From: Variimorphobacter saccharofermentans
GTDB lineage: Bacteria; Bacillota; Clostridia; Lachnospirales; Lachnospiraceae
Length of the DNA: 64,000 nucleotides
Assembly: GCF_014174405.1 (NCBI RefSeq)
Contig: NZ_JACEGA010000001.1
Location: forward strand, 3,202,501 to 3,266,500
Reading direction: 5' to 3'
Shown: positions 1-64,000 of the stretch, piece after piece
Layout: every line of letters starts with the position of its first letter
Numbering within the stretch: position 1 is the stretch's first letter
Translations under genes and position numbers: made by a program
The notes under the pieces: generated by a model
Seen by the model: the letters and a program-made list of their open reading frames with translations, nothing else
Database searches by the model: none
What the model was told of the DNA's origin: nothing

Positions 1-1935
1 TTTATTCTCAAATATACTTGGAAGGGCAACCATTAAAGTGAATGTCTTTGTATTATAATCAATTTTGACCATCCCACCTGCTGTCTCTACAACCTTATTA
101 ATATTCTGTAATCCCATTCCATGGGATGAACTTCTCTTTGTAGAGAGCAATCTGTCTCCTCTCTGTTTTACAGTGCCATTGTAGGTATTTGTGATTTTTA
201 TCAATAACTGATCATTGATATTTCTTGCTTCTACTGCCACATATCGGGTCAGATAGTCTTCTTGTTTTTCACAAGCTTCCATAGCGTTTTCCAGCCCATT
301 ACCGAGAATAATACAAAGGTCAATGTCATCTATGGGAAGCTTCGCCGGTATCTGACAGGTACAGCGAAACAGGATATCCCGTTTCTTAAGGCATAGGGAA
401 TAATAGCCAAGGATAGAGTTGGCCACAATATTTTCACAATACACAGGTAATGGTGCCGGATCAATCTTTTCTACATAATCAGATATAAATTGCTTTAATT
501 CATCGTAACGATTTTCCTCAGAAAGACGTTTAATTACTCCAACAAAGTGGCGGACATCATGGCGGATCGCACGAACTTCATCCATCTGCTCATGAAGTGC
601 ATCATAATACTCAGTCTGTATTGAAATCTGCTCTCTGGCTTTCATAAGACTGGCAGAGGCCACGGCATAATCACGGTGCACATCCGCCGCCTGCATTACC
701 GCAACCATACTAAGTATCATCAAATAGATGGAAAGGGAGAGCAAGAGGGATAAGGACAGATTTAAATAAATACTGCCATTGATGTAATAGCAATCAATAA
801 TAAGTCCGGTAATAGCCAGTACAGTTCCCCAGTAAATCAACATTCCATACCTTTTCATCTGATTACGATTAAAATAGATTTTTAAGGACAGGTATAGTTC
901 TATCGCAAAAGAACACACTGGAAGCAGTATGGTCAAATATCTATTATAGAAACCGCCGGGAATGAACAGGTATAGGAGATACAGAACAATATAATATATT
1001 AAAAAGACCAGCTTTTCCCTGCGGGAGCAAATAATTCCTAAAAGTTCCTGAACTAAAAAGATCAGCAGGTACTTGAATGCAAAGGATACCAAAAACATCA
1101 ACGGATTCATGTCCTCGTATGAAAGATTAAAGAAAAGCTTGTTTTGCCAAAAATGATAGAATTCTGTCGTTAACATGATCCTTACAAGGACGAAGAAACC
1201 AATAACAGGCAGCCAGGTTAAGTGACCCGTTTTCCTATAGGTAAATATGTACAATATAACAAAAATAAAGAAGGAGAACAGCACTGTTCCAAATAGGATC
1301 ATCCTCATATTGTTCCGATTACTAGCCTGCATGATCACTTCATCATAGCTTTGCATAACAGGAGCTATATAGAGGCCTGCAAATCGTGTCGTGGCCACTT
1401 CAATGATAATTTCATGTTCTTTGTTCGCAGAAAGAGTTATTGGATAAAGTTTCGCTTCTGTCGTCGTAAAGATATCGTCCAGGTTCTTTGATATCGTTCC
1501 ACTTTCCGAGGTCAGGCTTCCATCAATATAAATACGGTAAGCGCTCCCAAAATCAGGTATATGGACTGTAACAGGACGAGAAGAAGAAAATCCATTTACT
1601 ATAAGTCGAAAGCTTGCAAAACCATAGGTTGGTAGATAATCACCCTACAATCGGTAGCGTGACCCACAATGAGGTACCGGAAGGTACAGATCAGGAGAAG
1701 CATAAGCTTCATTATCCGTGACTATCAGTTTCTTCCAATAAAACTCCCATTCCCCGTCAAGAATGATACGTTTACCAGTATTGCTCTCAGGTAATTGAAG
1801 CATACCGGTTTCCGCCTTGGGTTGACCGGTAAGCTCATGGTAAAATGCTGTATACAACACCGGTAAATGAGAAACGAGGATTGTAAATACCATTCCCATT
1901 ATGAGCAATATTTCCTTTTTATGAAATCTATTCAT
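1..1935 (-). pseudogene. Sensor histidine kinase of a LytTR-type two-component system, interrupted by an in-frame TAG and cut by the window edge
   Basis: Read on the minus strand, this encodes an N-terminal membrane anchor (residues about 9-30), an extracellular 7TMR-DISM-like sensor region, several membrane segments, a dimerisation helix with the phospho-acceptor motif RHDVRH, and a GHKL ATPase domain with an N-box (GNGLENAMEAC) and a glycine box (GMGLQNI). Kinases of this kind phosphorylate a partner regulator. ATG at 1935 follows GGGGGAAC and overlaps the end of the response-regulator gene by 8 nt, so the two are one operon. A TAG at 1645-1647 falls in the sensor domain after 96 codons, and the same frame then stays open to base 1. 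The codon is therefore a point nonsense mutation or a sequence error, not a gene end. The last residues lie outside the window. Confidence 0.8.
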
Positions 1936-2485
1936 AAGGTTCCCCCATCATATTGGAAAATAGGTAGGTGTAATACTTATCTTTTACACCCTTCCCATCT
2001 GTAAGATGAAATATGAGTATTTTGTTGCTACTCTCGATGTAAAGGATATCCCGATAATCTATGGTTTGTACTGCTCCCTTGTACTGTATGCTGATTTTAA
2101 AATCTCTTTCCTTTCGTAGTTCTTCTAACGCACGATCCAGGATTGCATATAAGCGTTCTTTGTGAAAAGGTTTTTCAATATAGTTAAACGCAAATACCTC
2201 ATAAGCCTGTGGATAATGATCCTTGCTGGACGAATGAAATATTATTTTAACATCCTTCAATCTATCGCGAATTTTCTTCGCTGCTAAAATACCGTCCATT
2301 TCCGGCATATAAATATCTAAAAATAAAAGGTCAACATAGAAATGGTTTTCCAATATTTCTTCCACCAGCATTTTTCCGCTGGTAAAGGTTGTGATATCAA
2401 ATAAGGGGTCATAATCTAAAAGTGCATCGGATAACAACGCAATATCTTCCATATTATCATCGCATATTGCTATTTTAATCGACAT
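1928..2485 (-). CDS. LytTR-family response regulator with a shortened DNA-binding domain
   Basis: 185 residues. A CheY-like receiver domain fills about residues 1-120, with the acidic pair in AICDD, the phospho-aspartate in LFLDIYMPEMDG and the conserved lysine in NYIEKPF. A LytTR DNA-binding domain begins near residue 128 (IDYRDILYIESSNK). LytTR domains normally run about 100 residues. Here only about 55 remain, and the first strand region passes directly into KYYTYLFSNM, which resembles a LytTR C-terminus. I infer an in-frame internal deletion of roughly 45-50 residues that would remove the DNA-recognition part. ATG 2485 is chosen because GGAGG lies just upstream. A longer in-frame ATG at 2536 has no ribosome binding site. 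The gene overlaps the kinase gene. Confidence 0.8.
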   Translation of the reverse strand: MSIKIAICDDNMEDIALLSDALLDYDPLFDITTFTSGKMLVEEILENHFYVDLLFLDIYMPEMDGILAAKKIRDRLKDVKIIFHSSSKDHYPQAYEVFAFNYIEKPFHKERLYAILDRALEELRKERDFKISIQYKGAVQTIDYRDILYIESSNKILIFHLTDGKGVKDKYYTYLFSNMMGEPYE

Positions 2486-2593
2486 ACTTTCCTCCTTTGC
2501 ATTCCTTAATTTGTAATTAACGTAATAATTCCACAATCTCCGTATTTTAGTAAAATATGCTTTAATTTATTATAACATATTTTCTATTGAAAA

Positions 2594-2625
2594 AGCACCC
2601 TCTCCATATAAATGGAAAGAGTGCT
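2594..2625 (-). terminator. Rho-independent terminator of copA
   Basis: AGCACTCTTTCCAT pairs with ATGGAGAGGGTGCT around a short AT loop and is followed on the minus strand by TTTTTC. It lies about 40 nt past the copA stop codon. Confidence 0.85.
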
Positions 2626-2667
2626 CATCAAATGGTCTGAATTATCGGTATCTCAGCTCACAACCTC

Positions 2668-5130
2668 TTAATGATATGCTTTAAATCTCTTTAACCTTAG
2701 TGCATTGGTTACTACAGAGACTGAACTGAAGGCCATGGCTGCAGCTGCAAAAATCGGATTCAGTAATGGTCCACCGAACAGATAAAGGAGACCGGCTGCA
2801 ACAGGTATTCCGGCAGCGTTATAGCCAAATGCCCAGAATAAATTCTGTTTGATATTACGGATAGTACTTTTACTTAAGTGAATTGCGGTAGGAACATCCA
2901 TAAGGTCGCTTCTCATAAGAACGATATCTGCGGATTCCATCGCTACATCCGTACCAGAACCGATTGCAATACCGATATCTGCCTGTACCAGTGCTGGAGC
3001 ATCATTAATTCCGTCGCCAACCATGCATACCATTTTTCCTTCTCCTTGAAGCTTCTTAACCTCATTTGATTTATCCTGAGGAAGCACTTCTGCAAGGACT
3101 CGATCAATTCCCACCTGCTTTGCTATTGCCTCTGCTGTTTTCCGGTTATCGCCTGTAATCATGGCAACTTCGATACCCATAGATTGAAGCTTTTTGATTG
3201 CTTTTGTACTGCTTTCCTTAACAACATCGGCTACTGCGATGATACCCGCAAGCTTATTTTCCATTGCAACATACATTGGAGTCTTACCTTCTCCTGCAAG
3301 CTGATCGGATGTTGTCTTGAACTCTTCTAATGATATTTTTCTGCTATCCATCAGCTTTTTATTACCAATTAATACATGGATATCATCAATTACTACTTCA
3401 ATTCCATGACCCGGAATTGCCTCAAACTTTTCTATTTGTTTCAACTCCAAGTATTCCATCTCAGCACGGCGAACAATCGCTTCTCCAAGAGGATGCTCGG
3501 AGCCCTTTTCTCCAGAGGCTGCAATTTGAAGAAGCCTCTCTCTTTGTATCCCTGCAGTTGTTATTATATCAGTTACCTCCGGTTTTCCCTCCGTAATCGT
3601 TCCTGTTTTATCGAATACGATTGTATTAATCTTATGAGTGGTTTCTAATGCCTCGCCACCCTTAATTAATATACCATTTTCGGCTCCCTTGCCAGTAGCA
3701 ACCATAATTGCCGTAGGTGTAGCAAGACCCAGAGCACAAGGACAAGCAATAACCAGTATCGATATAAATATCGTTAATGAGAAGGCTAAGGAATGTCCTG
3801 TAAGGAACCATGCCAAGAAAGCAATAGCTGCGATCGTACATACAACGGGTACAAAGTATCCGGATACAATATCCGCCATCTGAGCGATCGGTGCCTTGGA
3901 GCCCTGAGCATCCTCCACCAGCTTTATAATCTGTGCTAAAGCCGTATCGCTTCCTACTTTCGTTGCCTTGAACTTAATCATACCATTCTTGTTGATACTT
4001 GCAGCAAATACCTTATCTCCTGCCTTCTTATCAACTGGCATGCTTTCACCAGTTAACATTGCTTCATCAATTGAGGTATTCCCTTCTAGAACAACGCCAT
4101 CCACCGGAATTTTATCGCCGGGTTTTACTAAAATGATATCTCCGATTTCAACTTCATCAATCGGTACTTCCATCTCTTTTCCATCTTCGATTACTATTGC
4201 TGTCTTAGGAGCAAGACCCATCAGTTTCTTAATCGCCTCAGAGGTTTTTCCCTTTGATACTGCTTCTAAGGATTTACCAAGTAAAATCAAGGCAATAATT
4301 ACACCAGCAGTTTCATAATATAATGATTCTACAGCCATATGATCGCCCTGAATAATTCGATACGTGTTATATAAGCTGAATAATATGGCAGACGAAGTTC
4401 CGATGGCTACTAATGAATCCATATTCGGGCTTCTTTGAATCAAGGCTTTGAAACCCACTGTATAGAATTTATATCCGGCTATAATAATTGGTAGAGTAAG
4501 CGATACCTGTAATAAAGCAAATCTCAGGGGATACATCATCGGATTTAATGTCATTGGTATCGGGAACGGCCACCAGGATACCATAGGAACCATGGCAAAG
4601 TACAAAAGGGGAAGTCCAAAAACAGATGCAACAATAAACTTTATCCAGAGTGTCTTAATCTCTTTTTCCTTGCGAAGCTTATCTTCATCCACCGTATTTT
4701 TATCAATTTCTAATGCCTTATATCCTGTTTTCTCAATACATTGCTTTATCGCAGAAAGCCTGAGCTTCTGCGTATCATATTCAACCGTTGCCTTTTCCGT
4801 AGCCAGATTAACCGTTACTTTATTAACGCCCTCTAGCTTTGCGATAGCTTTTTCAACCCTCTGTGCACAGGCTGCACAAGTCATCCCGCCGATAGGAATT
4901 GTTACTTTATTCCCTTTACTTTCTTCAATCACACCATATCCAGCGAGTTCTACCGCTTCTTTAATCGCAGTCATGGAGGTTGTCTGATCATCAAATTCTA
5001 CAGATAATTTCTCGGTAGCAAAGTTCACGTTTGCATTTGCTACACCCTCCAGCTTACTGACTGCTTTCTGTACTCTCTGTGCACAGGCCGCACAAGTCAT
5101 ACCACTAATCTTTATCGTTTCTTTATTCAT
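2668..5130 (-). CDS. copA: Copper-translocating P1B-type ATPase
   Basis: 820 residues, normal for a CopA with two metal-binding domains. Two heavy-metal-associated domains (residues about 4-70 and 76-143) each carry GMTCAACAQRV. The membrane metal site CPC is in VIACPCALGLATPTA. The phosphorylation motif DKTGTIT, the TGE actuator loop (MLTGESMPV), HP (SEHPLGEA) and the hinge GDGINDAP are all present. The CPC/HMA combination is typical of monovalent copper export across the cytoplasmic membrane, driven by ATP. No chaperone (copZ) or CsoR/CopY regulator gene lies beside it, so any regulator is elsewhere. It has its own terminator and appears to be a single-gene unit. The start follows AAGGACG. 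Confidence 0.95.
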   Translation of the reverse strand: MNKETIKISGMTCAACAQRVQKAVSKLEGVANANVNFATEKLSVEFDDQTTSMTAIKEAVELAGYGVIEESKGNKVTIPIGGMTCAACAQRVEKAIAKLEGVNKVTVNLATEKATVEYDTQKLRLSAIKQCIEKTGYKALEIDKNTVDEDKLRKEKEIKTLWIKFIVASVFGLPLLYFAMVPMVSWWPFPIPMTLNPMMYPLRFALLQVSLTLPIIIAGYKFYTVGFKALIQRSPNMDSLVAIGTSSAILFSLYNTYRIIQGDHMAVESLYYETAGVIIALILLGKSLEAVSKGKTSEAIKKLMGLAPKTAIVIEDGKEMEVPIDEVEIGDIILVKPGDKIPVDGVVLEGNTSIDEAMLTGESMPVDKKAGDKVFAASINKNGMIKFKATKVGSDTALAQIIKLVEDAQGSKAPIAQMADIVSGYFVPVVCTIAAIAFLAWFLTGHSLAFSLTIFISILVIACPCALGLATPTAIMVATGKGAENGILIKGGEALETTHKINTIVFDKTGTITEGKPEVTDIITTAGIQRERLLQIAASGEKGSEHPLGEAIVRRAEMEYLELKQIEKFEAIPGHGIEVVIDDIHVLIGNKKLMDSRKISLEEFKTTSDQLAGEGKTPMYVAMENKLAGIIAVADVVKESSTKAIKKLQSMGIEVAMITGDNRKTAEAIAKQVGIDRVLAEVLPQDKSNEVKKLQGEGKMVCMVGDGINDAPALVQADIGIAIGSGTDVAMESADIVLMRSDLMDVPTAIHLSKSTIRNIKQNLFWAFGYNAAGIPVAAGLLYLFGGPLLNPIFAAAAMAFSSVSVVTNALRLKRFKAYH

Positions 5131-5354
5131 AAGGTTCGTCCTTTCTTAGAAGCATCTATATTCACAATCCGTCTTACAAACCACATTTATGTCTTATAGA
5201 TAAGCCATATCTTGAAGTTTATAATAGAAGCTTTCCATAAGTAATCCTAGTTCATAACTATTATATACTTCGAATATGAAGATTTTATGGAGTTTTCTAT
5301 AAGTCATTCATTTATTTTATATAAAATGATATTGAGGAATACCTTATTATATAA

Positions 5355-5414
5355 AAAATCAACCAGTATCTTTAGCCTTTCATTACTTCTGACTAAAGAT
5401 TTACTGATTGATTT
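5355..5414. terminator. Bidirectional terminator-like hairpin between copA and the SLH gene
   Basis: An imperfect inverted repeat, AATCAACCAGTATCTTTAG against CTAAAGATTTACTGATTGATT, is flanked by A- and T-rich tracts on both sides. It lies downstream of the SLH-protein gene. The rest of 5131-5487 is AT-rich leader DNA of copA. A TATAAT-like -10 can be read on the minus strand near 5262, but no clear -35 was found. Confidence 0.6.
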
Positions 5415-5487
5415 TAATTATAAATCATATTCAAGGTTTGATAAAGAGTTAAGTTAATATGAGATTTTCTTTTACTGTTATAATAGC

Positions 5488-8400
5488 TTATTCATTTTCC
5501 TTGGTTCTTCTCACGCCATTTTCGTCTACCTCATACCCATCCACCTTCGTACTAACTGCAAGGGAGCCATCGGTCTTGAAGTAATACCATTTCTCATTAA
5601 TCTCCAGCCATGAGTTGGATACCATTATGCCATCCTTATAATACAAGCGCTGCCCGGCATCGTTCACAACCCATCCCTGTGCTGTAGCGGGGTCAATGCT
5701 CAGCTTAATGTACCGGTGCAGCATTGCCGCAACCTCACCACGGGTCGCATTACTTCTTGAACTAAACCTGCTGTCACTTCTACTCATCACGATGCCCGCC
5801 TGTTGCATAGAGGTTACTGCCTCCTTATAGGTACTTCCGGTGAGATCAGCATCTGCAAAGGATATTGCCTCTCGGATAACAGGAAGCGTATAACCGGTTG
5901 CTTTCGCATAATTACTGAGTATCAATGCAACTTCCTCACGGGTAACAGCCTGATCCGGTGCACCCTTACCACTGCTAACCTCGCTTATGATACTGTTCTT
6001 ATAAGCCCATTCCATATATGGTGCATAATACTGATCGGCTTCGACATCCGTAAATAAATCGGTCTTGTACTTACTTACATCCACTCCTGCCATCCTTCCC
6101 AGGGCTGTAACCAACGTTCCCCGACTGATTGCCATATTCGGTGAGAAGGTTGTAGTTGTGGTACCATCAATGAGTCCTCTCCCTGCCACATAGTCAATGG
6201 ATTCTTTCGCCCAATGAGTAGAGATATCTGTATATTTCTCCTTTGGCGTCGAATAACCAACACCGTATACTGAAAAATGATTACTGTCAAACATTATGCT
6301 CCCACTGTTCGTATCATAGGCGGAAGACTCTATACGGGTCGCTTTACCACTTTTGTCCACATACACTCCGAATAAATGGCTCACATTCTCTTTCTTACCA
6401 GGAGTGTAGGGAATTGACAGGGTAGCATTTCCCTTACCAAGGGAAGTAATGTGAACCGTCTTACCCTTCTTCACATAGCTAATGGTAATATTGTATACCG
6501 GTCTTTTTCCTATCATTGTCTTCGCATCACCAGTAAGACCGGTTACTGGCTCGATATGGATGGTAATATCCCCGGTACTCTGCTTCTGTATCTCCTTTAT
6601 GGCTTCCAGATCAAGACACAGTCTATACAAATCACATTCTATTTCCAATGTTGATACCTCAATCGTCGTCAATTGTGTCAATATATCCTGTGACAATACC
6701 ACACTAAGTGAGTCAGTTCCAGCGGGCCTGCTGATCGAAAGCAAGATGCTGATACCGTCTTCGGCTTTGCCCTGTTTTACTGATTCTGTCTGTGCTTTCG
6801 CCATCGTATTAGCAACGATTTTCTTTGAAATTACTGCCGTAGCAGAGTTGTCGGCTCCTTTCTTGGCTTTTATATAAGCCTTTCCTATCGTAGGCAGATT
6901 CGACTTAAATATCGACTTAGTCTCTTTAGAAGGTGTATTACTTGTGGTTTCGGTACTACCTCCAGCGCCACCGGAGCTGACATTACTCTGGAATATAGTT
7001 AAATGAATCGTGTAGTTCTTCGTGGTAATCCCATCCTCGGCAGTCACCGAAACTATTGCATCACCGGGCAAGCTCTGTGGCTTCGTAATTGTTACTGTGG
7101 CATGTGGATCCTCCGATACTGCTCCAACCAATACGGAACGGGTGCCAGAAGGTAGTGTCATTTGATATTCCGTGATATTTGGATCAAATTCGTTGATCGG
7201 GTTCCCATTTACCGTAAGATGGCTCAATAAGGCATTGCTGGATGGAGTATAGCTATTCACAATGTTGACATTAAGGGTAACCGGTTTTCCCATATCAAAG
7301 GAAATAATAAATGGCAATACATCACCTTCTGAAACTCCAAGCCCATTGATATAGCTGCTTTTAATAGTCAATGCGTTTCCGGAGACAGCATAAGCCTCAG
7401 TTGGCAATGAGACTGAGCCATATACTACATCCGTAATGGTACTATTCGCGTTCCTGGTGATAGCAGTGCTTATATCATCCGATGCGTTAAGATCATAGCT
7501 GATACTTGTCGGACTGATTGTTGCATCTAACGGAATAACCATAATAGGCTGACTCACCGATTTATTGTATAGTGTGCAGGTGATGGTGACTGCGCTGCCA
7601 CTTACGGAAACTGCTTCTCCATTTGCTGGTGTAGTGACAATCCCATTGCTAATAAACTCATGAAAGGCTACCTCCTCTGATGAATTATCACTCCTATTTA
7701 ATATCACCTTAAGCCCGGTAAGATCAAGAGCTTCTCCTTCTATGTAAGTGAGCTTGATTGGCTCATTCTCAATGCTTATGGAAGTTACAGCAGATTCCAT
7801 GGTCTGTTCAACGCCACCCCCGTTATAAGGACGCTGATAGGTTACTCCGTAATCTATATCATTTACAGTGACTGTAATAAGTTTACCGTCAATGGAAGCC
7901 GGGAGCCAAAGATATAACAAGCCATCATCATCTGTTGATATACTTTCGATACCATAGTCTATCCCGCCAATGTTGGCCGCTGTAACGAATTGATTCGGTT
8001 GTCCAGGTATCGTTAGCTTAACGAGAGAGAGAGCCTCTCCGGCACTGTTGACAGGAGTACTGATGAATAATGATTTAACTGTTCCACCGTTAATCGTGAC
8101 TGTATTATGATGTAAAAACATACTATCTCCAATATAATTGGCAATGACTGTACCACCGTTGATTATAATATTACCGGCAGTACCTTCTGCTCCTGTGCCG
8201 CCACCAATACCCGTAGCAGATACCTCTCCATTGGAAATCACCGTACCGCTTTCGATAATCAGTGTACCGTCTGTAGTGTTAATTCCTGCGCCGTAGCCAT
8301 TATATCCTCCCTTTATATTAGTACCTATTTCAAGCTTGCCAGTTGAAGGATTACTACTATCCATAATTGTTAATATAACATTGTTTGCTATCTTAATACC

Positions 8401-8679
8401 ATTCTCTTTACCAGCAGTTATAAAAATCTTCATATGATGTCCGTTAAGGTCGAGTGTCACATTTCGCCCTACCGTCAGTTGGTTTGTGATATCTAGGATA
8501 TCACTCTCCAGAACAACATTGCCGGATCCTCCTGTCCCCAAAGCGGCTGACAAAGCCTCTTTTGTACTCACCCCTACAGTCTCTGTTGCATCCGCCGCTA
8601 TAGCTGTTGTTGGTAGTATGGTAAACAACATTGCAATACACAACAAAAGGCTTAAGATTCGCTTATGCTTCTTATTCAT
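5488..8679 (-). CDS. Secreted multidomain surface protein with Ig-like, X2, cadherin-like and SLH domains
   Basis: 1063 residues. A signal peptide (KKHKRILSLLLCIAMLF, cleavage near TTAIAA) is followed by a glycine- and asparagine-rich region with INGGTV repeats that look like a right-handed beta-helix (about 35-210). Next come a bacterial Ig-like domain (about 295-380), an X2-like domain (DATISPTSISYDLN, about 382-475), a cadherin-like beta-sandwich (NALLSHLTVNG to KNYTIHLTI, about 478-560), an uncharacterised region, and three SLH repeats (about 815-1000, starting YTDISTHWAKESIDYVA). The C-terminus has two choline-binding-type repeats (GWVVNDAGQRLYYKDG, WYYFKTDGSLAV). SLH domains bind secondary cell-wall polymers, so the protein is probably displayed on the cell surface. 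No catalytic motif was recognised. AAGGAGTG precedes ATG 8679, and a hairpin repeat lies 31 nt upstream. Confidence 0.85.
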   Translation of the reverse strand: MNKKHKRILSLLLCIAMLFTILPTTAIAADATETVGVSTKEALSAALGTGGSGNVVLESDILDITNQLTVGRNVTLDLNGHHMKIFITAGKENGIKIANNVILTIMDSSNPSTGKLEIGTNIKGGYNGYGAGINTTDGTLIIESGTVISNGEVSATGIGGGTGAEGTAGNIIINGGTVIANYIGDSMFLHHNTVTINGGTVKSLFISTPVNSAGEALSLVKLTIPGQPNQFVTAANIGGIDYGIESISTDDDGLLYLWLPASIDGKLITVTVNDIDYGVTYQRPYNGGGVEQTMESAVTSISIENEPIKLTYIEGEALDLTGLKVILNRSDNSSEEVAFHEFISNGIVTTPANGEAVSVSGSAVTITCTLYNKSVSQPIMVIPLDATISPTSISYDLNASDDISTAITRNANSTITDVVYGSVSLPTEAYAVSGNALTIKSSYINGLGVSEGDVLPFIISFDMGKPVTLNVNIVNSYTPSSNALLSHLTVNGNPINEFDPNITEYQMTLPSGTRSVLVGAVSEDPHATVTITKPQSLPGDAIVSVTAEDGITTKNYTIHLTIFQSNVSSGGAGGSTETTSNTPSKETKSIFKSNLPTIGKAYIKAKKGADNSATAVISKKIVANTMAKAQTESVKQGKAEDGISILLSISRPAGTDSLSVVLSQDILTQLTTIEVSTLEIECDLYRLCLDLEAIKEIQKQSTGDITIHIEPVTGLTGDAKTMIGKRPVYNITISYVKKGKTVHITSLGKGNATLSIPYTPGKKENVSHLFGVYVDKSGKATRIESSAYDTNSGSIMFDSNHFSVYGVGYSTPKEKYTDISTHWAKESIDYVAGRGLIDGTTTTTFSPNMAISRGTLVTALGRMAGVDVSKYKTDLFTDVEADQYYAPYMEWAYKNSIISEVSSGKGAPDQAVTREEVALILSNYAKATGYTLPVIREAISFADADLTGSTYKEAVTSMQQAGIVMSRSDSRFSSRSNATRGEVAAMLHRYIKLSIDPATAQGWVVNDAGQRLYYKDGIMVSNSWLEINEKWYYFKTDGSLAVSTKVDGYEVDENGVRRTKENE

Positions 8680-8710
8680 ACTTTCACTCCTTATTGTATT
8701 AACCTTTATT

Positions 8711-8793
8711 AGGCAATTGCGGAACTCTTAGGATATCTTAATAACAGAAAATTCGCAAAGCGTACTTTCTGTTATATAGTTTCGCAATTACCT
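8711..8793 (-). repeat. Modular hairpin repeat, copy 1 (hairpin A only, inverted orientation)
   Basis: Terminal inverted repeats AGGCAATTGCGGAACT and AGTTTCGCAATTACCT bracket an internal hairpin (AACAGAAAATTCGC with GCGTACTTTCTGTT). Its reverse complement matches the 58405-58593 copy on both flanks of that copy's hairpin B, so hairpin B is cleanly absent here. The element ends 31 nt before the SLH-gene start codon, within its probable leader. Confidence 0.85.
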
Positions 8794-9435
8794 ATGAAAC
8801 TTTATGATTCGAATAATATTAGAAAAATCATATGACTATGATTCGTTCTGGTAATGAAGTTTCAATTTCTTCCACTCTATTAATATATCGAAAAAAATAA
8901 CTCAAAACACAAAATGGCGAAATTAACGCCTCTAATGCCGAAATTAACATAAAGGATTAAAAGAGAACCCTTTTGGTTTTATATTATCAGGCTATGTCTC
9001 GACGATTCAAAACCTGCACAACAGGTCGATGCATATCACATAAAATTCCTCATCAACGCCTTGATAAGCGAACGAAATTGTCCTGCATAAATTTCCTGTT
9101 GCTTTCGATATGTATTCTAAGGATGTGTATAATTCTTGCTTGTGCTTCATGGCCTGCCGAAAATATTTCGTTGAACTGTAATCCTCCCCAGGCAACGCGG
9201 GTTTAAAAAGACAGATGGGCTAATATATGGGATATCTCGTTTATGTATGCATTAAAGGTACTATTGATTTGATTAATATCTTCTGCTAAATCTCCTAAAA
9301 AATTAAAATGATCAATGTCAATATTGATATCCAGATTACCACAAAGCATATCAATAAATCATATTCGAACTTGTGTTCTGTTATGTTATATGGTATACTT
9401 ACATTAATCAGTTTATAAGAATTAAAGGAGGGTTT
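8794..9435. other. Intergenic stretch with no supported gene
   Basis: AT-rich DNA. Two short near-repeats of the form GCGAAATTAAC lie at about 8910-8950. A 62-codon minus-strand frame at 9007-9195 has only a TTG start, no ribosome binding site and no recognisable domain, so it is not called. The far right holds the upstream region of the next gene. Confidence 0.5.
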
Positions 9436-9977
9436 ATGAAAACTTTACTGAAACTTATGAAAAAGCACAAAGCTGAAATTCCAACTGATAAATTGATGTT
9501 GTTTGAAGATTTAGTACAAACATATCATGGAGACGAACGTGAGGAAAAGTTTCTAAAAGCGATGGAGGAGCAACTCACCAAGGAACAACGTTTCCGACTA
9601 TTCGAACAACACGGAGCATGCAGTGGCACTAGATACGATAAAGATCGTACAGCCTTCTCACTTGAACACGCTGATAAGCCTCTAGTGGAAAGACTGGAGC
9701 TATTTACACGTACTTTTGGCAGAACTGCTGTTTTGAATGATGATAATACCATAACAGTAAAGTTTGCATGTAAGCATGGATATTATAAGCATGCGCCAAA
9801 GGGTAATTTCCGTCAACTTGCTACTATTGAAACTTATTTCGAAAGATGCGCAGGAGGGCGCTTATATGAGCTCCAAAAAGCATTGGGTATTAAACTGAAA
9901 ATTATTCTGTTGACGTGTCTCCTCTTAGCGCAAATATTCTTAACCCTGTTATATTTACCTTTGAGATAGTAGCTTAA
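9436..9977 (+). pseudogene. Uncharacterised small cytoplasmic protein (DUF6144-like), frameshifted near its C-terminus
   Basis: The start ATG 9436 follows AAAGGAGGG. The first 155 residues look like a soluble protein with conserved-looking cysteine and aromatic motifs (HGACSGTRYDKDR, FACKHGYYKHAPKG, YFERCAGGRLYELQKALGIK). I associate it tentatively with DUF6144 and know no function. As written, the frame ends at 9969 with an odd hydrophobic tail. A shift near 9904-9905 instead gives SVDVSPLSANILNPVIFTFE followed by IVA and a stop at 9977, which reads like a genuine C-terminus. A one-base loss, or a sequence error, is the simplest explanation. It converges on the XRE-type gene across a shared terminator. 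Confidence 0.65.
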
Positions 9978-9984
9978 CTAACAT

Positions 9985-10025
9985 AAAAACCTTCCCTGTA
10001 CTTTGGCGAGTCCGGGAAGGTTTTT
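9985..10025. terminator. Bidirectional terminator between converging genes
   Basis: AAAAACCTTCCC pairs perfectly with GGGAAGGTTTTT around a 17-nt loop, giving T-tracts in both directions. It separates the 9436 gene from the XRE-type gene. Confidence 0.9.
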
Positions 10026-10028
10026 ATC

Positions 10029-11288
10029 TCATGCTGTAAAATCAATCGCTTTTATGATATCTTTCACAGCATCTCTGAAAATTTCATTTGAACGAATTAA
10101 AATATTTGCAATCATCTTCGCTTTTTCAGCATCCGATTCCGTGTGTGTTGGATCGTTCCATGAAATATTAATGATTTCCCATGAGTTTTCTTTCAAGGCT
10201 TGATATCGATCAATCGCTGCATTTAAACTCTGCTGGTTGATGTCCTTAATATATTCCTTGCACATCTGAAGAAAGCCTAATGTACTGACATTACTTTCAT
10301 GGAAAATGCATTGCTGCGGATAGAAGCCTTCCATGGAGCCGCGCTGTAAATAGTTGATATAAGAGCAGTAGCCATCAGAACCATAATGCATAAACTGTCG
10401 AAACGAATCAGGAGTTTCTGAGCTAATAAACTCCTCTTTATCCCATCTTCCGGACATCATCAAGCAATAATTATATAAAGCTTTCTTACATGCTTCCTCA
10501 ATATCCAGTTTATAATCAATATGGGAAAGTAATAGGATTTCCATATCAGGCTTCAACCAGTTATCTAGAGTCTCCATATCATATGGATTCATATTGAAGT
10601 TTTTTTCATCAAGACCTTCTACAAATTCATGGGCACGGATTTTATGTCCATCTGCAATAATTCCAGTAACAAACAAAAAGGCCGCATTGTTGGATTTATC
10701 TTGAATAATGACAGGGTATCCTTTCTGAAGCTGTCTTCTGATGATCGCAATTATTTCATCAAATGTCCTATGATTTGTTGTAACCGTTTTGTAATCAAAG
10801 CCATATATTTGAAAGCAGTCATGAATGAATTCCTTGTTATAGTGTGAAAAACCAAACGCCAGGGTTGATATTCCTGATTGCAAGATGTATTCCTGATCAT
10901 CATTAATCTGATGATTATTATAATTACGTCGTTCTTCCAGTCCCATAAAAAGTTTGAGTGCTGTCATAACTGCCGGAAACGCCATGCCGTGAGGCCAATA
11001 TGCGCCAGTATAGGGAGCTACATCCTGATATGGTAAAAGCATTTGAATGAAATTTGGCTTGTTTATTTTGAAATCTGATGGATTGAGTATGCTATCAGTG
11101 GAACACTCTAAGATTTGCGATAAATCTACTAGTAATGCAACTTCCGGCATAGCATTACCATTTTCCCACTTACTTACAGCCTGAGGACTCACACCCAATT
11201 TTTCGGCTAGCTCTTCCTGTGTCATCCCTTTTTCTTTTCGAAGGCTAGCTATTTTCTCACCGGCTTTTTTTACATCAAACACATCCAT
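10029..11288 (-). CDS. XRE-family transcriptional regulator with a large C-terminal sensor-like domain
   Basis: 419 residues. The N-terminal helix-turn-helix (residues about 8-65) is a standard XRE/Cro domain: IASLRKEKGMTQEELAEKLG then SPQAVSKWENG. The remaining 340 residues contain a segment suggestive of a C39/BtrH-like papain fold (YWPHGMAFPAVMTALKLFMG, then KGYPVIIQDKSNNAAFLFVTG and IRAHEFVEG). There is no clear cysteine nucleophile, so I do not claim protease activity. The C-terminal third is helical. By architecture it is a DNA-binding regulator that senses an unknown ligand or acts on itself. It is a single-gene unit ending at the shared terminator. Confidence 0.7.
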   Translation of the reverse strand: MDVFDVKKAGEKIASLRKEKGMTQEELAEKLGVSPQAVSKWENGNAMPEVALLVDLSQILECSTDSILNPSDFKINKPNFIQMLLPYQDVAPYTGAYWPHGMAFPAVMTALKLFMGLEERRNYNNHQINDDQEYILQSGISTLAFGFSHYNKEFIHDCFQIYGFDYKTVTTNHRTFDEIIAIIRRQLQKGYPVIIQDKSNNAAFLFVTGIIADGHKIRAHEFVEGLDEKNFNMNPYDMETLDNWLKPDMEILLLSHIDYKLDIEEACKKALYNYCLMMSGRWDKEEFISSETPDSFRQFMHYGSDGYCSYINYLQRGSMEGFYPQQCIFHESNVSTLGFLQMCKEYIKDINQQSLNAAIDRYQALKENSWEIINISWNDPTHTESDAEKAKMIANILIRSNEIFRDAVKDIIKAIDFTA

Positions 11289-11520
11289 ACACCTCTTTCC
11301 ATTTTTATTGTAAGTATATCAAAAAATCAAGCTAATTCCATATATACAAAGTTGTATTTAATCTTTGAAATACAACTTAAAGTTGAGAAAAATATGAATG
11401 TCCAATCAGCTAATTCAATCATACAATACATCCTCCCTTTTGCATATAAAAGGATATTCCTTGCCCTATGGGCCAAGTCAAGAATTTCTCCTTATAAAGT
11501 AAACTTAAGGACATATAGAA

Positions 11521-11542
11521 AAGCAGCCCAAACAGACTGCCT
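11521..11542 (-). terminator. Weak terminator of the sugar-transport operon
   Basis: On the minus strand AGGCAG, a 10-nt loop and CTGCTT are followed by TTTTC, about 40 nt past the last permease stop codon. The stem is only 6 bp. The rest of 11289-11581 has no convincing gene. Confidence 0.5.
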
Positions 11543-11581
11543 TTTTATAGAAATTTAACATTAATAATATATAATAATAAT

Positions 11582-12496
11582 TTACTCTTTTACTCCCCCA
11601 ACCGTCAGTCCGGATACAAAGTACCGTTGTAAAAATGGATATACACATAAAATAGGTACACTAGCCACAATTGTAATTGCCGCACGTAAAGCCAGTGGTG
11701 TCGTTACTGTGCCACCTTGACCGGCTACAGCCTGTGCACCTGCCATACCACCTTGATTTGTCCCTGCATTCATTGCACTCGCCAGTAGTTTCTGCAATTC
11801 ATATTGAAGCGTGGACAGCTTCTGATTTCCCGAATTATACAGTAACGTATCCATCCAGCTATTCCAGCTGCCTACTGCTACGAATAGAGCAATAACCGCA
11901 AGAGTTGGCTTACAAAGCGGCATAATGATACGCCACCATATACGAAAATGTCCTGCACCGTCTATTTTAGCTGACTCCGGGAGCGACTCAGGAATTGTTT
12001 TTATATAGGTTCGTATGACAATTAGATTGAACGCACTGATGATATTGGGTATCCAGTAAACCATAAATGTATTTAACATATTTAAGTCCTTTATCAATAA
12101 ATAATTAGGGATAAGACCGGCGTTAAAGTACATTGTTAACACGAATATTAGCGTAATTGGTTTTCTTAATGTAAACTCATTCCGACTAAGGGCATACGCC
12201 AACATAGATGTAAAGAAAATATTCGTGATTACAATAACAATTGTCTTTGTAACGCTAATAAAAAACGCATCATAAATCGTATACATATGAAAGACAATAT
12301 CATAATTTTTTAATGAGAAAATTCTAGGCCAAATCGTTATTCCACCTTTTACTGCGTCTGCTCCGTCATTTAAGGAAATCGCTAATGTGTTTAATAGCGG
12401 ATAAATCATAATTATACATAAGAATATCAGGATGCCTGTATTTATTATTGTGAATATTATGTTCCCTGGTTTCCACTTTTTATTTTTCACACACAC
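11582..12496 (-). CDS. Sugar ABC transporter permease, LplC/YtcP type
   Basis: 304 residues with six predicted membrane segments. The cytoplasmic EAA loop for docking an ATPase is clear (ESAKIDGAGHFRIWWRIIMP). The N-terminus and the C-terminal ending VSGLTVGGVKE are typical of the MalG-like partner in CUT1-type oligosaccharide importers. It follows the first permease gene with a 6-nt gap, and the solute-binding lipoprotein gene lies before that, so the three form one transporter. No ATPase gene is nearby. Such systems commonly share an MsmK-type ATPase encoded elsewhere. A glycine/alanine-rich insertion (about residues 245-268) lies before the last membrane segment. The likely substrate is a galactoside, given the neighbouring LacZ. 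Confidence 0.9.
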   Translation of the reverse strand: MCVKNKKWKPGNIIFTIINTGILIFLCIIMIYPLLNTLAISLNDGADAVKGGITIWPRIFSLKNYDIVFHMYTIYDAFFISVTKTIVIVITNIFFTSMLAYALSRNEFTLRKPITLIFVLTMYFNAGLIPNYLLIKDLNMLNTFMVYWIPNIISAFNLIVIRTYIKTIPESLPESAKIDGAGHFRIWWRIIMPLCKPTLAVIALFVAVGSWNSWMDTLLYNSGNQKLSTLQYELQKLLASAMNAGTNQGGMAGAQAVAGQGGTVTTPLALRAAITIVASVPILCVYPFLQRYFVSGLTVGGVKE

Positions 12497-12502
12497 GCCT
12501 CC

Positions 12503-13444
12503 TTATATCAGTGTTTCTTCGCCAAGACGACCAGCAATAAAGTTGACAATCCCAACGATAATAATACCTACCACTGTTTTAAACATACCCGCCACAACTG
12601 CTAAACTGTAATTTCCCATCTGATAACCATATCGCATTACAAATACGTCAATTGTTTCTGATTTTTCAACTACCAAGCCGTTACCTAAGAAATATGGAAT
12701 TTCAAATCCTGCCTCCAAAATATAACCTGTGGACATAATCAACAGTATGACGATGGTTGGTCGAATACCCGGAAGCGTAATGTTCCATATTTTACTAAAC
12801 CGACCCGCACCATCCATTTCCGCAGCTTCGTATAACGATGGGTCTATGGCAGTTATTGCAGCTAAGTACAAAATAGTATTCCATCCCAATTCTTTCCATA
12901 GATGACTTAATGCAGCAATTCCCCAAAAATATTCGGGTTTCGACAGAAACTGTATCGGCTCGTCAATAATATGTAATGACAGCAGTGCTGAATTAATAAA
13001 ACCACCTGAACTTGGCGCCGAAAGTGCAACTGAAACAATTCCAGCCACAATGATCCAGCTAAGAAAATGTGGCATATATGTGATATTTTGAATCACTCGT
13101 TTAAACACTCCGTCCTTTACTTCGTTCAGCATCAGTGCCAGGATAATGGCAAATACTGTACCAAGAACCAGAGTCAGTATGCTCTGCCCCAATGTGTTTA
13201 TGATGTCCTGTATGAAGCGTTCTCCATTTATTCCTGTAAACAGTTTCTTAAAATTATCAAATCCAACCCATTCCTGCTCCCACATACTGCGGCCTGGTTT
13301 AAACTTCTGGAAAGCCATAGACCAACCGTATATTGGTATATACTTGAATAAAATCTGATATAAAAGTAACGGTATACTCATGATAAGCAGGGCTTTCTGT
13401 TCAAATAAGGTAGCCCACACACTTTTTCTTCTTTTTTTATTCAA
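12503..13444 (-). CDS. Sugar ABC transporter permease, LplB type
   Basis: About 313 residues with six membrane segments and an EAA loop (YEAAEMDGAGRFSKIWNITL). The N-terminal IPLLLYQILFKYIPIYGWSM is characteristic of LplB-like permeases, which pair with LplC-like ones. I place the start at TTG 13444 because GGGAGGT sits 6 nt upstream of it. An in-frame GTG at 13459 would overlap that ribosome binding site. Together with the downstream permease it forms the membrane channel of a CUT1-type importer. It is translated after a strong hairpin that separates it from the solute-binding protein gene. Confidence 0.9.
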   Translation of the reverse strand: MNKKRRKSVWATLFEQKALLIMSIPLLLYQILFKYIPIYGWSMAFQKFKPGRSMWEQEWVGFDNFKKLFTGINGERFIQDIINTLGQSILTLVLGTVFAIILALMLNEVKDGVFKRVIQNITYMPHFLSWIIVAGIVSVALSAPSSGGFINSALLSLHIIDEPIQFLSKPEYFWGIAALSHLWKELGWNTILYLAAITAIDPSLYEAAEMDGAGRFSKIWNITLPGIRPTIVILLIMSTGYILEAGFEIPYFLGNGLVVEKSETIDVFVMRYGYQMGNYSLAVVAGMFKTVVGIIIVGIVNFIAGRLGEETLI

Positions 13445-13464
13445 CCTGGTACCTCCCACATAAT

Positions 13465-13487
13465 GTGGGGGGTCATTGACCCCCCAC
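13465..13487 (-). promoter_or_regulatory. Intra-operon GC-rich hairpin between solute-binding protein and permease genes
   Basis: GTGGGGGGTC and GACCCCCCAC form a perfect 10-bp stem with a 3-nt loop, 17 nt past the binding-protein stop and 20 nt before the permease start. There is no T-tract. It probably stabilises the 3' end of the upstream message or partly blocks read-through, which would favour excess binding protein over permease. Confidence 0.65.
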
Positions 13488-13504
13488 AGTCCTACCTTTA
13501 GCCA

Positions 13505-15271
13505 TTATTTCCAGAGCTTAATTCGTTCCTGAATGCCAGCATTTATAGCATCCTCATAAACTTTTACATCTATTTTCTTTATAACATCTACATATTCAGC
13601 CCAATTACTTTCGAAATCATCAACGGAACCTGTAATTATTTTGGGCAAATACTGTACTCCTGCATCAGTAAGCTGTTGGTTAACCTCATTTGCTTCATCA
13701 CTCAGTGTAATATTCCAACATGGATAATATACCGGGTTATCAGGCGGACTATTTACAAACTCACGCCATGTCTTCTTGTTATAAGCCTTCATGAAAGCTT
13801 TATCATAATCAGTTAACGTATCATAGAACTCAGAAGGCTGGTCATCTGGTCCGTATGCATTACCATCCGAGAACTGTCCATTGTGCTTTGGCAGTAAGTC
13901 AAGTAACGCTAATAATTTGTTACTGGAACGCCATGTTAAATCCTTGGAGTTAATTCTTTGCTGTTCTGTACGATAGAACATGCCGTTTTCGTCAACCTCA
14001 TAGTCTTCTCCTTCAATACCCCATGACAATACCTTCTGCCAAGGTTCACTCAGCATAATATCTAAGAATCTGAGTGCGACCTCAGGCTGTTTACAGGATA
14101 CTGATACACCAAAGCCTTGGTTCGTATTCATAACATCACGGTCTGCATAGTATGGTTCAGCACCCGGGTAAACAGGCATGACCGGAGCATACGTTCTTTC
14201 GTCGATTCCGGATCCTTGTAAAGAAATTGTAGCATTCTGGAAGTTCCAATATTGATCATGCATACCAAGTACGGTACCAGTTGCAATTTTTGCAATGTAT
14301 TGATCAAAATTCATTGTAAAGGACTCAGGATCTACTACACCTTTGGCATATTCTTCATTTAAGATCTTGAACCAGTCTTTTGCAATCTGCTTGTCAGCAT
14401 AGATTGTTGCATTATTGTTTTCATCAACAACGACACCACCGTTGTTAGGATTACCTGCAAGGAAGTTCGGCGGATTCGTCATACCCCACTCACGTCCAGT
14501 GGAAGCAAGAACTGCAAAGCCTACCGTTTTCTGACCATTTATCTCAGGATATTTTGCCATATAATCTTCAATCAGTTTAAAATATCCTTCAATTGTAATA
14601 TTGGTAAGATCCGGATAGCCAGCATCCTCAAGCACAGCCTTCTGAATCCAAAATGCTGTACCCCAGTGTGTACCACCGGTGATTTCGCCATAGAAACGAT
14701 TATAGTTCGGGAATATGTATAATCCTGGTTCTACCTCTGAACCGTTATAGCTCATTTTTTTGATATACGGATCTACATGCGTTTTAAGATTAGGATAATT
14801 GCCTGTAGCAAGGTAATCATCGAGCTTAATCAATGCGCCACCTTCCAGAAGACGTAACTTTAAGTCTGTTGTTCCAATTAGGTCAGGATAATCTCCACCT
14901 GCCAGCATAACGCCAATTTTCTGGTCAGCATTGTCTGGGGTAACGATATCATATTGAATTGTTACACCTAATTTCTCTTTAAGCAATTTACTTATCTTAT
15001 TATCCGGTGCGGGCGCTTGTTCTGCAGACATTAACCACACAGTAAGTGTAGTATCCTTGTCAGGTGTAAGTACCCCATATGGATCTGCCAGCGGATCATC
15101 CGAAACATTGGTATCCGGTTCTGTTGAATCTGATTCATCAAGTGATGTCGTTTCAGAACTCGGAGCCTTGGTCGGCTCAGCCATGGTGTCAGTGTCATCC
15201 TTCTTACATGCTACCATGGATAATACGACCACCAGAGCTAAAATAACTGAGATAGTTTTCTTAATTTTCAC
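13505..15271 (-). CDS. Sugar-binding lipoprotein of the ABC transporter
   Basis: 588 residues. A lipoprotein signal (ISVILALVVVLSMVAC, with C22 as the lipidated cysteine) is followed by an acidic serine/threonine linker. The rest is a family 1 extracellular solute-binding protein of the large LplA-like type (LTVWLMSAEQAPAPDN, VMLAGGDYPDLIGTTD, GFGVSVSCKQPEVALRFLD). It would sit outside the membrane and hand an oligosaccharide to the two permeases. The start is GTG 15271 behind GGAGGGAAA. The upstream region has a promoter-like TTGACA and a palindrome placed as an operator. It is the first gene of a three-gene operon. Confidence 0.92.
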   Translation of the reverse strand: MKIKKTISVILALVVVLSMVACKKDDTDTMAEPTKAPSSETTSLDESDSTEPDTNVSDDPLADPYGVLTPDKDTTLTVWLMSAEQAPAPDNKISKLLKEKLGVTIQYDIVTPDNADQKIGVMLAGGDYPDLIGTTDLKLRLLEGGALIKLDDYLATGNYPNLKTHVDPYIKKMSYNGSEVEPGLYIFPNYNRFYGEITGGTHWGTAFWIQKAVLEDAGYPDLTNITIEGYFKLIEDYMAKYPEINGQKTVGFAVLASTGREWGMTNPPNFLAGNPNNGGVVVDENNNATIYADKQIAKDWFKILNEEYAKGVVDPESFTMNFDQYIAKIATGTVLGMHDQYWNFQNATISLQGSGIDERTYAPVMPVYPGAEPYYADRDVMNTNQGFGVSVSCKQPEVALRFLDIMLSEPWQKVLSWGIEGEDYEVDENGMFYRTEQQRINSKDLTWRSSNKLLALLDLLPKHNGQFSDGNAYGPDDQPSEFYDTLTDYDKAFMKAYNKKTWREFVNSPPDNPVYYPCWNITLSDEANEVNQQLTDAGVQYLPKIITGSVDDFESNWAEYVDVIKKIDVKVYEDAINAGIQERIKLWK

Positions 15272-15303
15272 TACTTTCCCTCCTTATATTATTCATTACT
15301 TTG

Positions 15304-15323
15304 TAATCTATGTACATAGATTA
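15304..15323. promoter_or_regulatory. Perfect 20-bp palindrome, candidate LacI-family operator
   Basis: TAATCTATGTACATAGATTA is fully self-complementary. It lies immediately downstream of the predicted promoter of the transporter operon, at about +2 to +21, where a repressor would block transcription. The LacI-family gene is the next gene upstream. Confidence 0.65.
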
Positions 15324-15331
15324 TATACCAA

Positions 15332-15360
15332 TTATTTACTATATTGGTAATATTTGTCAA
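15332..15360 (-). promoter_or_regulatory. Predicted promoter of the solute-binding protein operon
   Basis: On the minus strand TTGACA (15360-15355) is followed after 16 nt by TAAATA, a weak -10. The spacer region also carries an inverted repeat ACCAAT/ATTGGT. Transcription would start near 15325, at the edge of the palindrome. Confidence 0.55.
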
Positions 15361-15368
15361 TTACAAAA

Positions 15369-15390
15369 AATGTGTACACAGGTACACATT
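15369..15390. promoter_or_regulatory. Second inverted repeat upstream of the transporter promoter
   Basis: An imperfect 22-bp palindrome with arms AATGTGTACC/GGTACACATT, allowing one interior mismatch, lies just upstream of the -35. It differs in sequence from the 15304 palindrome except for a shared TGTACA/GTAC core, so it may be an auxiliary operator or an activator site. Confidence 0.45.
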
Positions 15391-15493
15391 TAAAATGTTA
15401 CGAAATTGTCTGAGACATATTTCATTCGAGGGACAGAATTCGTTATATATTGTTCTTTTGATATCACCACTTTATAACTCCGGTTTTCTTCAC

Positions 15494-16591
15494 TCAACGC
15501 ACCGTAATATCTTTGACTGTTTCTCCTTCAAGTATCTTTGGTGAAGTCCAATTTATGTACTTTGGATTTTTATCTTCCAAAATATCTATCATAACATTTG
15601 TGGAAAGAGTACCGAGGTTTTCCGGATCAATAGATACTGTTGTTATTTTTTTTTCAAGCCATTCTCGTAAATATATACCATCTATCCCCATGACTGAAAT
15701 GTCCTCGGGTACACGAACCCCATTCTTCTCCACACCTCTGATGAAACCATACGCTATATCATCGTTAAAGCACAATAAGGCCGTTGCTGAGGTGTTACTT
15801 TTCAGGTATATCTCCGCTGCTCTTTTTCCTATACTGAAGGACGCATAATTTGTATAATTGTCATCAGAAGATTGCAATCTCAGTGTTGGATCAAGGTGCC
15901 CAATATGCATATTTTCGCTATTACTTATTTCTGCCCGTATGACGAGTTCATCTAAGTCTATATTTATACCAGAATCACGTTTATATTGCTCCATACGTGT
16001 TTTCCATATCCGATATCTTATTTCGCTGTTCTTTCCTTTATCTTGTAATACCATTCCAATTTTCCGATGTCCTTTATTCATAAGGTAATCAATACCCATG
16101 TTAACTACCTTGTGATTATCAATCAGGACATTATGGACTGGATGGGCAAATGAGAAGCTTGCATCGTTTGAGGTAACAACTACTGGTAAATAATAATTTA
16201 CTCCCACTGTGTTAATGTATTTTTCAGCTAAAGCTTCTAAAGAAAATATAACCCCATCAACCAAATGTCTCCTTATTTTATCAAATTCACAATTGATATC
16301 AAGAAATATTGAATATCCCCGTTTATAAGCAGCTCTTGTTGCGCCATTAAAAAATTGAAGATTGTACGACGTAATAATGTCGTTTTGATAAAGAATAAGT
16401 TGCCTAGTCTTTTGACTCTGCAGCGATAACGCGATTGGATTAGGGTTATAACCCATATTCTTTGCTATCTCCAATATTCGCTCCTTAGTATCTTTTTTAA
16501 TGTAACCTGAATTATTTACTGCACGGCTCACAGAAGCAACCGAAACACCCGCTGCTCTTGCGACATCTGCCCTTGTGGCAGTCTTTTTCAT
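15494..16591 (-). CDS. LacI-family transcriptional repressor
   Basis: 365 residues. The N-terminal LacI helix-turn-helix (ATRADVARAAGVSVASVSRA, hinge VNNSGYIKKDTKERILEIAK) is followed by a periplasmic-binding-like ligand domain (INIDLDELVIRAE, TALLCFNDDIAYGFIRGVEK, DISVMGIDGIYL). Members bind palindromic operators and release on binding a sugar. It lies between lacZ and the transporter operon on the same strand, and the 15304-15323 palindrome is a good candidate target. ATG 16591 follows GGGAGG. The ligand is unknown but is probably the imported galactoside or a breakdown product. Confidence 0.92.
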   Translation of the reverse strand: MKKTATRADVARAAGVSVASVSRAVNNSGYIKKDTKERILEIAKNMGYNPNPIALSLQSQKTRQLILYQNDIITSYNLQFFNGATRAAYKRGYSIFLDINCEFDKIRRHLVDGVIFSLEALAEKYINTVGVNYYLPVVVTSNDASFSFAHPVHNVLIDNHKVVNMGIDYLMNKGHRKIGMVLQDKGKNSEIRYRIWKTRMEQYKRDSGINIDLDELVIRAEISNSENMHIGHLDPTLRLQSSDDNYTNYASFSIGKRAAEIYLKSNTSATALLCFNDDIAYGFIRGVEKNGVRVPEDISVMGIDGIYLREWLEKKITTVSIDPENLGTLSTNVMIDILEDKNPKYINWTSPKILEGETVKDITVR

Positions 16592-16811
16592 AAAGGTATC
16601 CTCCCTTCCTATATACTCCGGCGGTGATTCTATATATCTGATCAGTGAAGTATGTGTATTTTGATATATGACATTTTTGTAAATATTTGTTTATCTTTAA
16701 CAATTATTGCATATCATTTTCTAAACTTCAATATAAAATTAACTTAATACAAGCACCACAGAAAGTTTCATGTAACTTTCCGTCATTAAATAGAGCAATC
16801 TGTATAAAAAA

Positions 16812-17001
16812 GGGATGTTTCATAATGTATCCGCGGGGATAATTACTTACCATAATGCACTGTCGGAAGAACGTATTGTTGTATTTTGTATGAATCAGGC
16901 GAATATTCTTATTCGCATGAGACATATAAAATCAGTAATATGTCCTTCCGTCTGTGTGTGAGGTAAGTAATTGTCCTCGCGAATGTATTATGAAACATCC
17001 C
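16812..17001. repeat. Long hairpin element with 40-nt terminal inverted repeats
   Basis: The arms 16812-16851 and 16962-17001 match at 35 of 40 positions by eye, and all five differences are transitions. The interior continues to pair (CGGAAG near 16863 with CTTCCG near 16945, then GCGAATA with TATTCGC-like sequence at the centre), so the whole 190 bp folds as one imperfect hairpin. It lies between the 3' end of lacZ and the lacI promoter region. No coding frame is supported in it. The remainder of 16592-17056 is AT-rich spacer. Confidence 0.8.
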
Positions 17002-17056
17002 CTTCTTTTCTAATAGTGACTAGTTCTAAGTATTCCTTAATCACTCCATGCACATT

Positions 17057-20161
<3,105 letters not shown>

Positions 20162-20299
20162 TTATACACTCCTTTCTCTGTGTTTAAGGTACTTGTCATT
20201 AGCTCTATTATATAGTATCTTATTTTTATAATGAAATGTTTTATATGGTCATATTTTTATCCATTTTGGTATAAAAAAGGATTGGAGAAGCATGGGCTT

Positions 20300-21142
20300 A
20301 TGATAGAATCAATTATGAAAAAAGATGTAATATATCGATGCATCGGTTCTAATTTTACAGATGGAATTTTGGCCTGTGGTTATATGACGAAGCCATTAAA
20401 GGAGCAATCGCAGTATAATTTTGTAATAGATTATTACAGCTGTTTTGTGTTGTTGTCCGGTAGTGGATTTTATTATACAAAAGACGATGTTAAGATCCCG
20501 ATTCATCCCGGTGATTTTGTTCAACGAATTCCAGGTGAAAACCACTCTACAGAAATAATTCCGGACGGAAACTGGCTTGAATTTTTTATCAGCATAGGAC
20601 GCACTACCTATGATTATCTACGAAGTCTGGATCTTCTTCCTGCCGATTCTCCCGTGAGCAAAATATACTATGATGACAATACAATACAAATGTTTTCCAG
20701 ACTGCTGCAACAGCTGAAAGAAGCAAATGATTCACAGCTTCCATATCTGTCACTGAAAGCTCAGGAGGTGATTCTATCCACTCTAAATGGCATTCAAAAG
20801 GTTCCTCCTAAAGATGCATTAATTCACTCTATAGAAGAAGCCTGTCGTCTTCTATCCTCCGAAGTCGATAACGATGTTCCATTAAAGGATGTTGCCTCTG
20901 CCATCAATATGAGCTATGAGAATTTTCGTAAGCAATTTACTAAAATAGTAGGGATGTCACCCTCTAAATATAGAATTGAGCAGAAAATGAAGCACGCCAG
21001 GCTTATGCTTTTATCAGGAGTGTCCATAAAAGAAACGGCTGTTCTTACTGGTTATAGTGATACTTACTCATTTACGAAGCAATTTACTCATGTAACAGGA
21101 ATGTCCCCAGGCCGGTTTAAACTTTCCCATCATCTTCGATAG
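20300..21142 (+). CDS. AraC-family transcriptional regulator
   Basis: 280 residues from ATG 20300, which has GGAGAAGC upstream. A longer in-frame ATG at 20231 lacks a binding site. The N-terminal half is a cupin-like sugar-sensing domain (YYSCFVLLSGSGFYYT, IPIHPGDFVQRIPGENH). The C-terminal 100 residues hold two helix-turn-helix motifs (LKDVASAINMSYENFRKQFT; IKETAVLTGYSDTYSFTKQF, then MSPGRFKL). It is divergent from lacZ and is likely to activate it and perhaps the transporter. Confidence 0.92.
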   Translation: MIESIMKKDVIYRCIGSNFTDGILACGYMTKPLKEQSQYNFVIDYYSCFVLLSGSGFYYTKDDVKIPIHPGDFVQRIPGENHSTEIIPDGNWLEFFISIGRTTYDYLRSLDLLPADSPVSKIYYDDNTIQMFSRLLQQLKEANDSQLPYLSLKAQEVILSTLNGIQKVPPKDALIHSIEEACRLLSSEVDNDVPLKDVASAINMSYENFRKQFTKIVGMSPSKYRIEQKMKHARLMLLSGVSIKETAVLTGYSDTYSFTKQFTHVTGMSPGRFKLSHHLR

Positions 21143-21169
21143 ACCAAGAAAATATACAAGAAATAAATC

Positions 21170-21199
21170 GCACCCTATCATTTTTTAATGATTGGGTGC
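21170..21199. terminator. Bidirectional terminator
   Basis: GCACCCTATCATT and AATGATTGGGTGC pair around a 4-nt T loop and have A/T-rich flanks on both sides. It lies between the AraC-type gene and the converging MFS remnant. Confidence 0.8.
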
Positions 21200-21265
21200 T
21201 ATTTATTTCTTTATTCATTATTCATCACAGTCCACCTAATACATACATCACAATATTCAATCCTT

Positions 21266-21868
21266 TTATTTGCTTGATGCAATTTTATCAAGTGTCCTTA
21301 TTTCTTTATTCATTAATCCAAGGAGTGAAATTATCGTTCCAGATACTCCTGTAAACAGAAACATTAACGCTATGCCGGAGCCTCTTCCATCTCCTACTAT
21401 TGGCATAATAAGATGCTTCATAGCAGAATTCCCATTCATAAATGGTTCAAATATATAATCTGCCAGAATACCTCCTAATAAATACCCCAATGGAATTGTA
21501 CAATACTGCAAGGTATCTCTTGCTGAAAAGACACGTCCCTGCATCTCTATCGGAATATGAGTTCGAATAATGAACATCATATTGGCATTTAATAGTGATA
21601 ATGGTAAATTCCCCAGGAAATTAAAAACAATCCATATCGTTGGGTTTTGTTCTACAAACGTACCAGCCAGAAAGCTGAGTAGTACAGAAGGTAAATAAGT
21701 ACATACCGCTAATAATGCAACACCAATTGTTGATTGCTTCTGCTGATATACCCATATTAATAAAGCATAATTTGTCATCGAACTTCCAAGTGTGGAGAAG
21801 CTCTGGCTTATCCATAATATCAGGAAATTCTTCAATTCTTTTATTTGATTTAAATAATTTCTATCCAT
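21266..21868 (-). pseudogene. Major facilitator superfamily efflux protein with an internal deletion
   Basis: 200 residues, about half the usual 400. Residues 1-70 are the N-terminal two membrane segments of an MFS drug/macrolide exporter (LILWISQSFSTLGSSMTNYA, LLSFLAGTFVE). The chain then jumps at about residue 72 to the C-terminal half (FNFLGNLPLSLLNANMMFII, GRVFSARDTLQYCTIPLG, LLGGILADYIFEPFM). I infer an in-frame loss of about 200 residues near 21652, so transport function is probably lost. GGAGTAAAG precedes the start, and a short leader peptide with pairing segments lies upstream, as in attenuated antibiotic-resistance genes. Confidence 0.8.
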
Positions 21869-21906
21869 TGTACTTTACTCCATTCTAATATTATAGCGAA
21901 ATGTGC

Positions 21907-21979
21907 AAAGTACGTTCTTAGATGACTAAAATAATCCCTCATGCAGATAGTCATCTGAAACGAACTCTGCATGAGATAA
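21907..21979 (-). promoter_or_regulatory. Alternative hairpins of a possible translation attenuator
   Basis: Within and after the leader peptide reading frame, CTCATGCAGA (21975-21966) pairs with TCTGCATGAG (21947-21938). GATGACT (21955-21949), inside that loop, can instead pair with AGTCATC (21927-21921). A further segment, GTACTTT (21913-21907), can pair with AAAGTAC at 21876-21870, which overlaps the ribosome binding site of the MFS gene. These overlapping options suit an attenuation switch. Confidence 0.5.
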
Positions 21980-22021
21980 AGCAATTTCTTTTTGAACTTT
22001 ATGTAAATATACTAATAACAT
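21926..22021 (-). CDS. 31-residue putative leader peptide
   Basis: ATG 22021 follows AGGAGAGGTGAAT, an excellent ribosome binding site, and the frame runs 31 codons to TAG at 21926. The peptide begins MLLVYLHKVQKEIALSHAEF and has no known domain. It lies 57 nt upstream of the MFS gene, and its 3' half overlaps pairing segments that could hide that gene's ribosome binding site. This layout resembles the leaders of erm, mef and other ribosome-stalling-regulated resistance genes. The function is inference from layout. Confidence 0.5.
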   Translation of the reverse strand: MLLVYLHKVQKEIALSHAEFVSDDYLHEGLF

Positions 22022-22080
22022 ATTCACCTCTCCTTATCGAATTATGTTAAGTCCTTAAAATATTAATTTTATATGGATAT

Positions 22081-22103
22081 GGCAGGTAAATGTATTACCT
22101 GCC
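22081..22103. promoter_or_regulatory. Perfect hairpin in the upstream leader of the MFS unit
   Basis: GGCAGGTAA and TTACCTGCC form a perfect 9-bp stem with a 5-nt loop. It lies about 60 nt upstream of the leader peptide start. There is no strong T-tract, so it could be an operator or an RNA stem. 22104-22385 has no supported gene. Confidence 0.45.
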
Positions 22104-22385
22104 AAATAAATAAGTTTTATTGTTAGGAATAACTTTAAACATATCTGCATTTCATTTCCAATTTTAACATAAAAGCAAATACAAGTCTACAAAATATATG
22201 TAAAATATACATGATAGTGCACGATACTATAGTGAGTGTTAACATTTTATAAGAATTCTTAAAATCCGCAGAATCATATCATTTTTTCGAAGATTCTTCT
22301 TAGACCATGTTTCGGAATAATGTCCGAATATAGGCATTGAATTCGGCAGGATAACATCCTGATACATTAGTCGTTGAATTTCATT

Positions 22386-23192
22386 TCATAAATGTTCTGC
22401 TATTCCATGATTAGCAAATTCAGGGAACAGAGAGAAATTACTTACCTCTTCTAAACCAGAAAGCCATGTGAGGAAGTTTTTTGATTCCAAATATTCAACT
22501 TCAGATAATGGACTGTTGGTTCGATAATAAATACCCTCTTTTCTGTTCCAGATATACTCTAGGTATGCTCTCTGTTTCGTTTCATCGAAGAAATCATTAT
22601 CTTGTAAAAGCCAGATAATATATACCATATATGATCTCAATAGGATTTCCTTGCTGTTTCTATTTTCTTTTTCCCAAATATCTTCATTTAAGGATCCATG
22701 AGCAAGCGCTTTGGAAAGGTTATAAGCACATATTTCTTTCCTGGTCTGTACCAAGGGATGTTTTGGTTCAAATAAAGACAGATTTGCCGCAATGATCGTT
22801 TTAAGTGAAATTTGAAAACCGAAATGATGTTCATTTACATCCAGCCAATCCTCCTTACCCAGCAAATACCTTTCCATAAGCTGAATCGCTTTATCAATCA
22901 TTGCATCATTTTTATCTAGTGCTAATTCACGGGCACGCCTTAGTGCTGATTCTGTAGTTTTAAATTTCTGATTCAACTGTGATTTTGTATCCTGAGTATG
23001 AAATCTTCCCCAAGAGCCATTTTTCCATTGTTCGGTAGCTATTTGCTGATACCATTTTGATTCTCTTAGCTTATTATACTCAGCCTCGATGGATGGATTA
23101 TGTATTATTTCTTTTTTCAATATATATTGTGGAACCGGGTCGGTCATATTCTTATTAAGATAATCAATAACTTCTTGTAGCTTCCCTATCAA
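22386..23192 (-). CDS. Hypothetical protein, probable alpha/alpha-toroid (prenyltransferase/squalene-cyclase-like)
   Basis: 268 residues, no signal peptide, no membrane segment. It begins with a helical segment ending DPVPQYILKKEI. The segment GSWGRFHTQDTKSQ followed by TTESALRRARELALDK resembles the QDGSWG-type repeats of terpenoid-cyclase/prenyltransferase toroids. No catalytic DxDD or metal site is evident, so it may be a non-enzymatic toroid. I do not recognise a specific family member. It lies 39 nt downstream of the VOC gene on the same strand and may be co-transcribed with it. Confidence 0.6.
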   Translation of the reverse strand: MIGKLQEVIDYLNKNMTDPVPQYILKKEIIHNPSIEAEYNKLRESKWYQQIATEQWKNGSWGRFHTQDTKSQLNQKFKTTESALRRARELALDKNDAMIDKAIQLMERYLLGKEDWLDVNEHHFGFQISLKTIIAANLSLFEPKHPLVQTRKEICAYNLSKALAHGSLNEDIWEKENRNSKEILLRSYMVYIIWLLQDNDFFDETKQRAYLEYIWNRKEGIYYRTNSPLSEVEYLESKNFLTWLSGLEEVSNFSLFPEFANHGIAEHL

Positions 23193-23231
23193 TGTGGCAC
23201 CCCCAGATTCATATTCTATTAATGAAATTAC

Positions 23232-23675
23232 TTAAGACCAGCTTTGTAGCTCAATAATATTTCCCTCACAATCAGTTGCATAAGCAAAAACAGCTTTTCT
23301 TCCATCTGCAAATTCTGTTTTTACTAATTCTCCAATTTGATTTCCACCGTTTTGAAGCACTAGCTGTAATGTGCTTTCCACATCATCTACTTCAAAAGCT
23401 AGATGTGCCATTCCAGATTTATTTATCGTTTTACAGGAATTCTCTACTGTATCATAGGAAAAGATTTCAAGCGTGGGGTGGTCTTTATCATATCCCGGAA
23501 GACAGAGATGTTCTCCAACGATATGAGCGTTTGAAATTCCTGTTAACCTATCAAGCCATTCTCCCCGTAAATCCCTTGTCTCACCTATGCTTCTACATTT
23601 CAATACACCTTTATAGAATTTTATTAACTTCTGGGCATCTTTTGCAATAATATTCGTATGTACATATCGAAACAT
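23232..23675 (-). CDS. VOC-family (glyoxalase/bleomycin-resistance-like) protein
   Basis: 147 residues made of two beta-alpha-beta-beta-beta modules. Metal-ligand positions of the glyoxalase I type are present: an early histidine (FRYVHTNIIAKD), a glutamate in PTLEIFSYDT, a histidine in GMAHLAFEVDDVE and a C-terminal glutamate in GNIIELQSWS. This suggests a metal-dependent lyase, isomerase or dioxygenase, or a ligand-sequestering resistance protein. The substrate cannot be told from sequence. It is followed closely by the toroid-like gene. Confidence 0.85.
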   Translation of the reverse strand: MFRYVHTNIIAKDAQKLIKFYKGVLKCRSIGETRDLRGEWLDRLTGISNAHIVGEHLCLPGYDKDHPTLEIFSYDTVENSCKTINKSGMAHLAFEVDDVESTLQLVLQNGGNQIGELVKTEFADGRKAVFAYATDCEGNIIELQSWS

Positions 23676-23861
23676 CTGAATTTCTCCTTTCCTGTTATTT
23701 TAAATATAGTAACTCTCCTTTTGTCAGAAATCAAATGATTTTTCTACATAAAACCACCTTATTATTCACTACAATGTTTATGTATCTATATGGCACAAGG
23801 GAATTTATATTGACGTAGATATGTATTCATTTCTGAGCAACGACTATACCGGTAAATGATT

Positions 23862-24557
23862 TTATAATTCTATCTCTTCTCCTATGCCCAATAGCAATGT
23901 ATGAGAACCATTTTTATCCATTTTTGCCTTAAAATCTAGTGGATCTTCCTTCAAATGATGAACTGGAATTACGAATTTAGGCTTTATAGAAAGCATTACT
24001 TCCACTGCTTCGTCTATATTCATTGTAAAAACTCCACCAATTGGGACGATTGCAATGTCAATATTACAGATATCCTTCATTTCAGGGATAATATCCGTAT
24101 CTCCAGAAAAATATATTCTTTTATTATCAATATTAATGATGAAGCCAACACACTCTCCAATTTTATGCACCTTCTTAACAGAAGCTCCCTCATTGGTATT
24201 ATACGCATTCACAATTTCAACTGTAATATTGCCAAGTCTGTACTTACTATTCGGAGTAATAATTTTTATGTTATCGTTCCCTTCTTTTATGTATCTCTTT
24301 GGCGTTAATATTATCGTATTTTTGTCACTTAATCGGTTAATTGTAATCTCCTTACAATGGTCTCTATGAATATGAGAAATTAAAATCAGATCCCCCTTTT
24401 CCAATTCTTCTGGTAAAGCATCATCCTCTAATTCGGAAAAAACGATCTTCTTGTTATACTTTTTATAATAGGTACTCATATATGATGGGTCAATATATAT
24501 AATGTGTTCAGACGTCCTTATTTGAATCCATGAACGTGGAAACCATTTAATAATCAA
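23862..24557 (-). CDS. MBL-fold metallo-hydrolase, UlaG-like
   Basis: About 231 residues. The metallo-beta-lactamase signature HxHxDH is in ISHIHRDHCKEI. Further metal ligands fit GECVGFIINI, YFSGDTDIIPEM and the late histidine pair in IPVHHLKEDP. Small UlaG-like hydrolases of this layout are often annotated as Zn-dependent hydrolases, and the substrate is unknown. I choose TTG 24557 as the start because GGAGGT lies 7 nt upstream. The alternative TTG at 24572 overlaps that site. It is a single-gene unit. Confidence 0.85.
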   Translation of the reverse strand: MIIKWFPRSWIQIRTSEHIIYIDPSYMSTYYKKYNKKIVFSELEDDALPEELEKGDLILISHIHRDHCKEITINRLSDKNTIILTPKRYIKEGNDNIKIITPNSKYRLGNITVEIVNAYNTNEGASVKKVHKIGECVGFIINIDNKRIYFSGDTDIIPEMKDICNIDIAIVPIGGVFTMNIDEAVEVMLSIKPKFVIPVHHLKEDPLDFKAKMDKNGSHTLLLGIGEEIEL

Positions 24558-24731
24558 ATTTAATACCTCCAATCTCTCATAATAAGTTTCTAGCTTCTAT
24601 TTGCATGCTCATATCTTTCCCACTAACATAGGTTTTTCCTATTTCTACTCGGTTAGCATTTTCAAGATATTTCATATACATCTTTACTATAACACTTTTC
24701 TCAAAAAAAATCTCCTCCCCTAATCATTACG
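24558..24731. other. Intergenic region between the MBL gene and the IS element
   Basis: AT-rich DNA that must hold the promoter of the MBL-fold gene. No further gene or strong hairpin was seen. Confidence 0.5.
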
Positions 24732-26407
24732 CAGCACTGAAAGGTAAACTTCTTTAAGTATGTCTAAATTCACCTAAAACAGTAATTGTGGATATCTATC
24801 CTCTGTTTTATGAACTCTCAGGTAAGTTATCCACATCGTATACTTAGACTTATTTTCTAATCTCATATATCTGTGGATTTATTTTCTTTTAAATTTACTC
24901 TTTTCAGATATCACTTCCTTTGGTATACTGTTCCTATCAAGAAATGCTTAGTGATGTGCGTTTCTCTGTATAGGATATATCTTCTCTTGTTAGTTGCCGA
25001 CCAAAGCTTGCTAGCAAATCGGAAGATATATTTTTTATTGTTCTTTTTATTTCTCTTAATCCTTTTATTCCATTTTCATAAAGCTGTAACAGTACATCTG
25101 CTATCTGTGTCAGCAAATAATGGTTCTTCATAGCATTATAATTAAGGCTGTTTGCATGCTCTATATCATAACGATGGTTTTTCTGGATGTTAAATCCCTC
25201 ATTTTCAATCTTCCAGCGTTTCCTTCCGGTCTGTGCAAACTCCCAGGCTGTCTTTCCTCTGATTGGCAACCCGGTGATCCATTGAAAGCTTCCTTCCGGT
25301 TCACCATCTTTCTCTATCTTTAGTTCCATTACTGTGAGATTATGACCCTCATAGTAAAGCTCTGATACCCATTTCATCTCATGCTTAACACTCTCGCGAG
25401 CTTTCCTTTTATGTGTTTTCTCTTCTTTTATAATCTTTTCTTCATTTTCACCCATTCCAACGATGGTTTGATACTCTTTTGCAAGAGAAGGGATGCTTCC
25501 ATCTTTAAATCGGAGAAGATATCCCCATCTATTATCTTTACAGATTTGAAATACCGGTTCACAAGCATACAGACTGTCACCAAGTATGCAAATCGGTAAT
25601 CTTGGGTAGTCTTTCTTCAGCCTTTTTGCCAGTCTTTTAAAGGCTTTTCTTTCACAATCCTGTTTTTCAACATCTTCATTTTCATTTTCAATAAACTCTG
25701 TAGCAATGCTGATAATCAGGTTGTCTCCTAATACAATCTTAGCTTCTAATACATTATGATAATAGTAGGTTTTTTCATCTTTGGTTCCTTTATTAATAGT
25801 TTTTCTTAAACAGTGTTCATCTATTTTTTCATTAAAACAGAACAACTGTGTTGCATCGACTATTACCATCCAATATTCACCCAGAAATCTTGCGTGCTCA
25901 AAACTCCTCTTTCTAAGTAACTTTTTAATTATGTGCTTTCTGAATTTCTGTAGTTCTTCTGGATCAAGCTTCTCCAGACATTCATTGATAGTCACATAAT
26001 GAGGAAGATATTCTTTTTCCTCTTTTCCAAGGATCAGACAAAGATTATGCGCACATTCCTCGGTATTAAACTTATCAGTCATATCCTGCATAGAAGATAT
26101 GGTACATACATTTTTCATGATAACGGTATATAAAATCTCTTCAATGTCATAATCGGTATAAGATGTATGTCTTGGATCCCTTACCGCACTTAACTCTTTG
26201 ATTAAATCTGGCAGAAAATGCTTCTGAACTTTTAAAAATTCAACGATATCTTTCTGAAATGCTTTTTTAATTTCCCTTCTAGAAGCTCTAGACATGATAA
26301 AAATTCTCCTTTGTGAAAAAGTTTTTACTATTTTATCATATCTAGCAGCCAAAAGCCTTAAATTTCTTAATATAATTAGTGCGAAAAATATTTACCTTTC
26401 AGAGCTG
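24732..26407 (-). mobile_element. IS4-like insertion sequence with 17-bp terminal inverted repeats
   Basis: The left end (24732-24748) and the inverted right end (26391-26407) match at 16 of 17 positions: CAGCACTGAAAGGTAAA against CAGCTCTGAAAGGTAAA. The element is about 1.68 kb with a single transposase gene. No target-site duplication could be seen. Its right end abuts a 16-bp sequence identical to an IS66 terminus, then a truncated gene. Confidence 0.8.
24937..26295 (-). CDS. DDE transposase of the IS4-like element
   Basis: 452 residues from ATG 26295, which has AAAGGAG upstream. The earlier in-frame start at 26352 lacks one. Candidate DDE residues are in WMVIVDATQLFCF, CILGDSLYACEP and KRWKIENEGFNIQKNH, an arrangement of the IS4/IS1182-like DDE_Tnp_1 group with the late YREK-type glutamate region. 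The frame is intact, so the copy may be active. It would cut and paste the element through the inverted repeats. Confidence 0.85.
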   Translation of the reverse strand: MSRASRREIKKAFQKDIVEFLKVQKHFLPDLIKELSAVRDPRHTSYTDYDIEEILYTVIMKNVCTISSMQDMTDKFNTEECAHNLCLILGKEEKEYLPHYVTINECLEKLDPEELQKFRKHIIKKLLRKRSFEHARFLGEYWMVIVDATQLFCFNEKIDEHCLRKTINKGTKDEKTYYYHNVLEAKIVLGDNLIISIATEFIENENEDVEKQDCERKAFKRLAKRLKKDYPRLPICILGDSLYACEPVFQICKDNRWGYLLRFKDGSIPSLAKEYQTIVGMGENEEKIIKEEKTHKRKARESVKHEMKWVSELYYEGHNLTVMELKIEKDGEPEGSFQWITGLPIRGKTAWEFAQTGRKRWKIENEGFNIQKNHRYDIEHANSLNYNAMKNHYLLTQIADVLLQLYENGIKGLREIKRTIKNISSDLLASFGRQLTREDISYTEKRTSLSIS

Positions 26408-26423
26408 TGGTTTACCGTTTACG
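26408..26423. repeat. Solo IS66 terminus
   Basis: GTGGTTTACCGTTTAC is identical to the last 16 bp of the intact IS66 copy ending at 39203. No IS66 body is attached, because the IS4-like element begins immediately to the left. It looks like the remaining end of an IS66 copy lost by deletion or replaced. Confidence 0.65.
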
Positions 26424-27376
26424 AAAGTACTGAGAATAATACCAAGTTTCTAATGGAGTACCCTATTGTCGAGATTGAAGGAGACGCAATACGAAGTAAT
26501 AATATCAATCGAATTATCAATTGGTTTGTAAATAACAGTAATAGTGATCAGTACTTGGATTTATATAATAGCTGCGTGGAACTGACTTATACAATTACCT
26601 ATCATTCAGAAGATGTATTTAGTTTTTATTATTGTGGTAGGATGAATTATGGCATAGAAGTACCTTTGGGGTGGGGCTATACCGTAAATATATCAACAGG
26701 AAAGATTTTAAGCTTATCAGATATTGGAGTTCACATTGATGATTTAACAGAGCAAATAAAGGGTGAAATAAATCAAAGCAATGAATATGACCTGAACAAG
26801 TATATTACAGAGCTATCAAAGCAGGAAATGAATTTTTATATCACAGAGGATAAATTGGCTCTCTTTTTTGTAACTAGCGGTAGCAGCGGCGATTATTTCA
26901 TTAAGCCGTTTAAGTATGATTTTAAGAATCTTGTACCACAAGTCAATGAAGCGGAAATTGACCTATATGATTATGTGGAGCTATCGGAAGAAGATTTTCT
27001 GAAGGCTTCTGGTTTACTGTTGGAAGAAAGACCTGATGACTATGAAGGTGATTATGAAGGAAATAATTATATCGGTTATGAAGAGGGAATTGATATCTAC
27101 TATTATGATTACGAAGTTGATTTTATTTACCTTCGCAAGAAGCTTCCTGGATATCATTTTCTTGGCATTTCGGTAGGTATGTCATTTAAAGATGCAGTAG
27201 AGAAGCTTAAGAAAATCGGGCTAGTATGTGAGGAAACAGAATATGCCAATAGATATAATTTTTATCTTTCAAAGGATGAGAAGAACGAGGAATACAATGA
27301 TTATGATGAGAATAGAAGGCATGGAATAGGTATTACTGTGGAGAATGATAAAATTGTTGAGATGGTATACTATTAA
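26424..27376 (+). pseudogene. 5'-truncated gene for a DUF3298/RsiV-like exported protein
   Basis: The open frame continues leftwards into the IS, so its present start is artificial and the true N-terminus is lost. The remaining sequence begins ESTENNTKFLMEYPIVEIEG. It shows the pattern of DUF4163/DUF3298 proteins: INRIINWFVNN, a strand region SFYYCGRMNYG, then GYTVNISTGKILSLSDIG. A second part (HFLGISVGMSFKDAVEKLKK) looks like a separate small domain. Family members are usually secreted or membrane-anchored. Probably inactivated by the mobile-element event. Confidence 0.7.
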
Positions 27377-27549
27377 CAGTCAGATACTTGACAAGGGGCA
27401 TATCATAACAAGGTGTTTTTTTTGATCTATTCTCACTGTCTCTTCCTGGTGCGCTTACAGAATCAAGATAAAAATTCTATAATATTACAAATTCATACTT
27501 GCAATAATACCATAATATGGTATTATTAAATAAAAAAGGAGACAAGTAC

Positions 27550-27963
27550 ATGAAAAAATTTATATCTTTTTTATTCGTATTATGTGTTTTAATGATGAGT
27601 TTTTCTACTACGGCTTTTGCAGCAACAAAATCACAAGTAACATATCCAACTGTAAAGAATACTATTCTTGTTGGACAAGGTTACACTACAGATGGTGTGA
27701 AATATGAAGTGTATGAAATAAAAAACAACTCATCTACAGTAACACCTAATACGGTAGTAACTCTTAATGTTACTAGATGGGTTCGTTATTATGATATTCC
27801 AGTAGGTTTTGTAGCACCATCATCCATATATTGGGAGGAAGACACTGGTTGTGGTTATAAAGTAACTGGAACATTGTATTGGGATGGTTTTACTGCGCAT
27901 TTCAATGGTATTGATCATTATATTGAACTTCCTTATATGGGAAAACTGGTAGGTAATATATAA
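27550..27963 (+). CDS. Small secreted protein of unknown function
   Basis: 137 residues from ATG 27550, which follows AAAAGGAG. An earlier in-frame ATG at 27517 lacks a site. A clear signal peptide (FISFLFVLCVLMMSF, cleavage near STTAFAA) precedes a mature domain of about 115 residues with beta-strand character (TVVTLNVTRWVRYYDIP, YKVTGTLYWDGFTAHF). I do not recognise a family. It ends at a strong terminator and stands alone. Its composition is AT-rich, like the following sigma/anti-sigma genes. Confidence 0.75.
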   Translation: MKKFISFLFVLCVLMMSFSTTAFAATKSQVTYPTVKNTILVGQGYTTDGVKYEVYEIKNNSSTVTPNTVVTLNVTRWVRYYDIPVGFVAPSSIYWEEDTGCGYKVTGTLYWDGFTAHFNGIDHYIELPYMGKLVGNI

Positions 27964-27976
27964 AAAGACAATTCAT

Positions 27977-28018
27977 AAAAAGCACTCAAAAATGTGAAAA
28001 TATTTGGAGTGCTTTTTT
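27977..28018 (+). terminator. Rho-independent terminator of the small secreted protein gene
   Basis: AAAAAGCACTC pairs with GAGTGCTTTTTT around a loop of about 19 nt, giving a T6 tract on the plus strand. Confidence 0.85.
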
Positions 28019-28227
28019 ATAATGAACTATAGGTCGAATATCTAAGCGATGCATAGTGTAAGTGTACAATCGTATAAATTTTCAACCATAGCTTGGAAGA
28101 AGGGTTTCAACGAGAAAAAACCACTCCACGAGAAAATAACTCGAGAAAATAACTCACGACAAAATAATTTTAGAATATGCAATATTTTAATATTTTCATG
28201 GATGTTATATATAGAGAGGAGGTTACC

Positions 28228-28725
28228 TTGAAAAAAAAAATTACTAGAACACAGGAAGAAATAATTCAAACAATTAGTCAGTACAAAGAAACTATATTTA
28301 AAGTAGCAGTTTCCTATACAAGAAATAAAACGATTTCTGAGGATATACTTCAAGATGTATTAATTAAATACATGACTGATTCTACTGACTTTCAGGAGGA
28401 GGAACATAAAAAAGCTTGGCTGATTCGTGTGACCATTAATGAATGTAAAAAATTTTGTCGTTCATTATGGAATGTCAAAAAAATCCCGCTAGAGGATATC
28501 TATCCATTTAATGATCCTGAAAAGCACACTGTCTTTTATGCTATTATGGAGTTACCTCCTAAATATCGACTAGTTATTCATTTATATTATTATGAAAATA
28601 TGTCTATTAACGAAATTAGTAAATCTATAAATATAAAAGAAAATACCGTTATGTCATTACTTCATAGAGGTAGAAAGCTGTTAAGAAATGTATTGGAGGA
28701 TGAATATGAATATAAACCAGTATAA
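28228..28725 (+). CDS. ECF-type RNA polymerase sigma factor
   Basis: 165 residues from TTG 28228, chosen because AGGAGG lies 5 nt upstream. The frame also opens at 28177 without a site. Region 2 (YKETIFKVAVSYTRNKTISE then DILQDVLIKYM, and AWLIRVTINECKKFCRS) and region 4 (LPPKYRLVIHLYYYENMSIN then EISKSINIKENTVMSLLHRG) are typical of extracytoplasmic-function sigma factors. The downstream gene overlaps by 20 nt and encodes a single-pass membrane protein, the normal partner layout for an anti-sigma factor. Confidence 0.88.
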   Translation: MKKKITRTQEEIIQTISQYKETIFKVAVSYTRNKTISEDILQDVLIKYMTDSTDFQEEEHKKAWLIRVTINECKKFCRSLWNVKKIPLEDIYPFNDPEKHTVFYAIMELPPKYRLVIHLYYYENMSINEISKSINIKENTVMSLLHRGRKLLRNVLEDEYEYKPV

Positions 28726-29467
28726 AAAATCTATGGATGAAATTACTATAAAGAAAATTGAGATAGAAGATTTATTAAGAAAGAATTCAAATAATTTAAA
28801 ACGAGTAAGGTATATAAAACTAATACCTGTTTTTATATTAACTTATCTACTAGTTTTGATCTTATTTTACTTTCCTGGATTATCAAAAGACACGTTTGAC
28901 GTTGCTATAAAAGTATGTGCAGCAGAAGATGAAGTTCAATTAACAAAAGATTTTATAAGTTTTAAACTAAATGCCAATCAAATTGACGGTGGGAATGACT
29001 CTTCAAAATGTTTTATAAACTATAATTTAAACTTAAAATGTGAAGGAGACAATATTGAAACAATAGTTTATACCTGTTCGAATCAAGATGTAAATGTAAA
29101 TAATCGATTAAGTGCTGCTGCATACTATGTAGAAAACATTAGTGTTCCTGCAAATGAATTTTCTAAGTATAGCAAAGAAGATGATTTTATATTTGGTTAC
29201 AAAGCGGAGGGCGTAGGTGTAGCAAGTATAACTAAACTTATTGGAAATTCGTATACTGTTAATTATGATAATCAATATAATAAGGAATATGGGTTAGTAT
29301 TAGCAGGTACCGTTGATGAAAATGGTATTTATCATTTTAATGATACAAAAATTAAGGTAGATATAACTTTAAAAGATGGCTCTACACATCATAAAGAACT
29401 TGCTATAGACTCTAGCTCTATTAAAAAATTTGGTTCAAAAATTCGAATACGAATTACGAACAGATAA
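28706..29467 (+). CDS. Probable membrane anti-sigma factor
   Basis: 253 residues from ATG 28706, with GGAGG 6 nt upstream. A cytoplasmic N-terminal helix (MDEITIKKIEIEDLLRKNSN) is followed by one membrane segment (LIPVFILTYLLVLILFYFPG, about residues 34-53) and an extracellular beta-rich domain. This is the architecture of ECF anti-sigma factors, in which the N-terminus binds the sigma factor and the outer domain senses a stress. The assignment rests on the overlap with the sigma gene and topology, not on a recognised domain. A terminator follows. Confidence 0.7.
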   Translation: MNINQYKKSMDEITIKKIEIEDLLRKNSNNLKRVRYIKLIPVFILTYLLVLILFYFPGLSKDTFDVAIKVCAAEDEVQLTKDFISFKLNANQIDGGNDSSKCFINYNLNLKCEGDNIETIVYTCSNQDVNVNNRLSAAAYYVENISVPANEFSKYSKEDDFIFGYKAEGVGVASITKLIGNSYTVNYDNQYNKEYGLVLAGTVDENGIYHFNDTKIKVDITLKDGSTHHKELAIDSSSIKKFGSKIRIRITNR

Positions 29468-29485
29468 TCAGTTAAACTAATAGTA

Positions 29486-29524
29486 GAAGAGGTCACTTCA
29501 TAAAGCTCGAGTGTCGTCCTCTTT
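29486..29524 (+). terminator. Terminator of the sigma/anti-sigma operon
   Basis: GAAGAGG and a CACT/AGTG inner pair form a stem with CCTCTTTC, 20-60 nt past the anti-sigma stop codon. Confidence 0.65.
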
Positions 29525-29558
29525 CGCATGTAATAAGCCTATTTAGTGATTACTTCTC

Positions 29559-29738
29559 CTACTTCGATAATGAATAAGAGGAAACTTTCCATTCATTATT
29601 AATTTTTTTTACTGTAAGGTCTAAATAATTTAATGAATCATTTTTTATTTCAAAGATATAACAAAGATCCACTTCTGTTTCAGATAATATTTTACTAAAG
29701 CTCCATTGTAAATTAGTAACCACACTATTATCCGTACC
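29559..29738 (-). pseudogene. C-terminal remnant of an uncharacterised protein
   Basis: An open minus-strand frame with coding-like composition ends at TAG 29559. It reads in part LQWSFSKILSETEVDLCYIF and ends NNEWKVSSYSLSK. There is no start, and a TGA lies just upstream. The pattern (strand, then a short tail rich in K, N and W) resembles the C-terminus of small secreted lipoproteins. It was probably cut when the IS66 cluster formed. The rest of 29739-29825 holds a short GCCCTGC/GCAAGGC hairpin at about 29787-29804. Confidence 0.5.
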
Positions 29739-29825
29739 TACTCAATAACAAAAAGTTCTGATATACTATCCCTTCAATAAAAAAAAGCCCTGCAAAGCAA
29801 GGCTTCAAGATAGTACTGTTTCAGT

Positions 29826-30006
29826 TTATTTTTTTGGCGCATAACAATTCTCTGGAAGAGAGCTTGACCATGGAAGTAGATTGTCTATAAAGTCATAGTT
29901 CGTATCTGTCTGATGACGTCTCATCGTATCTAATAGATAGGATAAGTAGAAGTAGGGTCTCAGACCATTTAATTTTGCCGTTTCCGTTATGCTATAGATT
30001 ATGGCA
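29826..30006 (-). pseudogene. 3' fragment of IS66 TnpC (copy B), separated by nested insertion
   Basis: The minus-strand frame gives AIIYSITETAKLNGLRPYFY and ends DFIDNLLPWSSSLPENCYAPKK, the standard C-terminus of IS66 TnpC. The missing upstream part is at 32554-33711, whose frame breaks exactly at ASAI. The break is marked by a TTATGGCA duplication (29999-30006 and 32554-32561) and IS66 copy A lies between. Confidence 0.9.
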
Positions 30007-30079
30007 GTAAGCGGTTAACAACAGGGTGCCTTGTAAATAAGAAAGAGACCGACTATGATAATTAGTCAGTCTCAAATAA

Positions 30080-31618
30080 TCACTTACCACACTCTGCTTG
30101 TACTGCCTCTGACCAAGGCATCAAAAATTTCAGATCTTCTGGGTGATTATGATAATCCGTATCAGGCATATACAATAATAAGTATTCTAGATATGTATAT
30201 ACATTAAGTCCGTTTGCTTTTGCTGTTTCGACTATGCTATATACTGCAGCACTTGCTTCAGCTCCTTTCGGTGTATCTGAAAATAGCCAGTTTTTACGGC
30301 CAATACAGAATGGACGTATGCTGTTTTCTGCTGTATTGTTTGAAATGGAGCATCTTCCATCAAGAAGATAATTCTCCATATATGGCTTCTGATTCTTTGC
30401 ATACGTTACAGCTTTACCTAGAGCAGAGCCATTTAATACCGTAAGGTTTTCAAGCCAGCACCAAAAGGCATCAAGGACTGGGCGTTCCAGTTCAAGACGC
30501 TTAGTATATCTAACTTCAGGGGACAGTTCCTTAAGACTTTCCTCTATAAGGAAGAGCTTATTGCAGTAGTCCCTTCCGATTTCTGCATTGGTAGGTGGGG
30601 CATTCTTTGCCTTCTTTCCAGGAATAGCCTCTATGAACTTCCTTCGAAGGTGAGCCCAACAACCGCACCGGATAACTTCAAGCTTGTTATATCCACCGTA
30701 TCCATCGGTATGAAGATATCCTCTGAACCCCTTTAGGTATTCGACTGGATTATCACCGTTTCTTGTTGGTCTGTAATCATACAAGATGATGGGAGCTTTC
30801 CCGTCATTACCAGAGCGATAAAGCCACATGTAGGACTTCGTCTGAGGTTTTTTACCATCCTCCTTCAGTACTTGGATAGGTGTTTCATCGCAATGAATGA
30901 TATCCCTTTCTAGTAGCTTCTTCCTTAAGTACTGGATTACAGGATAGAAATAATCTTGGGAGCAACGTATAATCCAGTTAGCCATAGTGCTACGTTTTAA
31001 GGCAATACCGAGATTCTCCCAGTCCTTTTCCTGGCGATAAAGTGGCATGCTATTCACGTATTTCTGATACATTACGTTGGCTACAGAACTTGGTGATGCA
31101 AGTGAATGGTTCATTAAAGATGTCGGTGTAGGTGCCTTTTCTATATAGGGTTTGTCGGTATGTTTACACTTAGGACATTCATAAGCCATTCGGACATAAC
31201 GAACAATACGTAGTTTAGCAGGTATGTACTCCAGCTCCTCACGAACCGTTTCCTTACCGATTGGTTTTAGATTATTCCCACACTGAATACAGTACTGATC
31301 CTCTATAGGAATCTCACACAGGATTTCACGGACAGGAAGATCTTTTATAATTTCTACTCTCTTTGTCTTTGTATGAGTCCGGGTGTAACCCTTTACTTCT
31401 TTGGTTATAGGTTCTGGATCAGGAGAATCAGAATAAGCTTCTGCCTCATTGAACAAATGTAGTTGTCCTTCAATATCATCCTTAGGAGTTTTTTCACTGG
31501 ATGAACCGAACTTTTCCTTCCGAAGTATTAGTATCATCTCCGTAAGATTATCTACTTGTAGTTGTAACTTTTTTATTGTATTTTCGAGCTGTTCAATGTA
31601 AGCATCTTTATTATTCAT
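30080..31618 (-). CDS. tnpC: IS66 transposase TnpC (copy A)
   Basis: 512 residues. An N-terminal coiled coil (IEQLENTIKKLQLQVDNLTE) and the LRKEKFGSSSEK motif are followed by a zinc-finger-like CxxC pair (QYCIQCG, YECPKCKHTD). The DDE domain has HCDETPIQVL, HTDGYGGYNK and the late CSISNNTAENSIRPFCIGRK segment. ATG 31618 is the better start, because GGAG lies 11 nt upstream. The alternative is at 31639. It supplies the catalytic step of transposition together with TnpA and TnpB. Confidence 0.92.
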   Translation of the reverse strand: MNNKDAYIEQLENTIKKLQLQVDNLTEMILILRKEKFGSSSEKTPKDDIEGQLHLFNEAEAYSDSPDPEPITKEVKGYTRTHTKTKRVEIIKDLPVREILCEIPIEDQYCIQCGNNLKPIGKETVREELEYIPAKLRIVRYVRMAYECPKCKHTDKPYIEKAPTPTSLMNHSLASPSSVANVMYQKYVNSMPLYRQEKDWENLGIALKRSTMANWIIRCSQDYFYPVIQYLRKKLLERDIIHCDETPIQVLKEDGKKPQTKSYMWLYRSGNDGKAPIILYDYRPTRNGDNPVEYLKGFRGYLHTDGYGGYNKLEVIRCGCWAHLRRKFIEAIPGKKAKNAPPTNAEIGRDYCNKLFLIEESLKELSPEVRYTKRLELERPVLDAFWCWLENLTVLNGSALGKAVTYAKNQKPYMENYLLDGRCSISNNTAENSIRPFCIGRKNWLFSDTPKGAEASAAVYSIVETAKANGLNVYTYLEYLLLYMPDTDYHNHPEDLKFLMPWSEAVQAECGK

Positions 31619-31720
31619 CAGTGGTTTTTCTCCTACCATATATTCTAAACTTGATAGGTTTATTATACCATAAAAACAGCTAAAAGGCTAGTAAAATCAA
31701 TACTTTCAGTCACTTTCCAC

Positions 31721-32077
31721 TTAACAAAAAGCACCCTGTTTGACAGTCTTAATAGCCTTTGGTTGGTCGATAGAAAGTCCCTCCATTAACCAGCGAAATT
31801 CCTGCCAGGTAAGGAGTTTTACCTCATCTTGACTACGAGGCCATTTGAAATTTCCGCTCTCTAATCTTTTATAAAGAAGAACAAATCCATCTCCTTCCCA
31901 AAGGAGTGCCTTGAGCCTATCCCGGCGTTTACCGCAGAAAAGAAAGAGACTCTTTGAAAAAGGATCTAGATGGAACTGTTCTTGTACCACTGCAGCTAGT
32001 CCATCAATTGATTTACGCATATCTGTGTAGCCACAGGCAATGTAGATGTTCTTAGCTACAGTAATATCGCCTAGCAT
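31721..32077 (-). CDS. tnpB: IS66 accessory protein TnpB (copy A)
   Basis: 118 residues, a complete TnpB (Orf2). Signature segments are IACGYTDMRKSIDGLAAVVQ, LFLFCGKRRDRLKALLWEGD and EFRWLMEGL. TnpB is required for IS66 transposition but its biochemical role is not well defined. Its start overlaps the tnpA stop by 7 nt, suggesting coupled translation. Confidence 0.93.
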   Translation of the reverse strand: MLGDITVAKNIYIACGYTDMRKSIDGLAAVVQEQFHLDPFSKSLFLFCGKRRDRLKALLWEGDGFVLLYKRLESGNFKWPRSQDEVKLLTWQEFRWLMEGLSIDQPKAIKTVKQGAFC

Positions 32078-32430
32078 ATATTTTTCAGTGCTAGAAGCAC
32101 TGCTTCAATAGTCTGCCCGCTTGCTCCATTATGTACTTCAAGTGTAGCAGATGGAAGATGGATAATGACTGATGCCATAAGATTGGTTTGCTGTGCTTCT
32201 ATTTCAAACTTGGCAAACTCAACTTGTGAATCTTGCTTAGGTATTGCGGGTAGAATAGCTTCACATGCTTTTTTACGTATCTTACGAAGCCAATAGTAAT
32301 AAGCGTGACGGCTGATATGATTTTTCTGGCACCAGTCGTCAACCTTAAGCCCACTGTTTTGACAGTCCTCAATTAGTTTTTCCCATTGTTCTTGACGGAA
32401 CTTTGTTTTTACATAGGTAACTTCATCCAT
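32071..32430 (-). CDS. tnpA: IS66 accessory protein TnpA (copy A)
   Basis: 119 residues with the N-terminal helix-turn-helix-like segment WEKLIEDCQNSGLKVDDWCQ and YYYWLRKIRKKA, typical of IS66 Orf1. It probably binds DNA. It is the first gene of copy A. An inverted repeat around 32450-32480 (AAGTTTTTCAAGTT with AACTTGAAAAACTT) sits in its leader. Confidence 0.9.
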   Translation of the reverse strand: MDEVTYVKTKFRQEQWEKLIEDCQNSGLKVDDWCQKNHISRHAYYYWLRKIRKKACEAILPAIPKQDSQVEFAKFEIEAQQTNLMASVIIHLPSATLEVHNGASGQTIEAVLLALKNIC

Positions 32431-32553
32431 GTTTCACAACTCCTTTCTAAAGTTTTTCAAGTTGAAAAACTTGAAAAACTTTAACTCAATATTTAGAGTT
32501 ATTATCACATGGATCTCTAAAATAGAATAGGCACTCTATTGTCGAGCGCTTAC

Positions 32554-33711
32554 TTATGGCACTTGCTTGTGCTCCAGCGATGCTTTTGCAGAACAGCCAA
32601 TTGCGGCGTCCGATTCCGAAGGTTTTGATGCTCCTCTCACAATCGTTATTGTCGATGGCCAAGTGACCATTTTCTAAATATCGGAGCAAATATTTCTCTT
32701 GATTGATCGAATAGAGAATTGCATCCCCGATTTTGGACTTATGATCTAGTTCCTCTGTATCCATTGTACGAAGCCATGCAAAATAAGCTTCAGCAACAGG
32801 TTTTGCCTGCTCCTGACGCACTTGATATCGTTCTTCTGGAGAACTCTCCCGAATAGATGCCTCTATGTCATATAGTTTACCTATACGGCATAAAGCTTCG
32901 TATGCAATCGAGTTTTTCCATTCCCCATTCTTAAGATCCTTCTTCAGAATGGTAAGACATTCATCAAAGCGTCTCCTGGCATGTGCCATACAGCCAGTGA
33001 CTATGATGTTGTCCGGAAGCCCATGGTAAGCACTATATCCGTCAGTGGTTAAATACCCGGTATATCCTTCTAAGAAGGTTTTGGGATGATAGCCACCTCT
33101 GGTTCTTTCATACTGAAAGATTACCATTTGAGGACCTCCACTGAGTGCGTCGGTCATGTATACCCACATCCAGTTCTTTGTCGATGCCTTTTGTTCTGGC
33201 TCATCTAGCACCTGACATCTGGTTTCATCACAGTGGGTATAGTGTCCCTTCAACAAAGCTTGTTTCATCCTTTCATAAATCAGATAGAGATAGTCCTCGC
33301 TACAGCGAATCATCCAGTTTGCCATGGTCTTGTCTTCCAGATTCAGCCCATAGCGCTTGAATTCCTGCGATTGACGGTAGAGGGGCACTCCATTCACGTA
33401 TTTTGAATTCATAATGCCAGCCACAAGGGTAGGGGTTGCAATGCTTCCCTTCAGTAGGGAGGGATCTTTCTTTGTTCTTTTCATTTTACTGCAGTTGGTA
33501 CAGGAATAAACATATACGACATCCTCTACGGTAATGAACTGAGCAGGTATAAATTTTAGAGTGCGGCTTACTTCGGTAGAGACCACCTTAAATTTATGCC
33601 CACAATCATCGCAGAGTAGATCATCTCCGGTAAGTTTATGCTTCACCGTTTCCACTTCAAAAACAGAAAGATCATTCTCTTTCTTTCCCTTGGGCTTTTT
33701 GCGATTATAGG
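32554..33711 (-). pseudogene. IS66 TnpC (copy B), both ends broken
   Basis: The frame encodes the middle of TnpC: zinc-finger cysteines (LLCDDCGHKF, VYSCTNCSKM), GVPLYRQSQEFKRYGLNLED, HCDETRCQVL, TTDGYSAYHGL and AIDNNDCERSIKTFGIGRRN. The C-terminus is cut at ASAI by copy A and resumes at 30006. The N-terminus is cut at RKKPKGKK, where copy C begins. Its own tnpA and tnpB are missing from the window. The open frame (33751 to 32486) uses bases from both neighbouring IS ends. Confidence 0.9.
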
Positions 33712-33776
33712 TAAACGGTAGATAGTGAGTACCCCTATAAAAATTCGCCACTCTGATGAGTGACGAAGATATTTAC

Positions 33777-35378
33777 CTATTTTCTGCATTCCGCAGGCAG
33801 CTTTGGCGACCACGGAAGCAGGTCTTCACAGAAACTCCGGTCTGTTTCATCCAGATGCTTCGGGATTTCTGTCAGAAGATATTCGAAGTAATTATAAGGT
33901 TTCAAATTGTTTACTTTCGCCGTTTCGGCAATACTGTAAATAATGGCACTGGATTTAGCCCCATTGATGGTATCGATCATTACCCAGTTTTTCTTACCGA
34001 TACAAAAACCACGGATTGATTGTTCAGCAGCATTATTGTCCATTGGCACTTCACCATCATCCAGGAATGCTTTTAGATATTTTTCCTAATTGATGGAATA
34101 GTTAAATCCACTCCATGTTTTGCTTTTTGAAAGAACTTTGCCGATGTGTTCTTTTACCCATACAAAGTAAGCCTCTACCAATGGTTTCACACTGACCTGG
34201 CGAAGTTTCAGTCTTTCTTCCGGTGAGAGCTCGCTTAATCGCTTTTCTTCCCGGTAGATTGCCTGTATCTGCTTTAATGCCAGATATGCAAGGCTGCTCT
34301 TTTGATCTTTCTCAGGAAGAGCCTTGACCGCTTCATCATATCTACGTCGGGCATGCGCCCAACAACCGGCGATGGTCAGATTGTCACGTTCTTTATCTAA
34401 GGTGTGATATACCTGATAACCATCGGTAACACAGACTCCCTTGAAATTCTTAAGGAATTCTCTTGGGTGGCTTGTGTTTCTGGTCTGTTGGTAATCGTAT
34501 AGGACGATTTGCTTGTCCTGATACATCCTACCCGTACGGTAGACCCACATATAACTCTTAGATCCGGCAGTACGCCCGTCCTTATTAACAAGGACTGGTG
34601 TCTCATCTGCCTGAAGTACATGATAATCATAAATCCGTTCATGTAGATAATCATATAGGATTGCCAGATATCGGTCTGCACATTGGATGGTCCAGTTTGC
34701 CATATCCTGACGGGAGATGTTAAGATTATATCGTTCAAACTCTTTTTCCAAACGGTAAAGAGGAACAGCATTGACATATTTTCCGTTTATGATAGCAGCT
34801 TCCAACGATGGAGATACCAGGCTATTTCTAAGAAGATAGCCCGGATGCTTTGCTTTTATTATGTGATCATCCTTTTTACTGGCATAAACAGCTACGTGAT
34901 GTTCTTCCACCTCTACTTTAGACGGGGTGAATTTATATCGTTTGTACACTTCATCCGGAAGCTGTTTCCATGCTGATCCGCCAAATTCCTTTCTGAGTTC
35001 TTCTTCAGACATGGTATGCTCAATCTTAACGATAGGAAGTCCCTTTAAATCTTCTTCTCGTTTGCCTTTGCGTTTCGTTGGTTTTGATTTTACGGTATCT
35101 TCATCTTCGACATCGATCTCGCCTAGGTTGGCAACTGCCTCTGCCTCATTGAAAAACACAATCTGATCGTCTACTTCTTTAAAGGCGATCTGCTGATCGA
35201 TATCTAGCTTTTCAGAAGACCTGCCATAGCGTTTATGGTTTGCTGTGGCAAGCTGTTCAAGCACCAATTGAAGTTTTTGGTCAATGGACGCAAGCTGTTC
35301 CTGATTGGCTAGAAGCAACTGAACCAATACGACCTTATCGAAGCTATTCAGTTGTTCTTCGGTATATTTTATTGCCAT
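33777..35378 (-). pseudogene. IS66 TnpC (copy C) with an internal amber codon
   Basis: The frame is open on both sides of a TAG at 34086-34088. Upstream ends WSGFNYSIN, and downstream resumes EKYLKAFLDDGEVPMDNNAA. The homologous copy D has INQEQYL at the same place, so a glutamine codon (CAG to TAG) has mutated. The rest is a full TnpC: LKRYGRSSEK-type N-terminus, HVLQADETPVLV, VTDGYQVYHTL and AEQSIRGFCIGKKNW. ATG 35378 has AAAGGATGG upstream. Probably inactive unless the codon is suppressed or is a sequence error. Confidence 0.9.
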
Positions 35379-35658
35379 AACAGACCATCCTTTCATTAAG
35401 TCTATTATAGCGTATTATGCTTTATTTGGCGAATTTCATTTTCTGACAGCTTCGTCATAATGCCTATGGTTGTAAGGCTTTGTGAATCCCGTAATGGAGT
35501 GGTAATTAAATGCCTTTCGAAATGTCAAATTTTATTTTTTGATAAATATCGCTTATATATCGCTGCCTGAAGGTATGTAGAAGGCAATCATTTATAGATG
35601 ATTCTACGTTTTTTAAACGTGTAAAAACAAGATATATTTTCTCTGTTTTGCACAAAGC

Positions 35659-36018
35659 TTATGTAACATACTCCGGTGATACCGGCTTTACAGACTTCTT
35701 CGGGGTTATGGTAAGCCCTTCCATTAGCCAACGGAATTGCTGTGGGGTTAGAACTCTAACTTCTGCAGCATTACGAGGCCATTGATATTGACCAGCTGCG
35801 AGGCGCTTATATAGCAGGAGATAGCCATCCTTTTCCCAGACTAACCCCTTTATACGATCCGCTTTTCTTCCACAAAAAAGATAAAGTGTATCAGGCGAAA
35901 AAGGATCTATACCGGTTTGCGTTTCTATGATACCAGCCAGACGGTCAATACCGGAACGAAGATCTGTATATCCAGTCACTAGGTAGATTTGCTTAAAACA
36001 TGTGGCATCATTGAGCAT
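35659..36018 (-). CDS. tnpB: IS66 accessory protein TnpB (copy C)
   Basis: 119 residues, intact, with LVTGYTDLRSGIDRLAGIIE, TLYLFCGRKADRIKGLVWEK and QQFRWLMEGL. Its start overlaps the tnpA stop. A 280-bp spacer (35379-35658) separates it from tnpC. That spacer has no gene and includes a GTAGAA/TTCTAC inverted repeat near 35575-35607. Confidence 0.92.
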   Translation of the reverse strand: MLNDATCFKQIYLVTGYTDLRSGIDRLAGIIETQTGIDPFSPDTLYLFCGRKADRIKGLVWEKDGYLLLYKRLAAGQYQWPRNAAEVRVLTPQQFRWLMEGLTITPKKSVKPVSPEYVT

Positions 36019-36376
36019 GAGAGATCACCTGTAGTATTGTAGACAGTAGATCTAATGATGTAGCTTCTGTCACATGAATAGAAAAGCCGTTCACAGAGAT
36101 ATCCAGACCTGTACTTGTGCTCGGAGCAGATTTAGGATTCATGACTTCAGCCGGTACCGGCACAATTGATGTTGAAATCATGTCCTTTGGCATGCTTTCG
36201 AGACAGGCTTCCCGAACCTTGCGAAGTCTATAGTAATAATCCGCTTTGGTTATGTTGTTTTGTGCACACCAATCGATGACTTTCATTCCATCAGGTCGAT
36301 TCTGACAGGCACGAACCTGCTCAGCCCATTCCTGCAATCGATAGCGTGTGGCAATCATACTTGTTGTTGAGCTCAT
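36008..36376 (-). CDS. tnpA: IS66 accessory protein TnpA (copy C)
   Basis: 122 residues from ATG 36376, which has AAGGAGG just upstream. A longer frame to 36415 has no site. The helix-turn-helix-like segment RLQEWAEQVRACQ to DWCAQNNITKADYYYRLRKV is characteristic. The C-terminus (VNGFSIHVTEATSLDLLSTI) matches the TnpA of copy D. Confidence 0.88.
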   Translation of the reverse strand: MSSTTSMIATRYRLQEWAEQVRACQNRPDGMKVIDWCAQNNITKADYYYRLRKVREACLESMPKDMISTSIVPVPAEVMNPKSAPSTSTGLDISVNGFSIHVTEATSLDLLSTILQVISHAQ

Positions 36377-36501
36377 AGACTTACCTCCTTGTAAGGAGTC
36401 AAAAAAGTTGAGCACTGAACTTTTTTGACCCGGTTAAATAATAAGTCTATTTTCTCAAAAATCTATACAGCGGTCTAGAGTACCCATTATCTACCGCTTA
36501 C

Positions 36502-36554
36502 GAAATTGGAGCTCATCTATCCGTATGGAGTAATAGCTTTTTAGAATTTTTGTC
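36502..36554. other. Short pre-insertion fragment between IS66 copies C and D
   Basis: 53 bp of non-IS DNA. Its last 8 bp (TTTTTGTC) are the target of copy D, so before that insertion it continued directly into 39212. Confidence 0.8.
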
Positions 36555-36678
36555 GTAAACGGTAAATCTCTTGTACATTAAAAAATAAAATCACATATGG
36601 GATAATACTCTAAGTTGAATAAGTTGAAAAAGTTGACAACATTTTAAACTTTTCAAACAATCTTAGGAGGTTATCTTC

Positions 36679-37035
36679 ATGAATGCAAAAAATATGAAAA
36701 AGGAATATAACTTAAAGCAATGGCATCTTATAATTCAAGACTGCCGTAACAGTGGCATGAAAGTAGACGACTGGTGTAAACAAAACGATGTTAATCGTAA
36801 TTCATACTATTATTGGTATAAAAAGATTCGTGAAGCTGCATGTGAAGTTTTAACCGAAAGCAATGTAGCCGTATCACCTTCCTTTGCATCTGTTCCTATG
36901 AATGTAATTGAACCTATCAATAATGGAAATCAAGGGTCACTAAACATATCTATTGGTAAAGTTAAAATAGAAGTTACAGAGAACACTTCACCTGATATAC
37001 TACGTATGGTGCTGGAGGTACTTTCTAATGCTTAA
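36679..37035 (+). CDS. tnpA: IS66 accessory protein TnpA (copy D)
   Basis: 118 residues, start after TTAGGAGG. LKQWHLIIQDCRNSGMKVDD and NSYYYWYKKIREAACEVL are the usual Orf1 DNA-binding-like region. The leader contains GTTGAATAAGTTGAAAAAGT-type repeats like that of copy A. It overlaps tnpB by 8 nt. Confidence 0.9.
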   Translation: MNAKNMKKEYNLKQWHLIIQDCRNSGMKVDDWCKQNDVNRNSYYYWYKKIREAACEVLTESNVAVSPSFASVPMNVIEPINNGNQGSLNISIGKVKIEVTENTSPDILRMVLEVLSNA

Positions 37036-37387
37036 TGATGCTACAGGTTTTAAGGCTGTATATATCGCCTGTGGTTATACCGACCTGCGGCGTGGTATAG
37101 ATGGTTTATCTGTTATTATTGATAAAACCTTTCATCTAAATCCTTTTGAGTCTGGTACCTTATTTCTCTTTTGCGGAAGGAGAACTGATCGTATCAAGGG
37201 ACTTTTATGGGAGGGAGATGGTTTTCTATTGCTCTACAAACGCCTTGAAAATGGCAAGTTCCAATGGCCAAGAAATGAAGATGAAGTGCGTCAAATGACA
37301 TCACAACAATTTCGTTGGTTGATGGAAGGACTATCAGTAGAGCCAAAAAAAGTTGTCCACACAGTCAAACCAAAACGGACTGCATAG
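37028..37387 (+). CDS. tnpB: IS66 accessory protein TnpB (copy D)
   Basis: 119 residues, intact. IACGYTDLRRGIDGLSVIID, TLFLFCGRRTDRIKGLLWEG and QQFRWLMEGLSV are the family signature. The start overlaps the tnpA stop, so translation is probably coupled. Confidence 0.93.
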   Translation: MLNDATGFKAVYIACGYTDLRRGIDGLSVIIDKTFHLNPFESGTLFLFCGRRTDRIKGLLWEGDGFLLLYKRLENGKFQWPRNEDEVRQMTSQQFRWLMEGLSVEPKKVVHTVKPKRTA

Positions 37388-37516
37388 GGCTATAATTAGT
37401 GGATAAAGTTTCTCCATAAAGCCCTGATTTTACTCGGTTTCGCTATGTTTTCCACAACTTTTAAAAGTTGTTTCAAATCTCTTTACATGCAGTTTTTATT
37501 ATGCTATGTTTGACAC

Positions 37517-39145
37517 ATGATGATAGAAAACTATAGTGTAAACCAATTAACTAAATATACTAAGAAAGAGATCATAGATCTTTTTCTAAATCAGCAAGAG
37601 AGCCTAAAACTCCTTCGTGGGGAAATGGAGCTGCTAAACAAAAACATGAATCTATTATTAGAGCAGCTAAAGGTCTCCAATCAAGCAAGGTTTGGAAGTT
37701 CCTCTGAAAAGATTGATATAGAGATTTCAGAACAACTTCAATTATGTTTTAACGAAGCAGAGGTTACCATTGCTACTGCAGGAGAGATTGCAGAGCCAAC
37801 AATAGAGCAAGTAGTGTCTGGGCATACACGTCGTGTAAAACCCCAAGGGAAACGAGATGCGGATTTGGAGGGGTTACCTATTCGTGTGGAGGAACACTTT
37901 CTTTCAGAGGAGAAGCTACAGGAACTTTTCGGTGGTAGCTATCGTAGGCTACCTGATGAAGTTTATAAAAAACTTGATTTTCATCCTGCAACCTTTGAAG
38001 TTGTAGAACATCACGTAGCCGTGTATTGCGGTAATAAAAATCAGACAATCGTACGGGCAGATCGTCCTTCAGAGCTATTGAAAAATAGCATTGTTACACC
38101 TTCGCTTCTTGCTGCAGTATTAAATGCTAAATATATAAACTCCCTACCTTTGTATCGTCTTGAGCAGGAATTTAAAAGGTATGATGTAAATATCTCAAGA
38201 CAGGTAATGTCTAACTGGGTCATTACTGGAAGTGAACGATATTTATCGCTTCTTTATGACCGGATGCATGATGAGCTTTATAAAAGTCATGTGCTTCATG
38301 CAGATGAAACCCCATTTAAGGTAACAAAGGATGGACGTGATACCATGACCAATAGTTACATGTGGGTATATCGCTCTGGTAAGGATGGTGGAGGGCCCCC
38401 AGCAATCCTATATGAGTATCAGAAAACTCGTAAATCAGATCATCCTGCACAGTTCTTAAAGGAGTTCCAGGGCGTAGTGGTTTGTGATGGTTATCAAAGC
38501 TATCATAAGATAGCCAATGAGCGGCCTGATGAACTGAAAGTGGCAGGATGCTGGACTCATGCGAGAAGACGCTTCGCCCAGCTATGCAAAGCCCTTGGCA
38601 AAGAGAAAGCCAAAGGAACTCTAGCAGAAGCTGCAGTTGGTCAGATAGCAGCTATCTACCATGTGGATAATAGCCTATCAGATCTTAAACAAGATGAAAA
38701 ACTACGTGAACGACAACTTCATGTCAAGCCTTTAGTAGAGGCCTTCTTTACGTGGGTAAAAGCCAATAGGCATACAGTTCCTGAAAAATCTGAAACAGGA
38801 AAAGCTTTTACTTATTGCATAAATCAAGAACAGTACCTACGTACTTTTCTAGAGGATCCAACAGTGCCCCTGGATAATAATTCTGCTGAAATAGCAATTC
38901 GCAGTTTTTGCGTTGGTAAACATAATTGGCACCTGATAGATACTATAAATGGAGCAAAGGCAAGCGCAATTGTGTACAGTATTGCAGAAACCGCAAAGGC
39001 AAACAACTTAAAACCTTATAATTATTTTAAATTTATCTTAGAAGAGATTCCTAAGTATGTAGATGGAAAGGATACAAAGTTCCTAGAAGACCTACTTCCA
39101 TGGTCTCCAAATCTTCCAGATGAATGCAAAAAACAAAGTAATTAA
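37517..39145 (+). CDS. tnpC: IS66 transposase TnpC (copy D)
   Basis: 542 residues, full length. N-terminal coiled coil (ESLKLLRGEMELLNKNMNLL), ARFGSSSEK motif, and the DDE domain with HVLHADETPFKVTKDG, VCDGYQSYHKI and VPLDNNSAEIAIRSFCVGKH. No strong ribosome binding site precedes ATG 37517 or 37520, so it may be translated weakly. It is the only TnpC in the window besides that of copy A without a visible lesion. Confidence 0.93.
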   Translation: MMIENYSVNQLTKYTKKEIIDLFLNQQESLKLLRGEMELLNKNMNLLLEQLKVSNQARFGSSSEKIDIEISEQLQLCFNEAEVTIATAGEIAEPTIEQVVSGHTRRVKPQGKRDADLEGLPIRVEEHFLSEEKLQELFGGSYRRLPDEVYKKLDFHPATFEVVEHHVAVYCGNKNQTIVRADRPSELLKNSIVTPSLLAAVLNAKYINSLPLYRLEQEFKRYDVNISRQVMSNWVITGSERYLSLLYDRMHDELYKSHVLHADETPFKVTKDGRDTMTNSYMWVYRSGKDGGGPPAILYEYQKTRKSDHPAQFLKEFQGVVVCDGYQSYHKIANERPDELKVAGCWTHARRRFAQLCKALGKEKAKGTLAEAAVGQIAAIYHVDNSLSDLKQDEKLRERQLHVKPLVEAFFTWVKANRHTVPEKSETGKAFTYCINQEQYLRTFLEDPTVPLDNNSAEIAIRSFCVGKHNWHLIDTINGAKASAIVYSIAETAKANNLKPYNYFKFILEEIPKYVDGKDTKFLEDLLPWSPNLPDECKKQSN

Positions 39146-39230
39146 TAACTAGCCACCACAAGGTGGCTAGAATTTCATGATAGACAAGTGGTTTACCGTT
39201 TACTTTTTGTCAACGCATGACTTATAAAAA

Positions 39231-39261
39231 ATAGGAGGAAGTGTCATCACTTACCTCCTAT
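39231..39261. terminator. Strong bidirectional hairpin
   Basis: ATAGGAGGAAGTG pairs with CACTTACCTCCTAT (one bulge) around TCAT and is followed by TTTTT on the plus strand. It overlaps the stop of the adjacent remnant gene and contains a GGAGG, so on one strand it could also hide a ribosome binding site. Confidence 0.7.
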
Positions 39262-39420
39262 CTTTTTCCACTTGTATCCGTTAATAACATCTTTTAATAT
39301 TCTTGTTTTTTCATATGAATAAATATTAGGCTGTATGCCTCTATTTTTTTTAGGAATATTTACAATTTCAAATTCTCCAGTTGTTATTCGGCATTTTACA
39401 TGCCCCAGCTCTTTTCCTTT
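39247..39420 (-). pseudogene. C-terminal remnant of an unrecognised protein
   Basis: The minus-strand frame runs from a TGA at 39421-39423 to a TGA at 39247. It reads KGKELGHVKCRITTGEFEIV, NIPKKNRGIQPNIYSYEKTR and ILKDVINGYKWKKIGGK. It looks coding (charged, no low complexity) but has no start and I do not recognise it. Its upstream part was replaced by the TniA/TniB-like transposon. Confidence 0.45.
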
Positions 39421-39433
39421 TCAAGCAAATTAA

Positions 39434-39498
39434 AAGAAGGTACTGAGTAAATCATTCTGATGCATTTTACGGCAGATTGTTTTATCCAGTACCTTCTT
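39434..39498 (+). repeat. Long-loop inverted repeat at the transposon left side
   Basis: AAGAAGGTACTG and CAGTACCTTCTT form a perfect 12-bp pair 41 nt apart. Further hairpins follow: GCAGCAGAAATC with GATTTCTGCCGC near 39532-39570 and TGTGGTGAACCACA near 39583. They may be transposase-binding ends or leader structures. 39421-39602 has no gene. Confidence 0.6.
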
Positions 39499-39602
39499 AT
39501 GTTATCATAACTATGTTCCTAATAAATTAAGCAGCAGAAATCTCCCCGACCAAAGTTTGATTTCTGCCGCATGCTCAAGTCTGTGGTGAACCACAGCCTC
39601 AC

Positions 39603-40130
39603 ATGCTTATGATAACGATATCTACCGAATATTGCAATCCTATTTCACAAGATTCCTACGAAAATTTAATTAATTCTCTTCAATTCCACCAGTTGACCTG
39701 CACCTGTGGGCATTCTGCATGCCTTACGATTCATGGCTACTATGATCGTAACATAAAACTGAAGGACCATTCTGTTCTTTTACATATCTGCCGCGTAAAA
39801 TGCAACCATTGTAATACAACACACGCCTTACTTCCATCGTTTATTGTTCCTTATTCACAGATCTCGTTACCTGATCAGGTGGATATCATTTCCTGTCATG
39901 AGAACTCTGGTAACTACTCCGATGTCATGGAGAGAACTCCCTCCATTGATGAAAACTGTATTCACTCTATCGTTCGCAGATATATCCACCACTGGCTTCA
40001 GCGGATTTTGTCTTTTAAGCTCTTTGTCTCCACATCCCACACCTTCATCCAGATCTGTTTTTTACATTACGGTCGCCAATTTATGCAGGTTAAAAAAACA
40101 CCAAATATTTTATTTCTAACACCCACATAA
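39603..40130 (+). CDS. DUF6431-type zinc-finger protein of the transposon
   Basis: 175 residues. Two cysteine pairs (LTCTCGHSACLTIHGYYDR and VKCNHCNTTHALLPSFIVPY) form the zinc-ribbon-like DUF6431 region, followed by SQISLPDQVDIISC and a basic helical C-terminus. Proteins of this type are found next to TniA-like integrases in Clostridia and I infer a DNA-binding or target-selection role. No strong ribosome binding site precedes ATG 39603. The second ATG at 39609 is equally possible. Confidence 0.65.
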   Translation: MLMITISTEYCNPISQDSYENLINSLQFHQLTCTCGHSACLTIHGYYDRNIKLKDHSVLLHICRVKCNHCNTTHALLPSFIVPYSQISLPDQVDIISCHENSGNYSDVMERTPSIDENCIHSIVRRYIHHWLQRILSFKLFVSTSHTFIQICFLHYGRQFMQVKKTPNILFLTPT

Positions 40131-40167
40131 CCTTACACGACATCCCATATGGAACCTTCTATACTAT

Positions 40168-40188
40168 AAGTGTATTCCGAATACACTT
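40168..40188. promoter_or_regulatory. 21-bp palindrome before the transposase gene
   Basis: AAGTGTATTC and GAATACACTT are separated by one base. The palindrome lies 25 nt before ATG 40214, just ahead of the AGGAGG. It could be an operator for self-repression or a hairpin controlling translation. Confidence 0.5.
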
Positions 40189-40213
40189 CAAAAAAACAAA
40201 GGAGGTTTCCATT

Positions 40214-41458
40214 ATGACCCAGGAACAAACACATGAAATCGCACTAATGCGCTATTCTGTCATCGCACCACTCATCTCAGGACTTCAGGACAGCTTTTCA
40301 TCCAATGAGGCTTTCTTTCGTGATGCCTCTGCAAGAGGTGTAATGGCACCGGATGGTACCACAAAACACTTTGCACCAACTACCATTAAGAAATGGTACA
40401 ACCACTACAATAAAGGTGGCTTTGATGCTCTTGTTCCTTCCTCAAGAGCTGACCTTGGAAAACCCAGAAAACTTGATGATGAACTTCAGGAACAGATAAA
40501 ATATCTTAAGACCAACTATCCACGAATGTCAGCTGCCGCTATTTACCGTCAGCTACGGGATAACGGAAGTATCCGTCCGGATGACCTGTCAGAATCAACG
40601 GTGAACCGCTATCTTAACTCTCTGGCTCTGGAAATGAAAACTACAACAAATCAGGATATGCGCCGTTATGAACGCCCGCACATTAATGAAGTCTGGTGTG
40701 GTGATAGTAGTGTTGGTCCTTACCTTAAGACAGTCGATGGAAAGAAACACAAGGTCTATATCATTGCCCTCATTGACGATGCCAGTCGTTTTATTGTTGG
40801 AATTGATATCTTCTTCAATGACAACTTTGTAAATCTGATGTCTGTTATGAAATCTGCGGTTGCAAAGTATGGCCGTCCACAGATGTTTAATTTCGATAAC
40901 GGTTCCTCCTATAAGAATAAACAGATGGAACTTCTTGCAGCCCGTCTTGGTTCCATCATCCATTATGACCAACCGTATACTCCAACCCAGAAGGCAAAAA
41001 TTGAGCGGTGGTTTCGGACCATGAAGGACCAATGGATGGCAGCCCTGGATATCCGCGACTTTCACTCACTTGACGAGCTTCGTGGAAACTTGATGGCTTA
41101 TGTAAACCACTACAACCAGTCGGTTCATTCCTCTTTAAAAGGCAAGTCTCCGCAGGACCGATTTTTCTCAGAACCGGAACGCATCCGTCGTCTTTCCGAA
41201 GAAGAGATTGATCATAACTTCTTGCTTGAAATTGAACGTCGCGTTTCTGCCGACAGTGTTATTACCATTGACCAGGTGGAATACGAAGTCGACTGCCGTT
41301 TTGCAAAGCAGCGTATCCGTCTACGCTATTCTCCGGGTATGGAAGAAATCTTTATCGTGGAATCGGATGGAACACTTACTCCGATCCGACTGCTCAACAA
41401 GCATGAGAATGCATTTGTAAAACGTGAAAAAATACATTTATGTAGAGGTGATGAATAA
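40214..41458 (+). CDS. DDE integrase/transposase, TniA/Mu-like (rve domain)
   Basis: 414 residues. An N-terminal helix-turn-helix region (FAPTTIKKWYNHYNKGGFDA) and a second one (RMSAAAIYRQLRDNGSIRPD) are followed by the rve catalytic core. DDE residues are in NEVWCGDSSVGPYL, MFNFDNGSSYKN and KAKIERWFRTMKDQW. The C-terminal Mu-type beta barrel (ITIDQVEYEVDCRFAKQRIR) is present. It cuts and joins the transposon ends and works with the ATPase encoded immediately downstream (stop and start codons overlap). AGGAGG precedes the start. Confidence 0.9.
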   Translation: MTQEQTHEIALMRYSVIAPLISGLQDSFSSNEAFFRDASARGVMAPDGTTKHFAPTTIKKWYNHYNKGGFDALVPSSRADLGKPRKLDDELQEQIKYLKTNYPRMSAAAIYRQLRDNGSIRPDDLSESTVNRYLNSLALEMKTTTNQDMRRYERPHINEVWCGDSSVGPYLKTVDGKKHKVYIIALIDDASRFIVGIDIFFNDNFVNLMSVMKSAVAKYGRPQMFNFDNGSSYKNKQMELLAARLGSIIHYDQPYTPTQKAKIERWFRTMKDQWMAALDIRDFHSLDELRGNLMAYVNHYNQSVHSSLKGKSPQDRFFSEPERIRRLSEEEIDHNFLLEIERRVSADSVITIDQVEYEVDCRFAKQRIRLRYSPGMEEIFIVESDGTLTPIRLLNKHENAFVKREKIHLCRGDE

Positions 41459-42258
41459 TGGATTATACGATTCGCTATGGTATGGAATTCAATCCATTTT
41501 TAAAGAATTCCAAAGAGATACTGATTCACACAAACGAATACAAGGAAACACAGTTCCGTCTGGACTATCTTGCAAAAACAAAGGGCTTCGGACTTCTTAC
41601 TGGAAGCCCCGGCAGAGGCAAGACGACTGCTGTCCGAAACTGGGCAGTTACATTAAATCCTTCTCTTTACAAAGTGGTATACTCCAGCTTTTCCACCCTT
41701 ACTGCCAATGATTTCTACCGGAATCTTGTAACAGAACTCGGGGCACAACCTGTGTTTCGTAAACCAGACAACTTCCGGATTATCCAGGATGAAATCACAC
41801 GACTTGCTGTGGAAAAACGCAAAACTCCTGTCATCATCATAGATGAAGCGAATTACATCAATAATGCAATTCTGAATGATTTGAAGATCCTATTCAACTT
41901 TGAAATGGATTCCAAAGACCGGGCAGCTATTCTGCTCACTGGGCTTCCCACACTGAATTCCACGCTTAAGCTTGGTATTCATGAACCTCTTCGTCAGCGA
42001 ATCGTCATGAATTACGAAATCGGTGGTCTGACCAAAGAAGAAGGACGCCAGTATATCTCTGAAAAATTAAAAAGTGCCGGCTGTAATCAGCCTGTTTTTG
42101 AGGATAACGCCATAGAAGCTGTCCTCAACGCAGCTGACGGTGTACCTCGTATGATAAACAAACTTTGCAATGCCTGTCTTCTTATTGGAGACAGTACGAG
42201 ATCTGATATCATAACCTCTGATATCGTCATGAAAGCTGTCAATGACAGCGAACTTTAA
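41458..42258 (+). CDS. AAA ATPase, TniB/ExeA-like transposition protein
   Basis: 266 residues. Walker A is LLTGSPGRGKTTAVRNWA, Walker B is VIIIDEANYI, and sensor-like residues lie in LLTGLPTLNSTLKLGIHEPL and LRQRIVMNYEIGGL. This is the ExeA/TniB/MuB-like group, which picks target DNA and activates the DDE transposase. The start overlaps the transposase stop codon by one base, so translation is coupled. Confidence 0.9.
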   Translation: MDYTIRYGMEFNPFLKNSKEILIHTNEYKETQFRLDYLAKTKGFGLLTGSPGRGKTTAVRNWAVTLNPSLYKVVYSSFSTLTANDFYRNLVTELGAQPVFRKPDNFRIIQDEITRLAVEKRKTPVIIIDEANYINNAILNDLKILFNFEMDSKDRAAILLTGLPTLNSTLKLGIHEPLRQRIVMNYEIGGLTKEEGRQYISEKLKSAGCNQPVFEDNAIEAVLNAADGVPRMINKLCNACLLIGDSTRSDIITSDIVMKAVNDSEL

Positions 42259-42272
42259 AGGAGGCATTAATC

Positions 42273-42566
42273 ATGGACCTTGACTATATCTGTACCGGGA
42301 CAGAGGACATAGAACCAATACGTTGGAATGGACATATCAACCTATTAAGAAGTACGGATCCTTATGAACTTGAGGTCACAGCAAGGGATAGCAGCTTTCA
42401 TATCCTTTGTGGGAAACATGAATATGGAAGCTACATCTGCATTCCTAATTGGAATATCGGAACCGAACTGGCCGGACTATCTGATCGTTTCTGGAATTTC
42501 GAGTGTCTGACAACGTATTATCCTGAGTTATCCCGGTGGATGCAATCAGCATTATCGACGCATTAG
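42273..42566 (+). CDS. DUF6618-like small protein of the transposon
   Basis: 97 residues, AAGGAGG upstream. MDLDYICTGTEDIEPIRWNG to VTARDSSFHILCGKH, then GSYICIPNWNIGTELAGLSD resemble DUF6618 proteins. No catalytic motif and no known function. It is last in the transposon operon, so it may be cargo or an accessory. Confidence 0.6.
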   Translation: MDLDYICTGTEDIEPIRWNGHINLLRSTDPYELEVTARDSSFHILCGKHEYGSYICIPNWNIGTELAGLSDRFWNFECLTTYYPELSRWMQSALSTH

Positions 42567-42600
42567 TAAAACTCAGTGAATATATATCAATCCAAGAAGA

Positions 42601-42620
42601 AGCAGGGTAACCTGCTTTTT
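42601..42620 (+). terminator. Terminator of the transposon operon
   Basis: AGCAGG-GTAA-CCTGCT is followed by TTTTT on the plus strand. 42621-42751 holds nothing recognisable. Confidence 0.85.
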
Positions 42621-42751
42621 CTGTCGTTCTAATAATCTGCACCATTTTGAATTGAACCAAATAGCTTGCATAAACTAGAGTTACTAAAGTGACTAAAAGA
42701 ATAATCAGGAAACCGATTTAGGATAAAATAAACTGCATGGAACAGGAGCTT

Positions 42752-43365
42752 CTAATCTGCGGGACAACATCCAGTTTCATCAAGTAATAGTAGGCCTATA
42801 TTATTTTTTATATATTCTTCTTTAATAATATTATTTTTTTAGTAACTCTTTCTTTATCCAATACAACAAATGAGTAGTCAGAAAAGCTCTTATTAAAAAT
42901 TGCTTGTTCTAATGCTTCTTGCCATTTTTGAAGTTTTAATTCTAAAGTGATTATTTCTTCCGGTATTAATTTTCTCCATTCAGTAGCTATATACTTCTGT
43001 CTTGAAACCTTTAATATTAATTTCCTTTTTTCCAAGACTTCTAAACAATCAACAATTTTTTGCTTATCCATAAAAATATGTTTTTGCACTTTGTTTACAG
43101 TTATTTCGTCATATATTGAGAATAAAGCCAATATATCTAATATATAATTTTCTATATATTTAAATTTTTTCTCATACTCACTATCCAATAAACTAGATAT
43201 TTTATCATCTTGAATTATAGCGACTACCAAATCAATCATACGATAATACACCGGTAATTCTTCTGCTATAATAAAATCGTCCTGATAAGAAATAGTTTTA
43301 AACAAAAATTCTTTTACATTACTTTTCATTTTAGGTGTCATCTCTTTTTCTAATGCAAAAGCCAT
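42752..43365 (-). pseudogene. Winged-helix protein with a PD-(D/E)XK-like C-terminal region, frameshifted in a poly-A tract
   Basis: As written the frame ends at 42808 after 185 residues. It has an N-terminal helical region, a winged-helix-like part (DILALFSIYDEITVNKVQKH, VDCLEVLEKRKLILKV) and a segment resembling a restriction-type nuclease core (EIITLELKLQKWQEALEQ, DYSFVVLDKERV), with an ExK pair. It stops abruptly after an A7 tract (42834-42840). Adding one A continues the frame to 42752 with KEEYIKNNIGLLLLDETG, a natural ending for this fold. This could be a real mutation, phase-variable slippage or a sequence error. It lies downstream of the retron gene on the same strand. Confidence 0.65.
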
Positions 43366-43623
43366 ATAATCACCTCACTGCTTTTTCTTAATATTATACC
43401 ACTATTTTTTATTTATGAATTATCATAGTTTAACGATGATGTACTTTCTATCAACGACCATATGAGTTGGCCTATACCATTCTTTATGGTCAACTTTTTA
43501 TATTATATCTAATCTTACTATAATATTCAATTAGGCAATATACACATGGTTGGATAGGGTCCTCAGGGTTTTAGGAAATTATATATATTCTTTAAAATAC
43601 AAAGTACTTATTGTAATTGTGTT
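43366..43623. other. Spacer between the retron gene and the winged-helix gene
   Basis: No gene seen. GACCATA and TATGGTC (about 43457-43490) form a long-loop inverted repeat that may end the retron transcript. Confidence 0.4.
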
Positions 43624-45318
43624 TTAATTTCTCATATGTTCAATAACATCATGAATTGGAATAAAGCCATGTTTAAATTCCGGGTCATTAGACTCATCGT
43701 CTTCCTCTAAACTAGTGACTCCACCTTTAATAATTCCCACAACTTCATGTAATAGGTCCAATACCACTCCACCACTAGCTCCTTTTGCAATCCTTCCACT
43801 TATTGTATATAATTCTTGTCCAAAATACGAAGTTTTGTTCGTAATATAGCATGTATGTATATATGGTGTATCTCCATCCATATAATTTGGATAACCAATA
43901 ATAATAACTTTATCTCCAGCTTTTAAATTACTAGAATCGCCTAATTCAAAACCGTTTTGTGACTTATCAAAATTATTACATATATTAATATAGCAAGCAT
44001 AATCAATTTCATAGCTTTCTTTATATAAATTCGAACTTTTTGTTATCACTCCAACTTGCTTGCCGGTATTTTTTTTAACAGAGTAGAAATTATCATCGGG
44101 TATAACATGGTAACTAGTCATTAAACCGTATGTTTTTAGTAAAAATCCGGAACCTTGCCTTGCAACGTTCTTACTCGTACATTGCAATATGAATATATTG
44201 TCGTCTATCATATTATGAAATTTGTCATACTCATCAATATTAAATATTTTTTTGTTAGAAATTATATTTAGTTGTTTTGCATATTTTAAAAATGTTGGAT
44301 TATCATTACCTTTTATTAATTTAATATATCCAATTTTCCCTTTTAAGACTTGCTCAAACCAATTAGACACATCTTCTTTTCTGTCAACTTTGTCTTCATT
44401 TTGAATATATGCTTTTATACGATGATTATTGCATTTTCCCTTATTGACATATATTTTTGCACTATCATATATCCCTTTATTCTTACAACAATGTAATATT
44501 GCCCTAACTTCTTTTATATATTCTCGTTTTAAATTAGTAAATTTATTGACAACCAACCCTGTCACTTCTTGTCTTCGTCTGTTGTCCATCAGTCTAACTT
44601 TGTTCATATTTACAACAAAGTTATTCTTTTTTAATATAAACTCTAGCTCTTTACCAATATGTATATCACCTTTATCCAGATATACTAAGGCTTCAGGAAA
44701 GGAATTTTTATAACATGAAAAAGTTATATCATCTGCATATCGCGTATAAACAACTTGGTTCTTTTTAGCTAGGTGCGTCAACTGCGTATCTAATGGTGAG
44801 CAAATCATATTCGTTATAATTGGTGAAGTAGGAGCTCCTTGAGGTAATACACCACGATAACACGCAATTTGAGCGATTACCATCGCCGCTTCTTCTCCCA
44901 AATTATATGGTGGTTTCATGAATAACCCACGGACCCTACCAAAATGAATTTGTGTAAAAAAATCTTTTAAATCAATATTCAAAACATTTTTTCTTTTACA
45001 GTGGTTATCAGCATTTTGATAAATACTTTTATTTTTAACGAATCCATATGAAGCAGGTTTCACCTTATATGCTATATTAAGTATGTCTGCTAGTTTTCGT
45101 TGTATACTTCTAAGCTTTTTATTGGGTGCAGATATTTTTCTATATTCGCCATTTTTCTTAGGTATCTTAAATTCTGTATACATATTGTCTGGCTTTATTG
45201 CATATAAAAAATATCTAAGGCTTTTGTCTTCTATTTGTAAAATATCAGCGACATCTTCCCTAGATTGCATTTGATAAAACAGCTTTTCAGTTTCTATATC
45301 TGTTCTTGCATTAATCAT
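43624..45318 (-). CDS. Retron-type reverse transcriptase fused to a trypsin-like protease
   Basis: 564 residues. Residues about 30-330 are a retron-type reverse transcriptase. KIPKKNGEYRKISAPNKKLR is the early motif, LNIDLKDFFTQIHFGRVRGL holds the first catalytic aspartate, GVLPQGAPTSPIITNMICSP follows, VYTRYADDITFS carries the YADD pair, and EVTGLVVNKFTNLKREYIKE is the thumb region typical of retrons. Residues about 385-564 are a trypsin-like domain: GSGFLLKTYGLMTSYHVIPD (histidine), ESYEIDYACYI (aspartate) and AKGASGGVVLD (serine). There is no maturase or endonuclease domain. A candidate msr-msd RNA lies just upstream. Retrons are anti-phage systems in which the reverse transcriptase makes an RNA-DNA hybrid controlling a toxic effector, and the protease is the likely effector. 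The ribosome binding site before ATG 45318 is weak. Confidence 0.92.
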   Translation of the reverse strand: MINARTDIETEKLFYQMQSREDVADILQIEDKSLRYFLYAIKPDNMYTEFKIPKKNGEYRKISAPNKKLRSIQRKLADILNIAYKVKPASYGFVKNKSIYQNADNHCKRKNVLNIDLKDFFTQIHFGRVRGLFMKPPYNLGEEAAMVIAQIACYRGVLPQGAPTSPIITNMICSPLDTQLTHLAKKNQVVYTRYADDITFSCYKNSFPEALVYLDKGDIHIGKELEFILKKNNFVVNMNKVRLMDNRRRQEVTGLVVNKFTNLKREYIKEVRAILHCCKNKGIYDSAKIYVNKGKCNNHRIKAYIQNEDKVDRKEDVSNWFEQVLKGKIGYIKLIKGNDNPTFLKYAKQLNIISNKKIFNIDEYDKFHNMIDDNIFILQCTSKNVARQGSGFLLKTYGLMTSYHVIPDDNFYSVKKNTGKQVGVITKSSNLYKESYEIDYACYINICNNFDKSQNGFELGDSSNLKAGDKVIIIGYPNYMDGDTPYIHTCYITNKTSYFGQELYTISGRIAKGASGGVVLDLLHEVVGIIKGGVTSLEEDDESNDPEFKHGFIPIHDVIEHMRN

Positions 45319-45342
45319 TTTACGACTTGTTTCCCTTCTAAA

Positions 45343-45475
45343 ATATATAGGAGAATTCTACCTTATCATTATTACATTATAGTATATATAATAATTAACA
45401 TACAGCTGGATATCCTGTTGACATTCTTGTACATCGTTGCAGTATCACTAACGAAAATCAATTCTCCTATATATA
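45343..45475 (-). ncRNA. Candidate retron msr-msd RNA bounded by a1/a2 inverted repeats
   Basis: A perfect 15-bp inverted repeat, AATTCTCCTATATAT (45460-45474) and ATATATAGGAGAATT (45343-45357), encloses 102 nt. In retrons such a pair (a1 and a2) closes the RNA from which the reverse transcriptase copies DNA. Inside, read on the minus strand, ATTATTA with TAATAAT makes an AT-rich stem that could be the msd, and ACAGGATATCCAGCTGT offers a small msr stem. A guanosine follows the a1 repeat. The promoter at 45480-45508 would start transcription at the a1 edge, and the reverse transcriptase gene begins 24 nt after the a2 edge. The detailed fold was not computed. Confidence 0.75.
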
Positions 45476-45479
45476 CATT

Positions 45480-45508
45480 ATTATACCATTTTCTACAAAT
45501 TTAATCAA
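45480..45508 (-). promoter_or_regulatory. Promoter of the retron
   Basis: On the minus strand TTGATT (45508-45503) and TATAAT (45485-45480) are 17 nt apart. The start point 6-8 nt later coincides with the outer edge of the a1 repeat. Confidence 0.8.
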
Positions 45509-45562
45509 ACCATTCTAACAAATTCCTCCATCAAAATATAAATATGAACATTTTAATAAAAA

Positions 45563-45591
45563 GACACTACCATACATAATATGATAGTGCC
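45563..45591 (-). terminator. Terminator downstream of ppdK
   Basis: On the minus strand GGCACTATCAT and ATGGTAGTGTC pair around a 7-nt loop and lead into TTTTTATT. Confidence 0.75.
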
Positions 45592-45607
45592 TTCTACTGC
45601 CATATAA

Positions 45608-45730
45608 CTATATCCAAGCCTCAACAGTAATATCATCCCACTGATTACGTCTCAGATACGCTCCATAGCTTTTTCTATATTCTTTTGCTTCATCAAAACT
45701 TATCGTATGCTCGAAGAGTTTGAATTCGCT
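45608..45730 (-). pseudogene. Coding-like remnant directly after ppdK
   Basis: A frame different from that of ppdK reads SEFKLFEHTISFDEAKEYRK and SYGAYLRRNQWDDITVEAWI before TAG 45608. The composition is protein-like, with alternating charged and aromatic residues, but there is no start codon or ribosome binding site. It overlaps the last bases of ppdK. It may be the end of a gene lost by deletion. I do not recognise the family. Confidence 0.35.
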
Positions 45731-48351
45731 TATCTTTGATTCAATGCTGCCTGTGCTGCTGCAAGTCTTGCGATCGGCACACGGAAAGGTGAACAGGATA
45801 CATAGTTCAATCCTACCTTATGGCAGAACTCTACTGTAGAAGGATCTCCACCATGCTCACCGCAGATACCAAGCTTAATTGTAGGTCTGGTAGCACGTCC
45901 CTTTTCAGATGCCATCTTCACTAACTGACCAACACCTTCCTGGTCAAGTCTTGCAAATGGATCTGATTCATAGATCTTATTCTTGTAGTAAGCATCTAAG
46001 AACTTACCAGCATCATCACGAGAGAAACCAAATGTCATCTGTGTTAAATCGTTGGTACCGAAGGAGAAGAATTCTGCTTCTTCTGCGATTTCATCAGCAA
46101 GTAATGCTGCACGAGGAATCTCGATCATAGTACCTACATGATACTCGATATCGGAGCCCATTTCCTTCTTAACTGCTTCTGCTGTCTCAACAACTACTTC
46201 CTTAACATATTTTAACTCTCTCTTCTCACCAACAAGAGGTATCATGATTTCAGGAACAATATCGTAACCTTTTTCTTTCTTTACTTCAATAGCAGCTTCC
46301 ATAACGGCTCTGGTCTGCATTTTTGCAATTTCAGGATAGGTTACTGCAAGACGGCAACCTCTGTGACCCATCATCGGGTTGAACTCATGTAAGGAATCAC
46401 AGGTGTCTTTTACTTCCTGTACGGAAAGACCCATATCTTTTGCCAATGCAGCGATATCTGCTTCATCCGTAGGAACGAACTCATGTAACGGAGGATCTAA
46501 GAAACGGATAGTAACCGGTCTTCCTTCCATTACCTCATAAAGAGCCTTAAAGTCACCCTTCTGGAAAGGAATTAACTCATTTAATGCTGCTTCTCTTGCT
46601 TCTACTGTCTTACTTAAGATCATCTTTCTGATCTTAGGAATTCTATCAGCTTCGAAGAACATATGCTCTGTACGGCAGAGACCAATACCTTCTGCACCAA
46701 ATTTTACAGCATTTGCTGCATCTGCAGGAGTATCTGCATTAGTTCTTACCTTTAAGGTTCTGATCTCATCAGCCCATTTCATAATTCTTTCAAAGTTACC
46801 ACTGATGGAAGCTTCTACAGTAGGAATATCTCCAATGTAGATGTTACCTGTGGAACCGTCAAGGGAGATATAATCTCCTTCTTTTACTGTATTACCAGCT
46901 AATGTAAAGTATTTTTCCTCTTCATTAATTGTAATATCACCGCAACCAGATACACAAGCAGTACCCATACCACGAGCAACTACTGCTGCATGAGAAGTCA
47001 TACCGCCACGTACAGTTAAGATACCTTCAGCTGCATGCATACCTTCGATATCTTCCGGTGATGTCTCAAGACGAACAAGAATTACTCTCTCGCCTTTTTC
47101 ATGATGATTCTTAGCATCTTCTGCTGTAAAGTATACTCTACCAGCAGCTGCACCAGGAGATGCAGGTAATGCGCTTCCTACAGGCTTAGCTGCTTTTAAT
47201 GCTGCAGCATCAAAGGTAGGATGTAATAACTGATCTAAGGATTTTGCTTCAATTCTCTTGATAGCCTCTTCCTTGGTAATCTTTCCTTCATCTACTAAAT
47301 CACAAGCAATCTTCAAAGCAGCAGGTGCTGTTCTCTTACCGTTACGTGTCTGTAAGAAGTAAAGCTTCTTGTCCTCAATTGTGAACTCCATATCCTGCAT
47401 ATCTTTGTAGTGATTCTCAAGTAAGGTAGCAATTCTCATGAACTCTGCATAAGCTTCCGGCATATCTTCCTCTAACTTTGTGATAGGTTGAGGAGTTCTG
47501 ATACCAGCAACTACGTCTTCACCCTGAGCATTGATTAAGTATTCACCATAAATCTTTGCTTCACCGGTGGAAGGATTACGAGTAAATGCAACACCAGTAC
47601 CGGAAGTATCACCCATGTTACCAAATACCATAGCCTGAACGTTAACAGCAGTACCCCAATCACCAGGGATGTCATTCATTCTTCTATAGTAGATCGCACG
47701 AGGATTATCCCAAGAACGGAATACAGCGGTAACAGCTTCGATTAACTGATCTTCTGGATTCTGAGGGAAATCGGTGCCTTTTTCTTCTTTATAAAGAGCC
47801 TTAAACTGTGCAATAACTTCTTTTAAGTCTTCTGCAGTAAGCTCGGTGTCAAAATGAACACCCTTCTTTTCTTTGATTTCATCCAAAACTCTTTCGAACT
47901 TGGATTTGCTGATCTCCATAACTACGTCAGAGAACATCTGGATAAATCTTCTATAGGAGTCATATGCAAATCTCGGATTTCCTGTCTTCTTTGCAAAGCC
48001 TTCTACAGCTACATCTGTTAAACCTAAGTTCAGGATGGTATCCATCATACCAGGCATGGAAGCTCTAGCGCCAGAACGAACGGATACTAACAAAGGATTC
48101 TCGGTATCACCGAATTTCTTTCCCTGCTGTTCCTCAAGTTGCTTTAAGGCTGCAAAGATCTGATCCTTAATTTCATCTCTAATTTTCTTGCCACTATTGT
48201 AGTAATCTGTACAAGCTTCTGTCGTTACAGTAAATCCTTGAGGAATTGGAAGACCTAAATTAGTCATTTCTGCTAAGTTAGCGCCTTTACCACCAAGAAG
48301 GTTTTTCATATCTGCCTTACCTTCTTTAAACAAATATACCCATTTTGTCAT
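45730..48351 (-). CDS. ppdK: Pyruvate, phosphate dikinase
   Basis: 873 residues, normal length. The N-terminal ATP-binding domain opens GKGANLAEMTNLGLPIPQGF. The phosphohistidine domain has GGMTSHAAVVARGMGTACVS with the catalytic histidine. The C-terminal PEP/pyruvate domain has HEFNPMMGHRGCRLAV, EFFSFGTNDLTQMTFGFSRD and the catalytic cysteine segment LGICGEHGGDPSTVEF. The enzyme interconverts pyruvate, ATP and phosphate with PEP, AMP and pyrophosphate. In fermentative clostridia it often works in the glycolytic direction together with, or instead of, pyruvate kinase, which is also in this window. TTAGGAGGG precedes the start, and two large hairpins lie 50-220 nt upstream. Confidence 0.97.
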   Translation of the reverse strand: MTKWVYLFKEGKADMKNLLGGKGANLAEMTNLGLPIPQGFTVTTEACTDYYNSGKKIRDEIKDQIFAALKQLEEQQGKKFGDTENPLLVSVRSGARASMPGMMDTILNLGLTDVAVEGFAKKTGNPRFAYDSYRRFIQMFSDVVMEISKSKFERVLDEIKEKKGVHFDTELTAEDLKEVIAQFKALYKEEKGTDFPQNPEDQLIEAVTAVFRSWDNPRAIYYRRMNDIPGDWGTAVNVQAMVFGNMGDTSGTGVAFTRNPSTGEAKIYGEYLINAQGEDVVAGIRTPQPITKLEEDMPEAYAEFMRIATLLENHYKDMQDMEFTIEDKKLYFLQTRNGKRTAPAALKIACDLVDEGKITKEEAIKRIEAKSLDQLLHPTFDAAALKAAKPVGSALPASPGAAAGRVYFTAEDAKNHHEKGERVILVRLETSPEDIEGMHAAEGILTVRGGMTSHAAVVARGMGTACVSGCGDITINEEEKYFTLAGNTVKEGDYISLDGSTGNIYIGDIPTVEASISGNFERIMKWADEIRTLKVRTNADTPADAANAVKFGAEGIGLCRTEHMFFEADRIPKIRKMILSKTVEAREAALNELIPFQKGDFKALYEVMEGRPVTIRFLDPPLHEFVPTDEADIAALAKDMGLSVQEVKDTCDSLHEFNPMMGHRGCRLAVTYPEIAKMQTRAVMEAAIEVKKEKGYDIVPEIMIPLVGEKRELKYVKEVVVETAEAVKKEMGSDIEYHVGTMIEIPRAALLADEIAEEAEFFSFGTNDLTQMTFGFSRDDAGKFLDAYYKNKIYESDPFARLDQEGVGQLVKMASEKGRATRPTIKLGICGEHGGDPSTVEFCHKVGLNYVSCSPFRVPIARLAAAQAALNQR

Positions 48352-48409
48352 TTTGTAAGTGCCCTCCTAATTAAATTATATATTTTACAATTTGCCTATG
48401 CATTATCAA

Positions 48410-48467
48410 GTCAGGACGATAAAAGTATTTTGTGATACTATTCACAAGATACTTTTATCATCCTGAC
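48410..48467. repeat. Hairpin 1 upstream of ppdK
   Basis: Arms of about 26 nt (GTCAGGACGATAAAAGTATT with its partner AATACTTTTATC-like arm ending CCTGAC) enclose a 6-nt loop. It pairs almost throughout. The core GATAAAAGTAT recurs in hairpin 2. Confidence 0.85.
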
Positions 48468-48471
48468 ATCA

Positions 48472-48570
48472 TTTGGGTGTCAAAAGTACTCCGCAAACAA
48501 AATGAAAAGTAGCCTTAAACTATAAAATATACCACTTCATTCTGTTTGCGTAATACTTTTATCACCCAAA
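48472..48570. repeat. Hairpin 2 upstream of ppdK
   Basis: Arms of about 39 nt beginning TTTGGGTG and ending CACCCAAA pair with a few mismatches around an AT-rich loop. The inner arm contains CGCAAACA/TGTTTGCG. It begins 4 nt after hairpin 1 and shares the GATAAAAGTAT core. The two fill most of 48352-48668. Either could end glyS transcription, shape the ppdK leader or be a mobile repeat pair. Confidence 0.8.
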
Positions 48571-48668
48571 GGATAAATGCTATATTCAAATTATAACTCT
48601 CTTATGACGTTTTTAGTCACCAAGAAGCATTATAGCATATAATATCAAAAGAAGAAAAGACTTTTTTT

Positions 48669-50057
48669 CTAAAATTTAAACTTATTCTCAAAATATGTCT
48701 TTAAATCTTCTATTTTAATTCTTTCCTGCTGCATAGTATCTCTATCGCGAACAGTAACTGCTCCATCGGTCTCTGATTCAAAGTCATAGGTTATGCAGAA
48801 TGGTGTTCCGATTTCATCCTGTCTGCGATAGCGTTTTCCAATATTTCCTCTGTCATCAAACTCACAATTATATGTCTTACATAACTCCATATAAATTTTC
48901 TCTGCAGGCTCTGACAGCTTCTTAGAAAGCGGAAGTACTCCAATCTTCACAGGAGCCAGTGCCGGATGGAAATGTAATACGGTACGAATATCGCCCTCTT
49001 CAATCTCTTCCTCATCGTAAGCAGCGCACAAGAATGCCAGTACAACACGGTCAGCACCTAGTGAAGGCTCTACTACATAAGGAATGTAGCGTAATTTCTT
49101 CTCATCATCATAATAGCTCATGTCTTCTTTTGATACATTTTGATGTTGTGTCAAGTCGTAATCAGTACGATCGGCAATACCCCAAAGCTCACCCCAGCCA
49201 AATGGGAATAAGAACTCTATATCCGTAGTAGCTTTACTATAGAAGGATAACTCCGCCGCATCATGATCTCTGACTCTAATCTCTTCATCTTTCATACCAA
49301 GGCTCTTCAGCCAGTCAATACAGAACTGTCTCCAATATGCAAACCATTCTAAATCCGTATCCGGTTCACAGAAAAACTCTAATTCCATCTGTTCAAATTC
49401 TCTGGTACGGAATGTAAAGTTACCTGGCGTAATCTCATTACGGAAGGACTTACCAATTTGACCAATGCCGAATGGAATCTTCTTACGAGAGGTTCTCTGC
49501 ACATTCTTAAAGTTAACGAAAATACCCTGTGCTGTTTCTGGTCTCAGATAAACTACATTCTTAGCATCTTCTGTAACTCCCTGGAAGGTTTTAAACATCA
49601 GGTTGAACTGACGAATATCGGTAAAATTGTGTTTACCACAAGTAGGACATACGATATTATGCTCCTCGATATATTTTTTCATATCCTCATTGGACCATGC
49701 ATCTACAGACCCCTCGATAATAATTCCCTTCTCCTGATTATAATCTTCAATTAGTTTATCAGCACGAAAACGCTCATGGCACTCTTTACAATCCATCAAA
49801 GGATCGGAAAAGCCTCCTAAGTGTCCGGATGCCACCCATGTCTGAGGATTCATTAAAATAGCACAATCAACACCAACATTATAAGGATTCTCTTGAATAA
49901 ACTTCTGCCACCATGCTTTTTTTACGTTGTTTTTCAGTTCAACACCGAGATTTCCGTAATCCCAAGTGTTAGCAAGTCCACCATAAATCTCTGAACCTGG
50001 ATACACAAATCCTCTTGCTTTTGCTAATGCCACAATTTTATCCATTGTCTTTTCCAT
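48669..50057 (-). CDS. glyS: Glycyl-tRNA synthetase, single-chain (class II)
   Basis: 462 residues of the alpha2-type enzyme. Class II motifs are visible: motif 1 region [20 protein letters not shown], motif 2 [20 protein letters not shown], motif 3 [17 protein letters not shown]. The zinc-binding cysteines lie in DCKECHERF and CPTCGKHN. The C-terminal anticodon-binding domain includes [10 protein letters not shown] and [20 protein letters not shown]. It charges tRNA-Gly. I choose ATG 50057, with GTGAGGATG upstream. The longer frame to 50093 begins inside the adjacent repeat element. That hairpin repeat ends 30 nt upstream of the start. Confidence 0.95.
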
Positions 50058-50087
50058 ATATTTCATCCTCACATTATATATTTTTTT

Positions 50088-50236
50088 AGGCAATTACGAA
50101 ACGTAATCATTGTGGCTATTGTGGATACAGTGGACGCATGTTCCGAAGCAAACCATAGCGGAAGGAGCGGGTTTGTGCAGGAATATATATCTGCCGTATG
50201 CACAATTAAGATATCTTCAGAGTTTCGCAATTACCT
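50088..50236 (+). repeat. Modular hairpin repeat, copy 2 (hairpin B only)
   Basis: Terminal inverted repeats AGGCAATTACGAAAC and GTTTCGCAATTACCT enclose the B hairpin (GTGGATACAGTGGACGCATG, a loop around CATAGCGGAAGGAGCGGG, and a partner arm). Hairpin A of the full-length copy is missing. The element starts 30 nt before the glyS start codon. Confidence 0.9.
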
Positions 50237-50276
50237 ATTTTATTTTTCAGAACCGATCAATACGATCAAGTTATTT

Positions 50277-50876
50277 TCAAGGTTTAAATACCACTACTGT
50301 AGTGCCTTCTGCTGCACTTTGAACTTTATTATCATCAACAAGCACTGCATTATCGGAGTAAAACATTACTTTACCATCAACGAAAATATCATATGGTTCA
50401 TTGATTACTAATACTTTATATTTTTCATTTTGTATTACCTTTTGGGTATCAGCAACTGAATCCTTCTTTACATTCTTTAAGGTTGCCGGCAGTTCCAAAG
50501 GAATCTCACTAACTCCTCCATTGAAATAAGCTGCTGTCACCTGATTAAACGCAGCATATTGATCCATTCCCGAATATGATAACAATAATATCGCTTTTCC
50601 ATCACGATTTGCTGACTGCATTAATGCTATATGATCACCGCCGGCTTTTTGGTTATATTCTTTAATCTTATTTGCGGCAAATTCCTCCATTTCGGAAATG
50701 TCATAATAGGATTTATCAAACTCCTCCACCATTGCAACATTTAACTCTCCGTTTGCTTTGGCAAGTAATGTATTCACTGATACATCATCCACTGTAATTA
50801 TGACTTCTTTTCTTGAACAACCAGCTGTTCCGATTATAATCATCAGCATAGTTAAGCAAAGAACTACTCTTTTCAT
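50277..50876 (-). CDS. Lipoprotein of unknown function
   Basis: 199 residues from ATG 50876, with GGAGG upstream. A lipoprotein signal (VVLCLTMLMIIIGTAGC) is followed by an extracytoplasmic domain of about 180 residues. Segments such as DISEMEEFAANKIKEYNQKA and EGTTVVVFKP at the C-terminus suggest a beta-alpha fold. The family was not recognised. It stands between recO and the repeat upstream of glyS and may be expressed with recO. Confidence 0.75.
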   Translation of the reverse strand: MKRVVLCLTMLMIIIGTAGCSRKEVIITVDDVSVNTLLAKANGELNVAMVEEFDKSYYDISEMEEFAANKIKEYNQKAGGDHIALMQSANRDGKAILLLSYSGMDQYAAFNQVTAAYFNGGVSEIPLELPATLKNVKKDSVADTQKVIQNEKYKVLVINEPYDIFVDGKVMFYSDNAVLVDDNKVQSAAEGTTVVVFKP

Positions 50877-51005
50877 AACAACCTCCATCTGCCTTCTTAC
50901 AGGCATTAAAATCTATAAAAGGACTCCTTGCATGAGTCCATACCATTTTAACCTTAAAGTTTGATAATTTCAACCAGTATTTTAAAAATGTTTGTATCAA
51001 GTGTT

Positions 51006-51764
51006 CTAAATATCCCGTATCATTTCCAAGGACTTAAACTCATGATCCACATAACGTTCCAAATATCGTTTCACACAACGATTTAGTTCCTGTAATACCT
51101 CTCCCGTTACCTTGAATGTATACAGCTTTTCAATCTCCTTCGAGATTATGTATTGCATTGTATAGAGAGTTGAGGTTCCAATTCGTATTGCACTCTTATC
51201 GTTTATTTTACACGCATCGCATAATATACCACCCTGTTCCGTGCTAAAATAATAAATATTCCGATTGTTTTCTGAGGTATATTTACCATTACACTTTACA
51301 CATTGGAAAACCTGAGGTGTTACACCACAGACCGATATTAGCTTCAACTCATATGTTACCCGAATTAAATTTACTTCAATCGTTTTCTTCGATAGAATCC
51401 TCATGGTTTGATACAGAAGCTTCAGAACTTCCTTTTCATCATTATTTTCCTTCGTTAAGTAATCTGCAAATTCACAAAAATAAAAGGCATAACAAAGACT
51501 GCTAAAATCTTCCCGAAGTTCTCCGAAATAATTGGATATCTCTGCGGATATAATGTTATAAGAGGATCTTCCCACATATAATGAAAACTCGCCAAACGAA
51601 AATGGTTGGCTACACGCCAATAAGGCGCTGTTTGGTTTACGAGCGCCTTTGGCAAATGCAGATATTTTTCCGTATTCCTTCGTTAATATGACCAGCCGCT
51701 TGTCATATTCACCAACCGGCATGGCCGATAAAACCATTCCCGTCACGGTAGTTGATACCGGCAA
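51006..51764 (-). CDS. recO: DNA repair protein RecO
   Basis: 252 residues from TTG 51764, with AAGGTGG 5 nt upstream. The longer frame to 51857 would extend past the conserved N-terminus. The N-terminal OB fold reads VTGMVLSAMPVGEYDKRLVI and LTKEYGKISAFAKGARKPNS, and a zinc-binding pair is present (FQCVKCNGKY, GILCDACKIN). RecO works with RecR in loading RecA on single-stranded DNA during gap repair. It lies between era and a small upstream gene, the usual firmicute neighbourhood. Confidence 0.9.
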   Translation of the reverse strand: MPVSTTVTGMVLSAMPVGEYDKRLVILTKEYGKISAFAKGARKPNSALLACSQPFSFGEFSLYVGRSSYNIISAEISNYFGELREDFSSLCYAFYFCEFADYLTKENNDEKEVLKLLYQTMRILSKKTIEVNLIRVTYELKLISVCGVTPQVFQCVKCNGKYTSENNRNIYYFSTEQGGILCDACKINDKSAIRIGTSTLYTMQYIISKEIEKLYTFKVTGEVLQELNRCVKRYLERYVDHEFKSLEMIRDI

Positions 51765-51924
51765 CCATTCCACCTTCTTTATCCCTATCCATGCTCCGTC
51801 CGGAAGTATCCACGGCTTGTATAATATCCTCCATGCTTTCTTCCTGTGTACATGCAATGTAATGTAAGTAATCGTCTATCTTTCCTGTTTTTACAAATGT
51901 TTTCCAATAATCATAATTCTTCAT
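51709..51924 (-). CDS. Small conserved-looking protein overlapping the recO start
   Basis: 71 residues starting MKNYDYWKTFVKTGKIDDYL and containing HYIACTQEESMEDI. ATG 51924 has GGGGGC upstream. The frame overlaps the start of recO by 56 nt. Small proteins with a DYLHY motif occur ahead of recO in related Clostridia, by my recollection. The function is unknown. The N-terminal half looks more protein-like than the tail, so a frameshift or programmed overlap is possible. Confidence 0.55.
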   Translation of the reverse strand: MKNYDYWKTFVKTGKIDDYLHYIACTQEESMEDIIQAVDTSGRSMDRDKEGGMVAGINYRDGNGFIGHAGW

Positions 51925-52108
51925 AAATGAGCCCCCTAACCATGATATCTTTTAAAAACAGATATGTTTGCCTTTTGTACTTTTCACATTTTCTGTTATA
52001 TCATTAGGTTTCCCTTTTTTAGTGAAAATAAACTGGTTAGAATATCCCATTTAAAATTGTTAAATTTTGCTTGACAAATACATAAGTTATTTATTGATAC
52101 CGTTTTTA

Positions 52109-53038
52109 TTACTCATCCCGCCGATAGCCGTAGTTTTTTATCAAGAAATCACTATCACGCCAGTCTTTCTTAACCTTAACCCATAGCTGCAGGTTTACTT
52201 TACAGTCAAGTAAATTCTCGATTTCTTGTCTCGCCTGAGTACCAATTTTCTTTAACATGCTTCCGCCCTTTCCGATAATGATTCCCTTATGAGAATCACG
52301 TTCGCAAACTATAGTAGCATCAATATCAATCATTCCTCCGGATTCATAATCATTTCTTGGATTTTCCGGCCGCTCCTTCATTCGCTCAATACCCACCGCA
52401 ATCCCGTGGGGGATTTCATCATCCAGAAGTCGCAATGCCTTCTCTCGGATCAGTTCGGCCACAATCTGACGCTCTGGCTGATCTGTAATCGTATCTTCAT
52501 CATAATATTGAGGACCTTCCGGCAAATTTTGAAATAATACATCCAGCAGAACTTTGGTATTCTCTCCTTTCAGGGCGGATACCGGAATGATCTCTTTAAA
52601 ATTGCAGATATCCTTGTAGGTCGCAATAATAGCGAGGATTTCTTCCTTCTTCACAGTGTCAATTTTATTAATTACTAAGAAGATCGGAGTTTTCACCTTT
52701 TTCAGCTGCTCTGCTATATATTGCTCTCCTGCTCCGATATAGGTAGTCGGTTCCACCAGCCAGAGAACCAAATCAACCTCGTTCATGGTCCTCTCGGCAA
52801 CATTCACCATAAACTCCCCTAGCTTATTCTTAGCCTTGTGTATTCCAGGTGTATCTAAGAAGATAATCTGACCGCGGTCCTCTGTATAAACCGTCTGTAT
52901 TCGGTTTCTTGTTGTCTGAGGCTTCTCCGAGGTAATTGCAATCTTCTGCCCTATCAGTTGATTCATCAGAGTTGACTTTCCCACATTCGGTCTCCCGATT
53001 AATGTTACAAACCCTGATTTATACTTTGTATTCTTCAT
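52109..53038 (-). CDS. era: GTPase Era
   Basis: 309 residues. G1 GRPNVGKSTLMNQLIG, G3 DTPGIHKAKNKLGEF, G4 NKIDTV and G5 VSALKGENT are in place, followed by the C-terminal KH domain (SHKGIIIGKGGSMLKKIGTQ). Era binds 16S rRNA and assists small-subunit assembly. Essential in most bacteria. It precedes recO on the same strand, 35 nt after the protease gene. Confidence 0.97.
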   Translation of the reverse strand: MKNTKYKSGFVTLIGRPNVGKSTLMNQLIGQKIAITSEKPQTTRNRIQTVYTEDRGQIIFLDTPGIHKAKNKLGEFMVNVAERTMNEVDLVLWLVEPTTYIGAGEQYIAEQLKKVKTPIFLVINKIDTVKKEEILAIIATYKDICNFKEIIPVSALKGENTKVLLDVLFQNLPEGPQYYDEDTITDQPERQIVAELIREKALRLLDDEIPHGIAVGIERMKERPENPRNDYESGGMIDIDATIVCERDSHKGIIIGKGGSMLKKIGTQARQEIENLLDCKVNLQLWVKVKKDWRDSDFLIKNYGYRRDE

Positions 53039-53072
53039 CCTTCCTCCAATATCTTTCTGCTTTCTTGTGAAA

Positions 53073-56018
53073 TCAGCTCTTCATTAAGTATTTAACTTCC
53101 TTGAACAAATCTTTATTATCGTTTACTTTACCTTCATTACCTATTACACAGATATGACCAGCATCCAGAACTGCTTGAACAATCTTATACAGAGCCTGAA
53201 TGTCTGAGACGGTAACATTCAATACCTCATCCCGTTCCTTCTGTAAATCTGCTTCCGTCAGCCCTGCAAGATACATACTCAGGGACCGTTTGCCCTTCGC
53301 CTGCGGGGTAAGCGGTGTATCCAGTGTACTAAAGGTTCCGATGATATACTTGGTAATATCCCTCTCATCCGCATAGAAATTCTTTACATACTCCGGAATT
53401 CTCTTATAGATATCATTGGTCTCTGCTAAATTCGGGTCACGATAGGAAGTAAAAAATGCATCTCCATCCACGCCTGAGAAACCGCACATACATCCGTAGG
53501 CACCACCCTTTACTCTTACATTAATCCAGAGATAATCATAGCTTAGTATGGTTTTTAACACCTTAAGGGCCCCGGTGTACTCAAAACCTGCTTTCAGGAA
53601 GTTACCCGTTCTGGCAACATATTGTACCTGCATTGCCGACTTAAAGCCTTCATTAAGACAAACAGGTTTTAAGGATGAAGTATCATAAGCGGCAAATAGC
53701 TTTTCATCCACATGAGGAATCAGAGTATCTGTAAAATCAGGCAGCTTCTCTTCAAAGCGTTGATATCCCTCTGCGTCTGAAGTTATACTGATTAACAGGT
53801 TCTTCCTGGTAAAGATCATTTGCAGCAACTGCTTCATTTTTTCAATTGCTTCCTCTGCCCTAGTTTGGAAGTTCTCTGTCAAATCCTCAATGAATTTATA
53901 AAATGCAATACCTGTTGTTACTTCTTTAAAAAGACCATGTACGGAATAATAGGACATGGCACGGTCCACTGCAACTGAATGGCCGGAAGAATTAAAATGC
54001 ATCTGCAATTTAGACTTCATTTCATCGACAATTTCCTTCAGTCGTTTTTTATCATCTAATTTAGTGCGATGAATCATTTCCTGAAGCAGACGGAACGCTT
54101 CCTGCATTTTATCATACAGAACCTTCGTTGAAAACTCAAAAACCGGATAGTAAGTATCCGTGTTACCTTTTATAGAAAAGCTTCGTACATTTGCAGATAT
54201 TCCACCGGTATGAATATTCACCTCATTTGACAACTCTAAATACGAGTAATTCTGAGTATCGGAATATCCTAACACAAAGGACAATAATGATGCGTAGGGC
54301 AACAACTCCTTAGGGATATCATCTACACGAAACAACAGTCTTAAATATGCTATTTTATTAGTGTATATGTCATGATGAATAACCTTAATTCCATTCACAT
54401 CATGCTCTGTGTTGTACAAAGGCTCCACTTCACGCCGAATATCCTCACGGGTTAACAACGGGATTTTCTCCAACTCCTCCTTTGTAGAAGGTGTTTCCTG
54501 ATACTCAGCCAATTGAATTGTGTCGTTTACTAATCTGCGGATTTCTTCCTTTGAAAGGGTTGCTTTATAAGCAGCTAATTTTGCTTTCAGCTCTTCCTCT
54601 TTCTGGGCAAGGAGACCCTTCTTAGGTTTTAAAATCACTACGGAGTTATGGGTATTCTCCAACAGATATTCTTTAATAAGCTTTTCATAATAGCCTGTTC
54701 CGATTTTCTCTTTCAGGAAGGCATATCCTGTTGTATCCTTCAGGTGAAGGAAGGGTTTCTTATCATCATAGAGCCAGCTGCTCATGGCACGAAGTCCATA
54801 CATAAGTCCCTTCGGGAATTGACCATAATCGGCTTCACGATACTTAAACTCATAGAAGTTAATGGCTGCCTGTAAAGACTTCTCATCCAAGCCCTTTGTA
54901 CCAAGCTCCTCCAGAACCCTCCGAATAACGGAAATAAACTGCTCCTTCTTGCTTTCCTCTGAATTCTTCGCAATAATCGTAAAAGTAGGTTGTAATATCT
55001 CATCCTCATAGCTTCCGAGAATATCCTTGCCTATCCCTTCATCCAATAAAGCCTGTTTAATCGGGGCTCCGGGGGCCTGAAGCAAAACATAGTCAAGTAT
55101 TTGAAAGGCAAGCCCTAGCTCTTTATCCAGCGTTGTTCCGATTACCGTATTCAGACTTAGGTAGGTATTCTCCTTGGTATCCTCATCTTCACTGAGAGAA
55201 TAATAAGCTTCTATTTCCTTTGTTACGTCAAAGCCCTTCTGCATTTGTACTTCAGAAGGTACCTCCAAACGGTCATATTGATTCAGGTATTCTTTATCCA
55301 GCCAATTCAGCCTCTCTTCAAAATCCATATCTCCATATAGATAAATGTAGCTGTTGGATGGATGATAGTAGGTCTTATGGAAATCAATAAATTCTTCATA
55401 AGACAACTCAGGAATAAACTCCGGATCTCCGCCTGACTCTACTCCATATGCAGTGTCCGGGAACAATGAATTCTGAATTAACCGGAATAGCTGGGATTCT
55501 GGAGATGAAAATGCTCCCTTCATCTCATTATAAACGACTCCGTTATACTTTAATTCTGCATCCTCGCTCTCTAAATCATAATGCCAGCCTTCCTGAAGAA
55601 ATATTTCCTTACGATCATAAATATTGGGATAAAGCACTGCATCCATATAAACATGCATCAGATTTTTGAAGTCCTGATCATTCATGCTAGCGATCGGATA
55701 TACTGTCTTATCCGGATATGTCATTGCATTAAGGAATGTATTTAAAGAACCCTTTGCCAATTCAACAAAGGGATCCTTAGCAGGGAAATTCTTCGATCCA
55801 CACAACACGGAATGCTCAATAATGTGAGCAACACCAGTGCTGTTGGCCGGTGGTGTACGAAATCCTATGGAAAATACTTTATTTTTATCATCATTCGCAA
55901 TAAGAGCTACCCTGGCACCGGTCTTTTTATGAACCAGCAGGGTTCCTATTCCATTTAAATCCTCCAGTTTTTCCTCAAATATGAATTCATATGAGGATGG
56001 AATTTTCTTATTCATCAT
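53073..56018 (-). CDS. M16C-family metalloprotease (presequence-protease-like)
   Basis: 981 residues. The inverted zinc motif HxxEH is in GVAHIIEHSVLCGSKNF, with the distal glutamate in YNEMKGAFSSPES. The full set of four M16 half-domains and the connecting hairpin fit the family of falcilysin/PreP-like proteases, which cleave short peptides inside a closed chamber. No signal peptide. The role in bacteria is not well defined, probably peptide recycling. GGAGG precedes the start. Confidence 0.92.
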   Translation of the reverse strand: MMNKKIPSSYEFIFEEKLEDLNGIGTLLVHKKTGARVALIANDDKNKVFSIGFRTPPANSTGVAHIIEHSVLCGSKNFPAKDPFVELAKGSLNTFLNAMTYPDKTVYPIASMNDQDFKNLMHVYMDAVLYPNIYDRKEIFLQEGWHYDLESEDAELKYNGVVYNEMKGAFSSPESQLFRLIQNSLFPDTAYGVESGGDPEFIPELSYEEFIDFHKTYYHPSNSYIYLYGDMDFEERLNWLDKEYLNQYDRLEVPSEVQMQKGFDVTKEIEAYYSLSEDEDTKENTYLSLNTVIGTTLDKELGLAFQILDYVLLQAPGAPIKQALLDEGIGKDILGSYEDEILQPTFTIIAKNSEESKKEQFISVIRRVLEELGTKGLDEKSLQAAINFYEFKYREADYGQFPKGLMYGLRAMSSWLYDDKKPFLHLKDTTGYAFLKEKIGTGYYEKLIKEYLLENTHNSVVILKPKKGLLAQKEEELKAKLAAYKATLSKEEIRRLVNDTIQLAEYQETPSTKEELEKIPLLTREDIRREVEPLYNTEHDVNGIKVIHHDIYTNKIAYLRLLFRVDDIPKELLPYASLLSFVLGYSDTQNYSYLELSNEVNIHTGGISANVRSFSIKGNTDTYYPVFEFSTKVLYDKMQEAFRLLQEMIHRTKLDDKKRLKEIVDEMKSKLQMHFNSSGHSVAVDRAMSYYSVHGLFKEVTTGIAFYKFIEDLTENFQTRAEEAIEKMKQLLQMIFTRKNLLISITSDAEGYQRFEEKLPDFTDTLIPHVDEKLFAAYDTSSLKPVCLNEGFKSAMQVQYVARTGNFLKAGFEYTGALKVLKTILSYDYLWINVRVKGGAYGCMCGFSGVDGDAFFTSYRDPNLAETNDIYKRIPEYVKNFYADERDITKYIIGTFSTLDTPLTPQAKGKRSLSMYLAGLTEADLQKERDEVLNVTVSDIQALYKIVQAVLDAGHICVIGNEGKVNDNKDLFKEVKYLMKS

Positions 56019-56388
56019 ATTTGCCTCCGTCCTATCAGTCTATTATTCATAACTTAGTAATCTGTAGTGATACCTATTATTAAGTATGGTAATTTATAGT
56101 ATGTGCTTATTCATAATAACATAAAATAATGGATTTGTCATTTTAATCATTCGCCACTTTTATCCATATTTATATATGTATTCCGTTGATAATTACAGAT
56201 ATTCCGCTTTAAAATTTTCCATAATATTACATTCATCCTTTGGTAAAAATGACGAATTATATATTCAATATGCTAAAATTATTACAAAATGTAACAAAAC
56301 TTGTTTGACAATTACCTTCATTTATGTTAAATTTAGTCTATCATTACTAATAGTGGTAATGTAATTAATTATGTTTTAGGAGGCTTTT
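56019..56388 (+). promoter_or_regulatory. Upstream region of the cold-shock gene with promoter
   Basis: TTGACA (56305-56310) and TAAATT (56328-56333) are 17 nt apart, placing the start near 56340 and leaving a leader of about 50 nt. An inverted repeat ATTACTAATAGTGGTAAT sits in the leader (56343-56360). The rest of the stretch, including the upstream region of the M16C gene, has no supported gene. Confidence 0.65.
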
Positions 56389-56589
56389 ATGAAGACGGGT
56401 ACAGTTAAGTGGTTCAATGCTAAGAAGGGTTTTGGTTTTATTTCTGATGAAGAAGGAAATGATGTATTCGTACATTTCTCAGCACTTTTAATGGATGGAT
56501 TTAAAGTGCTTGAAGAAGGCGAAAAGGTTGAATTCGAAGTTGTTGAGGGTGAAAAAGGTCCTCAGGCAGCAAATGTAACCAAGTTATAA
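56389..56589 (+). CDS. Cold-shock protein (CspA family)
   Basis: 66 residues, a single cold-shock domain. RNA-binding motifs KGFGFI and VFVHF are present, preceded by [11 protein letters not shown] and followed by the acidic loop and QAANVTKL. It is a small single-stranded nucleic-acid chaperone. AGGAGG precedes the start. Confidence 0.97.
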
Positions 56590-56737
56590 TCACAGCAAAT
56601 AAAAGTAATTTTTATATATATGTGAATATCTTGTACAGTCACCATATTTAAAAGTTATGCGTGGAAGATTGTAACCTACAGTATACATAACAACTTTTGC
56701 AGAATAGAACAATTCTTTTTAATATTGTACAACAAAA

Positions 56738-56802
56738 GAAATAACACTGGGTTTGGTAGCCTGTTCGAATATACTCGATTGGCTGAACCACAGTGTTATT
56801 TC
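56738..56802. terminator. Bidirectional terminator between csp and purH
   Basis: GAAATAACACTG and CAGTGTTATTTC are perfect partners. An inner GGTAGCC/GGCTGAACC pairing extends the stem. It can serve both converging genes. Confidence 0.8.
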
Positions 56803-56819
56803 TATTTATATTACCCTAT

Positions 56820-58373
56820 TTAGTGTTTAAAATGACGCATACCGGTAAAGATCATTGCTATTCCATATTCATTACACTTTTTAATTGAATCTTCATCCCG
56901 GTTAGCACCACCCGGCTGAATAATTGCCGTAATACCAGCCTTATGAGCTGCTTCTACACAGTCATCAAAGGGGAAGAATGCATCGGATGCCAGTACTGCG
57001 CCCCGGGTTACTCCTTCACCAATAAGCTCGTTGGCATGTTCGACGGATTGCTGTGTCGCCCAGATACGATTTACCTGTCCCGGTCCGATACCTAAAGTCT
57101 GCTTGTCCTTGGCAATCGCAATACCATTGGACTTTACAAACTTTACAACTCTCCATGCAAATTTTAGATCTTCCATTTCTTTTGCCGATGGGGCACGATC
57201 TGTTACCACTATTAACTCCTCTTCATTGTAAAGCTTGCTGTCGATGGTCTGAACGATTAATCCACCATTTACCTTCTTCAAATCATAAGCATCTTCCTGC
57301 TGAGGAACCTCGATATCCTTCAGCTGTAAAAGTCTGATATTCTTCTTAACGGTCAATACCTCCAAAGCGGCCTTCTCGTAGGAAGGAGCTACTACTACTT
57401 CAAGAAAGATGTTCTTCATTTCCTCTGCCATAGCAAGGGTAACCTCACGATTAATTACTACGATTCCGCCGAAGATAGAGGTTTTATCCGCTTCAAAGGC
57501 TTTCTTCCATGCGTCATAGATATTGTCAGCACTTCCGACACCACAAGGATTACCATGCTTGCAGGCAACAACGGTCGGTTCTGTAAATTCTTTCAGCAAT
57601 TCAAGAGCACCATTGGTATCATTAATATTATTAAAGGATAATTCCTTTCCGTGTAGCTGAACCGCATCAGTGATGGAACCCTTCTTATTACCAATCTCCC
57701 TATAAAATGCAGCTGCCTGGTGGGGGTTCTCACCATATCTCATATCCTGAACCTTTTCAAAGGTCATTGTTAAGGTCTCAGGCAGTTCCTTATCATTTCT
57801 TTCTCTCTTTAAATAATCTGCGATCATGGTATCATAGGAGGAAGTATGCATAAATACCTTCTGCATTAGGTAAAACTTGGTATCAAGCGAAACCTCTTTG
57901 TTCTCCTTTAACTCCGTTAAAACTTTTTCATAATCTCTAGGATCCACAACCACAGCAACATCCTGATAGTTCTTTGCTGCAGAACGAAGCATAGTAGGCC
58001 CGCCAATGTCTATATTCTCTACTGCTTCGGCACGAGTTACATTCTCTTTTAGTATAGTAGCTTTAAACGGATACAGATTTACAACCACCATATCGATTGT
58101 TTCAATTCCTAAGTCCGCAATCTGTTTCATATGGGAAGGATTACTTCTCATTGCCAGCAAGCCTGCGTGGACAGTGGGGTGGAGTGTCTTCACTCTTCCA
58201 TCCAGGCATTCCGGAAATCCGGTTAACTCCGAAATCTCAATTGCAGGAATACCCGCTTCCTTAAGCTTGCCATAGGTTCCTCCTGTGGATATAATTTCAA
58301 TTCCAAGGGATACTAGCTCTTTTGCAAACTCTACTATTCCAGTTTTGTCCGATACGCTGATTAATGCTCTCAT
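56820..58373 (-). CDS. purH: Bifunctional AICAR transformylase/IMP cyclohydrolase
   Basis: 517 residues. The N-terminal MGS-like cyclohydrolase domain ([35 protein letters not shown]) is followed by the transformylase domain with the catalytic lysine/histidine segment [17 protein letters not shown] and [26 protein letters not shown] at the C-terminus. It catalyses the last two steps of IMP synthesis. No other purine genes are adjacent. AAAGGAGAT precedes ATG 58373, and a hairpin repeat ends 31 nt upstream. Confidence 0.97.
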
Positions 58374-58392
58374 GACTTATCTCCTTTTTCTC

Positions 58393-58605
58393 CATATGTT
58401 AATTAGGTAATTGCGAAACTATACAACAGAAAATACGCTTTGCGAACTTTCTGTTGTCATGAATAATTGTGATCATTGTGGATACAGTGGATACATATTC
58501 CGAAGCAAACCATAGCGGAAGGAGCGGGTTTGCGTAGGAATATGTATCTGCTGTATACACAATTAAGGCTTCTTCAGAGTTTCGCAATTGCCTGCATATG
58601 TTAAT
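58393..58605 (+). repeat. Modular hairpin repeat, copy 3 (full length, A and B), with flanking 11-bp direct repeats
   Basis: The element is 58405-58593. The ends are AGGTAATTGCGAAACT and AGTTTCGCAATTGCCT. Hairpin A is 58423-58457 (ACAACAGAAAATACGC with GCGAACTTTCTGTTGT). Hairpin B is 58464-58564 (AATTGTG arm to CACAATT, nested GATACATATTCC/GGAATATGTATC and GCAAACC/GGGTTTGC). CATATGTTAAT flanks both sides (58393-58403, 58595-58605), as expected of a target duplication. Confidence 0.92.
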
Positions 58606-58928
58606 AGTTTAGTAACTATAGAAAATATTACACTAACGTTGATTTGATTTCAATTCATTATTACTAATGTATCTTATCGTTATTTCTAATATATAATATT
58701 AGCATCTGTAATTATCCCTCCTGAAATTAATCGAAACAAACCTATAACTGTTATAATCATCACCATTTAGCTGAATCCCATTTAGATTATGATCATAATA
58801 GGGTTAATAAGTATAAGGTTATTGTTGCAATAACTTGTAAATTATACTATAATTCGTTTGTATAAAAACAAGAATAGTCCTGTAGTTGTAGTATATACAG
58901 CCGCAATACGGAGTCTATGGAGGCATAT
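58606..58928 (+). promoter_or_regulatory. Intergenic region with promoter of the DUF1461 gene
   Basis: TTGCAA (58825-58830) and TATAAT (58848-58853) are 17 nt apart on the plus strand, about 75 nt before the gene. Nothing else supported in the stretch. Confidence 0.75.
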
Positions 58929-59600
58929 ATGAAGCGGTTTAAGATCACCGATGTCTTGATCGGAATTATATTCACTTTATTTTTTATATCTCTGGCTGTT
59001 GTGATTACGATAAACTTCCGACCACTATATTATATTGATATTGGACTTCTGGATATCGAATCAGCCTCCGGCTTGAGTAAGGATGTTATAAAGGAGAACT
59101 ATAATGCATTAATCGACTACTCCTCTCCTTTCTATCGGGGAGAGTTAAAGTTCCCCTCCTTACCGTCCTCCGCTAGCGGTATAAAGCATTTTGATGAAGT
59201 AAAGAATATTTTTACATGCTTTTACATTCTTGGTGCCGTTACCCTCATTCTTGCAATTATTATAGCTGTTCAGAAAAGAAAGTATAAAGACTTCAGCTAT
59301 CTAAAGGTCACATCAATTACTGCTGTTGTATTACCCCTTTTAGTCGGTTTATCTGTTATGATTGATTTCGACCGTGCTTTTGTAATATTTCATAAACTAT
59401 TCTTCCGCAATGATGATTGGCTGTTTGACCCTGTCACCGACCCGGTGATAACCATCCTCCCAGATACCTTTTTTCTACACTGTGCTCTTATGATCATCGT
59501 TCTTGTCTTATTATCGAGTATGATATGTCTGGTTATCTTTATTAAAAGTAAGCGGCATTTAAGTATAAAATATCGTAAAAATAAAGGTTTGAAACTATGA
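58929..59600 (+). CDS. DUF1461/TIGR01906 integral membrane protein, Lit-like
   Basis: 223 residues from ATG 58929, with GGAGG 5 nt upstream. Four membrane segments flank a short outer loop (YYIDIGLLDIESASGLSKD), and a conserved-looking region FHKLFFRNDDWLFDPVTDPV followed by ITILPDTFFLHCALM. The family includes the lipoprotein intramolecular transacylase Lit, which makes lyso-form lipoproteins. I infer relation to the family, not that activity. It precedes pyk by 26 nt and may share its transcript. Confidence 0.75.
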   Translation: MKRFKITDVLIGIIFTLFFISLAVVITINFRPLYYIDIGLLDIESASGLSKDVIKENYNALIDYSSPFYRGELKFPSLPSSASGIKHFDEVKNIFTCFYILGAVTLILAIIIAVQKRKYKDFSYLKVTSITAVVLPLLVGLSVMIDFDRAFVIFHKLFFRNDDWLFDPVTDPVITILPDTFFLHCALMIIVLVLLSSMICLVIFIKSKRHLSIKYRKNKGLKL

Positions 59601-59626
59601 AACACATAACTTTACGGAGGTAAACT

Positions 59627-61054
59627 ATGAGAAAAACAAAAATTATATGTACCCTTGGACCATCAACCGATAACGACAATGTCCTAAGAGAATTGATGAA
59701 ATCCGGAATGGATGTTGCTCGTTTTAATTTTTCCCATGCAGATCACGAAGAACATCTGGGCCGATTAAGGAGAATAGAGAGGCTTAGAAAGGAACTAAAT
59801 ATTCCGGTTGCTACATTACTGGATACCAAAGGACCTGAGATTCGAATCGGGAACTTCAAGGACGATAAGAAAATCCATTTGAAGGAAGGCCAGACATTTA
59901 CCCTGACCTCAAGAGAAGTTGATGGAGACGAGACGCAGGTATCCATAACCTATCCCAGTTTGATTTATGATATTGATGTAGGATCAACCATATTAATCGA
60001 TGATGGATTAATCGAAATGACTGTAATTGACGTTAATTCTACCGATATTGTCTGCAAAGTGAAAAATGGAGGAACTATCTCCAGCAAAAAGGGCGTAAAT
60101 GTGCCCGGTGTTCATTTATCCATTCCGTTTATCAGCGAAAAGGACCGCCAGGACATTCTGTTCGGCATTAAACATAATTATGATTTTATTGCTGCCTCCT
60201 TTGTAAGAACTGCTGAAGATGTCCTTGAAATTCGCAAAATGCTGAAAAAACACAATTCACAGACAAAGATCATTGCGAAAATCGAGAATTATCAGGGTGT
60301 TGATAATATTGACGAGATAATTCAGGTATCCGACGGAATTATGATTGCCCGCGGCGATATGGGTGTTGAGATTCCATACGAAGAGGTACCCGTTATTCAG
60401 AAAATGATTATTAAAAAGGTATATAATGCTGGTAAGCAGGTAATAACTGCAACACAGATGCTGGATTCCATGATAAAAAATCCGAGACCGACCAGAGCAG
60501 AGACCACTGACGTCGCAAATGCGATCTATGATGGAACCAGTGCAATTATGCTATCTGGAGAAACTGCTGCTGGAAAATATCCTGTGGAAGCATTAAAAAC
60601 CATGGTTAAAATAGCTATTCGTACAGAAGCTGATATCGATTATAAAAAGCGCTTTCATATGCTGGATGTCTCACGAACTCCTGATATTACAGATGCAATC
60701 TCCCGTGCCACAGTAACCACAGCACATGATCTGAATGCAAAGATGATTATTACGGTTACCACCTCTGGCAAAACCGCTCGAATGATTTCCCGATATCGTC
60801 CGGAATGCCAGATACTAGGCTGTACAACAGACCCCATGGTATGCCGACAATTAAATATGGCCTGGGGCGTTACACCTCTTCTCATAGCCGTAGAGCATGA
60901 TACCTTTGAGCTATTTGATCATGCTATTCAGGCCGTAGAAAAAGCAGGCTATCTTGAAGATGGGGAATTAGCGGTACTGACTGCTGGAGTTCCTCTCGGA
61001 ACCTCGGGAACCACCAATTTGATTAAGGTTCAGATTGCCGGCAACAAGTATTAA
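59627..61054 (+). CDS. pyk: Pyruvate kinase
   Basis: 475 residues, the short form without the extra C-terminal phosphohistidine-like domain. MRKTKIICTLGPSTDND, the NFSHADHEEH region, GIMIARGDMGVEIPYEEVP and ITATQMLDSMIKNPRPTRAE (the active-site signature) are clear. It converts PEP and ADP to pyruvate and ATP in glycolysis. GGAGG precedes the start. With ppdK in the same window, the cell has two routes at this step. Confidence 0.97.
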   Translation: MRKTKIICTLGPSTDNDNVLRELMKSGMDVARFNFSHADHEEHLGRLRRIERLRKELNIPVATLLDTKGPEIRIGNFKDDKKIHLKEGQTFTLTSREVDGDETQVSITYPSLIYDIDVGSTILIDDGLIEMTVIDVNSTDIVCKVKNGGTISSKKGVNVPGVHLSIPFISEKDRQDILFGIKHNYDFIAASFVRTAEDVLEIRKMLKKHNSQTKIIAKIENYQGVDNIDEIIQVSDGIMIARGDMGVEIPYEEVPVIQKMIIKKVYNAGKQVITATQMLDSMIKNPRPTRAETTDVANAIYDGTSAIMLSGETAAGKYPVEALKTMVKIAIRTEADIDYKKRFHMLDVSRTPDITDAISRATVTTAHDLNAKMIITVTTSGKTARMISRYRPECQILGCTTDPMVCRQLNMAWGVTPLLIAVEHDTFELFDHAIQAVEKAGYLEDGELAVLTAGVPLGTSGTTNLIKVQIAGNKY

Positions 61055-61146
61055 TTTACAACTATTCGTTCCTATGATAAGATATTAGTAATGTTGGTTT
61101 GTATTCTTTTACCTATATATAACATTTATTTGAAAGGATGCCACAT

Positions 61147-61626
61147 ATGAAAAAAACGGATTATCTTAAATGGGATGAATACTTTATGGGAATCGCTTTA
61201 CTTTCTACAGAGAGAAGCAAGGATCCCAGCACCAGTGTGGGTGCGTGTATTGTAAGCGAGGATAATAAAATCCTCTCGGTTGGTTATAACGGCATGCCTC
61301 TTGGATGTTCAGATGATGAATTTCCGTGGGAGAGGGAAGGAAGCAATCTTGACACCAAGTATTTCTATGTATGTCATGCGGAGTTTAATGCAATCTTGAA
61401 TTACACCGGAACTAACATGAAGGGTGCTAAGGTGTACACCACTCTCTTTCCCTGCAATGAATGTACCAAAGCTATCATTCAAAAGGGAATTGCAGAGATT
61501 ATCTATATGTGTGACAAATACGCCTCAACCGATGCTGTCATAGCTGCAAAACGTATGCTTGACGCTTCCGGGGTAAAATACAGACAATACCAACCAATCG
61601 GCAAGGATATCACTCTTTCATTGTAA
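61147..61626 (+). CDS. Deoxycytidylate (dCMP) deaminase
   Basis: 159 residues from ATG 61147, with GAAAGGATG upstream. The cytidine/deoxycytidylate deaminase zinc site is CHAEFNAIL with PCNECTKAII. The N-terminal KWDEYFMGIALLSTERSKDP and VGACIVSEDNKILSVGYNGM are typical of ComEB/dCMP deaminases, which make dUMP for thymidylate synthesis. A strong terminator follows. Confidence 0.93.
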   Translation: MKKTDYLKWDEYFMGIALLSTERSKDPSTSVGACIVSEDNKILSVGYNGMPLGCSDDEFPWEREGSNLDTKYFYVCHAEFNAILNYTGTNMKGAKVYTTLFPCNECTKAIIQKGIAEIIYMCDKYASTDAVIAAKRMLDASGVKYRQYQPIGKDITLSL

Positions 61627-61632
61627 TGATAA

Positions 61633-61680
61633 AGGCTGCTCTACTACTAATATATATTAGTAGCAAAGCAGCCTCTTTTT
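61633..61680 (+). terminator. Terminator of the dCMP deaminase gene
   Basis: AGGCTGCT and AGCAGCCT enclose a perfect palindrome CTACTAATATATATTAGTAG, ending in TTTTT. Confidence 0.9.
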
Positions 61681-61690
61681 GAAAGCTAGT

Positions 61691-62180
61691 GTCATTTGCC
61701 ATTCATTACACATCCGATTCGGACTACCCCATTACTCAGTTACTTTTTCTCTTTTTTTCTTTGAATAAAGGAAACTCTCCCTTTTCTTTCGCCCGTTCTA
61801 ATCTTTCTGCCATATTGGCTTTCATAACCGTCACATCTTCCTTATGAAGCACTCCAAGATCTACTAGCTTATCCATAATCTCATACTGGATTTTCATATT
61901 CTTTTCCAGCAGCTGATAGACTTCATCCTTTTGCTTCTCTGAAAGAGTGTCCCACTTTTCGCGGGCTTCCTTTTTCTTATCACGAAATATATCCTTCTGT
62001 TCTTCTTTCTTATCCTGCTGTATTTCATCCGTTTCTGTCAGTGTTACCGATTCGCTATCTGTTTCGGCTGCAAATGTAGAAACTGGTGACATACCTATGA
62101 TGCTCACCAAGCATGCAATTGCCATACTACATACCTTTACTCGACTCATTTAGCATCCTCTCTTTCCAATGGCAAATGAC
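61691..62180. repeat. 13-bp inverted repeat flanking the DUF2680 gene
   Basis: GTCATTTGCCATT (61691-61703) and AATGGCAAATGAC (62168-62180) are exact inverse copies, just outside the gene at 61736-62149. No target duplication was seen. Confidence 0.5.
61736..62149 (-). CDS. DUF2680-type secreted protein
   Basis: 137 residues. A signal peptide (VCSMAIACLVSIIGM, cleavage near STFAA) is followed by an acidic linker and a helical domain: KKEAREKWDTLSEKQKDEVY then KIQYEIMDKLVDLGVLHKED. This pattern matches DUF2680 (YckD-like) proteins, which are small exported helical proteins of unknown function. A short inverted repeat flanks the gene. Ends near the dCMP deaminase terminator. Confidence 0.8.
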   Translation of the reverse strand: MSRVKVCSMAIACLVSIIGMSPVSTFAAETDSESVTLTETDEIQQDKKEEQKDIFRDKKKEAREKWDTLSEKQKDEVYQLLEKNMKIQYEIMDKLVDLGVLHKEDVTVMKANMAERLERAKEKGEFPLFKEKKRKSN

Positions 62181-62284
62181 CGGCACGTCAATGAGTAACC
62201 AGTACTGATTACTTGTAACTTCCAGTACGTTCACGGGACGATACACCAACTTTCAAAATTAGTATACCCAGCATTAGAAAACTC

Positions 62285-63001
62285 CTACTTGCTTTTTGCT
62301 CCTTTTTCTGCTTTTTTATATTTCTTGATATCATTTATCACATCTTTCCTAAGATTCTTCCATTCATCCTCATGTTCTACATAGTATAACGGGCAAAGCT
62401 TACCAGTAACATCATAATGTCGAATAATATCCTTCTCTCCCATATCATACTCCATACACAGGGTTGCAAGAAGGGATACCAAAGATTTATAGGTCTCTTC
62501 GGTGAATTTACCCGTCTCGTCCGGGTGACAGCACTCAATAGCTACGGTATCTTCATTTCTTTCGTTAGAGGCATATGCAATCTCATTCAAGGGAATACAT
62601 TGTATTATCTCACCCTCCAGGCCAATAATAAAATGGCTGCTTGCATATGTGGATTTCTTCTCAGCCAGCCCTTCAAAGTAACTACGATTTGCTTTCGCTG
62701 AAGTACCCGGATTCGCTGTATAATGTACCACAACTGAATTAATACGCTTTAACTCGGCTTGTGGTCTGGAATACGGATTCGGTGTCAGGTAATTTATCTC
62801 AATCGGCTTCTTTAAGAATGTTTCCGGTAGTGTCTCTTTCCCTTCCGTATTGGATCCATACTGTTGCATCACTTTATCTGTGATAAGTAATCCTGATAAC
62901 AGGATAATCGGTATCAGCAACACAAATGCCAGATACATACGTAACCGTCTTTTTCTCCGCTTTTTTCGTACCCACTGTTCTTTTGTTAAAATTCTGCCCA
63001 T
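62285..63001 (-). CDS. Membrane-anchored N-acetylmuramoyl-L-alanine amidase (Amidase_2)
   Basis: 238 residues. A basic N-terminus precedes one membrane segment (MYLAFVLLIPIILLSGLLIT), so the enzyme faces outward. The amidase_2/PGRP domain holds zinc ligands in NSVVVHYTANPGTSAKANRS and DIIRHYDVTGKLCPLYY, with a conserved GLEGEIIQCIPLNEIAYASN segment. It cuts the amide bond between muramic acid and L-alanine in peptidoglycan. Uses include cell-wall turnover or sporulation. Confidence 0.92.
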   Translation of the reverse strand: MGRILTKEQWVRKKRRKRRLRMYLAFVLLIPIILLSGLLITDKVMQQYGSNTEGKETLPETFLKKPIEINYLTPNPYSRPQAELKRINSVVVHYTANPGTSAKANRSYFEGLAEKKSTYASSHFIIGLEGEIIQCIPLNEIAYASNERNEDTVAIECCHPDETGKFTEETYKSLVSLLATLCMEYDMGEKDIIRHYDVTGKLCPLYYVEHEDEWKNLRKDVINDIKKYKKAEKGAKSK

Positions 63002-63080
63002 ATTTTCTCACATTCCTACGTAAAGCTTTACTAAAATACTATTTTAATTAGCAATTTTCATTCATGACTGCGATATAAGT

Positions 63081-63881
63081 TTATGTAGTTAATGACAGTT
63101 CCCGCCTAATCTCTTCTAAAAAATGTTCCGCCTCGTTTTCCGGAATCCATTCTACTAGTCTGGCCGCCATAATAGGAAGCCTCCATCCGTTAATCTCCTT
63201 AATTGACATCCCTGATAGTTTCATATATTGCTTTTGATATACCTTGGCAATATACTTTCTAATTTTCTTTGTGAAATAGCGCGCTAAACCTCCCGAAGGT
63301 AGGTTTCCCGCCATGAATAACAAGGTTGTTCTAGCCACATCAGCACTAGGACTTCCTGCCGCAGCCGTCATCCAATCAAGTATCATGGATTTGTCATTCG
63401 TCCGTATTACATTTCCCGGATGGTAATCTCCATGGCACAATGCTTCCCCGTCGGGTAGCTCCTGTAATCTGGCTAGAATTAGTTGCTTTTCTTCCTCACT
63501 TAGCTGTTTGGCATGACGAATATTCCATTCCAAAATATCCTTATATTTTGATAAGCCCTCTGCTTTGCACTGATGAATTTCATAATGCAGTGCAGCAAAA
63601 TGCGCTATATTTCTTTTCAATGATAATGGTTGCTTTAGCAGCAGATCCAACATGGAGGTTCCTTGAATATATTCATATATGATACCTGATCTTCCCTCAT
63701 ATTGGATCATTGATCCCACCTTTGGCACTGGCAGTCCACATTCTTGTACTTTTTGACTGTTACGATATTCTTTCTCAATCCCCGCCTGTGCATAGTCCTG
63801 TCGAAATAGTTTGAGTATTTCCTTCTCTCCCCATTGATAAATTTCCGCTGTATTTCCTTCTCCAATTAATTCTCCCTTCAT
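63081..63881 (-). CDS. Aminoglycoside phosphotransferase-family kinase-like protein
   Basis: 266 residues. The APH fold is shown by the nucleotide-binding start GEGNTAEIYQWGEKEILKLF, the catalytic loop LCHGDYHPGNVIRTN and the metal-binding aspartate in SMILDWMTAAAGSPSADVAR. The hydrophobic C-terminus is helical. Family members phosphorylate many small molecules (choline, aminoglycosides, fructosamine). The substrate is not inferable, and resistance is not implied. 63882-64000 has no gene. Confidence 0.88.
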   Translation of the reverse strand: MKGELIGEGNTAEIYQWGEKEILKLFRQDYAQAGIEKEYRNSQKVQECGLPVPKVGSMIQYEGRSGIIYEYIQGTSMLDLLLKQPLSLKRNIAHFAALHYEIHQCKAEGLSKYKDILEWNIRHAKQLSEEEKQLILARLQELPDGEALCHGDYHPGNVIRTNDKSMILDWMTAAAGSPSADVARTTLLFMAGNLPSGGLARYFTKKIRKYIAKVYQKQYMKLSGMSIKEINGWRLPIMAARLVEWIPENEAEHFLEEIRRELSLTT

Positions 63882-64000
63882 CTGCCCACCTTTCCGGTAT
63901 TATTCCTTCATCTGCTCGCATTTTCCGAAATCATAGTTAGAATATTCCTTATATTTAGTATTTTCTCATTTATTGTATGGATTATTATTGCAAATGTCAA

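Follow-up and report, generated by a model that had tools for sequence, protein, structure and literature searches.

A probable type XI retron in Variimorphobacter saccharofermentans: a reverse transcriptase fused to a trypsin-like serine protease, with its own RNA gene

Results

Domain architecture of the fusion gene

The locus at positions 43624..45318 (minus strand) of the window, the 64,000-nucleotide stretch of Variimorphobacter saccharofermentans DNA analyzed here, is probably a type XI retron that is self-contained, composed of a reverse transcriptase (RT)-protease fusion and its own RNA gene. The label “type XI” was taken from PADLOC, within the broader typing scheme of retrons. A 564-residue protein had been proposed for these positions in a first-pass annotation, and a single unbroken ORF of 564 aa was found exactly there; its strand, unstated by that annotation, is the minus one, whereas the plus strand is interrupted by many stops over these positions.

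The protein matched the PADLOC model RT-Protease_XI (E = 2.8e-165) between residues 14 and 562, corresponding to profile positions 3-504 of 506 and thus to a full-length match, while both runners-up, RT-TIR_XII (6.3e-122) and RT-Toprim_I-C (5.2e-107), covered the RT part only. The retron RT part comprises residues ~14-360 (44239..45279, minus strand), and the trypsin/HtrA-type serine protease domain residues ~366-564 (43627..44223, minus strand). Two Pfam domains scored above their curated cut-offs, RVT_1 (residues 52-255, E = 1.1e-24) and Trypsin_2 (residues 389-529, E = 8.9e-12), and the complete Pfam set consisted of these two plus Trypsin. None of the NCBIfam models listed reached its own cut-off for this protein (349 of 450 bits for retron_Ec67_fus and 348 of 600 for Retron_TIR_antiphage). 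Among database homologues, 7998 candidates were scored and 7938 passed an E-value of 0.001; both Pfam domains were present in all of the 120 homologues listed (120 of 7938), at 48-100% identity. A chance origin of the fusion is excluded by the PADLOC and Pfam scores and by the occurrence of both domains in the listed homologues.

Homologous loci and their distribution

Comparisons were based on two sets of sequences. Alignment A1 (42 rows) combined the window protein with 41 homologues chosen down the list of 120. A single-sequence search of genome contigs gave no match, and the contigs were searched with alignment A1, the best 80 of 565 relatives being kept. ORFs matching both the RT and the protease profiles defined 37 RT-protease loci, after L002, a duplicate of L001, was dropped; this profile-based choice favours intact domains, so that badly decayed copies are under-represented. 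Besides the Bacillota branch to which the window protein belongs, these loci included Vibrio, Pseudomonas, Corallococcus, Rhizobium and Acidobacteria records, and 7 of the 37 were supplied by viral contigs.

Searches of 397 family genomes and of 398 phylum genomes each found the fusion in a single genome, the window's own; two of 391 genomes of the class carried it, and one of 22 in the family of the second class genome. In the family, phylum and class searches only the best few candidates, three as a rule, were scored in many genomes. Among the matches listed in a search of 61 genomes, none but the window's own covered both halves. Plasmid records (E 1e-60) gave five matches, of which two spanned 80% or more of the protein, with 32-35% identity, and phage records (E 1e-30) gave three, none over 80% of the protein. 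RT-protease retrons are therefore rare and patchy in the genomes examined.

Other arrangements were seen among the relatives. In a Parcubacteria contig (L082, 3956-5561), RT (331 aa) and protease (214 aa) are two ORFs with an 8-base overlap, which represents either a split gene or a frameshift. Several cyanobacterial loci (L028, L030, L032-L034, L038 and L040, among others) encode stand-alone RTs of ~360-405 aa. The only one of these scanned, L028, had RT-Protease_XI as its top PADLOC model and yet carries no protease, so this profile alone can mislabel stand-alone RTs.

Placement of the reverse transcriptase

Retron RTs are recognized by the motifs NAxxH and VTG. In the window protein these occupy residues 102-106 and 252-254, together with D116 and YADD at 194-197. 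N102, H106, D116, Y194, D196, D197 and T253 were invariant in the 37 RT-protease loci, V252 was kept in 36, and A103 and G254 in 35. The best-matching solved RT structures were those of retron RTs (the top 14 rows in one search and the top 18 in another). In an RT tree of 153 rows, the window RT fell within a group of five RT-protease rows with 100% support, formed by the window RT, three Bacillota records and L182, a genome of the window's class. By PADLOC scores, structural matches and tree position, the RT is assigned to the retron clade. The retron-type RT proposed by the first-pass annotation agrees with these results, with types XI, XII and I-C as the best-scoring PADLOC models, and the RYADD, GVLPQGAPTSP, His, Asp and GASGG elements that it had named are all present in the ORF.

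The possibility that retron RTs acquired proteases several times independently was also considered. Parsimony reconstruction of the RT-protease label on the 153-row tree gave 15 changes, of which well-supported branches force at least five. The AU test did not reject a grouping of all 37 loci in one clade (p = 0.271; 37 vs. 82 rows, n = 119 after removal of rows below 200 bits and of near-duplicates), and multiple capture is therefore not asserted.

The protease domain

The predicted structure of the protein has a trypsin/HtrA-type domain at its C-terminus, as had been anticipated, and a trypsin-like fold with a His-Asp-Ser triad was found in this half. The catalytic residues are His404 (codon 44107..44109), Asp439 (44002..44004) and Ser515 within GASGG (43774..43776), all on the minus strand; each was conserved in 37/37 of the profile-chosen loci and in 42/42 rows of A1, and G513 was likewise invariant in the 37 loci. 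In a pairwise alignment with mycobacterial HtrA1 all three triad residues lined up, His404 pairing with the HtrA histidine. No PDZ domain was matched up to an E-value of 0.1.

The window protease shared 43-49% identity with those inside the Bacillota branch and 17-30% with the 32 loci outside it. A possible clue to substrate choice is the pocket residue Arg509, six residues ahead of the catalytic Ser515, taken as the counterpart of chymotrypsin residue 189. This arginine was shared by 40 of the 42 A1 rows, but among the 37 RT-protease loci by only four, every one a member of the Bacillota branch. A basic residue here could favour an acidic P1.

Three residues before the catalytic serine, the window protein has Lys512 (43783-43785), where the other 41 of the 42 A1 rows have His. 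This replacement of a near-invariant residue means that full activity of the window copy is not certain, and it is the observation that speaks for a decaying or inactive gene. Such decay seems highly improbable: the ORF contains no frameshift or stop, the triad, YADD, NAxxH and VTG are intact, and a promoter-like site and an RNA gene are present, as described below.

The upstream RNA gene

The extent given by the first-pass annotation held for the protein but left out an RNA gene and a promoter-like site upstream, both assigned to the system. The RNA gene lies at about 45343-45474, in the gap that separates ppdK from the start codon of the fusion. It is bounded by two 15-nt arms on the minus strand, a1 (45460..45474) and a2 (45343..45357), which are perfect inverted repeats 102 nt apart; none of 20 shuffles gave a repeat as good, and a2 ends 24 bases ahead of the ATG. 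Directly 3' of a1 is a candidate branching (priming) G (45459..45459, minus strand), in the position of rG15 of Eco2, and five nt past it a 19-nt msr stem-loop (45435..45453, minus strand) whose core is nearly invariant in five close loci. The likely msd template, assigned from the retron layout and with approximate limits, would be located between msr and a2 (45358..45401, minus strand).

Four more loci (L022, L023, L024 and L182; proteins 49-56% identical) showed the identical a1/a2 arrangement. In the alignment of the five sequences, 13 of the 32 predicted pairs had changed on both sides and yet remained paired in at least one sequence, and 11 of these 13 fell among the 18 a1/a2 pairs; in L024, for example, one arm is G/C-richer than in the others and its partner arm follows suit. 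The order after a1 was the same in the five loci, namely a G (5/5), five mostly U residues and a stem-loop of 18-19 nt. Across the 37 RT-protease loci, the best a1/a2 pair beat all 20 shuffles in 26 and was equalled by at least one shuffle in 11; the base after the detected arm was G in 16 of those 26.

Folding of the single sequence was ordinary for the ncRNA region (z -0.57) and not unusually stable for the msr stretch alone (z +1.05), and the 48 nt following a1 had a fold z below -2 in only 2 of the 26 loci. The evidence for the RNA thus comes from the covarying, paired arms and not from the stability of its fold. Within 45200-45800, no curated Rfam family covered the RNA gene at E-values up to 10; the sole match (E 8.1), to a CRISPR repeat on the opposite strand, was at chance level and was discarded. 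A loop motif (A/T, C/T, TGC, A/G, up to 60 nt after a1) occurred in 12 of the 26 loci vs. 4.2 expected, and was set aside because it had been picked post hoc and three of the five close loci fail it as written.

A covariance model built from the five close loci was used to search 62 sources (loci and window). It recovered its own five, by construction, and among the other 57 gave weak matches in L100 (E 0.036), L110 (0.85), L028 (0.87), L120 (1.2) and L085 (2.0), all on the right strand and at or just ahead of the RT ORF; L085 was the only match among the 32 further RT-protease loci searched. Two more weak matches were located elsewhere, at 26289-26344 of the window and 3148-3220 of L022. Taking the covariance and a1/a2 outcomes together, an msr-msd-like RNA appears solid in the Bacillota branch and is only suggested outside it.

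The promoter-like site (TTGATT-17-TATAAT, extended -10 with TG; 45480..45508, minus strand) lies in an A/T-rich stretch where 23 such sites were found vs. 17.1 expected in shuffles, so that the match alone is weak. The case for it is its placement 5 bases before a1, and it is the only listed site carrying TG. Given that the site ends at 45480, transcription would begin at about a1.

Genomic surroundings and search for partner genes

On one flank of the RT-protease gene are ppdK, its upstream gene, glyS, recO and era, and on the other IS66-family transposases, an IS481/IS3-like transposase (below NCBIfam cut-offs) and an AAA ATPase. The IS66-family transposon gene cluster extends over 30080-39145 of the window, on both strands and with small accessory ORFs in between; two of its transposases, 34086-35396 and 37517-39145, were identified with the IS66 model, and the ORFs at 30080-31639 and 32486-33751 are IS66-like by eye. 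Just beyond the retron, 39603-42258 holds a possible transposition module, made up of a DUF6431 ORF, the IS481/IS3-like transposase (414 aa; curated cut-offs not reached) and, overlapping the latter, the AAA ATPase (266 aa). The ORFs that follow ppdK in eight relatives of the same genus were unlike those of the window and, by eye, unlike one another, except for L190 and L191, which resemble each other past ppdK; two additional same-genus stretches were too short to judge. The site after ppdK was taken as variable.

These surroundings bear on whether the retron might serve in another stress response or in quality control, with msDNA and protease in a non-defence role. The flanks contain no recognized defence island, and a PADLOC scan of three window proteins matched the RT-protease alone. 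The patchy occurrence of the fusion and its place in a variable site rich in transposons are what an accessory defence gene would show, and anti-phage activity is described for other retrons, among them the RT-effector fusion Eco2 (PMC12405507). We see only a slim chance for a non-defence role, and favour the reading as a defence system.

Partner genes were searched among 184 neighbour ORFs (at least 90 aa) encoded up to 2.5 kb away from the 37 RT-protease loci. No recurrent partner was found, no neighbour being common to more than two loci; similarity was limited to two pairs, one joining a truncated PPDK ORF in L001 to an ORF in L050, the other linking L029 and L055 by one ORF each. Some loci have little flank (~1.5 kb per side in L001, a short contig in L182), so a farther partner would be missed. 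A 185-aa ORF lies directly downstream of the retron (42808-43365, minus strand) and resembles DUF4423 weakly, below cut-off; as no other RT-protease locus shares it, it was not counted as a component. The first-pass annotation had proposed that the single protein and its RNA may suffice, and this is consistent with an msr-msd-like gene with covarying a1/a2 immediately upstream and no recurrent partner.

The protease might instead not kill by itself, but cut and switch on another effector. Trypsin-like proteases fused to defence proteins do so in Hachiman and AVAST variants, where they activate an MBL-type pro-nuclease, and the nuclease-protease pair recurs in Lamassu and rare DRT variants (PMC12799240). 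In the Hachiman and AVAST cases described there, the nuclease gene is immediately upstream and the protease fused N-terminally, whereas in the window ppdK is upstream and the protease C-terminal. An MBL-like motif, used as a motif test only, was present in none of the 184 neighbour ORFs. Activation of a pro-effector seems unlikely, although the substrate may be an unlinked or housekeeping protein.

Discussion

Proposed gating of a protease by reverse-transcribed DNA

The best-supported mechanism would, by analogy, follow the model for Eco2, in which RT-made msDNA holds the fused effector inactive and phage action on the msDNA frees it to stop the infection; the trigger step is the authors' own proposal, derived from escaper phages (PMC12405507). 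The RNA gene (msr-msd, 45343-45474) would be transcribed together with, or just before, the RT-protease gene. The RT half would prime on the 2'-OH of the G following a1 and copy msd into msDNA, which would remain RT-bound, and the C-terminal HtrA-type protease would be kept inactive within this RT-msDNA complex. A phage function that damages, modifies or sequesters the msDNA would release the protease in the cytosol, where it may cut host and/or phage proteins and cause growth stop or death of the infected cell before phage release, which would amount to the abortive infection suggested by the first-pass annotation.

HtrA-type proteases are often regulated by assembly. This, and the tethering of the protease in cis, would also suit an enzyme acting on its own RT-msDNA complex, by self-cleavage or turnover, and so serving to regulate or release the system and not to attack other proteins. 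Such a role would leave the system with no separate effector, since no partner gene recurs, and in the closest solved relative the fused Toprim is itself the effector (PMC12405507). We regard self-directed proteolysis as very unlikely, and retain the protease as the probable effector of the retron.

In its most specific form, the model would have as executioner a cytosolic protease with no partner enzyme, whose target is a widely shared host or phage protein and whose cutting preference in the Bacillota branch is set by Arg509. We propose this tentatively, as a possible but doubtful scheme; if true, it would represent proteolytic cell suicide governed by reverse-transcribed DNA, with branch-specific substrates. 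Should the system prove active, it would demonstrate that a protease can be controlled by reverse-transcribed DNA, and its substrate would point to the cell process whose loss stops the phage. RT-protease retrons are recognized by annotation tools, and the substrate of their protease is a testable question; the complete unit (promoter-like site, RNA, one protein and known catalytic residues) is clonable as ~1.9 kb.

Comparison with known systems

The class of RT-protease retrons is already catalogued, through the PADLOC 2023 models, which bears out the earlier remark that surveys had noted protease-fused retrons. “Protease” is listed among RT-fused effectors (PMC12405507) and proteases among retron-associated effectors (PMC8867640). 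In the open-licence literature searched, as far as its text was available, no experimental test of an RT-protease retron was found, and the matches examined for retron type XI concern types XII and XIII. With the type XI retrons of PADLOC (RT-Protease_XI, PDLC02959/PDLC02960) the window locus shares the single-gene architecture over its full length. It differs from type XI retrons at large in belonging to the Bacillota branch, in the fully supported group of five, and the window protein scored 549 bits against PDLC02960, vs. 664 for a Vibrio member.

Retron Eco2/Ec67 (type I-C) carries a Toprim nuclease where the window protein has a serine protease, no Toprim domain being found in the latter by Pfam. 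According to PMC12405507, the Eco2 RNA consists of IRa1, the branching rG15, a single-stranded stretch of 4 nt, a single stem-loop, msd and IRa2; the window RNA follows the same layout from a1 through a2, with a predicted msd of ~44 nt (approximate) vs. 67 in Eco2. RT-TIR retrons (type XII) were the second-best PADLOC family, for the RT part only, and no TIR domain was found in the window protein by Pfam, PADLOC or NCBIfam. With HtrA/Deg serine proteases the window protease has in common the fold and the H-D-S triad, but it differs from them in the lack of a PDZ domain; being fused to an RT, it is presumably cytosolic. The joining of a trypsin-like protease to a defence protein is likewise found in the Hachiman, AVAST, Lamassu and DRT variants of PMC12799240, the protease being N-terminal in Hachiman and AVAST and C-terminal in the window retron.
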